This document shows, piece after piece, positions 1 to 64,000 of a stretch of DNA of 64,000 bases. The notes beneath the pieces are model-generated. The model was not told the origin of the DNA. It saw only the letters and a program-made list of their open reading frames with translations, and made no database searches. The first letter of the stretch is position 1; each line of letters opens with the position of its first letter. Origin of the DNA: Propionibacterium acidifaciens DSM 21887. Its GTDB lineage: Bacteria > Actinomycetota > Actinomycetes > Propionibacteriales > Propionibacteriaceae. The stretch covers positions 43,732-107,731 of the forward strand of contig NZ_KE384545.1 in the NCBI RefSeq assembly GCF_000426605.1, in the 5' to 3' direction. The position numbers and the translations under genes are program-made.

Positions 1-986
1 GTCAGCCCCATGTCGTGGCACAGCTGCGCCACCCGCACCGAGCCCTGCATCGTCCAGAAGTGCGGGTCGGCCAGCGGGATCGACACCGCCTGGAGCAGCA
101 GCGTCGAGGCCATCTCGCGCCAGGTCGTGGCGACCATGTTCGTGGCGGTGGGCATGCCGGTCAGACGGCGGAACTCGCCCAGGGTCTCGCGGCCGGAGAA
201 GCCGTCCTCGGCGCCGCAGGGATCCTCGGCGTAGGCGAGCACGCCGAGCAGCGGTGCGCACAGCTCGACGGCCCGGTCCAGCGACCAGCAGCCGTTGGGG
301 TCGAGGGTGATGCGCGCCTGCGGGAACCGCTCCTTGAGCCTCGTGACGGCCTCGACCTCCTGCTCGGGTTCCAGGACCCCGCCCTTGAGCTTGAAGTCGC
401 GGAAGCCGTACTCCTCGTGGGCGGCCTCGGCCTGCCGGACGATGGCCTCGGGCGTGAGCGCCTCCTCGCGGCGCAGCCGGTACCACTGGCAGTCGCCGTC
501 GTCCTCACGCAGGTAGTCCAGGTCGGTCCTGTCCGGGTCGGCGACGAAGAAGAGATAGCCGAGGACCCGGACCTCGTCGCGCTGCTGCCCCTCACCGAGC
601 AGCTCGGCCACCGGAAGACCCACGAGCTGGCCGAAGAGGTCGAGCAGGGCCGCCTCGATCGCCGTCACGGCGTGGATCGCCGTGCGCTCGAAGGTCCAGA
701 AGGCGGTGGTGTCGTCGCGCCCGGCCACGGCACGGGCGACATCGCGCAGGATCCTCCGGTGGCTCGTGACGGGCCAGCCGATGACGGCGGCGAACCCATC
801 CCTGATCGCCGTCGTGATGCGTCGTGCCCCGGGGACCTCCCCGAGGCCGAGGCGGCCCTCCGAATCGGTGAGGACGACGACGTCGCGCGTGAACCAGGGC
901 TGGTGGGCGCCGGCCAGGTTGAGGAGCATCGAGTCGTGTCCGGCGACCGGGTAGACGTCGGCCTTGACAATGGTGGGAGCCTTCAT
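1..986 (-). CDS. gudD: Glucarate dehydratase (5' part; C-terminus off the left edge)
   Basis: Enolase-superfamily enzyme that dehydrates D-glucarate to 5-keto-4-deoxyglucarate in sugar-acid catabolism. About 328 of an expected 440-450 residues are visible. Key motifs are the KLK general base pair (K199-x-K201), the metal ligand D229 in DPNG, E254 in the AEDPCGAE segment and the ATNM stretch near residue 281, followed by the IPLADPHFW segment typical of GudD rather than of mandelate racemase or galactonate dehydratase. The ATG at 986 follows a purine-rich ribosome site (GAGGAGG about 9 bases upstream). It is the last gene of a leftward operon with a GntP permease and a DapA-family enzyme. Family is certain; the exact epimer used (glucarate or idarate) is inferred from family knowledge. 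Confidence 0.9.
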
Positions 987-1017
987 GGACTTGTTCCTCC
1001 TCTGCTGGGGGTGCGGC

Positions 1018-2367
1018 TCATGCGTGGATGAAGAGGCTCAGGAGCAGGCAGCCGGCCAGGCCGAGGACGGCGAGCACCGTCGTGTAGGTGGTCCGCACCT
1101 TGAGGGTGTCCTTGACCGACAGGCCGAGGAACTCCTTGAACATCCAGAACCCCGGATCGTTGAGATGTGAGGCGATGACGGAACCGCACGCCGTGGCCAG
1201 CACCATGAGTTCCGGGCTGACGGCCCCCGCGGCCACCAGGGGCTGGGCGATGCCGGCGGCGGCCACCACGGCCACCGACGCCGAGCCGAGGGCGATGCGC
1301 ATGAGGGCCGCGATCGCCCAGGCGAGAATGATCGGGGAGACGTCCCACCCGCCGGTCAGCCCGATGATGTAGTCGGAGATGCCGCCGGCCTGGAGGACCT
1401 GTTTGAAGGCGCCGCCCGCGCCGATGATGAAGATGATCATCGCGATGGACTTGATGGAGGAGCTGCACGAACCCATGAGGGTGTCCATCGGCACCCTGCG
1501 CACCAGCGCGAAGTAGCAGATCGCGGCGAGGAGCCCGATGAGGAGGGCGACCGGGGCGTCGCCGATCGCGGCGAACACCCGGGTGATGATGTGATCCTCG
1601 CCGAGTCCCAGCTCGAAGACGGCCGATCCCGCGATGAGGAGGACGGGCAGGGCCGTGATGCCGAGCGAGACCCCGAAGCCAGGCATGGTCTCGTCGGTGA
1701 ACTCCTTCTCGCTCACGAGCCCCTCGGGGGCGGTCGCGGTGACGTTGCGGACGAAACCGAGCCGGGGCCAGACGAGGGCGACCACGAGGCCGACGGGCAG
1801 GGCGATGATGAGCCCGAAGAGCAGGGTCTTGCCGATCGAGGCCTCGTAGATGCCCGCCACCGCGGTCGGCCCGGGGTGCGGTGGCAGGAAGGAGTGCATC
1901 GAGGACAGCGCGATCGCCAGCGGCATGGCCAGCCACATGATGGACAGTTTCTCCTGCCGGGCGACGGCGAAGACGATCGGGATGAGGATGATCCACGCCG
2001 TCTCCCAGAACAGGACGACGCCGACGAGGAAGGCCACGATGATGATGGCCAGCTGGGCGCGTTGCACGCCGAAACCGCGGATGAGCGTGGTGGCCAGCCG
2101 GTTCGCGGCGCCCATGTCGGCCATGAGGACCCCGAGCATCGCGCCGAAGCCGAGGATGAGGATGAGGTCATCGACCTGTCCGCCGACGCCGTCGACGATC
2201 GAACTCATCACCGTGACGTCGTCGCTGTCACCGCTGATGAAGGGCAGCCCCTGCAGGAGACCGACCACGACGGCGACGAGGACGAGTGAGATGAAGCCGT
2301 TGAGCTTGAAGACGAGCATGAGCAGCAGCAAGAGTGCTATGCCAACGGCGAGAATGACGAGGGGCAT
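1018..2367 (-). CDS. GntP-family gluconate/sugar-acid permease
   Basis: 449-residue integral membrane proton symporter of the gluconate permease (GntP) family, a usual length. About a dozen hydrophobic segments are visible. The family hallmark [11 protein letters not shown] lies near residue 160, and a conserved tail motif [15 protein letters not shown] is present. The start at 2367 was chosen because GGAGG lies 5 bases upstream; a longer frame upstream has no such site and a Ser/Arg-rich non-membrane N-terminus. It sits 31 bp upstream of gudD and about 100 bp downstream of a DapA-family gene, so it most likely imports glucarate or galactarate for that pathway (inference; gluconate is the default family substrate). 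Confidence 0.9.
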
Positions 2368-2470
2368 GGAGTCCTCCCAACGTGAGCCGGAGGTGCGGGA
2401 AGCCGCGCTGCGTCCCGCGACGCGTCCGGTGATGCAGTTTGCGGTTGTGGACCGGGGCGGACGAGCCCGC

Positions 2471-3358
2471 TCAGCCGGCGGTGACGGCGCGGACCGCCGT
2501 GCGCAGCGCTTCGCGGTACTGCTCGTCGAGCTCACGGGCCGGCGCGAAGCAGTACCCGGCCTCCACGCCCGCACACCTCAGGCCCTCCTTGAGAACGACC
2601 GGGAAGGTCGCCTTGTCGACGAGGTTGCGCAGCGGGGAGAGGCGCTCCTGCAGTTCGAGTGCACGGGCCCGGTCGCCGGCCACGAAGCTGTCGTACAGAC
2701 CGGCGAGCAGTCGTGGCGCGATGTTCGCGGTGGAGGCGATCGCACCATCGGCGCCCATGGCAAGGGCGGGGTAGATGAGGGTGTCGCGGCCCATGAGGAC
2801 GCTGAAGCCCTCCGGCGCCTCGCGGATGTAGTCAGCGGTCAGGGTCATGTCGCCGGCCGAGTCCTTGACCCCGATGATGTTGTCGACCTCGGCCAGCTCG
2901 AGGACCGTGCAGAGCGTCACCGGCACCTGGGTACGGCCCGGATTCGAGTAGACGAGGATCGGGAGATCCGTCTCGGCGGCGATCGCCCGGTAGTGCTCGA
3001 CGAGTTCCGACTGGGTCGGCGTCATGAAGTAGGGGGTGAGGACCGACAGGGCCTGCACTCCCCCGACGCTCTGGACCATGTGCGCCGTCGCGATGCAGTC
3101 GCGCGTCGTGATCTCGGAGGCGCCGGCGTAGATCGGCACCCGGCCGGCCACGTGCTCGACGGTGATCTCGACGACGCGGCGTTTCTGGACCTCCGACAAC
3201 CCGTAGATCTCGCCGGAGGATCCGAGGACGAAGACCCCGTGCACCCCGTTGGAGATCGTGTAGTCGAGCAGATCCCGCAAGCCCTGCTCCAAGAGCTCGC
3301 CGTCCCTGTCGAGGGGGGTCACGAGGGCCGGGATGATCCCGTGGGGCCTGAACGGCAT
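2471..3358 (-). CDS. DapA-family aldolase/dehydratase for a keto-deoxy sugar acid
   Basis: 295-residue (beta/alpha)8 barrel of the dihydrodipicolinate synthase / N-acetylneuraminate lyase family. The GSSGE pyruvate-carboxylate loop (about 46-50), the catalytic Tyr137 (in YSNPGR) and the Schiff-base Lys165 (in GVKDSAGD) are all present, so the enzyme should be active. Being first in an operon with glucarate dehydratase and a GntP permease, it probably acts on 5-keto-4-deoxyglucarate or 2-keto-3-deoxygluconate (inference). The N-terminus lacks the usual KdgD signature, so an aldolase role is as likely as a dehydratase role. The start at 3358 has a GGGAG site 6 bases upstream; a longer in-frame start near 3478 would run through the presumed operator and is rejected. 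Confidence 0.85.
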   Translation of the reverse strand: MPFRPHGIIPALVTPLDRDGELLEQGLRDLLDYTISNGVHGVFVLGSSGEIYGLSEVQKRRVVEITVEHVAGRVPIYAGASEITTRDCIATAHMVQSVGGVQALSVLTPYFMTPTQSELVEHYRAIAAETDLPILVYSNPGRTQVPVTLCTVLELAEVDNIIGVKDSAGDMTLTADYIREAPEGFSVLMGRDTLIYPALAMGADGAIASTANIAPRLLAGLYDSFVAGDRARALELQERLSPLRNLVDKATFPVVLKEGLRCAGVEAGYCFAPARELDEQYREALRTAVRAVTAG

Positions 3359-3428
3359 GACCGTCTCCCTTCCCGCATCGCCGATGATGCGTTCGCGTCG
3401 TGCCAAGCCTAGCCTTTTCGTAGACTCA

Positions 3429-3446
3429 TGTCCACATTTGTAGACA
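3429..3446. promoter_or_regulatory. Candidate IclR operator between divergent gud operon and iclR
   Basis: Imperfect 18-bp palindrome TGTCCACATTTGTAGACA, with 14 of 18 positions symmetric, lying in the divergent intergenic region. The hexamer GTAGAC occurs twice nearby (3420 and 3440). The position suits binding by the adjacent IclR protein to control both directions. Inference from symmetry and context only. Confidence 0.5.
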
Positions 3447-3634
3447 TACGTCTTAAGAGGAGAACACTCATCGACCATCGGGGACAGTCGTCACGCGACA
3501 CGCGCACGAATCGAGAGCCGACAAGGGATCGGGCTATCGTGTTGACGCGTCCAACGCCATTCGGCCCGTCCTCGCGACGGGACGAGACGGCGGGAGGCCT
3601 TCCGCGGGCGGACGCCACCGGTGAAAGGATCCCC

Positions 3635-4402
3635 ATGACGAGCACTCACGACGCGACAGGTGGTGTGCGCGACGTGAAGTCCGCGGGCCGGGCGATCGAA
3701 CTCCTCGAGTTCCTCGCGCGCCGCCGGGCAAACCCGCCCCGGCTGAACGAGATGGCACAGGCACTGGACGCCCCGCGGTCGTCCGTGTACGCGATCCTCA
3801 GGACGCTTCAGGCACGTGGCTGGGTGCAGACCGATGGCTCCGAGGGGTACTCCCTCGGCCTCAGAGCACTCATCACGGGCACCTCCTACATCGACGCCGA
3901 TCCCCATGTGAGGATCGTCGGCCCGCTCCTGACCGACCTGGCCACCCAGTTCGACGAGACCTTCCATCTCGGACGCATCGACACCGACAGGATCGTCTAC
4001 CTCGTCACCCAGGAGTCCCGCCAGGACATCCGTCCCTACTCGCGCGTGGGACGGCGCATGCCCGCCACCGCGACGGGGCTCGGCAAGGCCGTTCTCGCCG
4101 AGCGGCCCGAACTCGTCCCCGCCACGTTCGAGCAGCTCACGCCCCGCTCCATCACCGACACGGAGGCCTTCGAGGCCGAGATGAGGGCGACTCGCCTGCG
4201 CGGCTACGCCATCGACAACGAGGAGAGCACGACGGGCCTGCGGTGCATCGCGCTGGCCCTGCCGTACACCGAGCCCGTGACCGATGCGATCTCCTGCTCG
4301 ATCCCCGCCTCGCGCTGGACCCAGCAGCGGGAGGACGAGATCGTCGCAGCGATGCGGCTCGCCGCCGAACGGGCGGTCGCCCAGGCCCCCCTGCGCTCCT
4401 GA
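3635..4402 (+). CDS. IclR-family transcriptional regulator
   Basis: 255-residue regulator. An N-terminal winged helix-turn-helix (about residues 10-75, with PRLNEMAQALDAPRSSVYAILRTL) is followed by the IclR effector domain (about 85-250, including the GKAVLAE and RGYAIDNEE segments characteristic of the family). The start at 3635 has an AAGGAT site about 7 bases upstream; the frame is open further upstream but contains the divergent promoter. It is transcribed away from the DapA-gntP-gudD operon, which it most likely controls in response to a sugar acid or keto-sugar acid (inference from divergence). Confidence 0.9.
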   Translation: MTSTHDATGGVRDVKSAGRAIELLEFLARRRANPPRLNEMAQALDAPRSSVYAILRTLQARGWVQTDGSEGYSLGLRALITGTSYIDADPHVRIVGPLLTDLATQFDETFHLGRIDTDRIVYLVTQESRQDIRPYSRVGRRMPATATGLGKAVLAERPELVPATFEQLTPRSITDTEAFEAEMRATRLRGYAIDNEESTTGLRCIALALPYTEPVTDAISCSIPASRWTQQREDEIVAAMRLAAERAVAQAPLRS

Positions 4403-4511
4403 TCCCCCGCGCACGCCCGAGGTCACCGGCTGCGGCGCCCCACCGGGAGGACGGCACGGTCGACAGCCCGGCGACCGCGGGAAACCGCCTGCGAGGTGCG
4501 CGGGAGCCGAC

Positions 4512-4541
4512 AGAAAAAGCCCAGTCCGCAACGGACCGGGC
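4512..4541 (-). terminator. Rho-independent terminator after tRNA-Asn
   Basis: On the minus strand a 10-bp stem (GCCCGGTCCG / CGGACTGGGC, one G-U pair) with a 3-base loop is followed by TTTTT. It lies 10 bases beyond the 3' end of the tRNA. Confidence 0.9.
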
Positions 4542-4550
4542 CTCGCTCTG

Positions 4551-4623
4551 CTCCCCCGACTGGACTCGAACCAGTAACCCTCTGATTAACAGTCAGATGC
4601 TCTGCCGATTGAGCTACAGGGGA
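4551..4623 (-). tRNA. tRNA-Asn (GTT)
   Basis: 73-nt tRNA on the minus strand. The 7-bp acceptor stem starts TCCCCTG and closes with CGGGGGA plus discriminator G. The anticodon loop is CTGTTAA with anticodon GTT, and the T-arm contains GGTTCGAGTCC. No CCA is encoded. It is followed at once by a strong terminator. Confidence 0.95.
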
Positions 4624-4711
4624 TCGGCCCGACGCTTCGTGCCCGAGGCGTCCGGCGCGTGAAAACACGCTACCAGCAGCCCACCCGAAACAAAAATCGG
4701 GGCCGGCGCCG

Positions 4712-5221
4712 TCACAGGCCGTACTCGGCGGCCAGCCGTTCGCCCTGGCCGACGATGAACTCCTGCACCGCCGGGTCGTCCATGGCGACCCTGGCCGAGG
4801 GCTCGGCCATCCACGTGACCCCGCCCGTGCCATCGGGGTTGCGACGGCCGCTGAGCACGACCGATCCTCCGCCGGGGACCTCGACCCGCTCCTGGACGAG
4901 GATCGAGGCCTGCACGCGCTCCATGAAGGCGCCGGGGAGCAGGCCGGCGCCGGGGAGCACGACGGCGTCCCGGGTTCCGTCGACGAGCTCCCACGCCAGA
5001 CGGCCCTCGTCCTCGGCCCACGAGCCGTGCTGGATGCTCTGCCAGCCGACCTGGCTCCACCGTCCCTCGCGACGGACGGCGAGCGCGTCGCGCAGGGCCA
5101 CGGCGAGCACGCCCTCGCCCCGCCCGTGGGCGATGACGTGCGGGGCGCGGCCCCGCAGCGCGCGCAGCTGCCGGAGCTCCTCGCGGGTGGGAGGGGCTGC
5201 GTCGTGTCCGGTCATGCGCAT
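4712..5221 (-). CDS. Conserved hypothetical protein, 169 aa
   Basis: I do not recognise a family. It is soluble, with no signal peptide or membrane segment. The C-terminal half ends in a conserved-looking stretch (WMAEPSARVAMDDPAVQEFIVGQ). Coding is supported by the lack of stops, third-position GC bias and tight packing beside the sigma-factor gene (30 bp between them). An alternative ATG lies at 5215; neither start has a good ribosome site. The gene precedes tRNA-Asn and may share a transcript with the sigma factor. Confidence 0.6.
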   Translation of the reverse strand: MRMTGHDAAPPTREELRQLRALRGRAPHVIAHGRGEGVLAVALRDALAVRREGRWSQVGWQSIQHGSWAEDEGRLAWELVDGTRDAVVLPGAGLLPGAFMERVQASILVQERVEVPGGGSVVLSGRRNPDGTGGVTWMAEPSARVAMDDPAVQEFIVGQGERLAAEYGL

Positions 5222-5251
5222 GACCCCATTGTGGCCGCCGCCGGGCCGGGT

Positions 5252-5989
5252 TCAGGCGGCACTCGCCTGCGCGGCGAGTCGCCGGCCCCGCTCCAGGGCG
5301 CGGCGCTTGGTGCGCGCCACGCTGGCCACGCTCACGCCCATGGCGAGGCTCATCTGCGCGAGCGTCCTGGGCCCGTGGCCGTCCAGACCGAAGGCCATGA
5401 CGAGCACGCGTCGCTCGTCGCCGGGCAGGGCGGCGATCCACTCGATGCCGGCGCCGGTCTCGTCGTGGTACTCGGCGGCGAGGCGCTCGCCGACGTCGGG
5501 GCTGCTCGTCCACAGGGAGCTCAGGCGCAGCGGCTCGCCGTCCGCGCCGGACAGGCTCCTGGCGAGCGCGCGCCCACCCATGCCCGCGCTGTGCTCCTGG
5601 GCGCCGAGGGCGCCGACTCGCTGGGCGACGATGAGCCAGGCGAGGGTGCTGAAGCGGGCCCCGCGGCGCCAGTCCCAGCGGTGGATCGCCTCGACCAGGG
5701 CGGCGGAGCCCTCGGCGACGAGTTCGTCGAGCTCCGCCACGCCCGGCTTGTCCCACTTGCGCGCGATGCGGCGCACCATGGCCATGTTGGCCCGGTGGAA
5801 GACGAGAAGGGCGCGTTCGCCCTGCTCGGCGACCAGTTCCAGCTCGGCGGCGCTGGCGTCGGCGCCCCACAGGCCCCTGGTCAGGCAGCATCGGGCGTAG
5901 AGGCCGGCCTCGATGGCCTTCGCCAGGGCGACCTCCTGCTCGGCCCCGAGCCTGCTCGGTTCGTTCTCGATGACGTCGATGGCATCCAT
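5252..5989 (-). CDS. RNA polymerase sigma-70 family factor (primary-like, divergent)
   Basis: 245-residue sigma factor. A region 1.2-like start (EQEVALAKAIEAG, about 16-28) is followed by region 2 (about 85-145: FHRANMAMVRRIARKW, then ELDELVAEGSAALVEAIHRWDWRRGARFST) and region 4 with a helix-turn-helix (about 185-240: LPGDERRVLVMAFGLDG, then TLAQMSLAMGVSVASVARTKRRAL). This is shorter than the principal sigma factor and has no obvious region 3 between 2 and 4. The segment after FST reads LAWLIVAQ where housekeeping sigmas have YATWWIRQ, so promoter melting and -10 recognition may differ. It lies directly upstream of a hypothetical gene and about 110 bp from dnaG. Confidence 0.85.
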   Translation of the reverse strand: MDAIDVIENEPSRLGAEQEVALAKAIEAGLYARCCLTRGLWGADASAAELELVAEQGERALLVFHRANMAMVRRIARKWDKPGVAELDELVAEGSAALVEAIHRWDWRRGARFSTLAWLIVAQRVGALGAQEHSAGMGGRALARSLSGADGEPLRLSSLWTSSPDVGERLAAEYHDETGAGIEWIAALPGDERRVLVMAFGLDGHGPRTLAQMSLAMGVSVASVARTKRRALERGRRLAAQASAA

Positions 5990-6101
5990 GGCCCCAGCCT
6001 CACGGCGGCCGCCGGGCGGCTCCAGCGCTGTGGATACCGGGGAACGGACAACACCGTTTCCTGTGGACAGGCCCCCGGCACGCCCGGTGCGTGCTAACGG
6101 C

Positions 6102-7976
6102 TCACTCCAGGAAGCCGATGCTGGTCTCGGCGAGCCTCTGACGGCTCGTCTCCAGGGTCAGCATCTCGTCGAACATCGCGTCGTAGCCGGCCTCGTCGGT
6201 CACCGGGTTGGTGCGCTGCAGCCGCGACTTGAGGTCGTCGATGCGCCGCATCGTGGTGAGCATGCGCAGCTTGGCGGTGTACGCGGCGGCGTAGCGCTCG
6301 GTCGGGTCCTCGCGCAGCAGCGGTTCGACGAGCAGGGCCACCTCGAGCTGCCGGGCCGTCGGGTCGGCCGTCGCGGCCTGCACCTGCTCCGCCCAGCCCT
6401 GGGGCCGGTAGCCGGTGTCGGCGATCGCCTCGAAGACGGCGCGCAGGGCCGGGTGGGTGAAGTCGTCGGCGGTCACGCCGTTCCAGGCGGTGTCGAACAG
6501 GGTGGGGCACTGGAGCATGAGCTTGAGGGTGCCGCGCTCGACCTCGAGGCGGTGGTCCCTCGGGTCGGGCCACGGCAGGCCCACCGGTGCGGGCATGACG
6601 GGCCCGGGCTCGACGATGCGCGCCGGTGCCTGCTCGGGCCCGGGGCGGCGGGGTCCGCGGCGGCGCTGGCCGTTGACGATCCGGCGCACCTCGTCGGGGT
6701 CCATGCCCACCAGGTGCGACAGATCGCGGAGGTACTGGTTGACCAGGGAGGAGTCGCGGATCGAGGTGATCATGTCGGACGCGGCGCGCACGGCGGCGAC
6801 CCGGCCGTCGGCGCGGTCGAGGTCGTAGCCGTCGATCGTACGGGCCATGACGTACCGGTAGAGGGGCTCGCGGCGCCCGATGAGCTCGCGGACGGCGGCG
6901 TCGCCCTGGGCCATCCGCAGGTCGCACGGGTCGAGGCCCCCCGGCTCGACGGCGACGTAGGTCTGGGTCGTGAAGGAGCGGTCGAGCCGGTAGACCTTGA
7001 GGGCCGCCGCCTGGCCCGCGCGGTCGCCGTCGAAGGTGAAGACGACCTCCCCGCGCGTCGCGTCAGAGTTGCCCATGAGGCGCTGGAGGAGGCGGGCGTG
7101 GTCCTCGCCGAAGGCGGTGCCGCAGACGGCGACGGCCGTGTCGACGCCGGCCAGGTGGGCGCTCATGACGTCGGTGTAGCCCTCCATGACGACGGCCTGG
7201 AGCTTCCTGCCGATGTTCTGTCGGGCCAGGTCGAGGCCGTAGAGGACGTGCGACTTCTTGTAGACGGGGGTCTCGGGTGTGTTGATGTACTTGGCGGGCA
7301 GGCGGTCGTCGTCGTAGAGGCGGCGGGCGCCGAAGCCCAGGACGGAGCGGCCCGAGTCCTTGATGGGCCAGATGACGCGGCCCTGGAAGTAGTCCCAGCC
7401 GCCGTGCTCGCGGATTAGGCCGGCGCGGACGAGCTCGTCGTCGCGGAACCCCGCCCTCGTCAGGTGGCGGTGCAGCGCCCGGCCGTCCTTGGGGGCGTAG
7501 CCCACGCCGAACCGCTGGGCGGCGGCGCGGTCGAAGCCGCGCCCGTCGAGCATGCGGCGGGCCTCGATGGCCTCGGGGGAGGCGAGCTGGGTGGCGAAGA
7601 AGTCGGCGGCCACCTGGTTGGCCTCCATGATGCGCACCCGCTGTCCGGGCGGCGCCGCCGGGCGGCCGTCGTCGACGATGCGCAGCTGCACGCCGGTCCG
7701 GTCGGCCAGGGCCTGGACGGCCTCGCCGAACGAGAGGTTGTCGATCTTCTCCATGAAGGTGATGACGTCGCCGCCCTCGCCGCAGCCGAAGCAGTAGAAC
7801 AGGCCGCGCGCCGGCGTCACCTGGAAGCTCGGGGTCTTCTCGTCGTGGAACGGGCACAGGCCCTTGAGCGAGCCGCCGCCGGCGTTGCGCAACGTGACGT
7901 ACGAGCCGACGACCTCGTCGATCCGGGCGCGCTCTCTCACGAGGGCGATGTCCTCGTCGTTGATGCGTCCGGCCAT
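6102..7976 (-). CDS. dnaG: DNA primase
   Basis: 624-residue primase that makes RNA primers at the replication fork. The N-terminal zinc-binding domain has C41-x2-H44 and C62-x2-C65. The RNA polymerase core follows, with the motif MEGYTDVMSAHLAGV and the TOPRIM metal site FTFDGDRAGQ (about 264-345). The C-terminal helicase-interacting region is rich in Ala and Arg and less conserved. Length is normal. The ATG at 7976 begins the standard N-terminus (GRINDEDIALVRERA). Its position near a sigma factor and dgt matches the usual actinobacterial arrangement, here separated from dgt by the rib operon. Confidence 0.97.
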   Translation of the reverse strand: MAGRINDEDIALVRERARIDEVVGSYVTLRNAGGGSLKGLCPFHDEKTPSFQVTPARGLFYCFGCGEGGDVITFMEKIDNLSFGEAVQALADRTGVQLRIVDDGRPAAPPGQRVRIMEANQVAADFFATQLASPEAIEARRMLDGRGFDRAAAQRFGVGYAPKDGRALHRHLTRAGFRDDELVRAGLIREHGGWDYFQGRVIWPIKDSGRSVLGFGARRLYDDDRLPAKYINTPETPVYKKSHVLYGLDLARQNIGRKLQAVVMEGYTDVMSAHLAGVDTAVAVCGTAFGEDHARLLQRLMGNSDATRGEVVFTFDGDRAGQAAALKVYRLDRSFTTQTYVAVEPGGLDPCDLRMAQGDAAVRELIGRREPLYRYVMARTIDGYDLDRADGRVAAVRAASDMITSIRDSSLVNQYLRDLSHLVGMDPDEVRRIVNGQRRRGPRRPGPEQAPARIVEPGPVMPAPVGLPWPDPRDHRLEVERGTLKLMLQCPTLFDTAWNGVTADDFTHPALRAVFEAIADTGYRPQGWAEQVQAATADPTARQLEVALLVEPLLREDPTERYAAAYTAKLRMLTTMRRIDDLKSRLQRTNPVTDEAGYDAMFDEMLTLETSRQRLAETSIGFLE

Positions 7977-8001
7977 GCCCGAATTCTATGCGTCCGGCCC
8001 C

Positions 8002-8508
8002 TCAGCCCCTGCCCTCGGCGACGGCGACCATGCGCAGCGCCGCGACGGTCGCCTCGTAGCCGTGGTCCTTGGCGGAGCCGGGCAGCCCGGCGCGGTCGCG
8101 GGCCTGCTCGGCGTCCTCGCAGGTCAGCAGGCCGAAGCCGACGGGCTTGCCGGCGTCCAGGCCGACGCGGGTGAGGCCGGCGGTGGCGGCCTCGCAGACG
8201 TAGTCGAAGTGGGGGGTGCCGCCGCGCACGACGACGCCGAGGGCCACGACGGCGTCGTGGCCGTGCAGGGCGGCCTGGGCGCCGAGCGGCAGCTCGAAGC
8301 TGCCGGGCACCCGCACGATGTCGGGCTCGATGGCGGCGTCGGCGCAGGCCCGGACGGCGCCGGCGATGAGGCCGGCCATGATCTCGTCGTACCAGCTGGC
8401 CGCGACGATGGCGACGCTCACGGGTCGTCCGTCCTCGTGCAGGCCGGCGTCGGCGGTGAGGGTGGGAAGGTCGATGGCGTTGGCCGGGGCCCCGTCGGTG
8501 CGGGTCAT
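8002..8508 (-). CDS. ribH: 6,7-dimethyl-8-ribityllumazine synthase
   Basis: 168-residue lumazine synthase that condenses ribitylamino-uracil with dihydroxybutanone phosphate. The motifs ASWYDEI (substrate Trp/Tyr loop), VPGSFELP and VVRGGTPHFDYVC (with the catalytic His) are present. The start at 8508 has AAGGAGG about 6 bases upstream. It is the last gene of the riboswitch-controlled rib operon, 11 bp after ribA. Confidence 0.96.
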   Translation of the reverse strand: MTRTDGAPANAIDLPTLTADAGLHEDGRPVSVAIVAASWYDEIMAGLIAGAVRACADAAIEPDIVRVPGSFELPLGAQAALHGHDAVVALGVVVRGGTPHFDYVCEAATAGLTRVGLDAGKPVGFGLLTCEDAEQARDRAGLPGSAKDHGYEATVAALRMVAVAEGRG

Positions 8509-8519
8509 GGTTTCCTCCT

Positions 8520-9161
8520 TCAGTCCAGGTCCAGCAGGTGGTGCATGCGGTCGCGCTTGGTGCGCAGATAGCTGATGTTCTCGGGCCGGGCTCGCACCTG
8601 ATCGGGCTCGAGGGCGACCACCTCGATGCCCGCGGCGCGCAGGCCGACGGCCTTCGCGGGATTGTTGGTGAGCAGCCTGATGCTCGTCATGCCGATGCCC
8701 CGCAGGATCGTGGCGGCCGACCCGTAGTCGCGCGCCTCGGCGGGCAGCCCGAGCAGCTCGTTGGCCGTCACGGTGTCGGCCCCCTGCTCCTGGAGCCGGT
8801 AGGCGCGGAGCTTGTCGAACAGGCCGATGCCCCGCCCCTCGTGGTCACGCAGGTAGACGAGGGCCCCTCCCTCGTCGGCGATCCTGTCCATGGCGGCGTG
8901 GAGCTGCTCGCCGCAGTCGCAGCGGTGGGAGCCGAGCACGTCGCCCGTGAGGCACTCGGAGTGCACGCGCACGAGCGGGGCGCCGGCGGCCCCGATCGGC
9001 GAGACGAGGCTCATGTGCTCGACGCCGTTGATGCGCCAGCACTGGGCGGTGAAGGTGCCCCACTGGGTGGGCAGCGTGACAGGGTCGGTGCACTCCACTC
9101 CCGGCGCGATCTCGGTCATGGCGGCCTCGGCGGGCATGGCGTCCATCCGCTGGGCGCTCAC
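8520..9161 (-). CDS. ribA: GTP cyclohydrolase II, stand-alone
   Basis: 213-residue enzyme converting GTP to diaminohydroxyribosylaminopyrimidinone phosphate. The zinc site SECLTGDVLGSHRCDCGE and the catalytic RDHEGRGIGL loop are intact. The GTG start at 9161 overlaps the ribE stop (GTGA), which implies translational coupling; several in-frame ATGs follow (9146, 9137, 9119). Most actinobacteria fuse this domain to dihydroxybutanone-phosphate synthase (RibBA). Here no RibB domain is attached, and none is found elsewhere in the operon. Confidence 0.95.
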   Translation of the reverse strand: MSAQRMDAMPAEAAMTEIAPGVECTDPVTLPTQWGTFTAQCWRINGVEHMSLVSPIGAAGAPLVRVHSECLTGDVLGSHRCDCGEQLHAAMDRIADEGGALVYLRDHEGRGIGLFDKLRAYRLQEQGADTVTANELLGLPAEARDYGSAATILRGIGMTSIRLLTNNPAKAVGLRAAGIEVVALEPDQVRARPENISYLRTKRDRMHHLLDLD

Positions 9162-9811
9162 GTGCGGTTCCCCGCGCAGGACTCGTCGGGCCCGGACGCG
9201 AAGGCCATGAGCCGGCTCACGTACTTGGCGAGGACGTCGGTCTCGATGTTCACCAGCTCGCCCTCGCGCAGTCGGCCGAGGCGGGTTCCGGTGAGGGTGC
9301 TGGGGATGAGGCCGACCTCGAACCAGCCGTCGCCGTCGTCGGGGGCGCCGACCGCGGTGACGGTGAGCGAGACGCCGTCCACGGCGATGGCGCCCTTCTC
9401 CGCGATCTGCGGGCCCAGGCGCGCCGGGACGCCGACGCGCAGCGTCGTCCACCCTCCCTGCGGGGTGATCGACAGCACACGGCCCGCGCCGTCGACGTGG
9501 CCCTGGACGACGTGGCCGTCCAGACGCCCGTCCGCGGGCATGCAGCGCTCGAGGTTGACCGCGTCGCCGGGGGCGACCCGGCCGAGGCTGGTGCGGTCCA
9601 TCGTCTCGCCCATGAGTTCGGCGACGAACAGGCCGGGACGCGCGGGGTCGGCGATCGAGGTCAGGCAGACGCCGTTGACGGCCATGGAGCCGCCGGCCGG
9701 CAGGTCGTCGGCGATGCCGTGGGCGTCGACGACCAGGCGCGCGACGCCGGGGGCCGCGCCGGGGTCGAGCTCGACGACGGTTCCCAGTCCATTCACGATT
9801 CCGGTGAACAT
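9158..9811 (-). CDS. ribE: Riboflavin synthase, alpha subunit
   Basis: 217-residue enzyme that dismutates two lumazine molecules to riboflavin. It begins with the invariant MFTGIV and shows the internal duplication of the family: MAVNGVCLT in the first barrel and IAVDGVSLTV in the second. A site reading AGGAG lies 4 bases before the ATG. It overlaps the end of ribD by 19 bp and the start of ribA by 4 bp, consistent with one polycistronic rib message. Confidence 0.96.
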   Translation of the reverse strand: MFTGIVNGLGTVVELDPGAAPGVARLVVDAHGIADDLPAGGSMAVNGVCLTSIADPARPGLFVAELMGETMDRTSLGRVAPGDAVNLERCMPADGRLDGHVVQGHVDGAGRVLSITPQGGWTTLRVGVPARLGPQIAEKGAIAVDGVSLTVTAVGAPDDGDGWFEVGLIPSTLTGTRLGRLREGELVNIETDVLAKYVSRLMAFASGPDESCAGNRT

Positions 9812-10908
9812 GCTTCTCCTAGTGGGGTTGACGGTTCCGCGGCCAGGGGGCGGCGGGGCGCGGGTCGAAGAGTGATCTCGAGGTCCCCCCCGAGGACGCG
9901 GACGGGCCCGTCCAGCCGCCAGTGGACGGCCTCGCCGAGCGTCCCGACGGTCAGGGGGTCGGTGGCCCCGGCGCCGGGGCCAAGCATGAGGGGGGCCTCG
10001 TGGACGACGAGCGTGTCGACCAGGTCGGCCCCGATGAAGGCGCTCGTGACGGACGGGCCGCCCTCGACCAGGACGTGCCCGACGCCCCGGTCGGCGAGCT
10101 CGGCGAGGACCCGGGCCGGGTCGTGGTCGGCGATCCGCACCCAGGGGCCGTCGCGCAGGGCGGCCCCGGCGGGGACCGGGCGAGCGCCCATGACGACGTG
10201 GAGGGGCTGGTGCTCGAGCGGCGCGTCGTGCTCGTCGCGGGCGGTGAGCCTCGGGTCGTCGGCGAGCACCGTGCCGGTGCCGACGAGGACGGCATCCGCG
10301 CGGGCGCGCAGGGCGTGTCCGCTGCGGCGCGCTTCGGGGCCGGTGATCCACTGGCTCGTGCCATCGGCCGCGGCGACACGGCCGTCGAGGCTCTGGGCGA
10401 TCTTGGCCGTCACATAGGGACGGCCCTGCGCCGTGGCGAGCAGCCAGCGCTCGTTGAGCTCGCGGGCGCGCCCGGCGCCCGGCCCCTCGACGGTCTCGAC
10501 GCCGGCCGCGCGGAGCCTGACCGCACCGCCCGAGGCGACCGCATGCGGATCGGCCATGGCGTAGACGACCCGGGCGATCCCGGCGTCGACGAGCGCCCGG
10601 GCGCAGGGGCCGGTGCGCCCGGTGTGGTTGCAGGGCTCGAGGGTGACGACGGCGGTGGCACCACGGGGGTCCTCGCCGCGCTCACGGACGGCGCGCAGGG
10701 CGTCGATCTCGGCGTGCGGGGTGCCCGCCCCCCTGTGGCGACCGACGGCGAGGATCCGCCCGTCGTGGATGATCGCCGCTCCCACGAGTGGGTTCGCGCC
10801 GCGGACGCCCTCGGCGGCGGCCCGCAGCGCCAGGTCCATGGCCCGCGCCTCGAGCCGCGTCACGGCGGGACGCGCCTGTCCGGCGCCCCGGTCCGTCTGC
10901 GGGCTCAT
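9793..10908 (-). CDS. ribD: Bifunctional pyrimidine deaminase/reductase
   Basis: 371-residue fusion. The N-terminal cytidine-deaminase-like zinc domain (about 20-165) carries HAEIDAL and EPCNHTGRTGPC. The C-terminal NADPH reductase domain (about 165-355) begins VTAKIAQSLDGRVA and contains HVLVEGGPSV. It catalyses the second and third steps of riboflavin synthesis. It is the first gene downstream of the FMN riboswitch; the ATG at 10908 has GGGAGGGG about 7 bases upstream. The last 15 or so residues are a Pro/Ala/Glu-rich tail. Confidence 0.96.
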   Translation of the reverse strand: MSPQTDRGAGQARPAVTRLEARAMDLALRAAAEGVRGANPLVGAAIIHDGRILAVGRHRGAGTPHAEIDALRAVRERGEDPRGATAVVTLEPCNHTGRTGPCARALVDAGIARVVYAMADPHAVASGGAVRLRAAGVETVEGPGAGRARELNERWLLATAQGRPYVTAKIAQSLDGRVAAADGTSQWITGPEARRSGHALRARADAVLVGTGTVLADDPRLTARDEHDAPLEHQPLHVVMGARPVPAGAALRDGPWVRIADHDPARVLAELADRGVGHVLVEGGPSVTSAFIGADLVDTLVVHEAPLMLGPGAGATDPLTVGTLGEAVHWRLDGPVRVLGGDLEITLRPAPRRPLAAEPSTPLGEACSPES

Positions 10909-11008
10909 CGGTTCCCCTCCCAGGCTTCCTCGCCCGGGGTCGTGGGACGTCGACGGGAGGTGCTCGGCGGCCGGCGACCGCGCGCCGCGCCGGCGTCATG
11001 CGCCTCCC

Positions 11009-11112
11009 CTCCAGACTCTGACTGTCGGTCCTGGAATTCCACCAGATCGGCCGGCCCACTGGCCGGTTCGCGGACTCTCACCGCCGGTACGGAGTTCCAC
11101 CGTCCCCGGGAC
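11009..11112 (-). promoter_or_regulatory. FMN riboswitch (RFN element) upstream of ribD
   Basis: Read on the minus strand the element contains the conserved blocks GGTGGAACTCC, ACCGGCGGT, GAGAGTCCGCGA, GATCTGGTGGAATTCC, GACCGACAGT and AGAGTCTGGA in the right order, closing with a P1-like 3' strand. FMN binding should shut off ribDEAH. About 100 nt separate it from ribD. A CCTCCC in that leader could pair with the GGGAGG ribosome site of ribD, which would suggest control of translation (inference). Confidence 0.93.
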
Positions 11113-11220
11113 ATGACAGGGCAAGTATGCCACTCGCCGGCGGACGCCGCGGACCGTCCGGCGGTGGCAGGGCTGCGGCGGCAGGCCTAGTGTTGGCTCG
11201 GTCCGGACGGAGGGAGGCCC

Positions 11221-11796
11221 ATGCGGCACAAGATTCACATGGAGCTGGGCGAGGTGCGTCTGCGCCCGGCGAGGGCGCAGGACGGCGCGGCCCTCCAGCC
11301 GCTGCTCGACGAGCGGATGTGGGCGGGCATGGCCACGCCCTTCCCCGCGAGCCCGCAGGAGTTCGCCCGGGCCTACGGGGAGAAGATCGCCGACCCAGCC
11401 ACCGTGGTCTTCAGCGTCGAGTACCGGGGCGAGCTCGTGGGCCGCACCTGCTTCTACGACATGCACGTGCCGCTGCGCCTGGAGCTCGGCTCGACGTTCT
11501 ACCTTCCGGCGGCTCAGGGCACGACGGTGAACCCGTCGTGCAAGTATCTGCTGCTCGAGTACGCCTTCACGGTCTACGAGGTGCAGCGCGTGGGCCTGCG
11601 CTGCGACGTGCGCAATGAGCGCTCCGCGAGGGCGATCGCCGCGCTCGGCGCGACCGAGGAGGGGGTGGCGCGGGCATTCCGGCGCGGCCCGCACAGCGAG
11701 CCCGTCGACACCCGGGTCTTCTCGATCACCGACGGCGACTGGCCGCGCGTGCGCGGCACGCTCCGTGAACGCCTGGGGCTGCCGCCGGATGGCTGA
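11221..11796 (+). CDS. GNAT-family N-acetyltransferase
   Basis: 191-residue acetyltransferase of the RimJ/RimL-like GNAT group. It begins with the typical VRLRPARAQDGAALQPLL and continues with a central beta-strand region (VFSVEYRGELVGRTCFYD) and a late segment EVQRVGLRCDVRNERSARAIAALGATEEG, the acetyl-CoA and substrate-contact region of these enzymes. GGAGGGAGG lies 4 bases before the ATG at 11221; a second ATG lies 18 bases on. The substrate is unknown. It is transcribed away from the rib operon and stands alone. Confidence 0.85.
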   Translation: MRHKIHMELGEVRLRPARAQDGAALQPLLDERMWAGMATPFPASPQEFARAYGEKIADPATVVFSVEYRGELVGRTCFYDMHVPLRLELGSTFYLPAAQGTTVNPSCKYLLLEYAFTVYEVQRVGLRCDVRNERSARAIAALGATEEGVARAFRRGPHSEPVDTRVFSITDGDWPRVRGTLRERLGLPPDG

Positions 11797-11805
11797 GCCC
11801 GGGTG

Positions 11806-12581
11806 TCAGGAGCCGGGGCGGTCCCGGTGGATGCGGTGGCCGGCCTCAAACATGGCCTTCACGGCGACGCCCGCCAAGGCCCGATCGAGCAGGTACGGGT
11901 CGGTGACGACGAAGCCGGTAATGGTGTCAACGCCGTAGTCGAAGAGCATCGGGGGCAAGGGCGTGGAGGGGCCGACGAGCACGGTGTGAGCTCGGCGTGA
12001 CAACTCCAGCAGCCGCGGCGCGGTCTTGTCGACGAAGCTCGAACTCGAGATGAACACGTAGTCGCACTCGGGCAGGAGGTACTCGCAGGCGGTGTCGGGG
12101 TGATCGCCCGGCCGGGGGACGCGTTCCGGACAAGTAGTATTCAGCGGCCCGTTCCAGCGCCTTCCGGGGCGGAATCGAAGTGCCCAACGACGGCCACCCC
12201 CTTGCCGGCGACGGCCTGCGCGCAGGGGGCGAAGACCCGCTGTCAGGCGAGGGCCTCCCCCGTCGCGACGAAGCCCTTCTCGGCGGCCGACTCGGGACGC
12301 GAGTACCACGAGTCGATGGAGGCCTGGCCGATGGAGGCCTCGGCAGGGTTCCAGCTGCAGACGAGCCCGGCCGCAGTGCGCATCGGCAGACCGTCGAGCA
12401 CGGCCCCCTCGAAGATCTCGGGCCGCGACCGCTGGTCCATCGTCCAAGCCATCCCGCCGCCCCCGGCGGAGTTCACCACCCGGGTCCACCGGACGCCGAC
12501 GTTCACCGTCCCGACCACCACGTCCTGAGGAATCTCGGCGATGAGGTCCTCGTAGACACGCCATGCGTCAGGCATCGTCAT
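11806..12581 (-). pseudogene. Broken DUF4213/DUF364 putative metal-chelation protein
   Basis: The N-terminal part (12581 down to 12246) is a clear DUF4213 domain (WRVYEDLIAEIPQDVVVG to SAAEKGFVATGEALA) and then meets an in-frame TGA near 12243. The same frame continues with QAVAGKGVAVVGHFDSAPEG and stops again near 12140. The C-terminal DUF364 part lies in another frame (ERVPRPGDHPDTACEYLLPE, then VFISSSSFVDKTAPRLLELS and LVGPSTPLPPMLFDYGVD, ending at 11806). At least one nonsense change and one frameshift are therefore present. Members of this family are thought to bind heavy metals or corrinoid-type ligands. It lies head-to-head with the FetB-like remnant. Confidence 0.8.
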
Positions 12582-12713
12582 CCCTCCTTCGTCCCGTCCG
12601 TCCAGATGCCCATCACATTGAAGGCGAGGCCACCCTAATTAAACACGGCGTCGCCCAGAGCCTTGGGGCGGACAGCCGGACGTGTCCGCCGATCCGGGGC
12701 CAGGCCGGCCGCC

Positions 12714-13409
12714 ATGGCGCTGGTGTTGCTCGTCGCCCTCACGATGCTGACCGCCGGGCCAGCCGCTTCGGCCTCCTCCGATCCGTGCCGCCAGCCGCAG
12801 TGCGCGCCGTGATCCAACCGTTCGCCGTCCCGTTCATCGTCGTCGCTGCGGTGACGAGGCTGGGGCGGTCGTGCTGTTCGTCCTCGCGATGTTCGTCGTC
12901 GTGGACGACGACCGGACGGGTCCGGAGCCGATCGGCGCCGACGATCTCGGCGGGGTCCAGACGGTATGGCGATCGTCTTCGCCACCGGCGCGGCCCCGCT
13001 GAACGGCACATCGATCGTGCCGATCGGCTCCATCATCATCGGCAATGCGATGAGGACCCCACGCTGAACGGGCAGTGGGCCTCACCGCGCCGTGCGAGGG
13101 GTGCGAGGTCCTCGGCGGCTCTCACCCTCGGATCCATCCGGCCCGAGACGATCGGCGTCGTCGCCCGCCCCGTCGCCTGGGAATCGCTCATGCACCCTCG
13201 GCACGACACGGAGGGCGGGTCTGGTGACGCGCCTGGGGCCTTCATCGGCGTCCTGCTCGGCGGCAGCACGGCCCTCCAGGGCCGGCGCCGCGCAGGTTCC
13301 CGTGGTCAGCGGGACCTCGCCGGGGGTCGGTGGCGGTGCTCGTGATGAACGCGCTCGTCACCGCGGCGAGGCCCCTGCCAGGGATCTGGCCGGGACGCTG
13401 CGCACCTGA
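12714..13409 (+). pseudogene. Remnant of a FetB/UPF0014-type ABC permease
   Basis: Hydrophobic pieces in successive frames spell out a decayed integral membrane protein: MALVLLVALTMLTAG at 12714, QPFAVPFIVVAAVTRLG, then VVLFVLAMFVVV, MAIVFATGAAPLNG with IVPIGSIIIGNAM, ALTLGSIRPETIGVVARPV, GAFIGVLLGGSTALQ and finally VLVMNALVTA. The IVPIGSIIIGNAM and PGAFIGVLLGGS stretches resemble the iron/metal exporter permease FetB (UPF0014). At least five frame changes or stops occur, so no functional product is possible. Assignment rests on motif resemblance read by eye. Confidence 0.6.
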
Positions 13410-13446
13410 GCGCCGCACGAGGGCCCCGGCGGACCGGGGACGATCC

Positions 13447-14610
13447 TCAGGCCCCGTGGCCGATGCCCCGCGGCAACCTGGCCGGCTCCCAGCCGAGCAG
13501 GTGCTCGGCGCAGTCGAAGGCGAAACGGTCGGTCATGCCCGCGACGTAGGTGACGGCGCTGCGCATCGGGTCGTCGCGGTCGCAGTGCTCGGCGGGCAGG
13601 TCGTCGGGGTGGTGGAAGTAGTACGAGACGAGCTGCTGGAGCACCTCGATCATCGTGTGCGACTGGGCCAGCGACTCCGGGCGCGTGTAGATCTGCTCGT
13701 AGTTGAAGCGACGCAGCACGGCCAGCGCCCCGGCGGTGCGGGCGTCCATGCCGACGACGCCGGTGCGGCAGGTGGTGTCGACGACCGCCCTGATGAGAGC
13801 GGACAGCTGCTCGCGCAGGGGCAGCCCGATGACGTCGACGACCCGCCCGGGCACGTCGCCCGGATCGACGATGCCGGCGCGCAGGGCGTCCTCAAGGTCG
13901 TGGGCGCAGTAGGCGATGCGGTCGGCCCAGCTCACGATCTCGCCCTCGACGGTGGACGGCGCCGGGCTCGACCAGGAGTGCCTGGCGATGCCGTCGAGGG
14001 TCTCGGCGCACAAGTTGAGCCCGGCGAGGGCCACCCGGGCACCCCACGGGCCGTGGTCGAAGCCCTCGGGCAGGAAGACGTCGAAGGCCTCCTCGGAGGC
14101 GTGCCCGCCGGGGCCGTGGCCGCAGTCGTGGCCCAGGGCGATGGCATCGGTCAGCGCCATGTTGGCCCCGATGCCCCGGGCGATGGAGCCGGCGACCTGG
14201 GCGACCTCGATGGCGTGGGTGAGGCGGGTGCGCTGGTGGTCGGTCGGGTAGACGACGACCTGCGTCTTGCCCGCCAGGCGCCGGAAGCTGGTGGAGTGGA
14301 CGATGCGGTCGTGGTCGCGCTCGAAGCAGGTGCGCTCGGCGTCGGGGGCCTCGGGGCGGGCCCTGTCGCCGGCGCCGTGCGAGCGGGCCGCGCCCTCGCG
14401 CAGCGTCGCGGCCTCGAGCTCCTCGCGGGCGAGCCGCCCGATGGGCTCGCCGCAGCCGATCCGCAGGTGGGAGTCCGCGTGGGGACGCACGACGCCGTCG
14501 CCGTCGACCTCGTGCTCGTGTCCGCTCATGGTGGTGGCCCACGCCCTGGCGCGCGCGGTGGGGACCGGGACGCGACCGCCGTCGCCGGCCTGCTCGCTGC
14601 TGCTCGTCAT
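13447..14610 (-). CDS. dgt: dGTP triphosphohydrolase-like HD protein
   Basis: 387-residue HD-domain phosphohydrolase that removes triphosphate from dGTP or other dNTPs. Metal ligands appear in RLTHAIEVAQ, GHDCGHGPGGHASEE and WADRIAYCAHDLEDA. The front segment RDHDRIVHSTSFRRLAGKTQVV is the family signature. The first 50 or so residues are low in conservation and there is no convincing ribosome site at 14610; an internal ATG at 14529 is a possible start. It ends 62 bp beyond the dus gene start region and is part of the dnaG-dgt-dus-glyS backbone. Confidence 0.93.
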   Translation of the reverse strand: MTSSSEQAGDGGRVPVPTARARAWATTMSGHEHEVDGDGVVRPHADSHLRIGCGEPIGRLAREELEAATLREGAARSHGAGDRARPEAPDAERTCFERDHDRIVHSTSFRRLAGKTQVVVYPTDHQRTRLTHAIEVAQVAGSIARGIGANMALTDAIALGHDCGHGPGGHASEEAFDVFLPEGFDHGPWGARVALAGLNLCAETLDGIARHSWSSPAPSTVEGEIVSWADRIAYCAHDLEDALRAGIVDPGDVPGRVVDVIGLPLREQLSALIRAVVDTTCRTGVVGMDARTAGALAVLRRFNYEQIYTRPESLAQSHTMIEVLQQLVSYYFHHPDDLPAEHCDRDDPMRSAVTYVAGMTDRFAFDCAEHLLGWEPARLPRGIGHGA

Positions 14611-14672
14611 GGTCCCAGTATGGCGGCGGGCGCCGACATTGCGGTCGCGAGCCGCGGGGCGCCCGGGGAGGC

Positions 14673-15842
14673 TCAGGCGATCCTGCCGGAGTAGCCCAGC
14701 TCGGCGTCGGACAGGTCGAGGTCGCGCCCGTCGCGGTCGTCCAGCCAGCCGGTCGGCATGGCCACTCTGCGGCGCGCCGAGCCCTGGCGCCCGCGAGGGC
14801 GGCCCAGCTCGCGGACCGGGTAGGGGCAGTCCACGCCGGCCTCGTCGATGAGTGAGGCCAGCAGTTCGTCGAGGCGTTCGAAGGAGTCGATCATGCCGAG
14901 CGCGTGGCGCAGTTCGCCCCCGACGGGGAAGCCCTTGAAGTACCAGGCCATGTGCTTGCGCAGGTCGGTGAGGCCACTCCTCCCGCCCATCTGGCGGGCC
15001 AGCAACTCACCGTGACGGCGCACGACCCGGCAGATCTCGCCCAACGTGGGCAGGGTCAGGCGCTCGACGCCGGTCATCGCCGCGGAGAGGTCGGCGAACA
15101 GCCAGGGGCGACCGAGACAGCCCCGCCCGATCTCGACGCCGGCGCAGCCGGTGCGCTCCATCATGGACACCGCGTCGCTGGCCTCCCAGATGTCGCCGTT
15201 GCCGAGCACGGGGATGTCGACCCGATCGACGAGCTCGGCGATGACGTCCCAGTGGGCATGGCCGGAGTAGGCCTCCTCGACGGTGCGCGCATGGAGACAG
15301 ATGGCGGCGGCGCCGGCCTCCTGAGCGATGTCGGCGATGTCGCGCCACGTGGTGTGCCCCTCATCGATGCCGATGCGGGTCTTGACGGTCACAGGCACGC
15401 CGTGCCGGTCGCCGGCGCGGACGGCGGCGGTGATGATCTCGCGCACGAGCCCGGTCTTCCAGGGCAGGACTCCCCCGCCGCCCTTGCGCGTGACCTTGGG
15501 CACCGGGCATCCGAGGTTGAGGTCGACGTGGGCGGCGCCGTGACGGGTGCACAGCAGCTCGACGGCCCGCGCGACGACCGGCGGGTTCGTGCCGTAGGTC
15601 TGGACGCTGCGGATGCGCTCCTCGTCGAAGAAGGTGAGCATGGCGTCGGTCCGGCGGTCGCCGCACACGAGGCCGCGGCTCGTGATCATCTCGCAGAGGT
15701 AGAGCCCCGCCCCCTGCTCCCGGCACAGCGTGCGGAAGGCCGCGTTCGTCACGCCGGCCATCGGCGCCAGGACGACGGGGGTCCCCGCCTCGACGCGCCC
15801 GCCCGAGGGCGAGCGGAGGACGAGCGGTTCGGCCGGAATCAC
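14673..15842 (-). CDS. dusB: tRNA-dihydrouridine synthase
   Basis: 389-residue FMN-dependent enzyme reducing uridines in tRNA. The TIM barrel begins VVLAPMAGVTNAAFR, with NLGCPVPKVTRKGGG (catalytic Cys), VTVKTRIG, HARTVEEAYSGHAHWD, GNGDIW and EIGRGCLGRPWLF. The C-terminal helical tRNA-binding domain ends in an Arg-rich tail. The start is the GTG at 15842. Dus paralogue identity (DusB-like) is from overall order of motifs. It lies between dgt and a decayed antiporter. Confidence 0.94.
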   Translation of the reverse strand: MIPAEPLVLRSPSGGRVEAGTPVVLAPMAGVTNAAFRTLCREQGAGLYLCEMITSRGLVCGDRRTDAMLTFFDEERIRSVQTYGTNPPVVARAVELLCTRHGAAHVDLNLGCPVPKVTRKGGGGVLPWKTGLVREIITAAVRAGDRHGVPVTVKTRIGIDEGHTTWRDIADIAQEAGAAAICLHARTVEEAYSGHAHWDVIAELVDRVDIPVLGNGDIWEASDAVSMMERTGCAGVEIGRGCLGRPWLFADLSAAMTGVERLTLPTLGEICRVVRRHGELLARQMGGRSGLTDLRKHMAWYFKGFPVGGELRHALGMIDSFERLDELLASLIDEAGVDCPYPVRELGRPRGRQGSARRRVAMPTGWLDDRDGRDLDLSDAELGYSGRIA

Positions 15843-15851
15843 CAGGCAAGT

Positions 15852-17439
15852 CTAGGTGCCGTCGGTCATGGTGGCGCGGACGCCCCGGCCGGCGGGGCGG
15901 CGCTCCGGCGTCGAGGAGCAGCGGTGCCGGCTCACACCGCGGGGACCGACCGCAGGACCGCGCGCACGCTTACACCTGCCTGCGCGCAGCTCCAGGCCCG
16001 CCTGGTCGGCGTCGAGAATGCGGAGCATGCCCGTCAGGGCCGCGGGGCTGTACCGGCCCGTCCGGTTCACCGCGAGCAGGGCCTTCCGCTGGGCGTCGAT
16101 GACCTCGAGGGCGTGCCGGCCGGCCAGTTCGGCGAGCCGCCGGTCGGCGGGGAGCCGCCCGGCGGCGCCGGCCCTGCCCAGCAGGTTCTGGGCTCGGGAG
16201 ACGAGCTCGGTCTCCTCGTCGGCCCCCTCGCCGCCACCGCCGTGCGCGGCGGCCGCGCGCAGGTCGTCGAGGGCCTCCCGCAGCTCCTCGGGCACCGGCA
16301 CCCGCAGCGCCGCCTCGCGCATGACCCGGTGCAGCTCGGCCCTCTCCTCGGCGAAGACCGGAGCGGCGGCGGCCGGGTGCACCCCGGCGACGAAGCGCCC
16401 CAGAGTGCCGCCCTGCATCCCGAGGGAGATCGCGGCGACGCAGAAGGCGATGAGGATCATCGCCGTGCGCCCGGGCAGCCCGCTCGGCAGCGTCTGCGCG
16501 GCGGCGACGGTCACGGCGCCCCGCATGCCGGCCCAGACGATGGTCGCGCCCTCCCGGGTGCCGAGGCGCTCCTGCACGTAGTAGTCGATGTCCGACAGCG
16601 TCCGCTCCATGCGCCGGATGAGGCGCACCACCCTGCGGCGGCTCCGACGCGAGGCGTGGTGCTCGCGCTGGTTGTGCCAGACCGTCATGAGGGCGCGCTC
16701 GACGGCCGGCCTGCGCCTCACGTGCCGGGACGAACGGTGCCTGGCCGCGGCGAGCATGAGCGCGACGACGAGCGCCTGGACGACGAGCAGGAGCGCCAGG
16801 ACGACGGCCCGCGTCGGCGGCACGTCCTGCTCGTCGGCCAGGGCCGCGGGCAGCTGGAGCCCCATGAGCAGGAAGACGCTCGACTCGAGCACGAGGGAGA
16901 TCTCGGCCCAGGTGGCCTGGTTCGTCGACCGCTGGGCGGCCTCGAGCGCCCTCGAGCACGGCGATGATGCGCTGGCTGACGCCGGCCCGGCGGACGATCG
17001 ACGTGGCGACGGCGTCGGTCGGGCTGACGACGGCGCCCAGGGCGATGGCGGCGGCAAGTCCCAGCCCGGGCACGAGCGTGTGGAGGACAGTCCCGACGAC
17101 CACCGCCGAGAGCGCCACGAGCAGCACCGACAGGGTGGCGATCGGGCCCAGGTTGCGTCGGAACTCGGGCATCGGCATCTTGACGGCCGAGGCGTGGAGG
17201 AGCCCGGGCAGGATGACCTCGAGGATGATGTCGGGGTCCGCGTGCATGGCGGGCACGGCCGGGATCGCTGCGACCCCGGTGCCAAGGACCAGGAGCAGCA
17301 CCGGGGCGACGACGCCCGCCCGATCGGCCGATCGCTCGCTCATCGCGATGACGAACAGGGCGACGACGGCGATGGGGAGCATGACGGACACGGCCTCCAG
17401 GATCCACGCGCCGGCCGCGTCGGGGGCGGATCCGTCCAC
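15852..17439 (-). pseudogene. Broken NhaP-type Na+/H+ antiporter
   Basis: The N-terminal part (17439 to about 16950) encodes the first membrane helices of a CPA1 antiporter, with GAVVSPTDAVATSIVRRAGV and the start of the VLEG motif. The frame then shifts. The C-terminal part resumes with RSTNQATWAEISLVLESSVFLLMGLQL and a normal CPA1 tail containing MRGAVTVAAAQTLP. About 80-100 residues including the essential ESLLND motif are missing at the junction. The junction carries two copies of GCTCGAGG 2 bases apart, and removing one 10-bp unit would restore the frame but not the lost helices. Confidence 0.8.
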
Positions 17440-17633
17440 CGCCCGGAGACGACGGGGCCCCGACCTCGACGCACCCGCCCGAGGACGTGCGGAGAACGAG
17501 GGTCCTGATGCGTGGTACCGTCAGATCCAGGCGGTGGGATCAGCCGCATGTCCCGGCCCTCCGTCCGTCACGTGAGGGTGGGCCCGAACCTCATGAGGCG
17601 CCCGCCCCGCCGGCGTTCCGATCACCTCCATGT

Positions 17634-20432
17634 TCAGCCGAGCCGCTGCCCGCGGCGCTTCATGAGGGCGGACACCGAGGATCCGGCCAGGGGCAGACCG
17701 CCAGTGATCAGGAGAAGATCACGGGCCGGGCCGCCGCCGGTCGGGGGCAGGGGTCGCGCCCCGAACTCCTTGTTGACGAAGGCATCGCTGAACTCGTACC
17801 GACGGGTCAACGGGTCGGTCTTGAACTCGTGCTCCTTCTCGTCGGTCACGTAGCCGGACGGCGCCTGCACCTCCTTCAGGTGGAAGGGGGAGGCTGGTGC
17901 GGCGGTCAGCCCCTTCACCATGAATCGAGCCCGGAGCCGGGTCCTGGTCCGCGCAGGGATCCTTGCCGCACCCGTCAGCGTTGTCCGCGACACAGTCGGT
18001 CACGTCGACGGCGACCTTGCCCGCACCGCCCCTGACGTGCCAGACGGAGCCGGCCAGCGGCTTTCCGGAGTCATCGTCCTTCCTCCACACGACCGTGCCC
18101 TTGGGGTTGTTGACGATCTGCCCCCGGTCATTGACCAGCAGGATCCTCGGACTGCCCCGATCCAGACCGGCGCGGCGCTCGGCTTCCCCGGTCATCGATC
18201 AGCAGGACCTCGGACTGCCCCCGGTGCTGCGCGGCTCGAGTCTCGCGCTCAGGCCACCGACCTTGATCGAGGGGAAGACACAGGTGGCCGTGGAGAACTT
18301 GTCGTAGCCCTCGGGCGCGTTCAGCTCCTTGATCCAGTAGTAGAACAGGCCGAGCCCATCGATCCTGAACCTCCCCGGTTCGGGGTCCTGGTCCGCGCAC
18401 TCCCCCGGCCGGCAGTCGCCGGTGCAGCCCTCGACCGTCGTCCAGTTCTGGGTGTCGTAGCCTCCTTGGATCCGCCAGGACGACCCCGCCAGCAGATTGC
18501 CCTCGGCATCGACCTTCTCCCAGGAGAGGGAGCCGCGGAGCTCGGCGGTGGTGCAGGCATCGTTGTTCTCGGGGCCGTCGGCATCGTCCTCCATGGTGAC
18601 CTTGTCGCAGAGGCCCCCGGTCGGATCCGAGTCGTTCCCGCCGTCGCAACTCCCGAGAGCATCCCGTCCGCTCGCCGTGATCGCATTGGGCTCCACCGCA
18701 TAGTGCACGGTGATCCTGTCCTGCTTCTCCTGCCCCGGATCCAGGTGGTCGCCCGAGCTGAGTCGGTAGGCACCGCCGCCGAGTGCGGCCGCCGGCTGTC
18801 CATCGACATCGACGCCGTCCAGCCGGAAACCCCCCCCCGGGGACCCCCGGACGGTCGATGATCTCGGGGAGGCCACCGCCGGCGGGGCCGGTGGTGCGGG
18901 CAGTCACCGCGTACCGACGGTGCAGCTCGGTGTCGCCGCCGTTGATGATCGCCCTGTCCTCGGAGGTCCTCCTCCCGGCGGTGAAGATGGGGATGTTTCC
19001 GGGGAAGGTGTTGACGACGCAGATCCTTCACATCCGCAGGCGCGTTGTCGGCGAAGGTCAGGGTCGCCGTGTTGTCGCCGACCGTTGCACCGCTGTCGGG
19101 ATTGGCCACCGAGTAGCGCACCGCCACTTCCCGGGGGAAGGTCCTTCTCGCGGATGGTGCACGTGGCGGAGGACTTCGTCGATGCCTTGTTGGTGCTCCC
19201 CCGACAGTGGTCGGGAAGAACGGCATGAAGTCGTCTCCGAGGCACTCGTACTCGAAGACGAACTCCTGGCCCGCCTCAGGCTGACCGTCGCCATCAGCGT
19301 ACTTGATGATCGAGAAGGTCGCGGTCTCGCCGATTCCAGAACCACCGGATTGCGGCACCTCGGCATAGGCCCTCCATGTGGTCCGTCGTCATGCCCGGAT
19401 CGGGCCGACTGGCCTCCTGAGGACTGTTGTCGACGTCGACCACGTTGTGCAGGCGGTCCCAGTCCTTGTAGTCGGGGGTCAGCCGCCCGTTGACGATGAT
19501 CATCAGTGCTTCGTTCCACCGGACGTATCGGCCGAAACGATCCGGTTCGAAGGTGACGGTGACCCCACTGTTCTCCTCCCGGCAGGACCAGCGGTCGGTG
19601 TCGACGTAGTTCTCGTCGTCGATGCCCGTGTACGGCGAGGGGTGCGATCGGCGATGGTCATCCCGTCGCAGCCGAGTACATAGCCGTCACCACCGGGGTC
19701 GTGGATGACCGTCGGCTCGTGGACGTCGCCGGCGGTGGCGCTGTTGAGACCGATCCACCGGATGATGTTGGAGTCGGCCTCACTGACCGAGCCGCTCTTG
19801 CCGTTCTTCTGGAAGTAGCCCGGCGGGGGCTCCTGGAGCAGGTGCGCGGGCAGGGTGCCGCCGCTGCCGTCACAGCCCCCGAAAGTTCAACTGGTAATCA
19901 CCGGGGCGGGTCTCGCCCTGCCAGTCGACGCCGAAGTTCGCATCCCCGGAGACATTGCTGTGGGTCTCGACGTAGTCCGTCAACGTGAACTCTGGTGGTC
20001 TGCCCGTCCCAGGTCACACGGGCGATGTGCTCACCGGTGGGCGAGTCGAGCCAGAACGGAGCGAGCGTCCGCTCGCGTCTGATGGGTTCGGGGATCTGCA
20101 GGGTGAAGTAGTCGCCAGCGCGTGAGCCCTCCTTGACCGACCAGTGGAAGACGACCGTGGCGGCCCCGCCGAAGGCGGCTTTCGAAGACGCCGTCGTCGG
20201 TCACGCTGACGCCCTCGCGCCAGGAGAAGTCCAAGAACGAGCCGGCGCAGGACTGCTCCGCGAAGGCCGGCTCCCAGTGCCCCTGGAGTACGGCGAGCAT
20301 GGTCATGAGGAGCGCACACCAAGTGCAGCAGCCAGCAGACGACGCGCTGATCAGTGCCGCGGAGGGCGCCGCGAGCAGCAGGTTCGCAGACACGTTGACG
20401 GCCTTGTCAGCCCCGGGAGCATGGCGTTCCAC
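17634..20432 (-). pseudogene. Multiply frameshifted LPPTG-anchored adhesin/pilin
   Basis: A large surface protein decayed in place. Fragments in changing frames show a hydrophobic N-terminus (near 20310), adhesive beta-domain pieces (VVFHWSVKEGSRAGDYFTLQ, FTLTDYVETHSNVSGDANFG, IIRWIGLNSATAGDVHEP), at least two SpaA-type isopeptide domains (SLSWEKVDAEGNLLAGSSW and GTVVWRKDDDSGKPLAGSVW, each followed by a KELNAPEG or KEVQAPSG strand) and a C-terminal sorting signal: LPPTGG, a hydrophobic span and a final KRRG. At least nine frame changes occur. A sortase was the original partner; none is in the window. Confidence 0.8.
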
Positions 20433-20680
20433 CCTTCAGGTAAATCTGATTTTCAATCTTTTCACACAAGAGTCCGCACCGACCCTGCCTGTCAAGCCGC
20501 CTCGCCCCGGAAGCGCCAGGGATCCGAAAAATGATGAAATACCTTGTGAAGACGGCGAAACGATGATGCTGGCCCCCTGATGACCACCGACGCGTCACAT
20601 GATGGGGCAGTTGACAGAGACCATGGGTCGCCTCTCGGCGATGGAACGCGATGACCGGACCCGGATCCGGACCGGATGAC

Positions 20681-20714
20681 GGAAGGGTCCGGTGCTCCGG
20701 CACCGGACCCTTCC
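20681..20714 (-). terminator. Hairpin terminator downstream of sdhB
   Basis: Perfect 14-bp inverted repeat GGAAGGGTCCGGTG / CACCGGACCCTTCC with a 6-base loop, 25 bp after the sdhB stop. There is no strong T run, so it is the GC-hairpin type usual in actinobacteria. Confidence 0.75.
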
Positions 20715-20738
20715 GTTCAGGATGATCGATGGTCGCGA

Positions 20739-21493
20739 TCAGTTCTCACGCGAGTGGCGCCCGCGCAGGACGGAGCGCCAGCGCTCCTTGTTCACCGTGG
20801 CGATGGCCGCCAGGGAGATGCCCGCCGGGCAGGACACGGCGCACTCGCCGTACAGCGAGCAGGGGCCGAAGTTCTCGTCGAGCATCGAGACCATCTTGCG
20901 GGCCCGACGGCTGCGCTCCTGCCTGCCCTGCGGCATCTTGGCCAGGTGAGCGAGCTTGGCGCCCGCGAACAGCATGGCCGAGCCGTTCGGGCAGGCGGCG
21001 ACGCAGGCGCCGCAGCCGATGCAGATGGCGTAGTCCATGGCCTGCTCGGATGTCAGGTGGTCCTGCGGCACGGTGTCGGCGTCCGGGGCGGTGCCGGTCA
21101 TGACGTTCACGTGGCCGGCGGCCTGGACGAGCTCGTCGAGGGCCGAACGGTCGATCGCGAGGTCGCGGATGACCGGGAAGGCCGCCGAGCGGAAGGGTTC
21201 GATCGTGAAGTGCGTGACCTCGGGGAACGAGCGCAGGTGCTGACGGCAGGCCGGCGTGTTGGCCAGCGGGCCGTGCGGCTTGCCGTTGACGAGGAAGCCG
21301 CAGCATCCGCAGACACCCTCACGGCAGTCCGACTCGAAGACGATCGGCTCGCCGCCGGCCCCGACGATCTCGTCGTTGAGCTGATCGAGCATCTCGAGGA
21401 GACTGAGCTCGGGCTCGACGTCCTCCATGACATGGGTCTCGAAGTACCCCTCGGCGTCGGGTCCGTCCTGACGCCAGATATCGAGTGTGACCT

Positions 21494-21497
<4 letters not shown>
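20739..21497 (-). CDS. sdhB: Succinate dehydrogenase/fumarate reductase iron-sulfur subunit
   Basis: 252-residue electron-transfer subunit. The [2Fe-2S] site is CREGVCGCCG (about residue 57 onward). The ferredoxin-like C-terminal half has CIGCGACVAACP and a second cluster motif with GECAVSCPAGI. The start at 21497 overlaps the sdhA stop by 4 bp (ATGA), so translation is coupled; a longer frame upstream runs through sdhA coding sequence. It links the flavoprotein to the membrane cytochrome. In propionate-forming actinobacteria this complex works as fumarate reductase in the Wood-Werkman cycle. Confidence 0.96.
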
Positions 21498-23601
<2,104 letters not shown>

Positions 23602-23605
<4 letters not shown>

Positions 23606-24363
23606 GAGATCACCCCAGACAGGACGAGCATGGGCAGGGCGCCATTGCAGACCATGATGATGAGCGCAATGAGCAGGAAGGCGATGAGCCAGATCTTGCG
23701 CAGACGCGGGCCGGTGCCGCCGAAGTCGTTGACGGCGTTCCAGCCGCCCTGGCCGATGTGCAGTGCGGCGACGATCATGATGACCGTGTAGAAGATCGCC
23801 ATCCACGGGCGGGAGAAGCTGGCGACAAGGTTCTCGTAGGCGTGCGCGTGGACGACCATCTCGTTGCCGACCATCTCGTGGGTGGCCTCCTGGAACCGGG
23901 AGGGCGCGAGGCCGCGGCCGATGGTGAGGTCGAGCAGGTGGACGATGATGAACGCGAGGAGCAGGACGCCCTCGACGACCATGTACTTGGCGAACCAGGC
24001 CTTCTTCTTCATGCCCTTGCGGGAGAACCCGCCGCGGGCCCTGCGACCGCGGACGTAGATCGTCAGACCGGCCCACACGTGCAGGATCAGGCAGACGCCG
24101 AGCGCCAGGCGCATGACGTAGAGCAGACCCTCGTAGGGCAGGAACGGGAAGAGGAAGGTGCGCAGGAAGGCCGCATACGCGTTGTAGTCCTCGGCGCCGA
24201 GGAACAGCTTGAGGTTGCCGACCATGTGGACAAAGACGAAGAGAACGAAGATCGTGCCGGTGGCGGCCATGATCAGCTTCAGGGTCACGTTCGACGGATG
24301 CTGGTTCAGCTTCTGCCGGACGACCGTGTCCCCCTGTCCTCGCGCCTTCTCGGTGACGCTCAT
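23602..24363 (-). CDS. sdhC: Succinate dehydrogenase cytochrome b subunit
   Basis: 253-residue membrane anchor of the type-B family with five hydrophobic helices (about 28-50, 80-104, 128-148, 184-206 and 225-247). Candidate haem-ligand histidines sit in VHMVGNL, LHVWAG, VHLLDL and LHIGQGG. First gene of sdhCAB. The start at 24363 follows GAGT within 8 bases. An inverted repeat CCAAT-N10-ATTGG lies directly upstream (24372-24391), between the likely -10 and the start, and could be an operator. Confidence 0.93.
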
Positions 24364-24457
24364 GGGTTACTCCAATCGGGTGATGAATTGGTCCTACCAT
24401 ATGCCCTTCGCCGGGGGCACGCGGCATCGGGACGCACCTTTGGGACGATTTGCAGAC

Positions 24458-25189
24458 CTATTCGGTCGGGGCGACCGGATTCACTGGTCTGAGAACCGCA
24501 AACGGGTCCGTCACGCGGTAGCCGGATGATCCAAACCTATAGGTGCGGGCGGGCCGCCCTCCACCGGCCCCGGGGGTCGACAGGCGGCCCGTCGCGACGA
24601 TCTCGCCCCGTCTGCCCAGGACGCGGCCCAGGTTCGTCGCGTCGACGTCGTGGCCGAGCACCTCGATGTACAGGTCGCGCAGCCGCGCGAGGGTGAACTC
24701 GGCCGGGGCCAGGGCGTACGCGATGTTGGTGTACGACAGCTTGGCCCGCACCCGCCCCAGGGCCGCCGTGACGATGCGGCGGTGGTCGAAGGCCATCCCA
24801 CCCAGCCCCGCGAGGGGCTCCCAGCGGCCTGCCGAGTCGCCGCCGGGCTCGACGGACGGCCCGACGAGCCCGACGTAGGCGGTGGCGATGGTGCGCTCGA
24901 AGGGGTCGCGCCCGGGGTCGGACAGGGTCACGAGCTGCTCGCAGTGCCCCAGGTCGGTCAGGTCGAGCTTCGTCGCCAAGTGCCGCTCCAGGGCCTCGTC
25001 CATCGTCTCCCCCGCGTCGACCGGGCCGCTGGGCAGGGCGAGCCTGCCGGTGAAGGGTTCACGGGTCCGGCGCCAGACCAGCACCTCGAGCCGCGCGCCC
25101 CCGACCGGCGACACGCGGAGGATCACGGCGATGACCTCATGGCGGAACTTCGCCACGCCATGACCATCGCGGAAGGGCTCACTCGACAC
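24458..25189 (-). CDS. nrtR: Nudix-related transcriptional regulator of NAD synthesis
   Basis: 243-residue NrtR-type repressor. The N-terminal Nudix-fold domain (about 15-140: [12 protein letters not shown], then [22 protein letters not shown]) has lost the catalytic REUXEE glutamates, so it is a ligand sensor (ADP-ribose in known members), not a hydrolase. The C-terminal winged helix (about 150-225) includes [15 protein letters not shown] and LGRVLGRRG. It starts at a GTG and is divergent from nadABC, with a palindrome between them, which strongly supports the assignment. Confidence 0.88.
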
Positions 25190-25227
25190 GGCATGATGGT
25201 ACCGCCCCCGAATTTTCGACTTGGAGA

Positions 25228-25248
25228 CGATATTAAGCTATGTTATCG
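25228..25248. promoter_or_regulatory. NrtR operator upstream of nadA
   Basis: 21-bp site with inverted arms CGATA and TATCG separated by 11 bases (TTAAGCTATGT), strikingly AT-rich against the local GC background. It lies between divergent nrtR and nadABC, 53 bp before nadA. The size and symmetry match known NrtR sites; binding is inferred. Confidence 0.7.
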
Positions 25249-25300
25249 ACTCATGAGCAGTAACTTGATCGGCAGCGATCCCGAGGACGGGAGGAACCCA

Positions 25301-26296
25301 ATGACCACCACCGCGACCACCGATCCCGCACCGGCCGTCCGCGCCTGGGCCGACGCCGTGCGCCGGGAGGCCGCCGGGCAGGATGCGGTCATCCTGGCTC
25401 ACAACTACCAGCCGCCGCTGATCCAGGACGTCGCCGACCACGTCGGGGACTCGCTCGCGCTGTCGCGCATCGCGGCGGACTGCGACGCGGGCACCATCGT
25501 CTTCGCCGGGGTGCACTTCATGGCGGAGACCGCCAAGCTCCTGTCCCCCGGCAAGCGTGTCCTCATCCCCGACGCGGGGGCCGGCTGCTCCCTGGCCGAC
25601 TCGATCACCGCGGACCAGGTGCGGGGCTGGAGGCGCGAGCACCCCGGCGCGGTGGTGGTGAGCTACGTCAACACGACCGCCGAGGTGAAGGCCGAGTCGG
25701 ACATCTGCTGCACCTCGTCGAACGCCGTCGAGGTCGTGGCCTCGGTGCCGGCCGACCGGGAGGTGCTCTTCTGCCCCGACCAGTTCCTCGGGGCGCACGT
25801 GCGGCGCATGACCGGGCGCGACACCATCCGCGTGTGGCCCGGGGAGTGCCACGTCCACGCCGAGATCTCCCCCGCCGAGCTCATCGACCGGGTGCACGAG
25901 CACCACGAGGCCGAGCTGTTCGTCCACCCCGAGTGCGGGTGCACGACCGCCGCGCTGTGGCTCGCCGGACGCGGCGAGCTGCCGCCCGGGCGCACCAGGG
26001 TGCTGTCGACCGGCGGCATGCTCGACGCCGCGAGGAGCACGCGGGCCGGCGAGGTGCTCGTCGCGACGGAGGTGGGCATGCTCCACCAGCTGCGCCGGGC
26101 GAACCGCGCCACCCGCTTCACCGCGGTGAACCCGCGCGCGGCCTGCCCCTTCATGAAGCTCACGACCCCGGAGAAGTTGCTGCGCTGCCTGCGCGAGGGC
26201 CGGGACGAGCTCCATGTGGACGAGCGGATCGCGGCCCGCGCCCGCGTCGCCGTCGAGCGCATGATCGCCATCGGGCGCACCGGCGGGGGCGAGTGA
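25301..26296 (+). CDS. nadA: Quinolinate synthase
   Basis: 331-residue [4Fe-4S] enzyme condensing iminoaspartate with dihydroxyacetone phosphate. HNYQPP (about 34-39) is the substrate loop; cluster cysteines are C96 (GAGCSLAD), C212 (VHPECGC) and C282 (RAACPFM). The start at 25301 is supported by GGGAGG 6 bases upstream; an in-frame ATG at 25254 lies just past the operator and lacks a ribosome site. First gene of nadABC, coupled to nadB by a GTGA overlap. Confidence 0.96.
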
Positions 26297-27945
26297 GGGT
26301 GGGCGCCGTGCACGGCTGGGAACTGCCCCACGGAGCCGAGGACAGGCCCCTGCGCACCGGCGTCCTCGTCGTCGGTTCCGGCGTGGCCGGGCTCACGACC
26401 GCCTGGTGCCTCTGCCGCTCGGGCGTCCCCACGACGATCCTCACGCGGGCCTCGCTGTCCGACTCGAGCACCGACTGGGCGCAGGGCGGGCTCGCTGCGG
26501 TGTGGTCGCCCGAGGACTCGACCCGTTCGCACGTCGCGGACACGCTGACGGCCGGGGCCGGGCTGTGCGAACCGGGCCCGGTGCGCGCGCTCGCCGCCGA
26601 GGCGCCGGAGGCGCTGCGCCGGCTCATCGCGCTGGGCGCGCGCTTCGACACGGGCCCCGACGGAGGCGCCGACCTGCACCTGGAGGGCGGCCACAGCGCC
26701 CGGCGCATCCTCCACGCGGGCGGCGACCGGTCGGGGCACGAGGTGCACCGGGCCCTCGTGGCGGCGCTCCGCGGTCGGGCCCGCCTGGACGTCCGCGAGT
26801 CGGTGCGCGTCGTCGACGTCCTCACCGACGCCGACGGCGAGGCCTGCGGCGCCCGGGTCCTCGACGGACGCGGCCGGACGGGAAGCATCCTCGCCGGCGC
26901 CGTCGTGCTCGCCTCCGGCGGGATCGCCGGCCTGTGGCCGACCTCGACGAATCCTCCGGTGTGCACGGGCGACGGCCTCGCCGCGGCGCTGCGAGCCGGG
27001 GCGCGGGCCCGCGACGTCGAGTTCCTCCAGTTCCACCCCACGGTGCTCGTCGTCCCGCCGCGATGGCGCCGACCCGGCGACCGCGGCGTCCTCATCTCGG
27101 AGGCCGTGCGCGGGGACGGCGCCCTCCTCGTCGACCACGGGGGCGCGCGGATCATGGCGGGGGTGCACCAGCTCGCCGACCTTGCGCCGCGCGACGTCGT
27201 CTCGTCCGCCGAGCACGCCCACATGGCCCGCACCGGGGAGCCCCACCTGTTCCTCGACGCCACCGCCTTCGGCGCCGCCGCCTGGCGGGAGCGGTTCCCC
27301 TCGATCCTGCGGATGTGCCGCGAGCGCGGCGTCGATCCCGTCACCGAACCGATCCCCGTGCGCCCCGGCGCCCATTACCACTGCGGCGGCGTCCGGGCCG
27401 ACATGGCGGGACGGACCGACGTGCCCGGGCTCCACGCCGTCGGCGAGGCCGCCTGCACCGGGGTCCAGGGGGCCAACCGTCTCGCCTCGAACTCCCTCAC
27501 CGAGGGGCTCGTCATGGGGCGGAGGGCCGCCGAGGCCATCATCGCCGACTTCCCCCGTCCCGGACCGCCGGTCGCGCGCCCCTCGTCCCCGCCGGCGGAC
27601 GGCGGCGCCACCGGGGGCATCCGCCGGCTCCTCGCCGAGTACGCCGGGGTGCTGCGCACCGACGAGGGCCTCGCCCTGGTCGAGGCGGCGGCGCAGGAGC
27701 CGGGGCGGGCCGCGGGGCTGGACGACGCGAGCCTCACGGCGACGAACACGGCCCTCGTCGCGGCGCTCCTCGCCCGCGCCGCCCGGCGCCGACGCGAGTC
27801 GCGCGGCTGCCACCGCAGGGCCGATCTGCTCGTGGAGGACCCCGCCTGGCTGGTCCACCAGGACTGGAGTCTGGACGACGAGCGCCGACCGCGCGTCCGC
27901 GACGTCCCGGTGGGCCGGTGCGACGACGCGGAGGGTCCGCGATGA
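26293..27945 (+). CDS. nadB: L-aspartate oxidase
   Basis: 550-residue flavoenzyme oxidising aspartate to iminoaspartate, the substrate of NadA. The FAD-binding motif is [15 protein letters not shown] (about 24-38). Further motifs are [27 protein letters not shown] and [14 protein letters not shown], and the C-terminal helical domain typical of NadB is present. The GTG at 26293 overlaps the nadA stop; other GTGs at 26299 and 26308 are possible. It ends in an ATGA overlap with nadC. Confidence 0.95.
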
Positions 27946-28859
27946 GCGCCCCGGGGACGGCGCCCGGCGTCCTGGGGCCCGAGCGGGTGCCGGATGCCCT
28001 GCGCGCCGCCGGTCTCGACCCGCGCGGCGTGCTGGAGGTCGTCGACGGGGCGCTGCGGGAGGACCTGGCCCTGGGCCCGGACGTCACGACGGACGCGATC
28101 CTTCCGGCCGGGGCGCGGGGCTCGGCATCGGTCGTGGCGCGGGGCGACGGCCGTCTGGCGGGGATCCCGGTGGCGGCCGCGGTCGTCCACCGCCTCGCCC
28201 GGGCCCGGGGCGTCGACGCGACGGTGGAGGTCCTCGTCGAAGACGGGCGGCCGGTGTCCGCCGGACGGACGGTGCTGCGCATCCGGACGCAGCTGCGCTG
28301 CCTGCTCACCGCCGAGCGCACGATGCTCAACCTGCTGGGGCAGCTCTCGGGCGTGGCGACCGCGACGGCCGCCTGGGCCGACGCGCTGGCGGGCACGGGA
28401 ACGGTCGTGCGCGACACCCGCAAGACGGTGCCCGGTCTGCGGGCCCTTCAGAAGTACGCCGTGCGCTGCGGAGGAGGGGCGAACCACAGGATGGGGCTCG
28501 GCGACGCGGCACTCGTCAAGGACAACCACGTCGCGGCGGCCGGCTCGGTGGCGGCGGCCCTCGAGTCGGTCCGGGCGCACGCGCCGCGACTGCCCTGCGA
28601 GGTGGAGTGCGACACCCTCGAGCAGGTGCGGGAGGCCGTCGCCGCGGGGGCCTCGCTCGTGCTCCTCGACAACATGGAGCCGGCGTCCATGGCCGAGGCC
28701 GTGGCGCTGTGCCGGCCCGTGGGAGTGCGCACCGAGGCGAGCGGGGGCCTCGTGCTGCCCGACGCGGCGGCCGTCGCCGCCACGGGGGTCGACTACGTCG
28801 CCGTGGGGGCGCTCACCCATTCATCCCCCGTGCTTGACCTGGGCCTGGACCTGGACTGA
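27942..28859 (+). CDS. nadC: Nicotinate-nucleotide pyrophosphorylase (carboxylating)
   Basis: 305-residue quinolinate phosphoribosyltransferase, which completes de novo synthesis of nicotinate mononucleotide. The usual motifs are in order: LTAERTMLNLLGQLSGVAT, DTRKTVPGLRALQKYAV, GGGANHRMGLGDAALVKDNH, VEVECDTLEQV and LLDNM. The ATG overlaps the nadB stop by 4 bp. The gene converges on glyS with 37 bp between the stops. Confidence 0.96.
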   Translation: MSAPGTAPGVLGPERVPDALRAAGLDPRGVLEVVDGALREDLALGPDVTTDAILPAGARGSASVVARGDGRLAGIPVAAAVVHRLARARGVDATVEVLVEDGRPVSAGRTVLRIRTQLRCLLTAERTMLNLLGQLSGVATATAAWADALAGTGTVVRDTRKTVPGLRALQKYAVRCGGGANHRMGLGDAALVKDNHVAAAGSVAAALESVRAHAPRLPCEVECDTLEQVREAVAAGASLVLLDNMEPASMAEAVALCRPVGVRTEASGGLVLPDAAAVAATGVDYVAVGALTHSSPVLDLGLDLD

Positions 28860-28896
28860 CACGGCGGGGCCGACGCGGACGCGGCGCCGGGCGGGC

Positions 28897-30285
<1,389 letters not shown>

Positions 30286-30453
30286 TGATGGCTCCTTCGT
30301 CATGCCGGATGACCGGCGACGGGCCGATACCTGGCTGGCACCGGCGCGGGCCCGCTGGCCCGTGGCCCATCATGCCCGAAGCGGGTCCGGCGGTGCCCCG
30401 CGCACCGCAGCGCGGACGCCCCGGCGGGCCCGGGCCGGGGCGACCCATCTTCT

Positions 30454-30468
30454 TGCGAATCATTTGCA
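30454..30468. promoter_or_regulatory. Zur box upstream of znuACB-zur
   Basis: TGCGAATCATTTGCA, a 15-bp site in which 12 positions are symmetric (TGC-AAT-ATT-GCA). It lies 22 bp before znuA. It resembles the actinobacterial Zur consensus and is AT-rich against its surroundings. Together with zur at the end of the operon it implies zinc-dependent autorepression. Confidence 0.8.
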
Positions 30469-30490
30469 TTTAGAGCCGAGCCGATCCAGA

Positions 30491-31444
30491 ATGGCTCTCA
30501 TGAGACTTCGATCCGCACCCGTGACCCTGCGCGCCGCCGCCGCCGTGCTCGCCGGCGCGCTGACCCTGAGCGGCTGCTCGTCGTCCGGCGCCGGCGGGAG
30601 CACCGACGGCCTCGACGTCGTGGCCGCCTTCTACCCCTTCCAGTTCGTCGCCGAACAGGTCGGCGGGGACCTCGTGCAGGTCACGAACCTGACCCAGCCC
30701 GGCTCCGAGCCGCACGACCTGGAGCTCACCGCCCAGCAGACCGCCTCCCTCGGCCAGGCCGACCTCGTGCTCTACCAGACCGGATTCCAGGCGGCCGTCG
30801 ACGACGCCGTCGCGCAGAGCGCGCCGAAGGCCTCGATCGACGTCGCCTCGATCGTCCCCCTCGCCGATCCCGTCGAGTCCGTCGACCTCGGCGAGGACGA
30901 CGCCGGGGACGACGACGAGCACTTCGCCAAGGACCCCCACGAGTGGCTCGATCCGCGGAACATGATCACGATCACGAACGCCGTGCGCGACGAGCTGAGC
31001 GAGCTCGATGCCGAGCACGCCGAGCAGTACCGGGCGAACGCCGACACCCTCGTCGAGCGACTCACCCGGCTCGACGCCGACTTCGCCGCGCTCGGGGAAT
31101 GCCAGCAGAAGACCTTCGTGACGACGCACGCGGCGTTCGGCTACCTGGCCACCCGCTACGGGCTGAACCAGATCGGCATCTCGGGGCTGTCCCCGGACGA
31201 GGAACCCTCGCCGGCGCGCATCGCGCGGGTGCAGCAGCTGGCCCGCGACAACGGCGTGACGACGATCTTCTACGAGACCCTCGTCTCCGACAAGGTCGCG
31301 AGCTCGATCGCCGGGGACCTGGGCCTGGCCACAGACGTGCTCGACCCGCTCGAGGGCATCACCGACCAGTCGCGGGGCGACGACTACATCGAGGTCATGG
31401 AGTCGAACCTCGCCGCCCTCAGGACGGCGAACCGGTGCGGGTGA
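30491..31444 (+). CDS. znuA: Zinc ABC transporter substrate-binding lipoprotein
   Basis: 317-residue extracytoplasmic metal-binding protein of the ZnuA/TroA cluster. A signal peptide ends in a lipobox with Cys29 (LTLSGC). Likely metal ligands are H75 (SEPHDLE), H150 (DPHEWLDP), H213 (TTHAAFGY) and an acid near residue 262 (YETLVSD). The flexible loop that is His-rich in proteobacterial ZnuA is acidic here (GEDDAGDDDEHF, about 134-145). First gene of znuA-znuC-znuB-zur. A nearby second ATG at 30500 is equally plausible as start. Confidence 0.92.
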   Translation: MALMRLRSAPVTLRAAAAVLAGALTLSGCSSSGAGGSTDGLDVVAAFYPFQFVAEQVGGDLVQVTNLTQPGSEPHDLELTAQQTASLGQADLVLYQTGFQAAVDDAVAQSAPKASIDVASIVPLADPVESVDLGEDDAGDDDEHFAKDPHEWLDPRNMITITNAVRDELSELDAEHAEQYRANADTLVERLTRLDADFAALGECQQKTFVTTHAAFGYLATRYGLNQIGISGLSPDEEPSPARIARVQQLARDNGVTTIFYETLVSDKVASSIAGDLGLATDVLDPLEGITDQSRGDDYIEVMESNLAALRTANRCG

Positions 31445-31494
31445 ACCGCCGGGCGCCGGACACGGCACGCCGGGCACGACGAGGAGGAGCAGGG

Positions 31495-32331
31495 ATGGAC
31501 GGGACGACGAGGGGGCGCACGGCCGCCCCGGAGGACGGGGACGGGACGGTCCTGGAGTGCCGCGGGCTGTGCGTCACCCTCGACGGGCACCAGATCCTCG
31601 TCGACATCGACGTGCAGGTGCACCGGGGCGAGGCGGTCGCCCTCCTCGGCGCCAACGGGTCGGGCAAGTCGACCCTCGTCAAGGCACTCCTCGGGCTCGT
31701 CCCGACCAGCGCCGGCAGCGTCCGGCTGTTCGGTGAGCCGCTCGCCCGCTTCACGCGGTGGCGTCTCATCGGCTACGTGCCCCAGCGCGGCGAGTCCTCG
31801 GTGAGCAATGCCACCGTCCGCGAGATCGTCACCACCGGGAGGCTCGCCCACCGCAGGCCCTTCCGTCCGCTGAGGGCCGCCGACCGTGCCGCCGTCGGCG
31901 AGGCCCTGGAGCGCGTCGGCCTGACGGACCGGGCCGGCGACCCGCTGCGCATCCTCTCGGGCGGGCAGCAGCAGCGCGCGCTCATCGCACGGGCCCTCGC
32001 CGGCCGGGCCGAGCTGCTCGTCATGGACGAGCCCCTGGCCGCCCTCGACGTGGACACCCAGGAGAGCCTCGCCGGGCTCTTCGGGACGCTCAAGGCCGAC
32101 GGCCTGTCGATCCTCGTCATCATGCACGAGCTGGGGCCGATGGCCGGGCTCATCGACCGCTCGATCGTGCTGCGCACCGGGCACAAGGTCCACGACGGCC
32201 CGCTCGAACCGACCGGCGGCGGGAGCGGCGACCACCACGTGAACGCGCCGCGGGCGGGCGCCTACCTGCCCGACCCCCGGATCCTGCCCGGCCCCAGGGT
32301 CGTACGGCTCCACGCCGGACAGGAGCACTGA
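31495..32331 (+). CDS. znuC: Zinc ABC transporter ATP-binding protein
   Basis: 278-residue ATPase. Walker A is LGANGSGKST, the signature is LSGGQQQRALIARAL, and Walker B is LLVMDEPLAALD followed by the H-loop His in IMHELG. The start at 31495 has GGAGGAG about 5 bases upstream; the frame is open upstream through a possible GTG. The last 45 or so residues extend past the usual ABC core with a His pair (DHHVN). One base separates it from znuB, so the pair is translated together. Confidence 0.93.
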   Translation: MDGTTRGRTAAPEDGDGTVLECRGLCVTLDGHQILVDIDVQVHRGEAVALLGANGSGKSTLVKALLGLVPTSAGSVRLFGEPLARFTRWRLIGYVPQRGESSVSNATVREIVTTGRLAHRRPFRPLRAADRAAVGEALERVGLTDRAGDPLRILSGGQQQRALIARALAGRAELLVMDEPLAALDVDTQESLAGLFGTLKADGLSILVIMHELGPMAGLIDRSIVLRTGHKVHDGPLEPTGGGSGDHHVNAPRAGAYLPDPRILPGPRVVRLHAGQEH

Positions 32332-32332
32332 G

Positions 32333-33301
32333 ATGTCCTTCCTCGCCCTCGCGTTCATGCAGCGCGCGCTCGTCGCGGCGCTGCTGTCCGGCGTCATGAG
32401 CCCGGCCGTCGGCACCTACATCGTCCAGCGGCGGCTCTCACTGCTCGGCGACGGCCTGGGCCACGTGGCCATCGCCGGCGTCGGCCTCGCCCTGATCACG
32501 GGCTGGGCGCCCACACCGATCGCCATCGCCGTGTGCGTCGCCGGCGCGGTCGCCATCGAGCTCGCCCGCCAGAGCGGCCGGGCGCCGGCCGACGTCGGGC
32601 TGGCCATCCTCTTCTACGGCGGGCTGGCCACCGGCGTCCTCATGGCGGGCATCTCGGGCCGGGGTTCGGGGGTGCTCTCGCAGTACCTCTTCGGCTCGCT
32701 CACCACGGTGAGCACCTCGGACGTCGTCGTCGTCGCCGTCATGGCCGTGGTCATCGTGACGCTGTGCCTCGGCCTGGCACCGCAGCTGTTCGCCGTGTGC
32801 GCCGACGAGGACCACGCCCGGAGCCAGGGCCTGCCGGTGCGGGCGCTCGAACTGTGCATCGTCGTCATGGCCTCGGTCACCGTCGCCGTCTCGATGCGCA
32901 CCGTCGGACTCCTGCTCGTGAGCGCCATGATGGTCGTGCCCGTGGCGGCGGCGAACAACCTCGTGACCGGCTTCCACCGCGCGCTGCTCACCTCGATGGG
33001 GATGGGCCTGGTGGTCAGCGCGGTCGGCGTGATCGGCTCGTACTACTGGAACACCGCCTCCGGAGCGACGATCGTCGTGAGCGCCATCGTCGTCTTCATG
33101 GTCAGCGCACCGATCGGCTCGTGGCTGACCCGCAGGAGGTCGCTGAGGGCCTCCGACGACCCTATAGTGAGGACAACGGGCGGGGGTCCCGACCCCCGGT
33201 GCGCCATGACGCGCCACGACACCGCGGACGGGGGCGCCGACGGCGGGGGCGTCCCCGGGAGGACACGGACGAGGATCGGTGACGCGGGCGATGAGCACTG
33301 A
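32333..33301 (+). CDS. znuB: Zinc ABC transporter permease
   Basis: 322-residue ABC-3 family permease with about eight hydrophobic helices. The family sequences YIVQRRLSLLGDGLGHVAIAG (near residue 30) and SAMMVVPVAAANNL are present. The C-terminal 50 residues are hydrophilic and rich in Gly, Asp and Arg, and overlap the zur start by 23 bp, an unusual but intact tail. Works with ZnuA and ZnuC in high-affinity zinc uptake. Confidence 0.93.
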   Translation: MSFLALAFMQRALVAALLSGVMSPAVGTYIVQRRLSLLGDGLGHVAIAGVGLALITGWAPTPIAIAVCVAGAVAIELARQSGRAPADVGLAILFYGGLATGVLMAGISGRGSGVLSQYLFGSLTTVSTSDVVVVAVMAVVIVTLCLGLAPQLFAVCADEDHARSQGLPVRALELCIVVMASVTVAVSMRTVGLLLVSAMMVVPVAAANNLVTGFHRALLTSMGMGLVVSAVGVIGSYYWNTASGATIVVSAIVVFMVSAPIGSWLTRRRSLRASDDPIVRTTGGGPDPRCAMTRHDTADGGADGGGVPGRTRTRIGDAGDEH

Positions 33302-33728
33302 CAGGGCCGGCACCACGGACAGGGCGCAGCCGCGCAACACGCGCCAGCGCCGGCTCATCCTGCGAACCCTCGGCGAGGGCCGCGGCTTCCGCACCGCCCA
33401 GCAGCTGCACGCCGAGCTCGTGGAGGCCGGCGAGCAGGCCTCGCTGGCCACCGTCTACCGCGTCCTCAGCTCACTGGCCGACAACGGCGAGGCCGACACC
33501 TGGCGCACCCCCGAGGGCGAGATGGCCTACCGCCGCTGCTCGACGGTCCGGCACCACCACCACCTGATCTGCCGCACCTGCGGTCGCACCGTCGAGGTCA
33601 GCGGCGGCCCGGCCGAGCGGTGGTCCGAGGCGATCGCCGCCGAGCACGGTTTCATCCAGCCCGAGCACCACGTCGAGATCTTCGGGATCTGCCCCGAGTG
33701 CGCCGCCCGCGGGCCGCTCGAGGACTGA
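33279..33728 (+). CDS. zur: Zinc-uptake repressor of the Fur family
   Basis: 149-residue Fur-type regulator. The N-terminal winged helix (NTRQRRLILRTLGEG, then SLATVYRVLSSLADNGEAD) is followed by metal sites: an HHHHLICRTCG stretch and a late CPECA pair for structural zinc. The GTG at 33279 has GAGGA upstream; an ATG at 33291 is an alternative. Last gene of the zinc operon, translated from within the znuB end, and presumably acting on the Zur box at 30454. Confidence 0.92.
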   Translation: MTRAMSTDRAGTTDRAQPRNTRQRRLILRTLGEGRGFRTAQQLHAELVEAGEQASLATVYRVLSSLADNGEADTWRTPEGEMAYRRCSTVRHHHHLICRTCGRTVEVSGGPAERWSEAIAAEHGFIQPEHHVEIFGICPECAARGPLED

Positions 33729-33784
33729 CGGTCGCGGGACGACCCCGCCGGTGGATCCGGGGCCCCTGGCGATAGGATCGATCC

Positions 33785-33900
33785 GTACAACACACATCAC
33801 CTCTGCGAGGGAAGCCGGTGGGAATCCGGCGCTGACGCGCAGCCGTGAGTCGGGGACGCCCCGACGAGTCGGAATGCTCGCTCCGGTGATTCCAACCTCG
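33785..33900 (+). promoter_or_regulatory. Cobalamin riboswitch
   Basis: The conserved core is clear: GAGGGAAGCCGGTGGGAATC, then CCGGCGCTGACGCGCAGCCG and TGAG, and after a hairpin (GTCGGGGACGCCCCGAC) a B12-box-like GAGTCGGAATGCTCGCT. A -10-like TAGGAT lies just upstream at 33774. The element points rightward to the truncated integrase 65 bp away. Cobalamin switches normally precede B12 synthesis or transport genes, so the pairing is odd. Confidence 0.88.
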
Positions 33901-33964
33901 ACCGCTGCCGCGAACGCACCGGCGACCGTGATGTCGTCGTGCATGCAGCACAAAGGATGACATC

Positions 33965-34861
33965 ATGAGCGCCACGACCTGGCCGCTCGGACAGCCCCAC
34001 GAGACCGAGCCGAGCACCGCACCCTCCCTCCACCCGCTGCCGACCGCGCAGATGATCCCGCGTCTGGACACCTACCTCCATGCGTGGCTCGCCACCCGCG
34101 CCGGAACCGTCGCCGACAAGACCCTGCGCACCGACCAGGATCTGCTCCGCCTCATCCCGCAGCCCTGGATGCGCCAGGATCCGTGCACCTTCACCCAGTC
34201 CGACGTGCGCCAGCTCCTCGCGCACTTCCGCTCGCGGGGACTCGGCGAGCTCTCGGTGCGCCGCTACCGCGCCAGCCTCTCGTCCTTCTTCACCTGGCTG
34301 CGCGAGGGCGGGCTCATCGACCGCTCCCCCGTGCCCCGGTCCGCCCGCCGCCCCGCCGAGCCGACCACCTCGGCGATGCCGTTCACCGCGGACGAGCTCC
34401 ACGAGGCCTTCCGCCAGTGGCAGGCCCAGGACCGCCGCCTGGCGCTCGTCATGCTCGTCCTGTCGCACACCGGGCTGCGCTGGGCCGAGGCCCGCTCCCT
34501 GCTCGTCGGGGACGTGCACCTGCGCGAGGGCTTCCTCGTCGTCCACCGGTCCACGCCCGAGGGGGTGAGCACCCGCGAGTTCGGACCCGAGCTCGTCCGG
34601 AGGGTCCCGCTCTCGAAGTGCGCGACCCGCGCGCTGGCCGAGCTCACCGCCGGGGCCCGCCCCGATCAGCTGGCCATGACCACCGACCGCGGCTGCCAGC
34701 TGCACCGCACCTCGGTGCTGCGCACGCTCGACTGGCCGCGCACGGGCCGGGGCCGCCGGCTGGTCGACCTGCGGCACACCGCCGCCCAGCTGTGGCTCGA
34801 CTGCGGCCGTTCCCCGGCCCAGGTGCGCTCCTGGATGGGGCACAGCCTCATCACGGGCTGA
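33965..34861 (+). pseudogene. Tyrosine recombinase truncated before the catalytic tyrosine
   Basis: 298-residue XerC-like frame. A SAM-like core-binding domain (about 35-120) is followed by the catalytic domain with Arg I (LSHTGLRWAEARSL), the second box VDLRHTAAQLWLD (normally HxLR) and the final WMGHSLITG. It stops at exactly the point where active enzymes continue to the nucleophile (a TTxRYTH-type motif). No such motif occurs in any frame in the next 100 bases. AAGGAT precedes the ATG. It should therefore be inactive as a recombinase, though a DNA-binding fragment could be made. Downstream of a cobalamin riboswitch. Confidence 0.8.
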
Positions 34862-34907
34862 CCCCCGCGGCCCGGCCGGCCCCGTCCACGGCCCCGGCGG
34901 GGCCCGC

Positions 34908-35572
34908 CTCACTCGACCATGTCGAGGCTTCGGCGCTCGGGCAGAAGCAGGGCCGAGGCGGCGATGACGAAGCTGATCGCGAAAACACGGCGGGGACGAT
35001 CCCGACCAGCAGGGCCCACCGCCAGCCGGGCACCCCGCCGAGGGTCCGCGGCACGAGGAAGCGGCCGAGCAGGGCGGCCAGGATCCAGCCGAGGGCCCAG
35101 AGGCTCTCGAGCCAGACCACCATGCGCCCGCGGATGCGCCGGGGGGGGCGAACTCGCTCACGAGGGTCGAGGCGACGGGCGGCTCGGCGCCCAGGCCGAT
35201 GCCCACGACGAGGCGCAGGACGATGAGCATGCCGACGCCGACCGACAGGGCCGCGGCGCCGGTGGCGATGCCGTGGATGAGCAGGATGAGGGCGAAGACG
35301 GTGCGCCGGCCGAGCCGGTCGGCGAGCAGGCCCCCGACCGAGACGCCGATCATCATGCCGACGAAGCCGATCGAGCCGATCCAGCCGAGCCGGCTGTTCG
35401 ACAGGCCCCACTGGGCGGCGAGGGCCGTCATGACGTCGCTGATGAGGAGGCCCACGTCCATCGCGTCGAGCGCCCAGCCGACGCCCGAGCCGACGAGCAG
35501 CCTGGCGTGCTCGGGGGCGAAGCGCAGACGATCGAGTCTGCCGCCCTGGTGGGCAGGGGGGAGGCGCTCATG
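34908..35572 (-). pseudogene. Internally deleted MFS transporter
   Basis: Starts MSASPLP at 35572 with a good GAGGAG site. The frame slips in a run of C near 35550 and continues as the N-terminal half of a sugar-type major facilitator (SGVGWALDAMDVGLLIS, SVGGLLADRLGRRTVF, a second slip near 35145, then GWILAALLGRFLVPRTLGG). The sequence then jumps straight to a last-helix and tail segment (FAISFVIAASALLLPERRSL) and stops at 34908. The C-terminal six-helix bundle is thus missing apart from its end. It converges on the truncated integrase. Confidence 0.8.
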
Positions 35573-35717
35573 GCCGGCTCCTCGGCGTCTTGGCCCCGGA
35601 CGCCGGGGCCGACAAGCTTTCGACACGGAGACAATAACATCTGCGGGGCACCCCGAACCCGCTTCTCAAGGGCGGTTGGGGGTATCTGCGGCCCGGGTCG
35701 ACCGGTAATCTCGCGCC

Positions 35718-36590
35718 ATGGAGAAGAACAACCCCGACGGCGGCGCGGCCCCGCGGACGGCCGGCGACGGACCCGTCATCCTCACCCGGGGCCTGACGAA
35801 GGTCTTCGGTTACGGCGACAACGCCGTCACCGCGCTGAACCAGGTGACCGTGGACATCGCCCGGGCCCGTTTCACCGCGATCATGGGCCCCTCGGGCTCG
35901 GGCAAGTCGACCCTCATGCACTGCCTGGCCGGCCTGGAGAGCCCCACCGCGGGCTCGATCGTCCTCGACGGCCAGGAGATCTCCTCGATGAGTCAGCGGC
36001 GCCTGACGAGACTGCGCCGCGAACGCATCGGCTTCGTCTTCCAGTCCTTCAACCTCGTGCCCTCGCTGACCGCCGAGGAGAACATCACCCTCCCCATGGA
36101 CATCGCCCACCGCAGGATCGACCGAGCCCGCTTCGAACGCATCGTCGAGGCGGTGGGGCTGAAGGACCGTCTCGGGCACCGCCCGGCCGAGCTCTCGGGC
36201 GGCCAGGTGCAGCGCGTGGCGTGCGCCCGGGCGCTGATCGGCGAGCCGGCGGTGGTCTTCGCCGACGAGCCGACCGGCAATCTCGATTCGCAGGCGACAG
36301 AGCAGATCCTCCGGGTGCTGCGCTCCAGCGTCGACGATCTGGGCCAGAGCGTGGTGATGGTGACGCACGAGCCCGATGCCGCGGCCTGGGCGGACGTGGT
36401 CTCCTTCCTGCGCGACGGCGGCTTCGTCGCCCAGATCGACCAGCCCGACCGCACCAGGGTGCTGAGCTTCCTCGACCGGCTCGGCGCGAACACGGGCCCG
36501 CCCGCGCCCGGCCCGCAGGCCCCGGCCGACCGGCAGCAGGAGAGCCCGGCCGAGGGCGGGCAGGAGAAGCCCCGGAGGTCGCTCACGTGA
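35718..36590 (+). CDS. ABC transporter ATP-binding protein, MacB/LolD type
   Basis: 290-residue ATPase. Walker A is MGPSGSGKSTLMHCLAGLE, then the Q-loop FVFQSFNLVPSLTAEEN, the signature ELSGGQVQRVACARAL and Walker B VVFADEPTGNLDS. This is the subfamily that powers FtsX-like permeases in lipoprotein release, peptide resistance or adhesin secretion. A Pro/Gln-rich C-terminal tail (about 255-290) is extra. Its stop overlaps the GTG start of the permease. Substrate unknown. Confidence 0.92.
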   Translation: MEKNNPDGGAAPRTAGDGPVILTRGLTKVFGYGDNAVTALNQVTVDIARARFTAIMGPSGSGKSTLMHCLAGLESPTAGSIVLDGQEISSMSQRRLTRLRRERIGFVFQSFNLVPSLTAEENITLPMDIAHRRIDRARFERIVEAVGLKDRLGHRPAELSGGQVQRVACARALIGEPAVVFADEPTGNLDSQATEQILRVLRSSVDDLGQSVVMVTHEPDAAAWADVVSFLRDGGFVAQIDQPDRTRVLSFLDRLGANTGPPAPGPQAPADRQQESPAEGGQEKPRRSLT

Positions 36591-39166
36591 GACGAGTCGC
36601 CTGGCGCTCCGTGCGCTCCCATGCGGGCCAGTTCATCCTGACGACGCTGGCCGTCGTCCTGGGCGCGGCCTTCCTCTCGGGCACGCTGGCCCTGCGCGGC
36701 GTGCTCTCGGAGACCTTCTCGGCGCTGACCTCCTCCACGTTCAAGGCGGATCTGTACGTCAGCGGCTCCCGCGTCGAGGAATCGGGCTCGAGCTCAAACT
36801 CGAGCTCGGGCGTCCTCACCCAGCCGATCGACGGCTCGCTGGCCGAGCGGATCTCCGCCCTCGACGGCGTCGCGGCGGCCCGCCCCTACTCCTCGACCAC
36901 CGTGACCCTCGTCGGCGCCGACCAGACGCCGGTGAGGAGCAACGGGGCGCCGTCCATGCTGCTGCCCGTCTACCCCGACGAGTACGACGAGCAGCTCGTC
37001 TCCGGCTCCCGGCCGACGGGCCCCGACCAGATCGTCCTGGAATCAGACGCCCTGAAGCGCTCGGGGCTGAGGATCGGCGACAGCACCCACATGGTCGTCA
37101 ACGGCGAGCCGCTCGAGGTCAGGGTCGTCGGCGAGATCAGCTACGGCGCCTCCATGGCCGGCGCGACCATCGTCGGCATGGACCCGTCCTGGCTCATGCC
37201 GACGATCGCCCCGGACGGCAAGGTCTCGTCCATCTCGATCCATCTGTCCCCGGGAGCCCGGACCCAGCAGGTCTGCGACGAGATCAGGGCGCTGCTGCCC
37301 CAGGGCGAGCGGTTGCAGACCCGCGCCGAGGCTATCGACGAGCAGAACGAGGCGGTCGAGAACATCCTCGGCTATGTGCAGACCTTCCTGCTGGTCTTCG
37401 TGGTCCTGGCCATGTTCGTCGGCTCCTTCATCATCATGAACACCTTCGCGATGAGCGTGCGCCAGCGCGTCAAGGAGTTCGCCCTGCTGCGCGCGATCGG
37501 CGCCTCCGTCTCGTCGGTCTTCGCCGTCGTGATCTTCCAGGCCGTCGTCATCGGCATCATCGGATCCGCGCTGGGCGTTCTGGCTGGCACGGGCCTGACG
37601 CGCCTGCTCATGGTGATGCTGGAGGCCGGCGGCATGCCCCTGCCCGGCGGCGGGATCCCGATGACGACGCGGATCATCACGGTCTCGCTCATCACGGGCG
37701 TGCTCGTCACCGTGGCCGGCGCCCTGCTCCCGGCCAGGGACGCCGCCCTGACCGCCCCCGTCGAGGCCATGCGCGCCACCTCCGGCTCGCGGGAGAGGCC
37801 GCTGAGACTGCGCGGCGCCGTCGGCGCCGTGCTCGCCGCGGCCGGAGCGGCCGGGGTCACGGCCGTGTGGACGACCGACGGTCTGACGCATCGCTCCGCG
37901 GTCCTCGGCGCGGGCGCGGGCGCCCTCGTCATCGGGCTGCTCGTCCTCTCCCCCGTCCTCGCCAGGCCCGTCGTCGCCGTCCTCGGGCTGGCGACCAGGA
38001 TCATCCGTCCCGGCGGGCGCCTGGCCGTGCGCAATCTGGTGGCCAACACCCGTCGCACGGCGGCGACCTCGGCGGCCCTGCTCATCGGGATGTCCCTGGT
38101 GTGCGCGGGCGCCACCGTCGCGGCCTCGATGCGCTCCTCGATCGAGAGCATCGTCAACGACTCGATGCATGCCGATCTCATGGTCCGCTCCGCGAGCACC
38201 CGGCAGGCGGTCCAGCTGCCGGCCGGGACGGCCGAGCGGATCAAGGAGCTCGACGGCGTCGAGTCGACGACCGGCTACGCCCTCTCCGTGGCCGCCCTGA
38301 GCGGCCGGAACGGCACGAGCGGGACCGGCTACCTCGCCACCGTGGATCCGCAGCACTACGGGGAGTTCTACGACCCGGGGATCACCAGCGGTTCCCTGGA
38401 CTCGCTGGACGCCACGCACGTGGCCGCCTTCGCCGACACCGGCTACGCGCTCGGCGACCAGCTCACGGTGAACGGTCCGAACGGCGCCGTCACGGCCACG
38501 GTCTCGGCCATCGCCGATCCGAAGGGGATCTCCGCCTCCCTCTACGTCGCGCCCGAGCTGAGCGCCGCCGTCGGCTCCTGGCAGGGCTACGTGCCGACCG
38601 ACCCGACGCAGGTGCTCGCCAGCCCGAGGGGCATGATGATCAACCTCGAACCGGGCGCCGACAAGGAGTCCGTGCGCAAGCAGATCCAGGAGATCGTCGC
38701 CCCGAGCTACGTCTTCGAGGTCCTCGACGCGGACCAGCTGTCCGATCAGACCGGCCAGCAGGCCGCCCGGATGCTGTCGGTCCTCTACGCGCTGCTCGGC
38801 CTGTCGATCGTCATCGCCATCCTCGGCATCGTCAACACGCTCGTCCTGTCGGTCTCCGAACGCATCCGGGAGATCGGCCTCATGCGGGCGGTCGGGCTGG
38901 GCCGGGCCCAGCTGGCCGGGGAGATCATCTGCGAGTCCGTGCTGACCGCCGTCTACGGCACGGTGATCGGCGGCGCCACCGGGGTGCTGCTGGCCGGGGC
39001 CCTGCGCAGGGTGCTGGCCGACGAGGGGCTGACCGAGCTGGTCATCCCCTGGTCGCAGCTGGGCGTGATGCTGGGGATCGCCGTCGTCGTCGGCGTCATC
39101 GCCGCCCTGTGGCCGGCCCTGCGGGCCACCCGCCTGCCGGTGCTGAGGGCCATCGCCACCGAGTGA
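36587..39166 (+). CDS. FtsX-family ABC permease with two MacB-like domains
   Basis: 859-residue permease. An N-terminal helix (FILTTLAVVLGAAFLSGTLAL) is followed by a large extracytoplasmic MacB-like domain, three helices near 265-390, a helix-rich linker, a second extracytoplasmic domain (about 515-710) and three final helices starting MLSVLYALLGLSIVIAILGI with the FtsX motif SVSERIREIGLMRAVGLGR. This 10-helix layout is usual for actinobacterial ABC-type efflux or lipoprotein-related permeases. It starts at GTG 36587 by GTGA overlap with the ATPase; the frame is open far upstream but antisense to the MFS remnant. A Ser-rich EESGSSSNSSSG linker lies near residue 61. Confidence 0.9.
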   Translation: MRRVAWRSVRSHAGQFILTTLAVVLGAAFLSGTLALRGVLSETFSALTSSTFKADLYVSGSRVEESGSSSNSSSGVLTQPIDGSLAERISALDGVAAARPYSSTTVTLVGADQTPVRSNGAPSMLLPVYPDEYDEQLVSGSRPTGPDQIVLESDALKRSGLRIGDSTHMVVNGEPLEVRVVGEISYGASMAGATIVGMDPSWLMPTIAPDGKVSSISIHLSPGARTQQVCDEIRALLPQGERLQTRAEAIDEQNEAVENILGYVQTFLLVFVVLAMFVGSFIIMNTFAMSVRQRVKEFALLRAIGASVSSVFAVVIFQAVVIGIIGSALGVLAGTGLTRLLMVMLEAGGMPLPGGGIPMTTRIITVSLITGVLVTVAGALLPARDAALTAPVEAMRATSGSRERPLRLRGAVGAVLAAAGAAGVTAVWTTDGLTHRSAVLGAGAGALVIGLLVLSPVLARPVVAVLGLATRIIRPGGRLAVRNLVANTRRTAATSAALLIGMSLVCAGATVAASMRSSIESIVNDSMHADLMVRSASTRQAVQLPAGTAERIKELDGVESTTGYALSVAALSGRNGTSGTGYLATVDPQHYGEFYDPGITSGSLDSLDATHVAAFADTGYALGDQLTVNGPNGAVTATVSAIADPKGISASLYVAPELSAAVGSWQGYVPTDPTQVLASPRGMMINLEPGADKESVRKQIQEIVAPSYVFEVLDADQLSDQTGQQAARMLSVLYALLGLSIVIAILGIVNTLVLSVSERIREIGLMRAVGLGRAQLAGEIICESVLTAVYGTVIGGATGVLLAGALRRVLADEGLTELVIPWSQLGVMLGIAVVVGVIAALWPALRATRLPVLRAIATE

Positions 39167-39198
39167 GCGCACCGAGGCGCCGCGGGGAGCGCCTCGAG

Positions 39199-39254
39199 GT
39201 CGCACCGGGCGCCTTCGGCCTCGGTGCGCGGGGGCCGAGGACGCCCGGTGCGAC
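39199..39254. terminator. Long hairpin between convergent ABC permease and pduP
   Basis: Perfect 13-bp inverted repeat GTCGCACCGGGCG / CGCCCGGTGCGAC. The 30-base interior can itself fold (CCTCGG / CCGAGG). It lies 32 bp after the permease stop and 3 bp after the pduP stop, so it could end both transcripts. Confidence 0.7.
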
Positions 39255-39256
39255 GC

Positions 39257-40684
39257 TCAGCGCACGGACAGGCCGCCCTTGAGGACGCAGCGGCGCCGAC
39301 GGGCGAAGTTGCGGGCCGAGGTCAGGCCCTCTCCGGTCGGGCCGGCGATCGTGAAGGTCGCATGGCCCTCCCCTCCGATGCCGATCCCGTTGTAGGACGG
39401 GCCGTTCTTCACGAAGATCGTCGTCTGGATCCGCTTGCCCATCCGCGTGAGGGCCCGGACGTCGAGGGAGTGCATGACCGCCGTGTGGCGGTTGCCGTGC
39501 TCGGCCTCCACCGCCTTGTCGATGGCCTCGTCGACGTCCTTGACCCGGACGATGCCGAGGATCGGCATCATGAGCTCGGTCTGGACGAAGGTGTGCTCGA
39601 AGGGCACCTCGGCGATGAGCAGGCGGGTGCCGTCCGGAACGCTCAGGCCTGCCTCGGCGGCCAGGGCGGTCGCCGGCTTGCCGACCCAGGACGCCACGGC
39701 GTGGCCGTCCTTCGCGACGAAGGAGGCGAGCCGCTCGATGACGGCCGGGTCCCTGACCTCGACGGCGCCGTGCTTGAGCATCTCGAACTTGAGCAGGTCC
39801 GTGATCGAGTCGACCGCGATGACCTCCTTCTCCGCGGTGCAGGGCAGGTTGTTGTCGAAGCTGGCTCCGTCGACGATGTCCTCGGCCGCCTGGGGGATGT
39901 CGGCGGTGGCGTCGACGACGGCCGGCGGGTTGCCGGCACCGGCGCCGATGGCCTTCTTCCCGCTCGACAGGACCGACCGCACGATGCCGGGGCCGCCCGT
40001 CGCGACGAGCAGGCGCACCGCCGGGTGGGCCATCATCGCATTCGTGTTCTCGATCGAGGGCCTCTCCACGGTGGTGATGAGGTTCGCCGGGGCGCCCGCC
40101 TCGGCCAGGGCCGCGTTGATGCGGCGGATGAGCCAGTGGGTGATCCGGGTGGCGCGGGGATGGGGGCTGAAGACGACGGCGTTGCCCGCGGCGAGCATGC
40201 CGATCGAGTTGTTGATGACGGTCTCGGTCGGGTTCGTCGTCGGGGTGATCGCGCCGATGACGCCGAAGGGCGAGAACTCGATGGTGGTGAGGCCGTCGTC
40301 GCCGCTCCAGGCCTCGGTGACGATGTCCTCGACGCCGGGGGTGTCCAGGGCGGCCGCGCGGTTCTTGAGGCACTTGTCGCGCGCGTCGCCCATGCCGGTC
40401 TCCTCGACCGCGGCCTCGGACATGCGCCGGAGCGCGGCATCGTCGGAGCAGACGTCGCGGATCGTCTGGACGTAGCACCGGCGGTCGCGCATCGAGCAGT
40501 CGAGGTACTGCCGCCAGGCCCGGTCGGCGGCCTCGACGGCGTCGTCCATGGTCGCGAAGATCCCGCCGCCGTCGCGCCCGCCCGGGGCCGGGGCGGCCCG
40601 TCCGGGCTCTTCGGGGCGCCGCGCGACGACCTCCTGGACGGTCTGGCGGACGATCCTCGAGACGAGTTCGGGGCTGATGCTCAT
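39257..40684 (-). CDS. pduP: CoA-acylating propionaldehyde dehydrogenase
   Basis: 475-residue microcompartment aldehyde dehydrogenase converting propionaldehyde to propionyl-CoA with NAD+. An amphipathic N-terminal targeting helix (SPELVSRIVRQTVQEVVARR, residues 4-23) is followed by a flexible linker. Catalytic Cys282 lies in NNLPCTAEKEV, and GAITPTTNPTETV and GAGNPPAVVD are family motifs. Last gene of the long leftward pdu operon; its ATG overlaps the pduO stop by 4 bp. Confidence 0.96.
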   Translation of the reverse strand: MSISPELVSRIVRQTVQEVVARRPEEPGRAAPAPGGRDGGGIFATMDDAVEAADRAWRQYLDCSMRDRRCYVQTIRDVCSDDAALRRMSEAAVEETGMGDARDKCLKNRAAALDTPGVEDIVTEAWSGDDGLTTIEFSPFGVIGAITPTTNPTETVINNSIGMLAAGNAVVFSPHPRATRITHWLIRRINAALAEAGAPANLITTVERPSIENTNAMMAHPAVRLLVATGGPGIVRSVLSSGKKAIGAGAGNPPAVVDATADIPQAAEDIVDGASFDNNLPCTAEKEVIAVDSITDLLKFEMLKHGAVEVRDPAVIERLASFVAKDGHAVASWVGKPATALAAEAGLSVPDGTRLLIAEVPFEHTFVQTELMMPILGIVRVKDVDEAIDKAVEAEHGNRHTAVMHSLDVRALTRMGKRIQTTIFVKNGPSYNGIGIGGEGHATFTIAGPTGEGLTSARNFARRRRCVLKGGLSVR

Positions 40685-41760
40685 GAACGGTGCTCCTTCC
40701 GGGCTGCTGCGAGTGCGTGCGTGACGATGGACACGTCCTGGTCGACCGTGCCGCCGGAGACGCCGATGCCTCCGACCAGTTCGCCGTCGACGAGGACGGG
40801 GAGCCCTCCCCCGAAGACGACCACGCGGCCGCCGTTCGAGTTCTGGATCCCGTGCAGCTCCCCGCCGGGGCCCGAGGCGTCCCCGAGGTCGGCGGTGGGC
40901 CGCTTGAAGGCCGCGGCGGTGAACGCCTTGCCCTGGGCCAGGTCGAGGCTGCCCAGCAGCGAACCGGCCATGCGCTCCAGGAGCACGAGATTGCCGCCGG
41001 CGTCGACGCCGGCGAAGACGCAGGGCACGCCGAGCTCGGCGGCCCGCTCCTGCGCCGCGGCGGCCATGGTCCTGAGCGCGGCGAGGTCGTAGCGGGGCAG
41101 CTCGTGCGGGTCGGACGGCCCGGCGCTCCCGGCCGCGGCGGGGCGCGGGTCGCCGGCGGCGCCGCCGCTTCCCGCGGGGTCCTGGGGCCCCGCGAGCGCC
41201 CGGGTGACGGCCTCGCGCACGAGCCCCTCGAGGCGGGCCGTGTCGTGGCGGTGCTCGGCCAGCCGGGCCAGCGCGAAGAGCGCATCGGAGAGCCGGTTGA
41301 GATAGGTGACGATCTCGGGGCGTATCGGCTCGTGCTCGGCGGCGGTGAGCACCCGGCGCTCGGCCCGGCGGACGACCGTGCGGGCGCGGTGCAGGACCGC
41401 CGAGACCGGATCGCGCCCCGGGATGACGAAGTGGTGCTGCGGGCCCGTGACGGCCAGGCAGTCGTCGATGAGGCGCTCCAGCCCGGTGACGTCGTCCTCG
41501 CCGATCCGGTCCGTGAGGAGCCCGCGGCCCTTCTCGTCGCTGGCCAGCTCGGAGGCCAGGGCGAACAGGCGCCGCTGGATGCGGTGCAGCTGGTCGCGGG
41601 AGCGGGGATCGTCCATGGCCGCCTTCGCCTCGCCGATCGCGACGTTGGCCTCGTCGACGGTGCCGTAGGCCTCGACGAGGGGCGACTGCTTGGGCACGCG
41701 GGAGCCGCCGAGGAGGCCGGTCGTGCCCTTGTCGCCGCTGCGGGTGTAGACGTCGGGCAC
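40681..41760 (-). CDS. pduO: Corrinoid adenosyltransferase with HbpS/GlcG domain
   Basis: 359-residue two-domain enzyme. The N-terminal ATP:cob(I)alamin adenosyltransferase (about 1-190) has YTRSGDKGTTGLLGG, VDEANVAIG and YLNRLSDALFALARL. A Gly/Pro/Ala linker leads to a C-terminal GlcG/HbpS-like haem or corrinoid domain (about 220-355) with GGLPVLVDGELVGGIGVSGG. It regenerates the adenosyl-B12 needed by PduCDE inside the compartment. Length matches full PduO. Confidence 0.95.
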   Translation of the reverse strand: MPDVYTRSGDKGTTGLLGGSRVPKQSPLVEAYGTVDEANVAIGEAKAAMDDPRSRDQLHRIQRRLFALASELASDEKGRGLLTDRIGEDDVTGLERLIDDCLAVTGPQHHFVIPGRDPVSAVLHRARTVVRRAERRVLTAAEHEPIRPEIVTYLNRLSDALFALARLAEHRHDTARLEGLVREAVTRALAGPQDPAGSGGAAGDPRPAAAGSAGPSDPHELPRYDLAALRTMAAAAQERAAELGVPCVFAGVDAGGNLVLLERMAGSLLGSLDLAQGKAFTAAAFKRPTADLGDASGPGGELHGIQNSNGGRVVVFGGGLPVLVDGELVGGIGVSGGTVDQDVSIVTHALAAARKEHRS

Positions 41761-41762
41761 GA

Positions 41763-42035
41763 TCAGTCCCCCGCCAGCTCGACGGAGTCGACGATGCCGA
41801 CGACCGTCGAGTCGATCGGCGACTCCTTCCGGGACGCCGCGAAGCGGGCCGAGGAGCCCTTGGTGACGATGACCGTGGCGCCGATGCCGGCGCCGACGGT
41901 GTCGACGGCGATCTCGGGCCGGCCGGTCGGGCCCCCGTCGACGTCGAGGGGCTGGACCAGCAGGAGCTTGAAGCCGACGAGCCGTTCGTCCTTGCTCGTC
42001 GAGACGACGGTGCCGCGCACCGTGGCGAGGAACAT
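41763..42035 (-). CDS. pduN: Microcompartment pentameric vertex protein
   Basis: 90-residue EutN/CcmL-family shell protein that caps the vertices of the polyhedral compartment. It begins MFLATVRGTVVSTSKDE and contains FKLLLVQPLD and DTVGAGIGATVIVTKGSSAR, all typical. AGGGAGG lies 8 bases before the ATG. It sits 1 base after the PduM-like gene and 2 bases before pduO. Confidence 0.94.
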   Translation of the reverse strand: MFLATVRGTVVSTSKDERLVGFKLLLVQPLDVDGGPTGRPEIAVDTVGAGIGATVIVTKGSSARFAASRKESPIDSTVVGIVDSVELAGD

Positions 42036-42036
42036 C

Positions 42037-42894
42037 TCAGGCCTCCCTGATGATCGTGACGGAACGGGTGCGGGCGACGTCCGCGGCCATCGCCGTGATC
42101 TGCGCGCCGGCGGGGACCCGCAGCACCGTGCCGACCGGCAGGCGCTGGACGACGCGCTGGCTGATGAGCCGCAGCTGGACGCTGACGGCTCCCGTCCGGG
42201 GCGCCGGGGCCGCAGCGGCCCGGGCCGCCCGCCCGCCGACGGCGACGGGGGTCGCCGGGGCGGGCGCACCGAGCCTGTCCAGCAGTTCGCGGCGGCTCAT
42301 GCCCAGAGCCGTGGTGAGGGGGGCCGTCCTGGCGCGCTCGGCGCGCTCGTAGGCGGCCAGGACCGTGCGGGCCAGGGCCCCGGCGCGGGCGGTGCGCACG
42401 CCGAAGCCGCGCAGCGTCTCGAGGTTCTCGCGCATCACCGCGGCGAGGCCCTCGGGAATGGTGGGGAACCAGCGCCGCTTGTCGGGATCATCGGGGTCGC
42501 AGCCCGACGCGGCGGCGACGACGGGCCTGCCGGCCAGCAGGTAGTCGTTGAGCAGATTGCTCGCCAGGCAGTCGGCGATGCCGTGGGCGGTCTTGGCGGC
42601 GGCGTTCTGCGTGAGCGTCGCGACGACGAGCGTGTCGTGGGAGCCCGTGAGGTGCCGGTCGGCCGGTCTCATGGGGACCGAGGCGATGAGTCGCTGGTCG
42701 AGGATCCGCTCGGCGCTGGGGGTCTGGACGTACTCGAGCTCGACGCCCGAGGCGGCGAGCAGATCCAGCTCGCCGATGACCCGCTCGAAGCCGACGAGCG
42801 CCCCGGTGAAGAGCACGAGGGCGCGGCGGGGCGGCGGGGTCACGAGCTCGGCGAGGGCCCGGCGCACGAGGGCGCTCACGTCGTCGGCGGTCAT
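42037..42894 (-). CDS. pduM: PduM-like microcompartment flavoprotein-fold protein
   Basis: 285-residue protein at the pduM position of the operon. An amphipathic N-terminal helix (TADDVSALVRRALAELV) looks like an encapsulation peptide. The middle (about 23-180) resembles a flavoprotein/decarboxylase Rossmann-like fold: ALVLFTGALVGFERVIGELD, DTLVVATLTQNAAAKTAHG, LAGRPVVAAASG. The last 50 residues (VVQRLPVGTVLRVPAGAQIT, AMAADVARTRSVTIIREA) resemble the C-terminus of enterobacterial PduM, which is only about 163 residues long. Function within the compartment is unknown; a structural or cofactor role is inferred. Confidence 0.6.
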   Translation of the reverse strand: MTADDVSALVRRALAELVTPPPRRALVLFTGALVGFERVIGELDLLAASGVELEYVQTPSAERILDQRLIASVPMRPADRHLTGSHDTLVVATLTQNAAAKTAHGIADCLASNLLNDYLLAGRPVVAAASGCDPDDPDKRRWFPTIPEGLAAVMRENLETLRGFGVRTARAGALARTVLAAYERAERARTAPLTTALGMSRRELLDRLGAPAPATPVAVGGRAARAAAAPAPRTGAVSVQLRLISQRVVQRLPVGTVLRVPAGAQITAMAADVARTRSVTIIREA

Positions 42895-43739
42895 GAGGGA
42901 TCCTCCTCCCCCGCCGTCATGGGGATGCCCAGCGGCGTCACGAACAGGGGCTCGATCGGGCGGACGACCGGGCGGTGCAGCCGCGCCGCGAAGACCTCGG
43001 GGGCGTTGGAGAAGGAGCTCGAGCCGCCGACGAGGTGGACGACGGGCACGTCGACGCCCGCGAGGACGCGGTCGGCGATCGAGGCCATCTTGTCGAGCGT
43101 CGGGCGGATGACGCCCAGCACGCCGTCGCGGCGCCGCGGGTCCTTCTTCATGGCCTCCGCCTCCTCGTAGCTCAGCCCGTGGGCGCCGGCCAGGACGAGC
43201 GTCATGTGGTGCCCGCCGGTGGCCTCGTCGACCGACAGCCGCACGCGGCCCCCCTCGAGCACCGAGACCCCGGTGGTGCCGTGACCGATGTCGATGACGC
43301 ACCCGTCGGTGACGCCGAGCGCGCGGGCAGCCGCGACCGGCTCGTCGACGATCTCGTCGGGTTCCGGGCCGGCCGCCGACACGACGTTCTCGAAGACCCG
43401 GACGTCGCCGGCGCCGATCCCGGGCGGGACCGCGACGCTGGCCCGGTCGAACCGGTGCCCGAGCCGCGACTCGAGGTCCGCGAGCAGGCCGCGCACCGCG
43501 CCGGTGGCGCCGGCCCAGTCGACGACGACCCCGTCACGGACCACCGACGAGTGGACCCACCCGCCGGCGACGGGGCGGTTGGCGGCATCGACCACGGACA
43601 CGACGACGTTGGCGGTGCCGAGGTCGATGCCGAGCCGCAGCCCGCCCCCGTGCTCCTCGACCTCGCCCGTGCGCACGAGCTCGGCGAACCGGGCGATCGC
43701 CCGTTCGCGCCCGGACGGCGCCGTCGTGTCCGTGGTCAT
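42891..43739 (-). CDS. eutJ: EutJ-type actin/Hsp70-fold chaperone-like protein
   Basis: 282-residue ASKHA-fold protein. The phosphate-1 motif LGIDLGTANVVVSVVD is near residue 37, phosphate-2 VIDIGHGTTGVSVLEGG near 145, and the adenosine motif VHLVGGSSSFSNAPEVF near 235. Known in ethanolamine loci and in some gram-positive pdu loci; the role is not settled (assembly or reactivation). The ATG at 43739 has GAGG 6 bases upstream, better than the GTG at 43745. It overlaps the downstream PduM-like gene by 4 bp. Confidence 0.9.
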   Translation of the reverse strand: MTTDTTAPSGRERAIARFAELVRTGEVEEHGGGLRLGIDLGTANVVVSVVDAANRPVAGGWVHSSVVRDGVVVDWAGATGAVRGLLADLESRLGHRFDRASVAVPPGIGAGDVRVFENVVSAAGPEPDEIVDEPVAAARALGVTDGCVIDIGHGTTGVSVLEGGRVRLSVDEATGGHHMTLVLAGAHGLSYEEAEAMKKDPRRRDGVLGVIRPTLDKMASIADRVLAGVDVPVVHLVGGSSSFSNAPEVFAARLHRPVVRPIEPLFVTPLGIPMTAGEEDPS

Positions 43740-43782
43740 CCGCACCTCACTCGATCGGATCCGTTCACCGGCCTGCTTCTTC

Positions 43783-44061
43783 TCAGGCCTGCTTCGGCAG
43801 CAGCTTCTCCACGTCCGTGTGCGGACGCGGGATCACGTGGCGGGAGAGAACCTCCTCGCCCACGTTCGTGGCCGCGACGTGGCCGGCGTCGACGGCGGCC
43901 TTCACCGCGCCGACGTCGCCGCGCACCATCACCGTCACCAGCCCGGCGCCGACCTTCTGGTAGCCGATCAGCGTCACGTTCGCGGCCTTCGCCATGGCAT
44001 CGGCGGCCTCGACGGCCCCGACGTAGCCCTTCGTCTCGATGAGACCCAGCGCCTCACCCAT
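43783..44061 (-). CDS. pduJ: Microcompartment hexameric shell protein
   Basis: 92-residue single BMC-domain protein: [40 protein letters not shown] and the tail [16 protein letters not shown]. It is a close paralogue of pduA at the other end of the operon. The pore-loop triplet is G-A-G here against G-S-G in PduA. The ATG at 44061 has AAGGAGG 7 bases upstream; an ATG at 44067 is too close to that site. Confidence 0.95.
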
Positions 44062-44063
44062 GG

Positions 44064-44681
44064 TCATCCCTCCTTCTGTCGTTCCTTCTCGGTCGACGGT
44101 CCGTCACCGCCGACGGAAGCCCTGCGCCCGGACGGGCGGTTCGCCCGGCCCGTTCCGATCGTCGAGGGCGCGTCCTTCTGACGCGCCCCGCCCCGGGCCC
44201 CGTCCGGCGCGCAGCCGGAGCCCTCGTCGCCGGCCTGCTCGGCCCCGTCCTGCGCGGGCTCGCCCCGCTCGGATCCGGCACCGTCCTGGTCGGCATCGCC
44301 CTGCCCGGGCTCGGGCTCGGCCGGCGCCTCCTCGGGCGGGGTCGGGACGGCGGCCCCGTGGCCCGGCCGGTCCGCGCTGGTCGGCGCGCCGAGCCCGACG
44401 GTGAGCGGCGACAGGACGACGTCGCCCAGCTGGGGGTCGGGCCGCGGGATCACCGAGGTGGCGAAGACGGTGCTCACCCGGGCCGCCGCCGCGGCGGCCG
44501 CGGCGACCGCCGCGGAGACCGAGGAGACCTGCCCCTCGACCTTGACGGTGACCATGCCGGCGCCGTCGGTGGTCTCGTACCCGATGAGCCGGACGTTCGC
44601 GGCCTTCACCGCGACGTCGGCGGCCTCGATGGCCGCGGCCAGACCGAGGACCTCGATCTCGCCCAGGGCGTTCGTGAGCAT
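44064..44681 (-). CDS. pduK: Microcompartment shell protein with long C-terminal tail
   Basis: 205-residue protein. A BMC domain (about 1-88: [36 protein letters not shown]) is followed by a long low-complexity tail rich in Pro, Glu, Asp, Gly and Ala and ending in a basic stretch. This tail matches the PduK layout, but the Cys-rich iron-sulfur motif seen in enterobacterial PduK is missing; one Cys is visible in the tail (GSGCAPDG). It lies 2 bases before pduJ. GGAGGAGAGG precedes the ATG. Confidence 0.9.
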
Positions 44682-44698
44682 TGCCTCTCCTCCACTCC

Positions 44699-45091
44699 TC
44701 ATTGATGGCCCCGATTCCTCGACGACCCCGATCGGTCGCCGCCGATCCCGATGAGCGGCATGCGCTTGACGAGCCGGGCCGCGTCGGCGCCCATGGCGCG
44801 GACGCGCTCGGGCCCCGCGTCGACGTCGAGGACGAGATAGGGGCGCGCGGCGTCGAGCTTCTCGGTCGTCACGGCGACCCGCCTCCCGTCGACCCCGACG
44901 CCGACGCCGAGCCGGGAGGCCAGCGCCGCCCCGTGGGCCAGCGCGGCGGCGTCCCCGGCGTCGGCGCGCGTCACCGAGCCGGGCACGCCCTCCTCCTCCA
45001 TGCCGACGCGGATGAGGTCGATGCACTCGGCGCTCGCCCCCGGGCCGACCCCGACCCCGATCGTCGGCCTGGTCTGCTCGACGATCCTCAT
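44699..45091 (-). CDS. pduH: Diol dehydratase reactivase small subunit
   Basis: 130-residue partner of PduG. Known pairs exchange damaged cobalamin out of the diol dehydratase. The fold begins IVEQTRPTIGVGVGPGASAE and contains YLVLDVDAGPERVRAMGADAARL. The ATG at 45091 overlaps the pduG stop (ATGA) and has GGAAGGAG upstream; the GTG at 45097 is less likely. Length is normal for the family. Confidence 0.93.
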   Translation of the reverse strand: MRIVEQTRPTIGVGVGPGASAECIDLIRVGMEEEGVPGSVTRADAGDAAALAHGAALASRLGVGVGVDGRRVAVTTEKLDAARPYLVLDVDAGPERVRAMGADAARLVKRMPLIGIGGDRSGSSRNRGHQ

Positions 45092-46902
45092 GGCCACTCC
45101 TTCCGGGACAGCACGAGACCGGTGGCCACGGCGTTGCGCGGGCCCTCGGTGCCGCGGATGTTGGCCCGCCCGGCGACGACCCGGTACTCCCCGAGCGCCC
45201 TCGTGACGAGCTGCGGGATCTCGAAGTCGAGGGCCGAGCCGCCGACGAGGACGACATGGGCGATGTCGCGCACATTGCGGGTGGGGCTCACCGCGGCCAG
45301 GGCGCGCAGGGCGTTGGTGACGAAGACGCGCTCCTTGGCGCGGATCCTGATCCGGCGGATGGCCTCCAGCGGCTGGCGCAGCGGCAGCGGCAGCATCCCC
45401 TCGGCGTCGAGGACGACCGTGCGGGCGTACAGTTCGGGCGCCAGCGGCTCGTCGAAGAACTGGACGGTGCCGTCCTCGTGGCGGATGTTGAACAGGGTCT
45501 CGACGCGGGCCAGCGGGTGGCGCTTGATGCGCTCGGCGAGGTCGGTGCCCTCCAGGCCCAGCTCGGAGGCGATGAGCATGGTCACCATGTCCCCGGCCCC
45601 GGCCAGGTGGATCGAGACGGCCTCGTCGCCCTCGCGCAGGACCGAGGCGTCGGTGGACCCGGCGCCCATGTCGAGGATGGCGATCGGCAGCGAGGTCCCG
45701 GGGGTCGTCAGCGCACCGCGGATCGCCATGTCGGCCTCGACCCCGCCGATCTCGACGCGGATGCCGAACTGCCCGGTCATCTCCTCGGCGATGCGCTGCA
45801 TCTGGAGTCTGTCGGCCTTCACCATGACGGCCATGCCGACGGCGGCCTCCAGCGAGAACTCCCCCGCCAGGCCGCCGGTGACCGACTGGGGGACCTGGGT
45901 GTCGACGGCGAGCAGATCGGTGATCTCGATGTCGGACGGCTCACGGCCGGTGAGCCGCGCCATCGTGACGCGGACCTTCTCCATCATCCCGCCGATGTTC
46001 GTCCCGGGCTCGCCCCGCACGTCGCGCAGGAGGCCCGCTCGGGCGGCGGCGCGCATGATCTCCTCGGCGCCCGCCTCGACGTCGACGTCGACGGCGCGCT
46101 CGCCGAGCAGATGCAGGGTGCCCGCGGGGATGCGGCGCTCGGTGACGTCGCCGGCCGGGGTCTTGATGACGACCGCGGAGCGGTTGCCGACGAGGGCGCG
46201 GGCCATCGGGACGACGGCCGCCGTCTCCGAGGCGGACAGGCCGAAGAGGGTGGCGATGCCGTAGGGGTTCGACAGGGTCTCGATGACGCGGCCGGCCTCG
46301 GCCACCTCGATCGCCGCCGGCATGCCGGTCGGCACCCTGTCGATGAGCCGGACCTCGTCGACGATGGGCATCCTGCGTTCGAGCCGGTTGTCGACGAGGA
46401 CGCCGTCGTCGAGCTGCAGGATGGCGCCGGTGACCGTGACGCGTTCGGCGTGCTCGTTGATGCGCCGGGCCACGTCGCGGAAGTCGTGGGTGCGGTCGGC
46501 CAGGACGATGTACTGCTCCCCCGCCCTGGCGAGCCCGAGGTCCTCGATGCGGATCGTCGTGCCGACCGCGACGCCGAGCCCGCCGGGGGTCGACGGGTTG
46601 TGCCCGATCATCGTGGACTCGGTGATGATCGTCTCGGAGATCGTCTCCATGGCCACGTCGCCGATCACCGGCGCGGCCTCGTTGATGCGGATCAGGTCGA
46701 GCTCGCCGAGCTCGCGGCCGGCCCTCTCGAGGGCGACGGTGAGCCCTTGGAAGACCCCCTGGGTGTTCTGGGGGGTGCCCTTGATGCCCGTCGTGGGGAT
46801 CGTCGCCGTGGCCAGGAACCGCGGGGCGGCGCCGGCGGGGACCTCCGCCAGCGCCACCTCCGTGGTGGCGTTGCCGATGTCGACACCGGCGATGAGGGTC
46901 AT
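45088..46902 (-). CDS. pduG: Diol dehydratase reactivase large subunit
   Basis: 604-residue ASKHA-fold ATPase. Motifs are LIAGVDIGNATTEVALAEV at the N-terminus, EVRLIDRVPTGMPAAIEVAE, VDTQVPQSVTGGLAGEFSLE, ILDMGAGSTDASVL and VVLVGGSALDFEIPQLVT. It uses ATP to release inactive B12 from PduCDE, with PduH as the swapping subunit. Length is equal to the enterobacterial protein. AGGAG lies 10 bases before the ATG. Confidence 0.96.
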   Translation of the reverse strand: MTLIAGVDIGNATTEVALAEVPAGAAPRFLATATIPTTGIKGTPQNTQGVFQGLTVALERAGRELGELDLIRINEAAPVIGDVAMETISETIITESTMIGHNPSTPGGLGVAVGTTIRIEDLGLARAGEQYIVLADRTHDFRDVARRINEHAERVTVTGAILQLDDGVLVDNRLERRMPIVDEVRLIDRVPTGMPAAIEVAEAGRVIETLSNPYGIATLFGLSASETAAVVPMARALVGNRSAVVIKTPAGDVTERRIPAGTLHLLGERAVDVDVEAGAEEIMRAAARAGLLRDVRGEPGTNIGGMMEKVRVTMARLTGREPSDIEITDLLAVDTQVPQSVTGGLAGEFSLEAAVGMAVMVKADRLQMQRIAEEMTGQFGIRVEIGGVEADMAIRGALTTPGTSLPIAILDMGAGSTDASVLREGDEAVSIHLAGAGDMVTMLIASELGLEGTDLAERIKRHPLARVETLFNIRHEDGTVQFFDEPLAPELYARTVVLDAEGMLPLPLRQPLEAIRRIRIRAKERVFVTNALRALAAVSPTRNVRDIAHVVLVGGSALDFEIPQLVTRALGEYRVVAGRANIRGTEGPRNAVATGLVLSRKEWP

Positions 46903-46949
46903 GGCACGAATCTCCTGCTGCTCGAGGCGGGCTGCTCAGCGGGCCGGGC

Positions 46950-47483
46950 TCACTCGCTGTCCTTGAGGCGGCCGCGCTTCTCGTAGACGTCGGCGCCCTC
47001 GCGGATGAAGGCCGCGTTGATGGTGCAGCCGTAGTCCTTCTCGAGCTTGTCGGCGATGGCGTAGAGCTCGGCCTTGGTCGAGCGGTACGGGCGCAGCGCG
47101 CCGTAGACCTCGAGCAGCTCGTCGTCGGGCACGGCGATGAGCTCCGCCGCGCGGCGCATGTTGCGCGCCAGGGCGTCGCGGCCCGCGGACTCGGCGACCT
47201 GGGCCTGGAGCTCGAGGGTCTGCGGGGCGATGCGGAAGTCCTCGGCCTGCAGCTCGCCGCTCTTCAGCTTCTCGAAGGAGAACTCCGACAGGGGACGGCC
47301 GTTGGCCGCCCTGATCCTCTCGGGCGCCTTCTCGCCGAGCGGGTACTGGGACGCGTCGACGCGCCCGGCATCTGCCGCGGCGCCCCTGCCGGCCGCCGCG
47401 GCGGGGGCGACCGTGTCCTTGTCGAGGTCGAGGTTCGCCATGACCTCGTTCATGACCTGGCGGATCAGCTCCTCGGTGTCCAT
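46950..47483 (-). CDS. pduE: Diol dehydratase small subunit
   Basis: 177-residue gamma subunit of the B12-dependent 1,2-propanediol (or glycerol) dehydratase. An N-terminal amphipathic targeting helix ([18 protein letters not shown]) is followed by a linker and the conserved [20 protein letters not shown] and [28 protein letters not shown] precedes the ATG. The start lies within the last 19 bases of pduD. Confidence 0.95.
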
Positions 47484-48217
47484 GGCTTCTCCTCTCGGTA
47501 CTCGACCCGCAGGGCCTGGGGCTTCTTCCTCAGGTCGCACAGGCCGGCCTCCTTGATGTGGAACAGTGCGGCGATGGCCTGGTACTTCGGGCGGGCCATC
47601 TGGTCGTTGCGCACCGGCACGGGGTCCGGCGACTCGCCCTTGGCGTAGCGGGCGGCGTTCCTGCCGATCGCGCGGAAGGTCTCCAGGTCGATGAGCGGCG
47701 CCTGGCTGAACAGCTCGAGGTTGGACAGCGGGGGCAGGTCCTTCTGGTGGATGACCGTGGTACCGCGCGACTGGATGCCGATGCCGACGCCGGAACCGGA
47801 GTACTCGGCGGCGTCGTGGGCGATGAAGCCCACGTCGGCCGTGCGGAAGATCCTGATGAAGCGGTGGCTCAGGCCCTCCTCCTCGATGCCGGCGCAGACC
47901 TCGCGGATCACGTCGGCGTGCGGCAGTCCGATGATCGTCCGCTGCATGGCGCCGCCGAAGGCCGGCGCCAGGGCGATGACGACCTCCCGGGGATCGGTGC
48001 CGCGCTGGGCGGGACCGTCCTCGGTGACGACCAGCTCCTCCCCGTCGTCCGCCGACGTCCCGGCGGCCGGCGAGGTCGCGCCCCCGGTACCCGAACCCGT
48101 CGCGACGGGTTCGGCGACGGCCGTGGCGGTCGCCGCCGGCGCGGCCTCGACGCCCCGGCCGGCGGTGAGCTCGTCGACGACCTGCTCGATGATGCTGCGC
48201 AGTGTCTTCTCGTCCAT
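47465..48217 (-). CDS. pduD: Diol dehydratase medium subunit
   Basis: 250-residue beta subunit. The N-terminal 20 residues ([19 protein letters not shown]) form an encapsulation helix, followed by an unusually long Ala/Thr/Gly-rich linker (about 25-75). The core includes [39 protein letters not shown] and [20 protein letters not shown]. The ATG at 48217 has GAGGTG 7 bases upstream; the GTG at 48226 is an alternative. Confidence 0.95.
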
Positions 48218-48227
48218 GGTGCTCACC

Positions 48228-49889
48228 TCAGATGCTCTCGGGGCTGATGGCCTGGCGGATGTTCGAGAGCCTGGCCCATCTTTCGTCGCTGATCTGGTAG
48301 CCCGTGAGCGGCCCGGCGTAGGTGTTCGGGTAGTTGACAGAGCTGATCACGTGGAAGTCCTCGTCGAGGATTGCCGAGGTGTGCAGGTAGTCGCCCGCGA
48401 CGCGCTGGATCAGCATGTTGTAGACGGACTCGGCGACGTCCTCGAAGCCGCCGCGGATGAGGGCCCGGACGATGTCGACGCCGGTGAGGCCCCGGTTCAT
48501 GAGGTCCTCGGCCGCCTTGAGGTCCTCGACGACGTTGCGGGCGGGCATGTCCTGGGAGCCCCGGGCGTAGGTGGCCGCCTCGACCTCCTCGTCGGTGATC
48601 TCCGTGAGGCCGAGCTCGCGGAAGATCGCCTGCATGGCGCGGGCGGCCTTGTTGCGGGCCCTCACGACCTCCTCCTCGGTGACGGGCACGAGACCGCCGT
48701 CGATCCTGAGGTCGCGCTGGATGACGAGCCAGTCGTCGAAATCGTCGGCGTCCCAGTTCGAGCCAGCGAACATGTTGTCGTAGTTCGGCGTGGCCGAGTA
48801 ACCCGAGCAGATGAAGTCCGTGCCCGGCACGAACTGCATGAGCGAGCGGGCGACCCTGCGCAGGTCCGAGTGGGTGAAGGTCTGGTCGTTCGACGAGGCG
48901 CACTCGAGGTCGAGGGCCATGGCGATGAGGTTCTCGGCCAGCACGGCGCGGATGCCGCCGGGGACGGCGGCCGGGACGCCGATGCAGGAGACCGAGCCGT
49001 TCTGGATGCCCTGAGAGCCGGCGCTCTTGGTGAAGTAGAGGCAGCGGGCCTCCAAGTAGAGCATCGACTTGCCCTCGGCGTAGCCCATCTGGACCTCCGA
49101 GCCGGTGCCCGAGGTGAACCGCATCTTGAGACCGCGGGACGCGTAGCAGGAGGCGAGGAAGGCCTTCGACCACGGCGTGTCGTCCCCGTCCATGAACACC
49201 TGCTCGGTGCCGTAGACCGACACGGTCTCGGCGTACGCGGTGAAGCCGCGCATGCCGAGGGCGAGCTCGGTGGCCTCCTCGACGGAGCACTGGGTGAGGA
49301 TGCCGGGGCGCCCCACCTGGGCGCCCACCATGTTGGCGATCGCGTTGAACGGCGCGTAGCGCACGATGCCGACCGTCGTCTCCTCCTCGGCGAAGCCGCG
49401 CAGCGAGCCCTCGGCGGCGTCGGCGGCGATCTGCACCGGGTTGTCCTTGAGGTTGGTCACGTGGGCCTGGTTCGCGGGGAACAGCCGCGACCGCATCTTG
49501 GTCACGGCCATCATCATCTCGAGCACGTTCATCGTGCCGACGACCTCGACCATCTTGGCGGGGGTCATGGCCGTCGTGAGCTTCACGACCTCCTCGCGCG
49601 GCACGGTGAAGTCGACCATCCTGCGGGCCAGCTCCAGCGAGGGCGTCGCATTGACCTCCACCGCGTTGTCCAGGCGGATGCCGTAGTCGGCGATGAAGGT
49701 GTCGATCATGTCGAAGTCCTCGCGGCGCTTGCCGTCGAGCTCGACGACCACGCCGCCCTCGATCCTGATCGAGGGAGTGGGATCGGACGGCGAGTTCATG
49801 GCGATGAGACCCACCTCGGGCCACTCTCTCACATAGCCGTCCTGGCTGACCGGACGCGCGTCCAGAGCCTCGAAACGCTTGCTTCTCAC
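48228..49889 (-). CDS. pduC: Diol dehydratase large subunit
   Basis: 553-residue catalytic alpha subunit, near-identical in length to the enterobacterial enzyme. It begins [20 protein letters not shown] and contains [59 protein letters not shown] and [20 protein letters not shown], all family hallmarks. It converts 1,2-propanediol to propionaldehyde, or glycerol to 3-hydroxypropionaldehyde, by a radical B12 mechanism. GTG start with GAGG 8 bases upstream. Confidence 0.97.
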
Positions 49890-49906
49890 AGCGGATGCCT
49901 CGTTCC

Positions 49907-50698
49907 TCAGATGTACGGGGTGGTGGTCGAGACGGGGGCGTCGCCCATGGCGCCGAGCAGGCCGAGACCGACCTCGCGGGCCGCGACGATGGCCTGGCGC
50001 ACCGCCCCGGAGTCGCCGGTGAAGGCGGAGATGACCTCGTTGGAGTGGCTCGTCCCCTTGCTCGGGCTCGAGTAGGCGATGACGTCGATCGTCGACGCCT
50101 TGACCGCGGTGTCGGCGAGGACGACGCCGATGGCCGCCGGGGCCCCGACCGTGATGCCGAAGGACTTGCCGAGCGGGGCGCCGAAGGCCTTGTTGAGGGC
50201 GTGCGAGGCGCGCGCGGTGTACTGGAACTCCAAGTGGCCGGCGTCGTTGCCGTAGACGTCGCCGAAGGTCCGCTCGAGCTCGCCGAGGGTCACCTCGACG
50301 GCGCGGCGGGCGTCCGAGACGTCCTCGGCGCCGAAGACGATGAGGCTGCCGTGGCCGGCGCCGCCCTTGGTGTCACGGGCCAGCTCGATCGAGACGATCT
50401 CGGTGTTGGTGGCCTTGACGCCCTCGTCCGCCGCGAAGATCTGCGGTCCGGCGCCGGTGCGGTCGCCGATGATGCCGATCGAGCGGAACCCGGGGTCGAT
50501 GCCCATGAGCGCGTGGAGCTGCGGGTCGACGTTGGGGATGACCAGGCCGATGGTGTCGCCGAGCGCGGTGGTGCCGACGAACTGGGTGGCCTCGGGCACG
50601 GTGACCTGCTGCCTGGCCGCGGGCGCGGCGGGCCGATCGGCGGAGATCTTGGTCATGACGGCCGACATGATCTGGTCGACGAGCTGGTCGTTGGTCAT
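49907..50698 (-). CDS. pduB: Microcompartment trimeric tandem-domain shell protein
   Basis: 263-residue tandem BMC protein (BMC-T). The N-terminal helix TNDQLVDQIMSAVMTKIS is the part reported to tether cargo. The first BMC domain covers about 45-150 (TTALGDTIGLVIPNVDPQLH) and the second about 155-255 (GKSFGITVGAPAAIGVVLAD, SNEVISAFTGDSGAVRQAI). It is the second gene of the operon, 14 bp after pduA. Confidence 0.96.
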   Translation of the reverse strand: MTNDQLVDQIMSAVMTKISADRPAAPAARQQVTVPEATQFVGTTALGDTIGLVIPNVDPQLHALMGIDPGFRSIGIIGDRTGAGPQIFAADEGVKATNTEIVSIELARDTKGGAGHGSLIVFGAEDVSDARRAVEVTLGELERTFGDVYGNDAGHLEFQYTARASHALNKAFGAPLGKSFGITVGAPAAIGVVLADTAVKASTIDVIAYSSPSKGTSHSNEVISAFTGDSGAVRQAIVAAREVGLGLLGAMGDAPVSTTTPYI

Positions 50699-50712
50699 GA
50701 TCGTTCAGCGCC

Positions 50713-50994
50713 TCACTTCGCGTCGACGGACGGGAGGATCTTCTCCACGTCGGTGTGGGGACGCGGGATGACGTGGACCGAGACGAGCTCGCCCACGTTC
50801 TGCGCGGCGACCGCGCCGGCGTCGGTGGCGGCCTTCACAGCACCGACGTCGCCGCGCACGAGCACGGTCACCAGACCGGAGCCGACGCGCTGACTGCCGA
50901 CGAGCACGACATTGGCCGACTTCACCATCGCGTCGGCGGCCTCAACGGCGGGGACGAAACCCTTCGTCTCCACCATGCCAAGGGCTTCCTGCAT
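50713..50994 (-). CDS. pduA: Microcompartment hexameric shell protein, first gene of the operon
   Basis: 93-residue BMC-domain protein: [40 protein letters not shown] and [16 protein letters not shown]. The pore triplet is the canonical G-S-G. The ATG at 50994 has GGAGGAG 6 bases upstream. About 390 bp of control region separate it from divergent pduU. Confidence 0.96.
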
Positions 50995-51098
50995 TCTGAA
51001 CTCCTCCGTTGGGTGTGAACACGAGCCGCCGTCGACCTCTCCGGCCACGGGCGGGAAGTACTGACGACTCTAAGCCAGGAAATCAGAGAGAAGGTCAC

Positions 51099-51168
51099 GT
51101 GGAGCTCCACTTTTCAGCCCTTCTCGAAAGACCTGGAACGACCAAAAAGCACCCCGGGGACCAAAAAG
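51099..51168. promoter_or_regulatory. Control region of the divergent pdu operons (putative PocR sites)
   Basis: The region between pduA and pduU holds a perfect 12-bp palindrome GTGGAGCTCCAC (51099-51110) and two direct copies of ACCAAAAAG at 51141 and 51160, exactly 19 bp apart. Direct repeats spaced about two helical turns are the usual operator form for AraC-family activators such as PocR. The T-runs stand out from the GC-rich background. Binding is inferred. Confidence 0.55.
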
Positions 51169-51388
51169 TGCAACTGGCCGGGACGCCCGGCGACAATACC
51201 GTCAGGACCGTCGCGCGGGCCTTGACCCGGAATGCGACGGCGCGGCGACAATCAGGAGTGGTGCGCCCGGTGGACGCGCGGATCGGCCCGTCACCGCCGG
51301 CACCACCCGCCGGGACGCCGGGCCGGAGGGGGCGCCGGGCGGACCGCCCGGCGCCGAACCACAGGAGCCGACCCGTAGGAGAGAGGCG

Positions 51389-51733
51389 ATGGCGACCGCG
51401 AAGCAGCGCATCATCCAGGAATTCGTCCCCGGCAAGCAGGTCACGCTCGCGCACGTCCTGTCGAACCCGGACGACGGCCTCCACCCCAAGATCGGCCTGC
51501 CGAACAACGGCGGCGCGATCGGCATCATGACCATCACGCCGAGCGAGGCGGCGATCATCGCCGCCGACGTGGCGACCAAGGCCTCCACCGTCGAGCTGGG
51601 CTTCGTGGACCGCTTCTCCGGATCCCTCGTCGTGCTCGGCCGGCTCGCCGACGTCGAGGCCTCGATCAGCGCGGCGACCGACGTCCTGTGCGACGAGCTC
51701 GGCTTCGCCCCCGCCCCCCTGACCCGCACATGA
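51389..51733 (+). CDS. pduU: Microcompartment shell protein, circularly permuted BMC domain
   Basis: 114-residue shell protein of the permuted hexamer type (PduU/EutS). The N-terminal segment ATAKQRIIQEFVPGKQVTLA would form the small beta-barrel cap over the pore. The BMC core follows with IGIMTITPSEAAIIAADVAT and [30 protein letters not shown] precedes the ATG. It is transcribed away from pduA and overlaps pduV by 4 bp. Confidence 0.94.
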   Translation: MATAKQRIIQEFVPGKQVTLAHVLSNPDDGLHPKIGLPNNGGAIGIMTITPSEAAIIAADVATKASTVELGFVDRFSGSLVVLGRLADVEASISAATDVLCDELGFAPAPLTRT

Positions 51734-52155
51734 GGCGCCTGCTCATGGTCGGCAGCGTGGGCTGCGGCAAGACGACGCTCATGCAGCGCCTGCACGGGCA
51801 GGAGATCCGCTACGCGAAGACCGAGACGATCACCGCCGAGGACGAGGTCGTGGACACCCCCGGCGAGTACCTCGAGCTGCCCTTCTACAAGCACGCCCTC
51901 CGCCTGGCCTCCTTCGACCGGGAGCTGGTGGTCATGCTCGCCTCGGCCACCGCCGCCGAGAGCAGGTACCCGCCCGGTTTCGCGACCTTCTTCACCGTGC
52001 CGGTGCTGGGCGTCGTCACGCAGATCGACCGCGCCGGGCCGGACGCCGTCGAGGCGGCCGAGGCCCACCTGCGCCTGGCAGGGGCGACCGAGGTGCTCCG
52101 CGTCTCGGCCGTGACCGGCGAGGGCATGGCCGAGCTCGAGGCGCGTCTGGCGTGA
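51730..52155 (+). CDS. pduV: PduV/EutP-type small GTPase
   Basis: 141-residue Ras-like P-loop protein. The P-loop is GSVGCGKTT (residues 8-16), the switch II-like motif is DTPGEYLE, and TQID substitutes for NKxD. In enterobacteria it binds PduU at the outside of the shell, which the operon order here supports. The ATG overlaps the pduU stop. It converges on pduQ. Confidence 0.92.
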   Translation: MRRLLMVGSVGCGKTTLMQRLHGQEIRYAKTETITAEDEVVDTPGEYLELPFYKHALRLASFDRELVVMLASATAAESRYPPGFATFFTVPVLGVVTQIDRAGPDAVEAAEAHLRLAGATEVLRVSAVTGEGMAELEARLA

Positions 52156-52217
52156 GCCCCCGGGCCCCGCCAGGGCGAGGACGCCCGGAGGGACGCACTG
52201 CCCGAGGCCCGGGGGGC
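52156..52217. terminator. GC-rich inverted repeat between convergent pduV and pduQ
   Basis: GCCCCCGGGCC (52156-52166) pairs with GGCCCGGGGGG (52206-52216) across a 39-base loop. It sits immediately after the pduV stop and ends 7 bp before the pduQ stop codon. Probable bidirectional terminator; no T run. Confidence 0.5.
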
Positions 52218-52223
52218 GGGCGC

Positions 52224-53351
52224 TCAGACCAGTGCGCGGAGGATCGCCACGACCTCCTCGTGGGTGGGCACGACGGGGTTGCCCCCGCTGCAGAAGTCCG
52301 CCAGGGCCGTCGTGGCCAGGTCCGGGACGGCCGCGGTGAACTCGCCCCGGTCGACGCCCGCCCCGGTGACCCTGTCGGGCATGCCGAGCGTCTCCCGCAG
52401 CCGCACGACGCGACGGATGAGGGCGAGGACCAGGTTGCGGGCCGTGGTCGCCTGGAGGCCCGAGTGGGCGGCCAGCCGGGAGTAGCGCAGGGCGGGCCCG
52501 GACAGCGTCCCGCCGGCCGACAGGTCGCCTGCGTTGAGGGCCATGACGTGGGGCATGATCATCGCGTTGAGTCGGCCGTGGGCGACGTGGAAGCTGCCGC
52601 CGATCGCGTGCGAGATGCCGTGGACGAGCCCCAGGCCGGAGTTCTGGAAGGCCACGCCGGCCATGGTGGCGGCGTTCTGCAGGTGGTCGCGCGCCTCGAG
52701 GTCGTCCCCGTCGGCCCAGCTGCGGGGCAGGTGGCGGAGGATGATGCGCACCGCCTTCTCGGCCAGGGCGTCGGACAGGTCGTTGTGGCCCCTGGCGACG
52801 ACCGCCTCGATCGCATGGCTCAGCGCGTCCATGCCCGAGTCGGCGGTGAGCCCGGGCGGGCAGGTGCGGACGGCCTCGGGGTCGAGGATCGCCACGTCCG
52901 CGATCATGTCGGGGGACGTGAGCGGGACCTTCGCTCGGCTCGCGGGATCGGTGACGACCGCGAAGGAGCTCACCTCGGAGCCGGTGCCGCTCGTGGTCGG
53001 GATGACGATGAAGCCGGCCGGCAGCTCCTCGCCCCGCTGGCGGGCCATGTGACGGACGGCCTTGGCGGTGTCGATCGGGGAGCCGCCGCCCAGGCCGATG
53101 AGCGCCTCGGGCCCGAACTCGAGATAGGCCCCGAGCGCGGCGGCGATGGCGTGGGTGTCGGGATCGGGCCGCACGTCGGAGAAGACGCGCAGCACGGCGT
53201 CGCCGAGCCGGTCCCGCACCTGGTCCATGAGCGGTGCGGCGGCCATGAAGCCGTCCGTGATGACGAGCACCCGACGACCGGACAGGGCACTCAGCGCACC
53301 GAGCGCGTCAGGCCCGGAGACGACCCTTGTCGGAACCTGGAACTGCAGCAC
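52224..53351 (-). CDS. pduQ: Iron-containing propanol dehydrogenase
   Basis: 375-residue group III alcohol dehydrogenase, probably reducing propionaldehyde to propanol and regenerating NAD+ for PduP. The NAD loop GLGGGSPIDTAKAV and [14 protein letters not shown] are followed by iron ligands in GMDALSHAIEAVVARGH, GLVHGISHAIGGSFHVAHG and neighbours. The start at 53351 begins the usual N-terminus (LQFQVPTRVVSGPDALGAL) and overlaps the end of pocR by 44 bp. Unlike many loci it lies outside the main operon. Confidence 0.9.
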   Translation of the reverse strand: MLQFQVPTRVVSGPDALGALSALSGRRVLVITDGFMAAAPLMDQVRDRLGDAVLRVFSDVRPDPDTHAIAAALGAYLEFGPEALIGLGGGSPIDTAKAVRHMARQRGEELPAGFIVIPTTSGTGSEVSSFAVVTDPASRAKVPLTSPDMIADVAILDPEAVRTCPPGLTADSGMDALSHAIEAVVARGHNDLSDALAEKAVRIILRHLPRSWADGDDLEARDHLQNAATMAGVAFQNSGLGLVHGISHAIGGSFHVAHGRLNAMIMPHVMALNAGDLSAGGTLSGPALRYSRLAAHSGLQATTARNLVLALIRRVVRLRETLGMPDRVTGAGVDRGEFTAAVPDLATTALADFCSGGNPVVPTHEEVVAILRALV

Positions 53352-54612
53352 CGGTGTGTCCCTCCTCGCGCGACCGGCAATGACGCCGGTACTCGCTCGG
53401 AGACATTCCCGTACTCGCCCGGAAGACCCTGGAGAAGTAATTCACCTGGCTGAACTCGAGCTCCGAGGAAATCCTCTGGACCGGCATCTGCGTTGACGCT
53501 AGCATCAGTTTCGCCCGCTCGACGCGGCGCGCGGTGACGTAGGACACAAAAGTGCATCCGGTGACGGATTTGAACAACTTCGACAGGTGACCGGGCGACC
53601 AGTGCAGGGAATTCGCCGCCTCGCTGAGGGAGATCGCCTGCTCGGGGTGCCGGGCGATGTCGTTGAGCAGGTCGCCGATCTCGCGGCGCCGGCGCGGACG
53701 GTGGCGCTGGAACTCGTCGAGCACCATGCCGATGAAGCGCTCGGCGGCCAGCTGCGCCCCGAAGCGGTCGATCCCGCCGCGGCGCCGGTCGCGCTCCACG
53801 AGCTGGCGCAGGTGGGGGACGATGCGCGGCGAGCACGCCGCGGCGGCGGCCAGGATCATCTCGTCCAGCCGGTCGCGACCCGCGAGGACGGCCTCGGGGG
53901 AGCCCTGGGCGTACACGGTGTCGAGGAAGGTGCCGGCCTCGAGGAAGGCGGCCCTCAGGTCCTCGCGGCGCACGGCCGCCGTGATGAACTCGGTCGGGTT
54001 GCGCTGTTGCGCCTCGGGCGGGCGGGCGTCGGAGGCCGCTGTGGCGCGCGAGGGCGGGACGACGGAGAGCCGGGCGGCTCCCTCGTCCTGGGGGCGGACC
54101 GTCCCGGCGCGCAGGGCCAGGTCGACGAGGTCGTGGAGGCCGAGCAGGGTCTCCGCCGCGGCGGTGACCCGCCGCCGGCTCACCACCGGCACCCTGTCGT
54201 AGAGCTCCTGGAGGAACGGGTCGTCGTGCCAGCCCGACTGGGCGAGCAGGGGCGCGGGCATCTCGTCCTCGGGCATCCTCACCTGGCCGCACAGGATGGC
54301 GCCGACGTAGGCGTCACCGTCGGTCAGCGGGATCGAGAAGTCGACCAGCCCGGCGTGGCAGCGGTAGATCTGGGGGGTGCCCTCGAGGAGGGCCTGCAGG
54401 CCGCCGTGGGCGTCGCAGCCGTGGCAGGCGCGCGAGCGCAGCGGATCGGCGCGCATGGCCTTGCAGAACTCGGTGAAGGCGCACAGCCTCGTCACCGGAA
54501 CACCCTGGGTGTCCACAGCGACCGTCGCCAACCCTGTCGCCTCGGAGAAGTCCTCGAGGATCCTCTGCAGTTCTTCGGGGTCCGGTCGTCTCGGCGTCCA
54601 TTGCTGGGGCAT
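53308..54612 (-). CDS. pocR: PocR-type AraC-family activator of pdu genes
   Basis: 434-residue regulator. The N-terminal PocR ligand domain (about 10-165) is Cys-rich: CAFTEFCKAMRADPLRSRAC with HGCDAHGG, then YRCHAGLVDFSIPLT and GQVRMPEDEMP. A middle helical region is followed by two C-terminal AraC helix-turn-helix motifs (about 335-420: ISLSEAANSLHWSPGHLSKL and VQRISSELEFSQVNYFSRVF). Enterobacterial PocR responds to propanediol. The ATG at 54612 has GGAGG 6 bases upstream. It is co-transcribed with pduQ and presumably acts on the pduA-pduU region. Confidence 0.93.
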   Translation of the reverse strand: MPQQWTPRRPDPEELQRILEDFSEATGLATVAVDTQGVPVTRLCAFTEFCKAMRADPLRSRACHGCDAHGGLQALLEGTPQIYRCHAGLVDFSIPLTDGDAYVGAILCGQVRMPEDEMPAPLLAQSGWHDDPFLQELYDRVPVVSRRRVTAAAETLLGLHDLVDLALRAGTVRPQDEGAARLSVVPPSRATAASDARPPEAQQRNPTEFITAAVRREDLRAAFLEAGTFLDTVYAQGSPEAVLAGRDRLDEMILAAAAACSPRIVPHLRQLVERDRRRGGIDRFGAQLAAERFIGMVLDEFQRHRPRRRREIGDLLNDIARHPEQAISLSEAANSLHWSPGHLSKLFKSVTGCTFVSYVTARRVERAKLMLASTQMPVQRISSELEFSQVNYFSRVFRASTGMSPSEYRRHCRSREEGHTGAAVPGSDKGRLRA

Positions 54613-54713
54613 CGTCAACCTCCGCCCTCAGGGTAACAGGTGAGAAGGTCAGGGGAAGGGGGTCCCTCCCCCGGGCCCGCCTCGGTCCGGTCGGCCCCGC
54701 CCCGGGCGCCCGC

Positions 54714-55457
54714 TCAGTCGCCGGGGATCATCCGCAGGGAGCGCAGCCCGTGGTCCATGTGCCAGGTGGCGAAGGCGGAGACCAGCCCCGCCGTCCGGCG
54801 CTCGACATCCTCGCCGACGCCCCTCGTGGCGGGCCAGTCGCCGCAGACGAGGGCGCTCAGCAGCGCCCAGCACTCGGGGCCCGGGCGGGTCGAGCCGGGC
54901 GGGCGGCAGGAGTTGCACACCATGCCCCCCGCGGCGGGCGCGAACCACTCGTGCGGCCCCCGCAGTCCGCAGCGCGCGCAGGAGTCCAGCACCGGCGCGT
55001 AGCCGGCGATCGCCAGCGCGCGCAGCAGATAGGAGCCGAGGATCATCGAGGCCGGCCGGGACCCGTCGCTCGTGCCCCGGCCGAGCACCCGCAGGGCGCC
55101 CTGGAGCAGCAGGTACTGGCGCCGGGAGGGCTCCTTCTCGACGACCATGAGCCGGTCGGCCGTCTCGAGCATCGTCTCTCCGCTCGTGTACAGGGTGTAG
55201 TCGCCGACGAGGGCGTCCCCGTAGTGGTGCAGCGACTCGGCCTGGGCGACCACGTCGAGGCTGCGGCCGACGGCCAGTTGGACGTCGACGTGGCTGAACG
55301 GCTCGAGGCGCCCGCCGAACCGGCTGGAGGTGCGGCGCACCCCACGGGCCACCGCGCGCACCTTGCCGTGGTCGCGGCACAGCAGGGTGATGATGCGGTC
55401 GGCCTCGCCCAGCTTGTGGGTGCGCAGCACGATGGCCTCGTCGCGATAGGTGGGCAC
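54714..55457 (-). CDS. recO: DNA repair protein RecO
   Basis: 247-residue RecFOR-pathway protein that loads RecA and anneals strands. The N-terminal OB fold ([40 protein letters not shown]) is followed by a helical region and a zinc finger DSCARCG ... VCNSC. The GTG at 55457 gives the standard N-terminus [11 protein letters not shown]. It is divergent from uppS; recO and uppS are neighbours in many actinobacteria. Confidence 0.94.
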
Positions 55458-55541
55458 GACTCCATTGTGCCGCCGCGCGGAAGGTCCGAGGGGGCGCCCG
55501 GTCGTCCGGTCGTCCACCTCCGCCGGGGACGGGGACGCCGT

Positions 55542-55547
55542 TAGGCT
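55542..55547 (+). promoter_or_regulatory. -10 element of a probable leaderless uppS transcript
   Basis: TAGGCT ends 7 bases before the GTG at 55555, the spacing expected if transcription starts on the start codon. No Shine-Dalgarno sequence is present, which fits leaderless translation common in actinobacteria. Confidence 0.55.
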
Positions 55548-55554
55548 GGTGCCC

Positions 55555-56337
55555 GTGAACGCATCGTCCCGTCATCCCGTGCGCCCGCCGGATCCGCACC
55601 CGAGCGGCGTCCGCCCCCCGCAGCTGCCCGCGCGGTTCGTCCCGCGGCACGTGGCGATCGTCATGGACGGCAACGGACGCTGGGCGAGATCGCGCGGCAT
55701 GGCGCGCACGGAGGGCCACGAGCGAGGCGAGGCCGTGCTCATCGAGGTGCTCCAGGGCGCCATCGAGATGGGCATCGGCACGCTGTCGATGTACGCCTTC
55801 AGCACCGAGAACTGGCGGCGCTCCCCCGACGAGGTGCGCTTCCTCATGGGCTTCAGCCGCCGCATGATCCACACCCACCGCGACCTCCTCGACGGGCTCG
55901 GCGTGCGCGTGGCCTGGGCCGGGCGCCGGCCCAGGCTGTGGGCGAGCGTGCTCCGCGAGCTCCAGGCGGCCGAGGAGCAGACCCGCGACAACACCGTCAT
56001 CACCCTGCAGCTGTGCCTCAACTACGGCGGCCGCGCGGAGATCGCCGATGCGGCGCGGGCCATCGGCCGCGACGTGCGCGCCGGCCGGCTCAACCCCGAC
56101 CGGGTCGACGAGAGGACGCTCCAGCGCTACCTCTACCACCCCGAGCTGGGTGACGTGGACCTGTTCATCCGCACCTCCGGCGAGCAGCGGACGAGCAACT
56201 TCCTGCTGTGGCAGAGCGCCTACGCCGAGCTGGTGTTCAGCGACAAGCTCTGGCCCGACTGGGACCGCCGGGACCTGTGGGCCGCCGTCGAGCAGTACGC
56301 CCGCCGCGACCGCCGGTTCGGCGGCGTACGGGCCTGA
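55555..56337 (+). CDS. uppS: Isoprenyl (undecaprenyl/decaprenyl) diphosphate synthase
   Basis: 260-residue cis-prenyltransferase that makes the lipid carrier for cell-wall synthesis. [17 protein letters not shown] (catalytic Asp, near residue 35), [25 protein letters not shown] and [20 protein letters not shown] are all conserved. The start at GTG 55555 is favoured by the -10 element just upstream; GTG 55549 is in frame too. A LacI-type gene follows 7 bp later. Confidence 0.95.
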
Positions 56338-56344
56338 GACGGCG

Positions 56345-57367
56345 ATGGGATCGACGCTGCGCCAGATCGCCCTCGAGTGCGGAGTCGCCGTCTCAACGGT
56401 CTCGCGCGCCCTCAACGGGCACCCGCACGTCAACGAGGAGACTCGTCGGCTCATCCGGGAGACGGCCGAGCGCCTGGGCTACCGGCCCTCGGCGGCGGCG
56501 CGCGCCCTGCGCGGCTCGGGGACCCGCACCGTCGGCGTCGTGCTGCCCGACATGATGAACGCCTTCTACGCCCGGACGATCTCCATGGTGCAGGACCAGC
56601 TCGAGGAGCGCGGCCACAGCGTCGTCATGGCGGTGACGAACAACGAGGGCCGGCGCGAGCGAACGGGCCTCGAGCGGCTCATCGCGAGCGGGGTCGACGG
56701 CATCATCGTCGTCCCGACGCCGACCCGCCGGCCCCCGACCCCCGAGGGCCCGCCCCTCGTCGAGATGAACCGCCGGTCGAGCAGGCGCGTCGACTGGGTG
56801 GGCTACGACGAGGACGAGGGGGCCCGCACGCTCGCGGGGCTCCTCGTCGGCGCCAGCCATCACGACATCGCCTTCATCGGCGGACAGCCCTCGTTCAGCA
56901 CGACCCGCCGCCGGCTGGAGGGCTACCGCCGGGCGCTCGCCGAGGCCGGCGTGGAGCCCGATCCGCGGTGGGTGCAGCTGCGCGCCTACTCCCCCGACTG
57001 GGGCTCGGAGGCCCTCAGGCGCCTGCTGGCGCTGCGCCCGGCGCCCACCGCCGTGTGCGCGTCCTCGAGCGAGCTGGTCCTCGGGCTGCTCACCGAGGCC
57101 CGGCGGCGGGGTCTGCGCCTGCCGTCGGAGCTGTCGCTCGTGGCCTTCGGGAAGACGGACTGGTACGCCGTCACGGATCCCGGCATCACCACCTACGAGC
57201 AGCCGATCGAGCAGGTGGCCCACATCGCCGTGCAGCTGCTGGCCGACCGCATGGCCGGTTCGACGGCCGACCCGACAACGGTCCTGGTCGAGGGCCGTGT
57301 GGTCGAGCGCGACAGCGTCGCGGCCCCGCCGACGGGCCCCGAGCCGCCCTGCGGCACCGCAATTTAA
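56345..57367 (+). CDS. LacI-family transcriptional regulator
   Basis: 340-residue repressor. The DNA-binding domain (about 3-55) is TLRQIALECGVAVSTVSRAL followed by the minor-groove hinge SAAARALRGSGTRTVGVVLP. The periplasmic-binding-protein-like ligand domain covers about 60-325. Two LacI-type half-palindromic sites lie just after it, upstream of the lyase gene, so it most likely controls the lyase-DASS-DapA cluster and possibly itself. The ligand is unknown. It is 7 bp downstream of uppS and may be read through from it. Confidence 0.9.
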   Translation: MGSTLRQIALECGVAVSTVSRALNGHPHVNEETRRLIRETAERLGYRPSAAARALRGSGTRTVGVVLPDMMNAFYARTISMVQDQLEERGHSVVMAVTNNEGRRERTGLERLIASGVDGIIVVPTPTRRPPTPEGPPLVEMNRRSSRRVDWVGYDEDEGARTLAGLLVGASHHDIAFIGGQPSFSTTRRRLEGYRRALAEAGVEPDPRWVQLRAYSPDWGSEALRRLLALRPAPTAVCASSSELVLGLLTEARRRGLRLPSELSLVAFGKTDWYAVTDPGITTYEQPIEQVAHIAVQLLADRMAGSTADPTTVLVEGRVVERDSVAAPPTGPEPPCGTAI

Positions 57368-57368
57368 C

Positions 57369-57448
57369 TGCAAACGATTCCAGTTCCATCGTCATGATGC
57401 GGAGCGTCTCGCCGAATTTACGCTGAATCCATCCTGCAAGCGTTTCCA
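57369..57448. promoter_or_regulatory. Two LacI-type operators upstream of the lyase gene
   Basis: TGCAAACGATTCCA (57369-57382) and TGCAAGCGTTTCCA (57435-57448) share the centre-CG layout of LacI/GalR operators and lie 66 bp apart, with the intervening DNA AT-rich for this genome. The second is 22 bp before the lyase start. Looping between the two is possible (inference). Confidence 0.65.
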
Positions 57449-57470
57449 TTCAATGGCGAAAGGCGACACG

Positions 57471-58859
57471 ATGTCCTACGCAGCCCCCTTCTCCCTCCTC
57501 TGGCGGAACGCAGGCGACCCGGTCCAGGCCGAACTCTTCGGCGAGGACTCCTGCATCGAGTCGTGGCTGAGCGTCGAACGGGCGCTGGCCACGGCGCAGG
57601 CCTCGCTGGGCGTCATCGGGCCCTCGGACGCCGAGGCCATCGTCCGCGCCGCACGGATCGGGAACATCGACCGCGACCGGCTGTGGCGGGACGCGCAGAA
57701 CGTCGGCTACCCGATCCTCGGGCTGGTCCGGCAGATCTCCGCCCACTGCCCCGCCGGCCCCGACGGGCGCGTCCACTACGGCGCGACCACCCAGGACATC
57801 ATGGACACCGCACTGGCGCTCCAGATGTCCCGCTCCCTGGAGGCCCTGGACGAACGGCTCCAGCGCCTCGGCGACGCCCTGGCCGAGCGCGCCACCGAGC
57901 ACGCCGGCACCGTGATGCCCGGCCGCACGCACGCCCAGCAGGCCGTGCCGACCACCTTCGGCGCGACACTGGCCACTCTGCTCGACCAGGTGCGCCGCCA
58001 GCGCACGCGTCTGCAGCAGGCCCACGAGCGGATCGCCGTCGTGTCGCTCTTCGGCGCCGGCGGCACGAACGCCGCCGAGGGGCCCCGCTCCGTCGGGATC
58101 CGGTCCCGGCTGGCCGCCGAGCTCGGTCTCGCGGACGTGCCCGTGCCCTGGCACGTCGACCGCGACGTCCTGTCCGAGTACGGCTGGATCTGCGCCACGA
58201 TCGCCGGCACCTGCGCGAAGCTCGGGCGCAACATCGTCGACCTGTCGCGCACCGAGATCGGCGAGGTCTTCGAGCCCTTCACCAGCCACCGGGGCGCCTC
58301 GTCCACGATGCCGCAGAAGGTCAACCCGATCAGCTCGGAGCTCATGATCGGCATCGGCGCCGTCGCCGGCGCGCTGGCCTCGGGACTGGTCCGCATCCAG
58401 GAGGCCGGCCACGAACGGGCCGCCGGCGAGTGGCAGGCCGAGTGGTACCTCGTCCCGAACCTGGGCTGCCTGGCCGGCTCGGCCCTCGGCGAGGCCCTCG
58501 TCGTCGCCGAGGGCATGCGGGTCGACCCGCAGCGGATGGCCGCCAACCTCGACCTCGACGGCGGACTCATCATGGCCGAGGCGATGATGATCCAGCTCGC
58601 CCCGGCGATGGGCCGCGAGCACGCCCACGACCTCGTGTACGAGGCGGCCGAGCGGGCGCGCGAGCAGAAGCGGACCCTGCACGAGATCATGCCGGTCGTG
58701 GCGGCCGAGCAGGGCAGGGCCGATCTGCTGCCCGAGCACCTGGTCGGGCCGTCCGACTACGTCGGCGAGGCGGGTCGCATCGTCTCGACGGCCGTCGAGC
58801 GGTGGCGGACCACGCGGGCGCTGCCCGCCGGCCCGGCGATCGCGGACCTGGGCGGGTGA
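57471..58859 (+). CDS. Fumarate-lyase superfamily enzyme (adenylosuccinate lyase-like)
   Basis: 462-residue lyase of the aspartase/fumarase superfamily. HYGATTQDIMDTALALQ (near residue 103), PGRTHAQQAVPTTFGATL (near 145) and the signature SSTMPQKVNPISSELMIGIG (near 280) hold the catalytic residues. Overall layout resembles adenylosuccinate lyase and 3-carboxymuconate cycloisomerase, but the company of a dicarboxylate transporter and a LacI repressor argues for a catabolic role on a substituted succinate rather than purine synthesis. AAAGG precedes the ATG; an in-frame ATG at 57453 is an alternative. Substrate unknown. Confidence 0.88.
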   Translation: MSYAAPFSLLWRNAGDPVQAELFGEDSCIESWLSVERALATAQASLGVIGPSDAEAIVRAARIGNIDRDRLWRDAQNVGYPILGLVRQISAHCPAGPDGRVHYGATTQDIMDTALALQMSRSLEALDERLQRLGDALAERATEHAGTVMPGRTHAQQAVPTTFGATLATLLDQVRRQRTRLQQAHERIAVVSLFGAGGTNAAEGPRSVGIRSRLAAELGLADVPVPWHVDRDVLSEYGWICATIAGTCAKLGRNIVDLSRTEIGEVFEPFTSHRGASSTMPQKVNPISSELMIGIGAVAGALASGLVRIQEAGHERAAGEWQAEWYLVPNLGCLAGSALGEALVVAEGMRVDPQRMAANLDLDGGLIMAEAMMIQLAPAMGREHAHDLVYEAAERAREQKRTLHEIMPVVAAEQGRADLLPEHLVGPSDYVGEAGRIVSTAVERWRTTRALPAGPAIADLGG

Positions 58860-58864
58860 GCACC

Positions 58865-60355
58865 ATGGCCGCAGCATCCGCCCCGTCGCAGGCAGACCGG
58901 CGGGGGAACGTCGAGGAGCGGGGCGGGCTCAGCCCGGCCCCCCTGCTGCGCGTTCTGGTCCCGCTGGTCGTCGGGGCGGTCATCTGGTTCGCCCCGCCGC
59001 CCGGCGGCGTCACCGGTCGCGCCTGGCACATGCTCGCGATCTTCCTCGCCACCATCGTCGGGATCATCGCCAAGCCCCTGCCCATGGGCGCGGTGACCAT
59101 CATCGGCACCGTCGTGTGCATCCTCACCGGCACCGTCCCGCTGACCGCCGAGAAGGCGGGCGACCCGACCGCGCTCATGGGCTTCTCGAACTCCACCATC
59201 TGGCTCATCGTCGTGGCCTTCCTCATCTCGAGGGGCTTCATCACGACCGGACTCGGACGGCGCATCGCGCTCCTCTTCGTCTCCAGGATCGGCGGGCGCA
59301 TGCTCGGCGTGAGCTACGGCCTGGCCCTGGCCGACCTGGTTCTGTCCCCCGCGATCCCGTCCGCGACCGCCCGCGGCGGCGGCATCATGGCGCCGATCAT
59401 GCGCTCGGTGGCGCTCACCTACGACTCGACCCCCGGCCCGACGGCCCGACGCGCGGGATCCTTCCTCGCGATCAACGTCGGCCAGGTCAACGCGATCACC
59501 TGCGCCATGTTTCTCACCGCGATGGCGGGCAACCCGCTCATCGCCTCGCTCGCCTCCTCCCAGGGCGTGACGCTCAGCTGGACCTCCTGGGCACTGGGCG
59601 CCATCGTGCCGGGCCTGTGCGCCCTGGCCGTGGTGCCGCTGGTCGTCCACGTGGTCTACCCGCCCGAGCTCGAGGAGACTCCCGAGGTCGTCGCCATGGC
59701 CAAGCGCGAGCTGGCGACCCTCGGCCCGACGAGCCCGGCCGAGAAGATCATGGCGGGCACCTTCGTGCTGCTCCTGCTGCTGTGGACGGTCGGGGACATC
59801 GTCCTCGGCGTCAACGCCACGACGACCGGCCTCATCGGTCTCGTCGTCCTGCTGCTGAGCGGCGTGCTCACCTGGGAGGACGTCATCCGCGAGAAGGCGG
59901 CCTGGGACACGATGGTGTGGTTCGCGGTGCTCTACATGATGGCCACCGCCCTCGGGAAGTACGGGCTCCTCGGCTGGCTCGCGGACGTGATCGCAGGCTC
60001 GCTCGGCGGCATGCGCTGGCAGTTCGCGTTCATCATCCTCACGCTGGTCTACTTCTTCAGCCACTACCTGTTCGCCTCCGCCACGGCGCACATCTCGGCC
60101 ATGTACGCGGCCTTCCTGGCGGCGGCCGTCGCCGTCGGGACTCCCCCGCTCATGGCCGCCCTCGTACTGGGCTACATCTCGAACCTGTTCACCTCGATCA
60201 CCCAGTACTCCGGCGGCGCGAGCCCGGCCCTGTTCGGCACCGGCTACAACAGCGTCGGAGACTGGTGGCGGGTCAGCTTCATCGCCGCCCTCGCCTCGAT
60301 CGCCGTGTGGATGGTCGTCGGCGGCGGCTGGATGAAGCTGATCGGCTACTGGTGA
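58865..60355 (+). CDS. DASS-family dicarboxylate transporter
   Basis: 496-residue sodium/anion symporter or antiporter (CitT / 2-oxoglutarate-malate translocator group, SLC13-like) with about 12 hydrophobic segments. Family motifs include SNSTIWLIVVAFLISRGF, SPAIPSATARGGGIMAPIM and a second SITQYSGGASPALFGTGYN. The upstream lyase ends 6 bp earlier; a GTG at 58856 overlapping its stop is an alternative start. It probably imports the dicarboxylate used by the lyase (inference). Confidence 0.9.
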   Translation: MAAASAPSQADRRGNVEERGGLSPAPLLRVLVPLVVGAVIWFAPPPGGVTGRAWHMLAIFLATIVGIIAKPLPMGAVTIIGTVVCILTGTVPLTAEKAGDPTALMGFSNSTIWLIVVAFLISRGFITTGLGRRIALLFVSRIGGRMLGVSYGLALADLVLSPAIPSATARGGGIMAPIMRSVALTYDSTPGPTARRAGSFLAINVGQVNAITCAMFLTAMAGNPLIASLASSQGVTLSWTSWALGAIVPGLCALAVVPLVVHVVYPPELEETPEVVAMAKRELATLGPTSPAEKIMAGTFVLLLLLWTVGDIVLGVNATTTGLIGLVVLLLSGVLTWEDVIREKAAWDTMVWFAVLYMMATALGKYGLLGWLADVIAGSLGGMRWQFAFIILTLVYFFSHYLFASATAHISAMYAAFLAAAVAVGTPPLMAALVLGYISNLFTSITQYSGGASPALFGTGYNSVGDWWRVSFIAALASIAVWMVVGGGWMKLIGYW

Positions 60356-60365
60356 GGAGAGGACG

Positions 60366-61284
60366 ATGACGACGATGACCACCGGGACCGCGACGACCGC
60401 CGGAGGCGGGGGCCTCAGCGGCATCTACCCCTATCCGGTGTCACCGCTCGACGGGCGCGGCCGGGTGGACGAACGGGCCCTGCGCCGCCTCGTCGGGCAT
60501 CTGCTCGACGAGGGGTGCACGGCCTGTCCCCGTCGGACTCCACCGGCGAGGTGACGCACCTCACGCCCGCCCAGCGGGAGCCCGTCGTGCGGATCACCGT
60601 CGACGAGGCCGCCGGCCGGGTGCCGGTCGTCGCGGGGGTGGCGGCCTTCGCCATCGCCGATGCCGCGACCCAGGCGCAGGCCATGGCCTCGTGGGGTCGA
60701 CGGCCTCGTCTGCATCCAGCTGGTCCACGGCCAGCCGTCCCCCGACGAGATCGTCGACCACGTCCACGCGCTCGCCACGGCCACGGACCTGCCGGTCGTC
60801 CTCTGCACGAATCCGCGTCTCGGACCTGCCCCTGTCGGCGCTGGAGCGGATCGTCGCCGACGAGACGGTGCAGTACCTCGAGGACGCGTCCGGGGTGACC
60901 GGCAGGCTGCTGACCATCCGGCCCGCGCTGGACGAGCGGCTGCGGTTCTTCGCCGCCTCGGCCCACCTGCCCGCCGCGGCCCTCGACCTCGGCGGGGTGG
61001 GCCGGATGGCCGGGCCGGCCTGCGTCGCGCCCGCGGCGGCGGTCGCCCTGTGGGATGCGCACCGCCGCGGCGACCTGGCCCGCCGGGCGAGGCTCCAGGA
61101 GGCGATCTGGCCGCTCAACGCCCTGTTCGTCCGGCACGGGGCGGCCCCGCTCGTCAAGCTGGCGCTCGACGAGGCCGGGTACCCGTGCGGCGATCCCGTG
61201 CGCCCGCAGCGGCCGGCGCCGGAGTCGGTCCGCGGCGAGCTGCGGGCGGTCCTGGCCGGCATCGCCGAGGCGCTGGACGCCTGA
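60366..61284 (+). pseudogene. Frameshifted DapA-family lyase
   Basis: Starts with a good GAGGAGAGG site, 10 bp after the transporter. The first frame gives [20 protein letters not shown] and ends near 60553. The next pieces lie in other frames: [40 protein letters not shown] and then a long C-terminal part to 61284. At least three frame changes are needed. Where a catalytic VKDSSG-type Lys motif should be, the text reads YLEDASG, so the Schiff-base Lys is also lost. This was the third gene of the LacI-controlled cluster. Confidence 0.78.
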
Positions 61285-61509
61285 GCGCCGCCCCGGGTGA
61301 ATCGTCCGGCCCGGCGCCGTGCACGTCGGGCAGGCCGCCCGGAGCCGTGACCGATGCCGGCGACGCGGGACCGGTCGGCGGCGCACGGCGAACCCGCCGG
61401 CGGCGGCCCTGTCGCGCAGGCCCTGCCGTCGGGGGTCGGCGGCTCGGAGCGGCAGCGGGACCGGCCGGGCGACACGGATCGCGCCGGGAACCAGGATCAT
61501 CTGCGGGTT

Positions 61510-61545
61510 GCCGGCCCTCCTCCCTGAGTCCGGAGGAGGGCCGGC
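61510..61545. terminator. Strong hairpin downstream of the DASS/DapA cluster
   Basis: Perfect 14-bp inverted repeat GCCGGCCCTCCTCC / GGAGGAGGGCCGGC with an 8-base loop, 225 bp after the broken DapA gene. No T run. Probable terminator or RNA-stabilising hairpin. Confidence 0.6.
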
Positions 61546-62005
61546 CCCTTCCGCGGCCCTCCTCCGGACGGGGCGAGGGCCCCCTCTCGGAGGCCCGGTC
61601 CGCCGACTGGGCCGGCGCGCCCCTCCCCGGCGGACGCGGGCCCTGACGAACCGAGCGCTCCGGAAGGAGCCCCGCGCCCCGTGACCGCCGGGGACCGCTC
61701 GTCGGGGGGCCGCTCCGGCAGGTCTCCGACGAGCGGGTCCGGGCTCCTCCCGGGACGGATCCCGATCATCCGCTGGCCCCGGAGCCCTCCCCATCCGCCC
61801 GGTCGCTCGGGCCGTCCCCGACCCACCGCCGACGCCCCGACCGTCGGACGCGCTCCGAACCGCGAGGCGATCGCGACGAGCACCCTCGGTGGAGCCGGTC
61901 AGGGGACGATCAGGGCACCCCCGGCGGGAGGGCGCCCCGGGGGAACGAGCCCAGGACTCATCATCGGACCATGACGCACGAGGTGTTTATCCTGAACACG
62001 GAGCT

Positions 62006-62063
62006 GGCCCACGGCATGGGCCGGCCCACGGCAGGGCCCGCCGGCCCACGGCAGGGCCCACGG
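62006..62063. repeat. Three tandem copies of a GC-rich 17-20 bp unit
   Basis: GGCCCACGGCATGGGCC (62006), then GGCCCACGGCAGGGCCC at 62023 and again at 62043. Each unit is itself partly palindromic (GGCCC / GGGCC), so the array can form alternative hairpins about 150 bp before the aldehyde dehydrogenase start. Confidence 0.7.
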
Positions 62064-62210
62064 TGGAACGGACCGAGTGGCGTTCGGTCCCGAGTCCCAG
62101 GAAGTCCCTGTCACCGCGCCACCGGCGCACCCGCACGAACCCACCGCCCGATGCGCTCGGACAACACATCCACAGGCAACACATTCAGAACATCCAGACA
62201 GGAGACACTC

Positions 62211-63719
62211 ATGGATCGACCGGACCGACTGCTCATCGGGGGGAGCTGGCGGGCCGCATCGGACGGCGGCACGCGACGCATCCTGTGTCCAGCGGACGGG
62301 GAGCAGGTGGCCGAGGTTCCCGAGGCGACGGTCGAGGACTGCCGGGCCGCAGTCGCAGCGGCCCGCCGCGCGTTCGACCGGGGCCCCTGGCCGACGACCC
62401 CGTCACCGGAGCGGGCCGGGCTCCTCATGGCCGTCGCCGACCGGCTCGAGGCCGAGTCGGACGAGGTGGCCCGTCTGGAATCGCTCGACACGGGCAAGCG
62501 CCACGTGGAGAGCCTCCTCGACATGGCCGACATCGTGAACGTGTTCCGTCACTTCGCAGCCCTCGCCCAGAGCGAGGCGGGCCGGGTGGTCGACACCGGT
62601 GTACCGGACGTCGCGAGCCGCGTCGTGACCGAGCCCGTCGGGGTCTGCGTGCTCATCACCCCGTGGAACTACCCGCTCCTCCAGACGGCATGGAAGGTCG
62701 CACCGGCGCTCGCCGCGGGCAACACGTTCGTCCTGAAGCCCTCGGAGCTCACCCCGCAGACCGCCATCTGGCTGTGCCGGACGCTCACCGAACTCGGCCT
62801 TCCCGAGGGCGTCGCCAACTTGGTCCTCGGCCCGGGGTCTGTCCTGGGCCCGACCATGACCGCCTCTCCGGACGTCGACCTGGTGTCGTTCACAGGCGGT
62901 GTGGTGACCGGACGCTCGATCATGACCTCTGCGGCCGGCACGGTGAAACGGGTGGCGCTCGAGCTGGGCGGCAAGAACCCGAACGTCGTCTTCGCGGACG
63001 CCGATCTGGATGCCGCGATCGACAACGCGCTCACGGCCGTCTTCCTCGACTCCGGGCAGGTCTGCTCGGCCGGCGCCAGGCTCGTCGTCGAGGAGTCGGT
63101 CCACGACCGGGTCGTCGACGAGCTCGTCCGGAGGGCCCGGGCCATTCGTCTCGGCGGGCCCTTCGATCCGAACGCCGAAACCGGTCCCCTCATCAGCGAG
63201 GCCCACCGCGACAAGGTCGAGCGCCACGTGGCCCAAGCCCTGGCGGAGGGCGCCGTCCTGCGCTGCGGCGGCCAGCGCCCCGGCGGGGACCTGGCCTCCG
63301 GCTGGTACTACCTGCCGACGATCCTTGACGACTGCGCGTCCCCGATGGCCTGCGTCCACGAGGAGTCCTTCGGGCCCGTCCTCACTGTCGAGAGCTTCAG
63401 CGGGCCGACGCCCGAGGAGGCCGAGGACGCCGCGGTGGCGATCGCCAACGACACCGTCTACGGGCTCGCGGGCGCCGTCTGGACCGAGAACGCCGGACGC
63501 GCTGAACGCGTGGCCCGACGGCTCCGCCACGGGACGATCTGGATCAACGACTACCACCCCTACGTACCGCAGGCGGAATGGGGCGGCATGAAGCAGTCCG
63601 GCATCGGTCGCGAGCTGGGGATCGCCGGGCTGGGCGAGTACCAGGAGCACAAGCACATCTGGCACAACCTCCGACCGGCACGAGCCGGATGGTTCGACGA
63701 TCCCGCAGACAAGGGCTGA
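62211..63719 (+). CDS. betB: Betaine-aldehyde dehydrogenase
   Basis: 502-residue NAD(P)+ aldehyde dehydrogenase. Catalytic residues are N153 (TPWNYP), E251 (ALELGGKNP) and C285 (GQVCSAGARL). The C-terminal YHPYVPQAEWGGMKQSGIGR with EYQEHKHIWHNL is characteristic of the GbsA/BetB group that makes the osmoprotectant glycine betaine. AGGAG lies 7 bases before the ATG. A GMC oxidoreductase (choline dehydrogenase type) begins 184 bp downstream, completing the two-step choline oxidation pathway. Confidence 0.88.
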   Translation: MDRPDRLLIGGSWRAASDGGTRRILCPADGEQVAEVPEATVEDCRAAVAAARRAFDRGPWPTTPSPERAGLLMAVADRLEAESDEVARLESLDTGKRHVESLLDMADIVNVFRHFAALAQSEAGRVVDTGVPDVASRVVTEPVGVCVLITPWNYPLLQTAWKVAPALAAGNTFVLKPSELTPQTAIWLCRTLTELGLPEGVANLVLGPGSVLGPTMTASPDVDLVSFTGGVVTGRSIMTSAAGTVKRVALELGGKNPNVVFADADLDAAIDNALTAVFLDSGQVCSAGARLVVEESVHDRVVDELVRRARAIRLGGPFDPNAETGPLISEAHRDKVERHVAQALAEGAVLRCGGQRPGGDLASGWYYLPTILDDCASPMACVHEESFGPVLTVESFSGPTPEEAEDAAVAIANDTVYGLAGAVWTENAGRAERVARRLRHGTIWINDYHPYVPQAEWGGMKQSGIGRELGIAGLGEYQEHKHIWHNLRPARAGWFDDPADKG

Positions 63720-63754
63720 GGCCCTCACCTCATCCCCACCGTTTTTCCGCCGTG

Positions 63755-63772
63755 GCACCGCCGCGGCGGTGC
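63755..63772. promoter_or_regulatory. Perfect 18-bp palindrome between betB and betA
   Basis: GCACCGCCGCGGCGGTGC is fully symmetric. As RNA it would need an opened loop; as DNA it could be an operator or part of a terminator. It lies 36 bp after the betB stop. Confidence 0.4.
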
Positions 63773-63902
63773 GCCCCCGCGATGAATGCGTCCGGGGCCG
63801 TCCCGGGCCGTGGGATCGGCTGTCCCGTGGCCCCGCCACCGGATTCCGCGGCACTCCGCAGCACCGGGAGTCCGCAGTACCCAGAAGAAGGAGAAGAGCT
63901 CA

Positions 63903-64000
63903 GTGAAGAAGCGCTACGACTACGTCATCGTCGGAGGGGGCTCGGCCGGATCGGCCCTCGCGAACCGTCTCTCGGCGGACGCCTCCGCCTCCGTCCTCGT
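63903..64000 (+). CDS. betA: GMC-family oxidoreductase, probable choline dehydrogenase (5' end only)
   Basis: Only the first 32 residues are in the window. They form the FAD-binding beta-alpha-beta start YDYVIVGGGSAGSALANRLS followed by ASASVLV, exactly the GMC family N-terminus. The GTG at 63903 has AAGGAG about 10 bases upstream. Placement after betB supports choline to betaine-aldehyde oxidation; other GMC enzymes cannot be excluded from so little sequence. Confidence 0.8.
   Translation, partial: MKKRYDYVIVGGGSAGSALANRLSADASASVL

Follow-up and report, generated by a model that had tools for sequence, protein, structure and literature searches.

A cobalamin-type riboswitch leader paired with an apparently dead tyrosine recombinase in the Propionibacteriaceae

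Introduction

The usual targets of cobalamin riboswitches are genes for B12 synthesis, B12 transport and isozymes. In a 64,000-nucleotide stretch of the genome of Propionibacterium acidifaciens DSM 21887 (here called the window), a leader of this type stands directly ahead of a gene resembling a tyrosine recombinase, designated REC. The genus is used for B12 production. Why should a vitamin-sensing RNA precede an integrase-like gene? An earlier note on this DNA offered two explanations: either the switch once served a B12-regulated gene that a rearrangement removed, or B12 now controls a protein derived from a recombinase. The present analysis adds to that note the loss of catalytic residues, the conservation of the unit in nine species and the neighbouring pdu operon. 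As far as comparative sequence analysis can tell, a B12-type leader very probably drives a domesticated, catalytically dead recombinase. The features are collected in Table 1. G000 denotes the window's own genome, and "genus" is used for the genome group codes g1, g9 and g18.

Table 1. Features of the locus, in window coordinates.
Feature	Position	Strand	Basis or remark
Fur/Zur-family gene upstream of REC	33279..33728	+	PF01475
Cobalamin riboswitch aptamer (RF00174)	33743..33899	+	31.5 bits, E 3.3e-4
-10-like hexamer TAGGAT, perhaps the leader's own promoter (putative)	33773..33778	+	TANNNT conserved
Hairpin over part of the Shine-Dalgarno sequence and the start codon, stem CGTGATGTCGTC / GATGACATCATG	33927..33967	+	predicted
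Apparently catalytically dead tyrosine-recombinase-derived protein REC, 298 aa	33965..34861	+	PF00589, PF02899
N-terminal SAM-like core-binding domain	34064..34306	+	PF02899 at aa 72-113; model helices within 34-114; alignment
Catalytic-domain remnant PFT...WMG, in all nine REC proteins	34379..34846	+	R172 and R270 both kept
pdu genes: pocR, Fe-ADH, BMC shell, diol dehydratase (48228-49889), reactivase, pduO, pduP (39257-40684)	39257..54618	-	convergent with REC
15-nt exact match to the anticodon arm/variable loop of tRNA-Ala(CGC), candidate REC operator (weak lead)	54641..54655	+	blastn

The Riboswitch Leader

The Rfam covariance search that the earlier note had proposed places the aptamer exactly at the gathering score of its family, and it is the weakest of the 12 cobalamin matches above the cut-off in the 3.04-Mb genome. 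Of its 11 other switches, eight have a nearest likely gene that can be named, in every case a B12-related or transport gene (methylmalonyl-CoA mutase, two FecCD permeases, a Peripla_BP_2 protein, a BPD permease, CbiM, a tetrapyrrole methylase and CobD/CbiB). For the remaining three (L001, L004 and L007) no gene downstream was identified.

Equivalent leaders occur in eight further genomes of the family. A covariance model (R1) was trained on five leaders, those of the four Propionibacterium genomes, the window's own among them, and of G020, a member of another genus; four further leaders, independent of the training set, were found with R1 in loci fetched for their protein. Four of the eight related leaders reach an Rfam cut-off (G001, RF01482, 50.8 bits against 50; G003, RF00174, 35.9 bits; G169 and G206, 39.2 and 39.8 bits, the match covering only positions 47-167 of a 189-position model). 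Two fall slightly short (G002, RF00174, 27.9 against 31.5 bits; G020, RF01482, 49.2 against 50 bits), and two (G160 and G202) have no gathering-level Rfam match and score 119.5 and 131.2 bits with R1. Across the nine sequences, eight of the 37 predicted pairs are changed on both sides, three in the closing helix and five in the variable arm. By score and covariation, the window leader is classified as a cobalamin riboswitch, which presumably responds to B12 as its class does.

Compared with cobalamin/AdoCbl riboswitches (RF00174, RF01482), the aptamer core and the predicted hairpin over the ribosome site are alike, yet where those switches usually serve B12 genes, this one precedes what appears to be a dead recombinase. 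The B12 riboswitches of Propionibacterium freudenreichii named in the available part of one report (cbiL, cbiB and mutA; PMC5644110) share genus and RNA class with the window's, and none of these three precedes an integrase-like gene.

A TANNNT hexamer lies 24-30 nt 5' of the aptamer core GGGAAGCCGG in all nine leaders, and it may be the leader's own promoter. A sigma-70 consensus scan of positions 33500-35000 returned no promoter-like site. Elsewhere, the window also holds an FMN riboswitch (10995-11117, minus strand, 87.4 bits).

The Expression Platform

Ahead of the start codon, a hairpin is predicted in all nine leaders, with longest stems of 6-12 bp. Its 3' arm includes the GGA of the Shine-Dalgarno sequence in seven leaders; in the other two (G000 and G002) the hairpin includes part of the Shine-Dalgarno sequence plus the start codon. 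Against mononucleotide shuffles the z-score is -4.9 in the window and -0.3 to -4.8 in the other eight, with the weakest values in G206 (-0.3), G202 (-1.1) and G160 (-1.2). The arm sequences are GATGTC/GACATC in G000 and G002, and mostly CGTCGTC with GACGACG or GGATGACG in the rest; as judged by eye, a pair that is A-U in these two is G-C in others. A search for T-tailed terminators between positions 33500 and 35000 found none; this, together with the predicted hairpin over the ribosome site, fits translational control. Turning expression off when B12 is bound is the usual behaviour of this riboswitch class.

The same region contains a short frame ending MSSCMQHKG, for which the earlier note had considered a leader peptide or the stump of the original gene. 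The frame coincides in part with the 5' arm of the predicted hairpin, and by eye an ATG is present at this place in only two of the nine leaders (G000 and G002), so that neither a conserved leader peptide nor a gene stump is supported; the stretch is a predicted hairpin arm.

Conservation of the Leader-Recombinase Unit

A search for the integrase in 57 genomes (the window's own included) gave matches in 29. The four Propionibacterium genomes, again with the window's own, have REC in the same place, after zur and behind a B12-type leader (znuABC is absent from the stretch read in G001), and G020 has a shorter REC behind the same leader. Across 198 genomes of the family, R1 detects nine leaders at 119-180 bits, with the next best match at 60.1 bits, and leader and tyrosine-less gene are paired in nine of the 198, in three genera. 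Among 293 genomes of an order sample, the five training leaders (158-180 bits) were followed by matches of at most 60.1 bits; among 394 genomes of a class sample, no leader other than the window's own reached E <= 1e-15. Both of these wider samples were scanned with stricter filters, which lose weak matches.

In a scan of the genomes of 84,980 species, the best 80 of 102 REC relatives were analysed. By eye, seven of these 80 lack the tyrosine and 73 retain it (the window's own genome and G003 are outside the seven). All seven have the leader, and none was detected beside the 73 tyrosine-bearing loci at E <= 0.01. Six related loci on viral contigs all have the tyrosine, again by eye. In a tree with 41 live rows (39 of the 73 tyrosine-bearing loci plus L016 and L047; L150, with 16 aa before its stop, was left out), the nine REC proteins form one clade (support 100/99), within which the REC of G003 is very divergent (branch length 2.89).

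These distributions bear directly on the two explanations of the earlier note. Loss of a B12-related gene, with a recombinase moving in behind the switch, would agree with the B12-related or transport nature of the eight genes identified near other switches of the genome. The suggested comparison across relatives, in which the switch might always have preceded a B12 transport gene, gives REC instead at all nine loci; no leader is followed by another gene, and this course of events is scarcely credible. At the level of sequence, the second explanation, that B12 now controls a recombinase-derived protein, finds support in the pairing at nine of nine leaders in the 198 genomes and in purifying selection between near pairs (see below). 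A literature search confined to main texts found no case of a B12 switch paired with a recombinase or integrase.

The REC Protein

The integrase-like frame described in the earlier note, 65 bp beyond the aptamer with a usable ribosome site, is confirmed: it begins with ATG, is preceded by AAAGGA at 33952-33957, and encodes a protein with matches to Phage_integrase (PF00589, E 9.6e-8) and to an N-terminal SAM-like domain (PF02899, E 8.4e-5). An AlphaFold2 model built from 33 sequences (pLDDT 89.2, pTM 0.66) resembles the DNA-bound Tn1549 and lambda integrases (TM about 0.6, rmsd about 5); the Foldseek match to 6emz_A has E 1.0e-12 and TM 0.64.

All nine REC proteins end 0-12 residues past the W-x-G motif, ahead of the position of the nucleophilic tyrosine. 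In the alignment, whose active-site residues presumably have the roles generally known for them, the catalytic tyrosine and the lysine are present in none of the nine and in all 41 live relatives. The first arginine is kept in nine of nine and the second in eight (it is absent from G003), and both are present in 41 of 41 live rows. His-II is found in two of nine against 40 of 41, and His-III in three of nine against 41 of 41. By fold and sequence REC is thus assigned to PF00589, but with tyrosine and lysine gone it is predicted not to be an active tyrosine recombinase.

The N-terminal core-binding domain is kept in four proteins (G000, G001, G002 and G202) and missing in five (G003, G020, G169, G160 and G206). 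The tree, in which some inner branches are weak, implies several losses, and this repetition suggests that the short remnant of the catalytic domain may carry the function alone.

Selection on REC

Ratios of dN to dS were calculated with a Nei-Gojobori script. Between G000 and G002, the ratio for REC is 0.27 overall, falling to 0.16 in the core and to 0.09 in residues 221-298, and zur in the same pair has 0.385. Within genus g9, the REC core has 0.34-0.49 in the six pairs, with codon-position changes in the order 3 > 1 > 2 in each, and PduP in the same pairs has 0.16-0.26, so that REC evolves faster than PduP. Ratios for distant REC pairs are 0.42-1.07. REC is constrained where this is measurable, yet more loosely than a metabolic enzyme.

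These values also weigh on the reading that REC is a decaying integrase pseudogene that came to lie by chance behind an orphan riboswitch. The truncated C-terminus, the repeated loss of the N-terminal domain, the long branch of G003, the distant-pair ratios of up to 1.07 and the frequency of chance long open frames at this G+C content would all suit decay. The codon-position bias, the near-pair ratios of 0.16-0.49, the retention of leader and hairpin, and the common truncation point of the nine proteins argue against it, and decay is considered improbable.

Ancestry at tRNA Genes

The closest homologs of REC among the best 80 of 102 relatives are actinobacterial integrases (PF00589) associated with tRNA-Ala(CGC) and tRNA-Thr(CGT) genes, with 27-53% identity over the matched part; identity to the aligned live actinobacterial integrases is 25-45% in the alignment. 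Unlike REC, which has lost the lysine and the tyrosine, these live integrases keep lysine, both arginines, His-III and tyrosine in 41 of 41 rows, and the leader was detected at none of the 73 tyrosine-bearing loci. In the 43 of the 73 tyrosine-bearing loci that were scanned for tRNA genes, 40 have one near the integrase (26 tRNA-Ala(CGC), 12 tRNA-Thr(CGT) and two others), and no tRNA gene lies beside any of the seven tyrosine-less loci. REC in the window is likewise not beside a tRNA attachment site, the only tRNA gene of the window being tRNA-Asn at 4550-4623. Since the live relatives lie beside tRNA genes, the ancestor of REC was probably an island integrase targeting a tRNA site.

The pdu, eut and zur Neighbourhood

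The genes upstream of REC differ between genera. A zur neighbour is found in the four Propionibacterium genomes, and tblastn of the flanks revealed no Fur/Zur gene in the stretches read from the other five REC genomes; a zinc link through zur was therefore set aside.

In G003, G020, G160, G169 and G202, REC and the final gene of the pdu operon, pduP, converge on each other across 21-213 bp, and in G206 across about 550 bp. In the latter genome a small frame (L126, about 7346-7681) lies between the two genes, and it may encode a GIY-YIG protein. The nearby convergent pduP is thus present in six of nine and not in G000, G001 or G002. In the window, REC and pduP are 4.4 kb apart, with an apparent MFS remnant and an ABC/FtsX pair in the interval; what separates REC from pdu in G002 is a longer MFS gene together with eut genes; and in G001, leader and REC are present without diol dehydratase or PocR, and EutB is on another contig. 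In the 609-aa frame of the window's MFS gene (33797-35626, minus strand), similarity to MFS_1 is confined to residues 55-180, and the counterpart in G002 (L128:7707-9239) has a much longer match. The gene in the window looks like a remnant, perhaps left after the loss of eut genes such as those of G002.

Occurrence across the family was compared in the same 198 genomes. The diol dehydratase PduC is found in eight of nine REC genomes and 38 of 189 others (Fisher p 4e-5, uncorrected for kinship), and PduC or EutB in nine of nine against 73 of 189 (82 of 198 in total; p 3e-4, likewise uncorrected). EutB by itself is found in four of nine against 50 of 189 (54 of 198 in total). This and the distance between REC and pdu in G000 and G002 speak against regulation of pdu or eut by REC. 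Among the pdu-bearing genomes of the family, 38 of 46 are without the leader-REC unit, so pdu control does not need REC. In genomes that lack the unit, 20 pdu loci, of which 18 extend as far as pduP, gave no REC by tblastn, and 14 of these 20 gave no B12 switch in an Rfam scan.

The convergent arrangement could also mean that the transcript acts rather than the protein, a B12-controlled RNA running towards pdu and interfering with it, in the manner of the Listeria antisense to pocR. Antisense-acting cobalamin riboswitches have been described (PMC9943018, PMC7677406), and the distance to pduP is as small as about 21 bp in G160 and 57 bp in G020. Beyond the REC stop, predicted folding is unremarkable in seven of the nine genomes (z -1.75 to +1.60), which makes read-through possible there; strong hairpins follow the stop in the other two, G002 (z -6.1) and G169 (z -9.4), and count against it. 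So do the hairpin predicted to cover the ribosome site or start codon, the absence of a T-tailed terminator from the part of the window scanned, codon-level selection on the protein, and the survival of the unit where pdu is distant (G000 and G002) or absent (G001). An acting transcript is accordingly judged a poor candidate. The G169 hairpin itself (L076, 827-936) is near-perfect, exceeds 25 bp and lies directly after the stop; a word very similar to that of its arm (GGACCGGGTTCGGAACCGTCCCC) recurs upstream of pduA in the same genome, and the hairpin is perhaps a small mobile repeat.

A more serious alternative is that REC is a B12-controlled dead recombinase with a job elsewhere (for example modulation of XerC/D or other integrases, exclusion of related islands from their tRNA site, or DNA organisation) and that its proximity to pdu is a matter of history. 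G001 keeps leader and REC without pdu, the relatives are integrases beside tRNA genes, and several lineages have lost the N-terminal domain. Set against these points, proximity to pduP is kept in six of nine genomes and three genera although the upstream genes differ, and B12 control would make most sense for a B12-dependent pathway. Such a job elsewhere is possible but rather unlikely.

A Candidate Operator

If REC acts on pdu, it may recognize a site there. The 15-nt match to tRNA-Ala(CGC) begins 23 bp before the first start of the pocR frame (TTG at 54618; an ATG follows at 54612). It is the best blastn hit (E 0.008-0.009) of four tRNA queries, taken from beside live relatives, against about 167 kb of REC and pdu loci, examined post hoc. 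It is the sole exact copy in the 3.04-Mb genome, whose own tRNA-Ala(CGC) has one mismatch to it, and among REC genomes only G002 has a counterpart, which is shorter. The core of its complement, GACCTTCTC, recurs before pduA, and the pocR and pduA sites both have counterparts in G002. The part of the 15-nt match that is repeated before pduA measures 10 nt. The core occurs six times in the window against 0.5 expected, four of these away from pocR and pduA.

The longest word common to the regions upstream of pocR and pduA in G000 is TGACCTTCTC (10 nt), which is equalled in 35 of 200 shuffles; in G002 it has 9 nt and is equalled in 49 of 200. These common words are not significant alone. A pattern, GACCTTCTCWCYKR, occurs three times in G000 and five times in G002, two per genome being before pocR and pduA, and not on the contig of REC in the other seven REC genomes; the test is circular because the pattern was derived from the four pocR and pduA sites themselves. 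When the regions upstream of pduA and pocR were compared across the REC genomes, they showed no motif specific to REC.

A second element, resembling TGCAC-TTTNTGGTC, is repeated before pduA by eye in genomes with and without REC; it is therefore not REC-specific and was rejected as a REC operator. Two direct copies lie before pduA in the window (51088-51230, minus strand) and in L244-L253, and they are perhaps sites of PocR, an AraC-type protein.

The 15-nt site may instead be a promoter element. That REC is a B12-controlled repressor whose operator is the relic of an old attachment site before pocR, the presumed pdu activator, is a long shot on this sequence evidence. If it were true, an island integrase would have become a vitamin-gated regulator that kept its DNA specificity and lost its chemistry.

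Proposed Function and Known Systems

The history and function that we infer for the unit, from B12 response to DNA binding, repression and target, run as follows. A tRNA-targeting island integrase would have been domesticated, most simply once, within the Propionibacteriaceae; lysine, tyrosine and most of the histidines would have been lost, the fold kept, and both active-site arginines kept in eight of nine. A cobalamin/AdoCbl riboswitch would also have taken control of the domesticated integrase. At low B12, the ribosome site would be free and REC made; when B12 is bound, the hairpin predicted over the ribosome site would close and REC would not be made, an OFF switch whose direction follows that of the class. 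REC would most likely bind DNA without cutting it and repress genes that are useless without B12, the nearby pdu operon first and eut in G001 and G002. Regulation of pdu or eut by REC is put forward tentatively and may well be wrong. Besides the points already named, the proposal has against it the persistence of leader and REC in G001 without diol dehydratase or PocR, the disappearance of the N-terminal DNA-binding domain from five proteins and of the second arginine from G003, the lack of a REC-specific motif at pduA or pocR, the faster evolution of REC than of PduP, the weak hairpin scores of several leaders and the borderline score of the window's aptamer. The composite reading, a B12-switched, domesticated and dead DNA-binding recombinase that would hold down B12-dependent genes, is given a little less than an even chance.

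Two known systems resemble parts of this arrangement. In Listeria, a B12 riboswitch-controlled antisense RNA, Rli39/aspocR, acts on pocR, and Rli55 acts on eut (PMC7677406, PMC9943018). A regulator connected with pdu or eut stands under a B12 switch in Listeria and, on the proposal made here, in the REC unit, and the Listeria logic shows how B12-dependent pathways can be kept down in the absence of B12 (PMC7677406, PMC9943018). The Listeria outputs described there are RNAs, whereas the conserved output of the REC unit looks like a protein and its control looks translational.

The second system is TnsF of the Tn6022-like Tn7 transposons, in which an inactivated tyrosine recombinase domain without the tyrosine site is reused for DNA recognition (PMC10293859). 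TnsF is like REC in having a tyrosine recombinase domain without the tyrosine (PMC10293859); it differs in that it selects transposon targets and has zinc fingers, whereas REC is encoded in the chromosome downstream of a riboswitch. Nothing closer than TnsF was found in the available main texts on inactivated recombinases (including PMC10293859, PMC9431673 and PMC8987985). By analogy, the REC unit would work like a vitamin-gated DNA-binding regulator, near Listeria pdu/eut control in its logic and near TnsF in its material.

If this is true, the unit would couple a vitamin sensor to a protein from a mobile element, with an exapted recombinase as the output of a riboswitch. It would possibly be the protein counterpart of the RNA logic by which Listeria silences B12-dependent microcompartment genes in the absence of B12. 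With one clade, a dead active site and live relatives that have tRNA neighbours, it would also offer a tractable case of integrase domestication.
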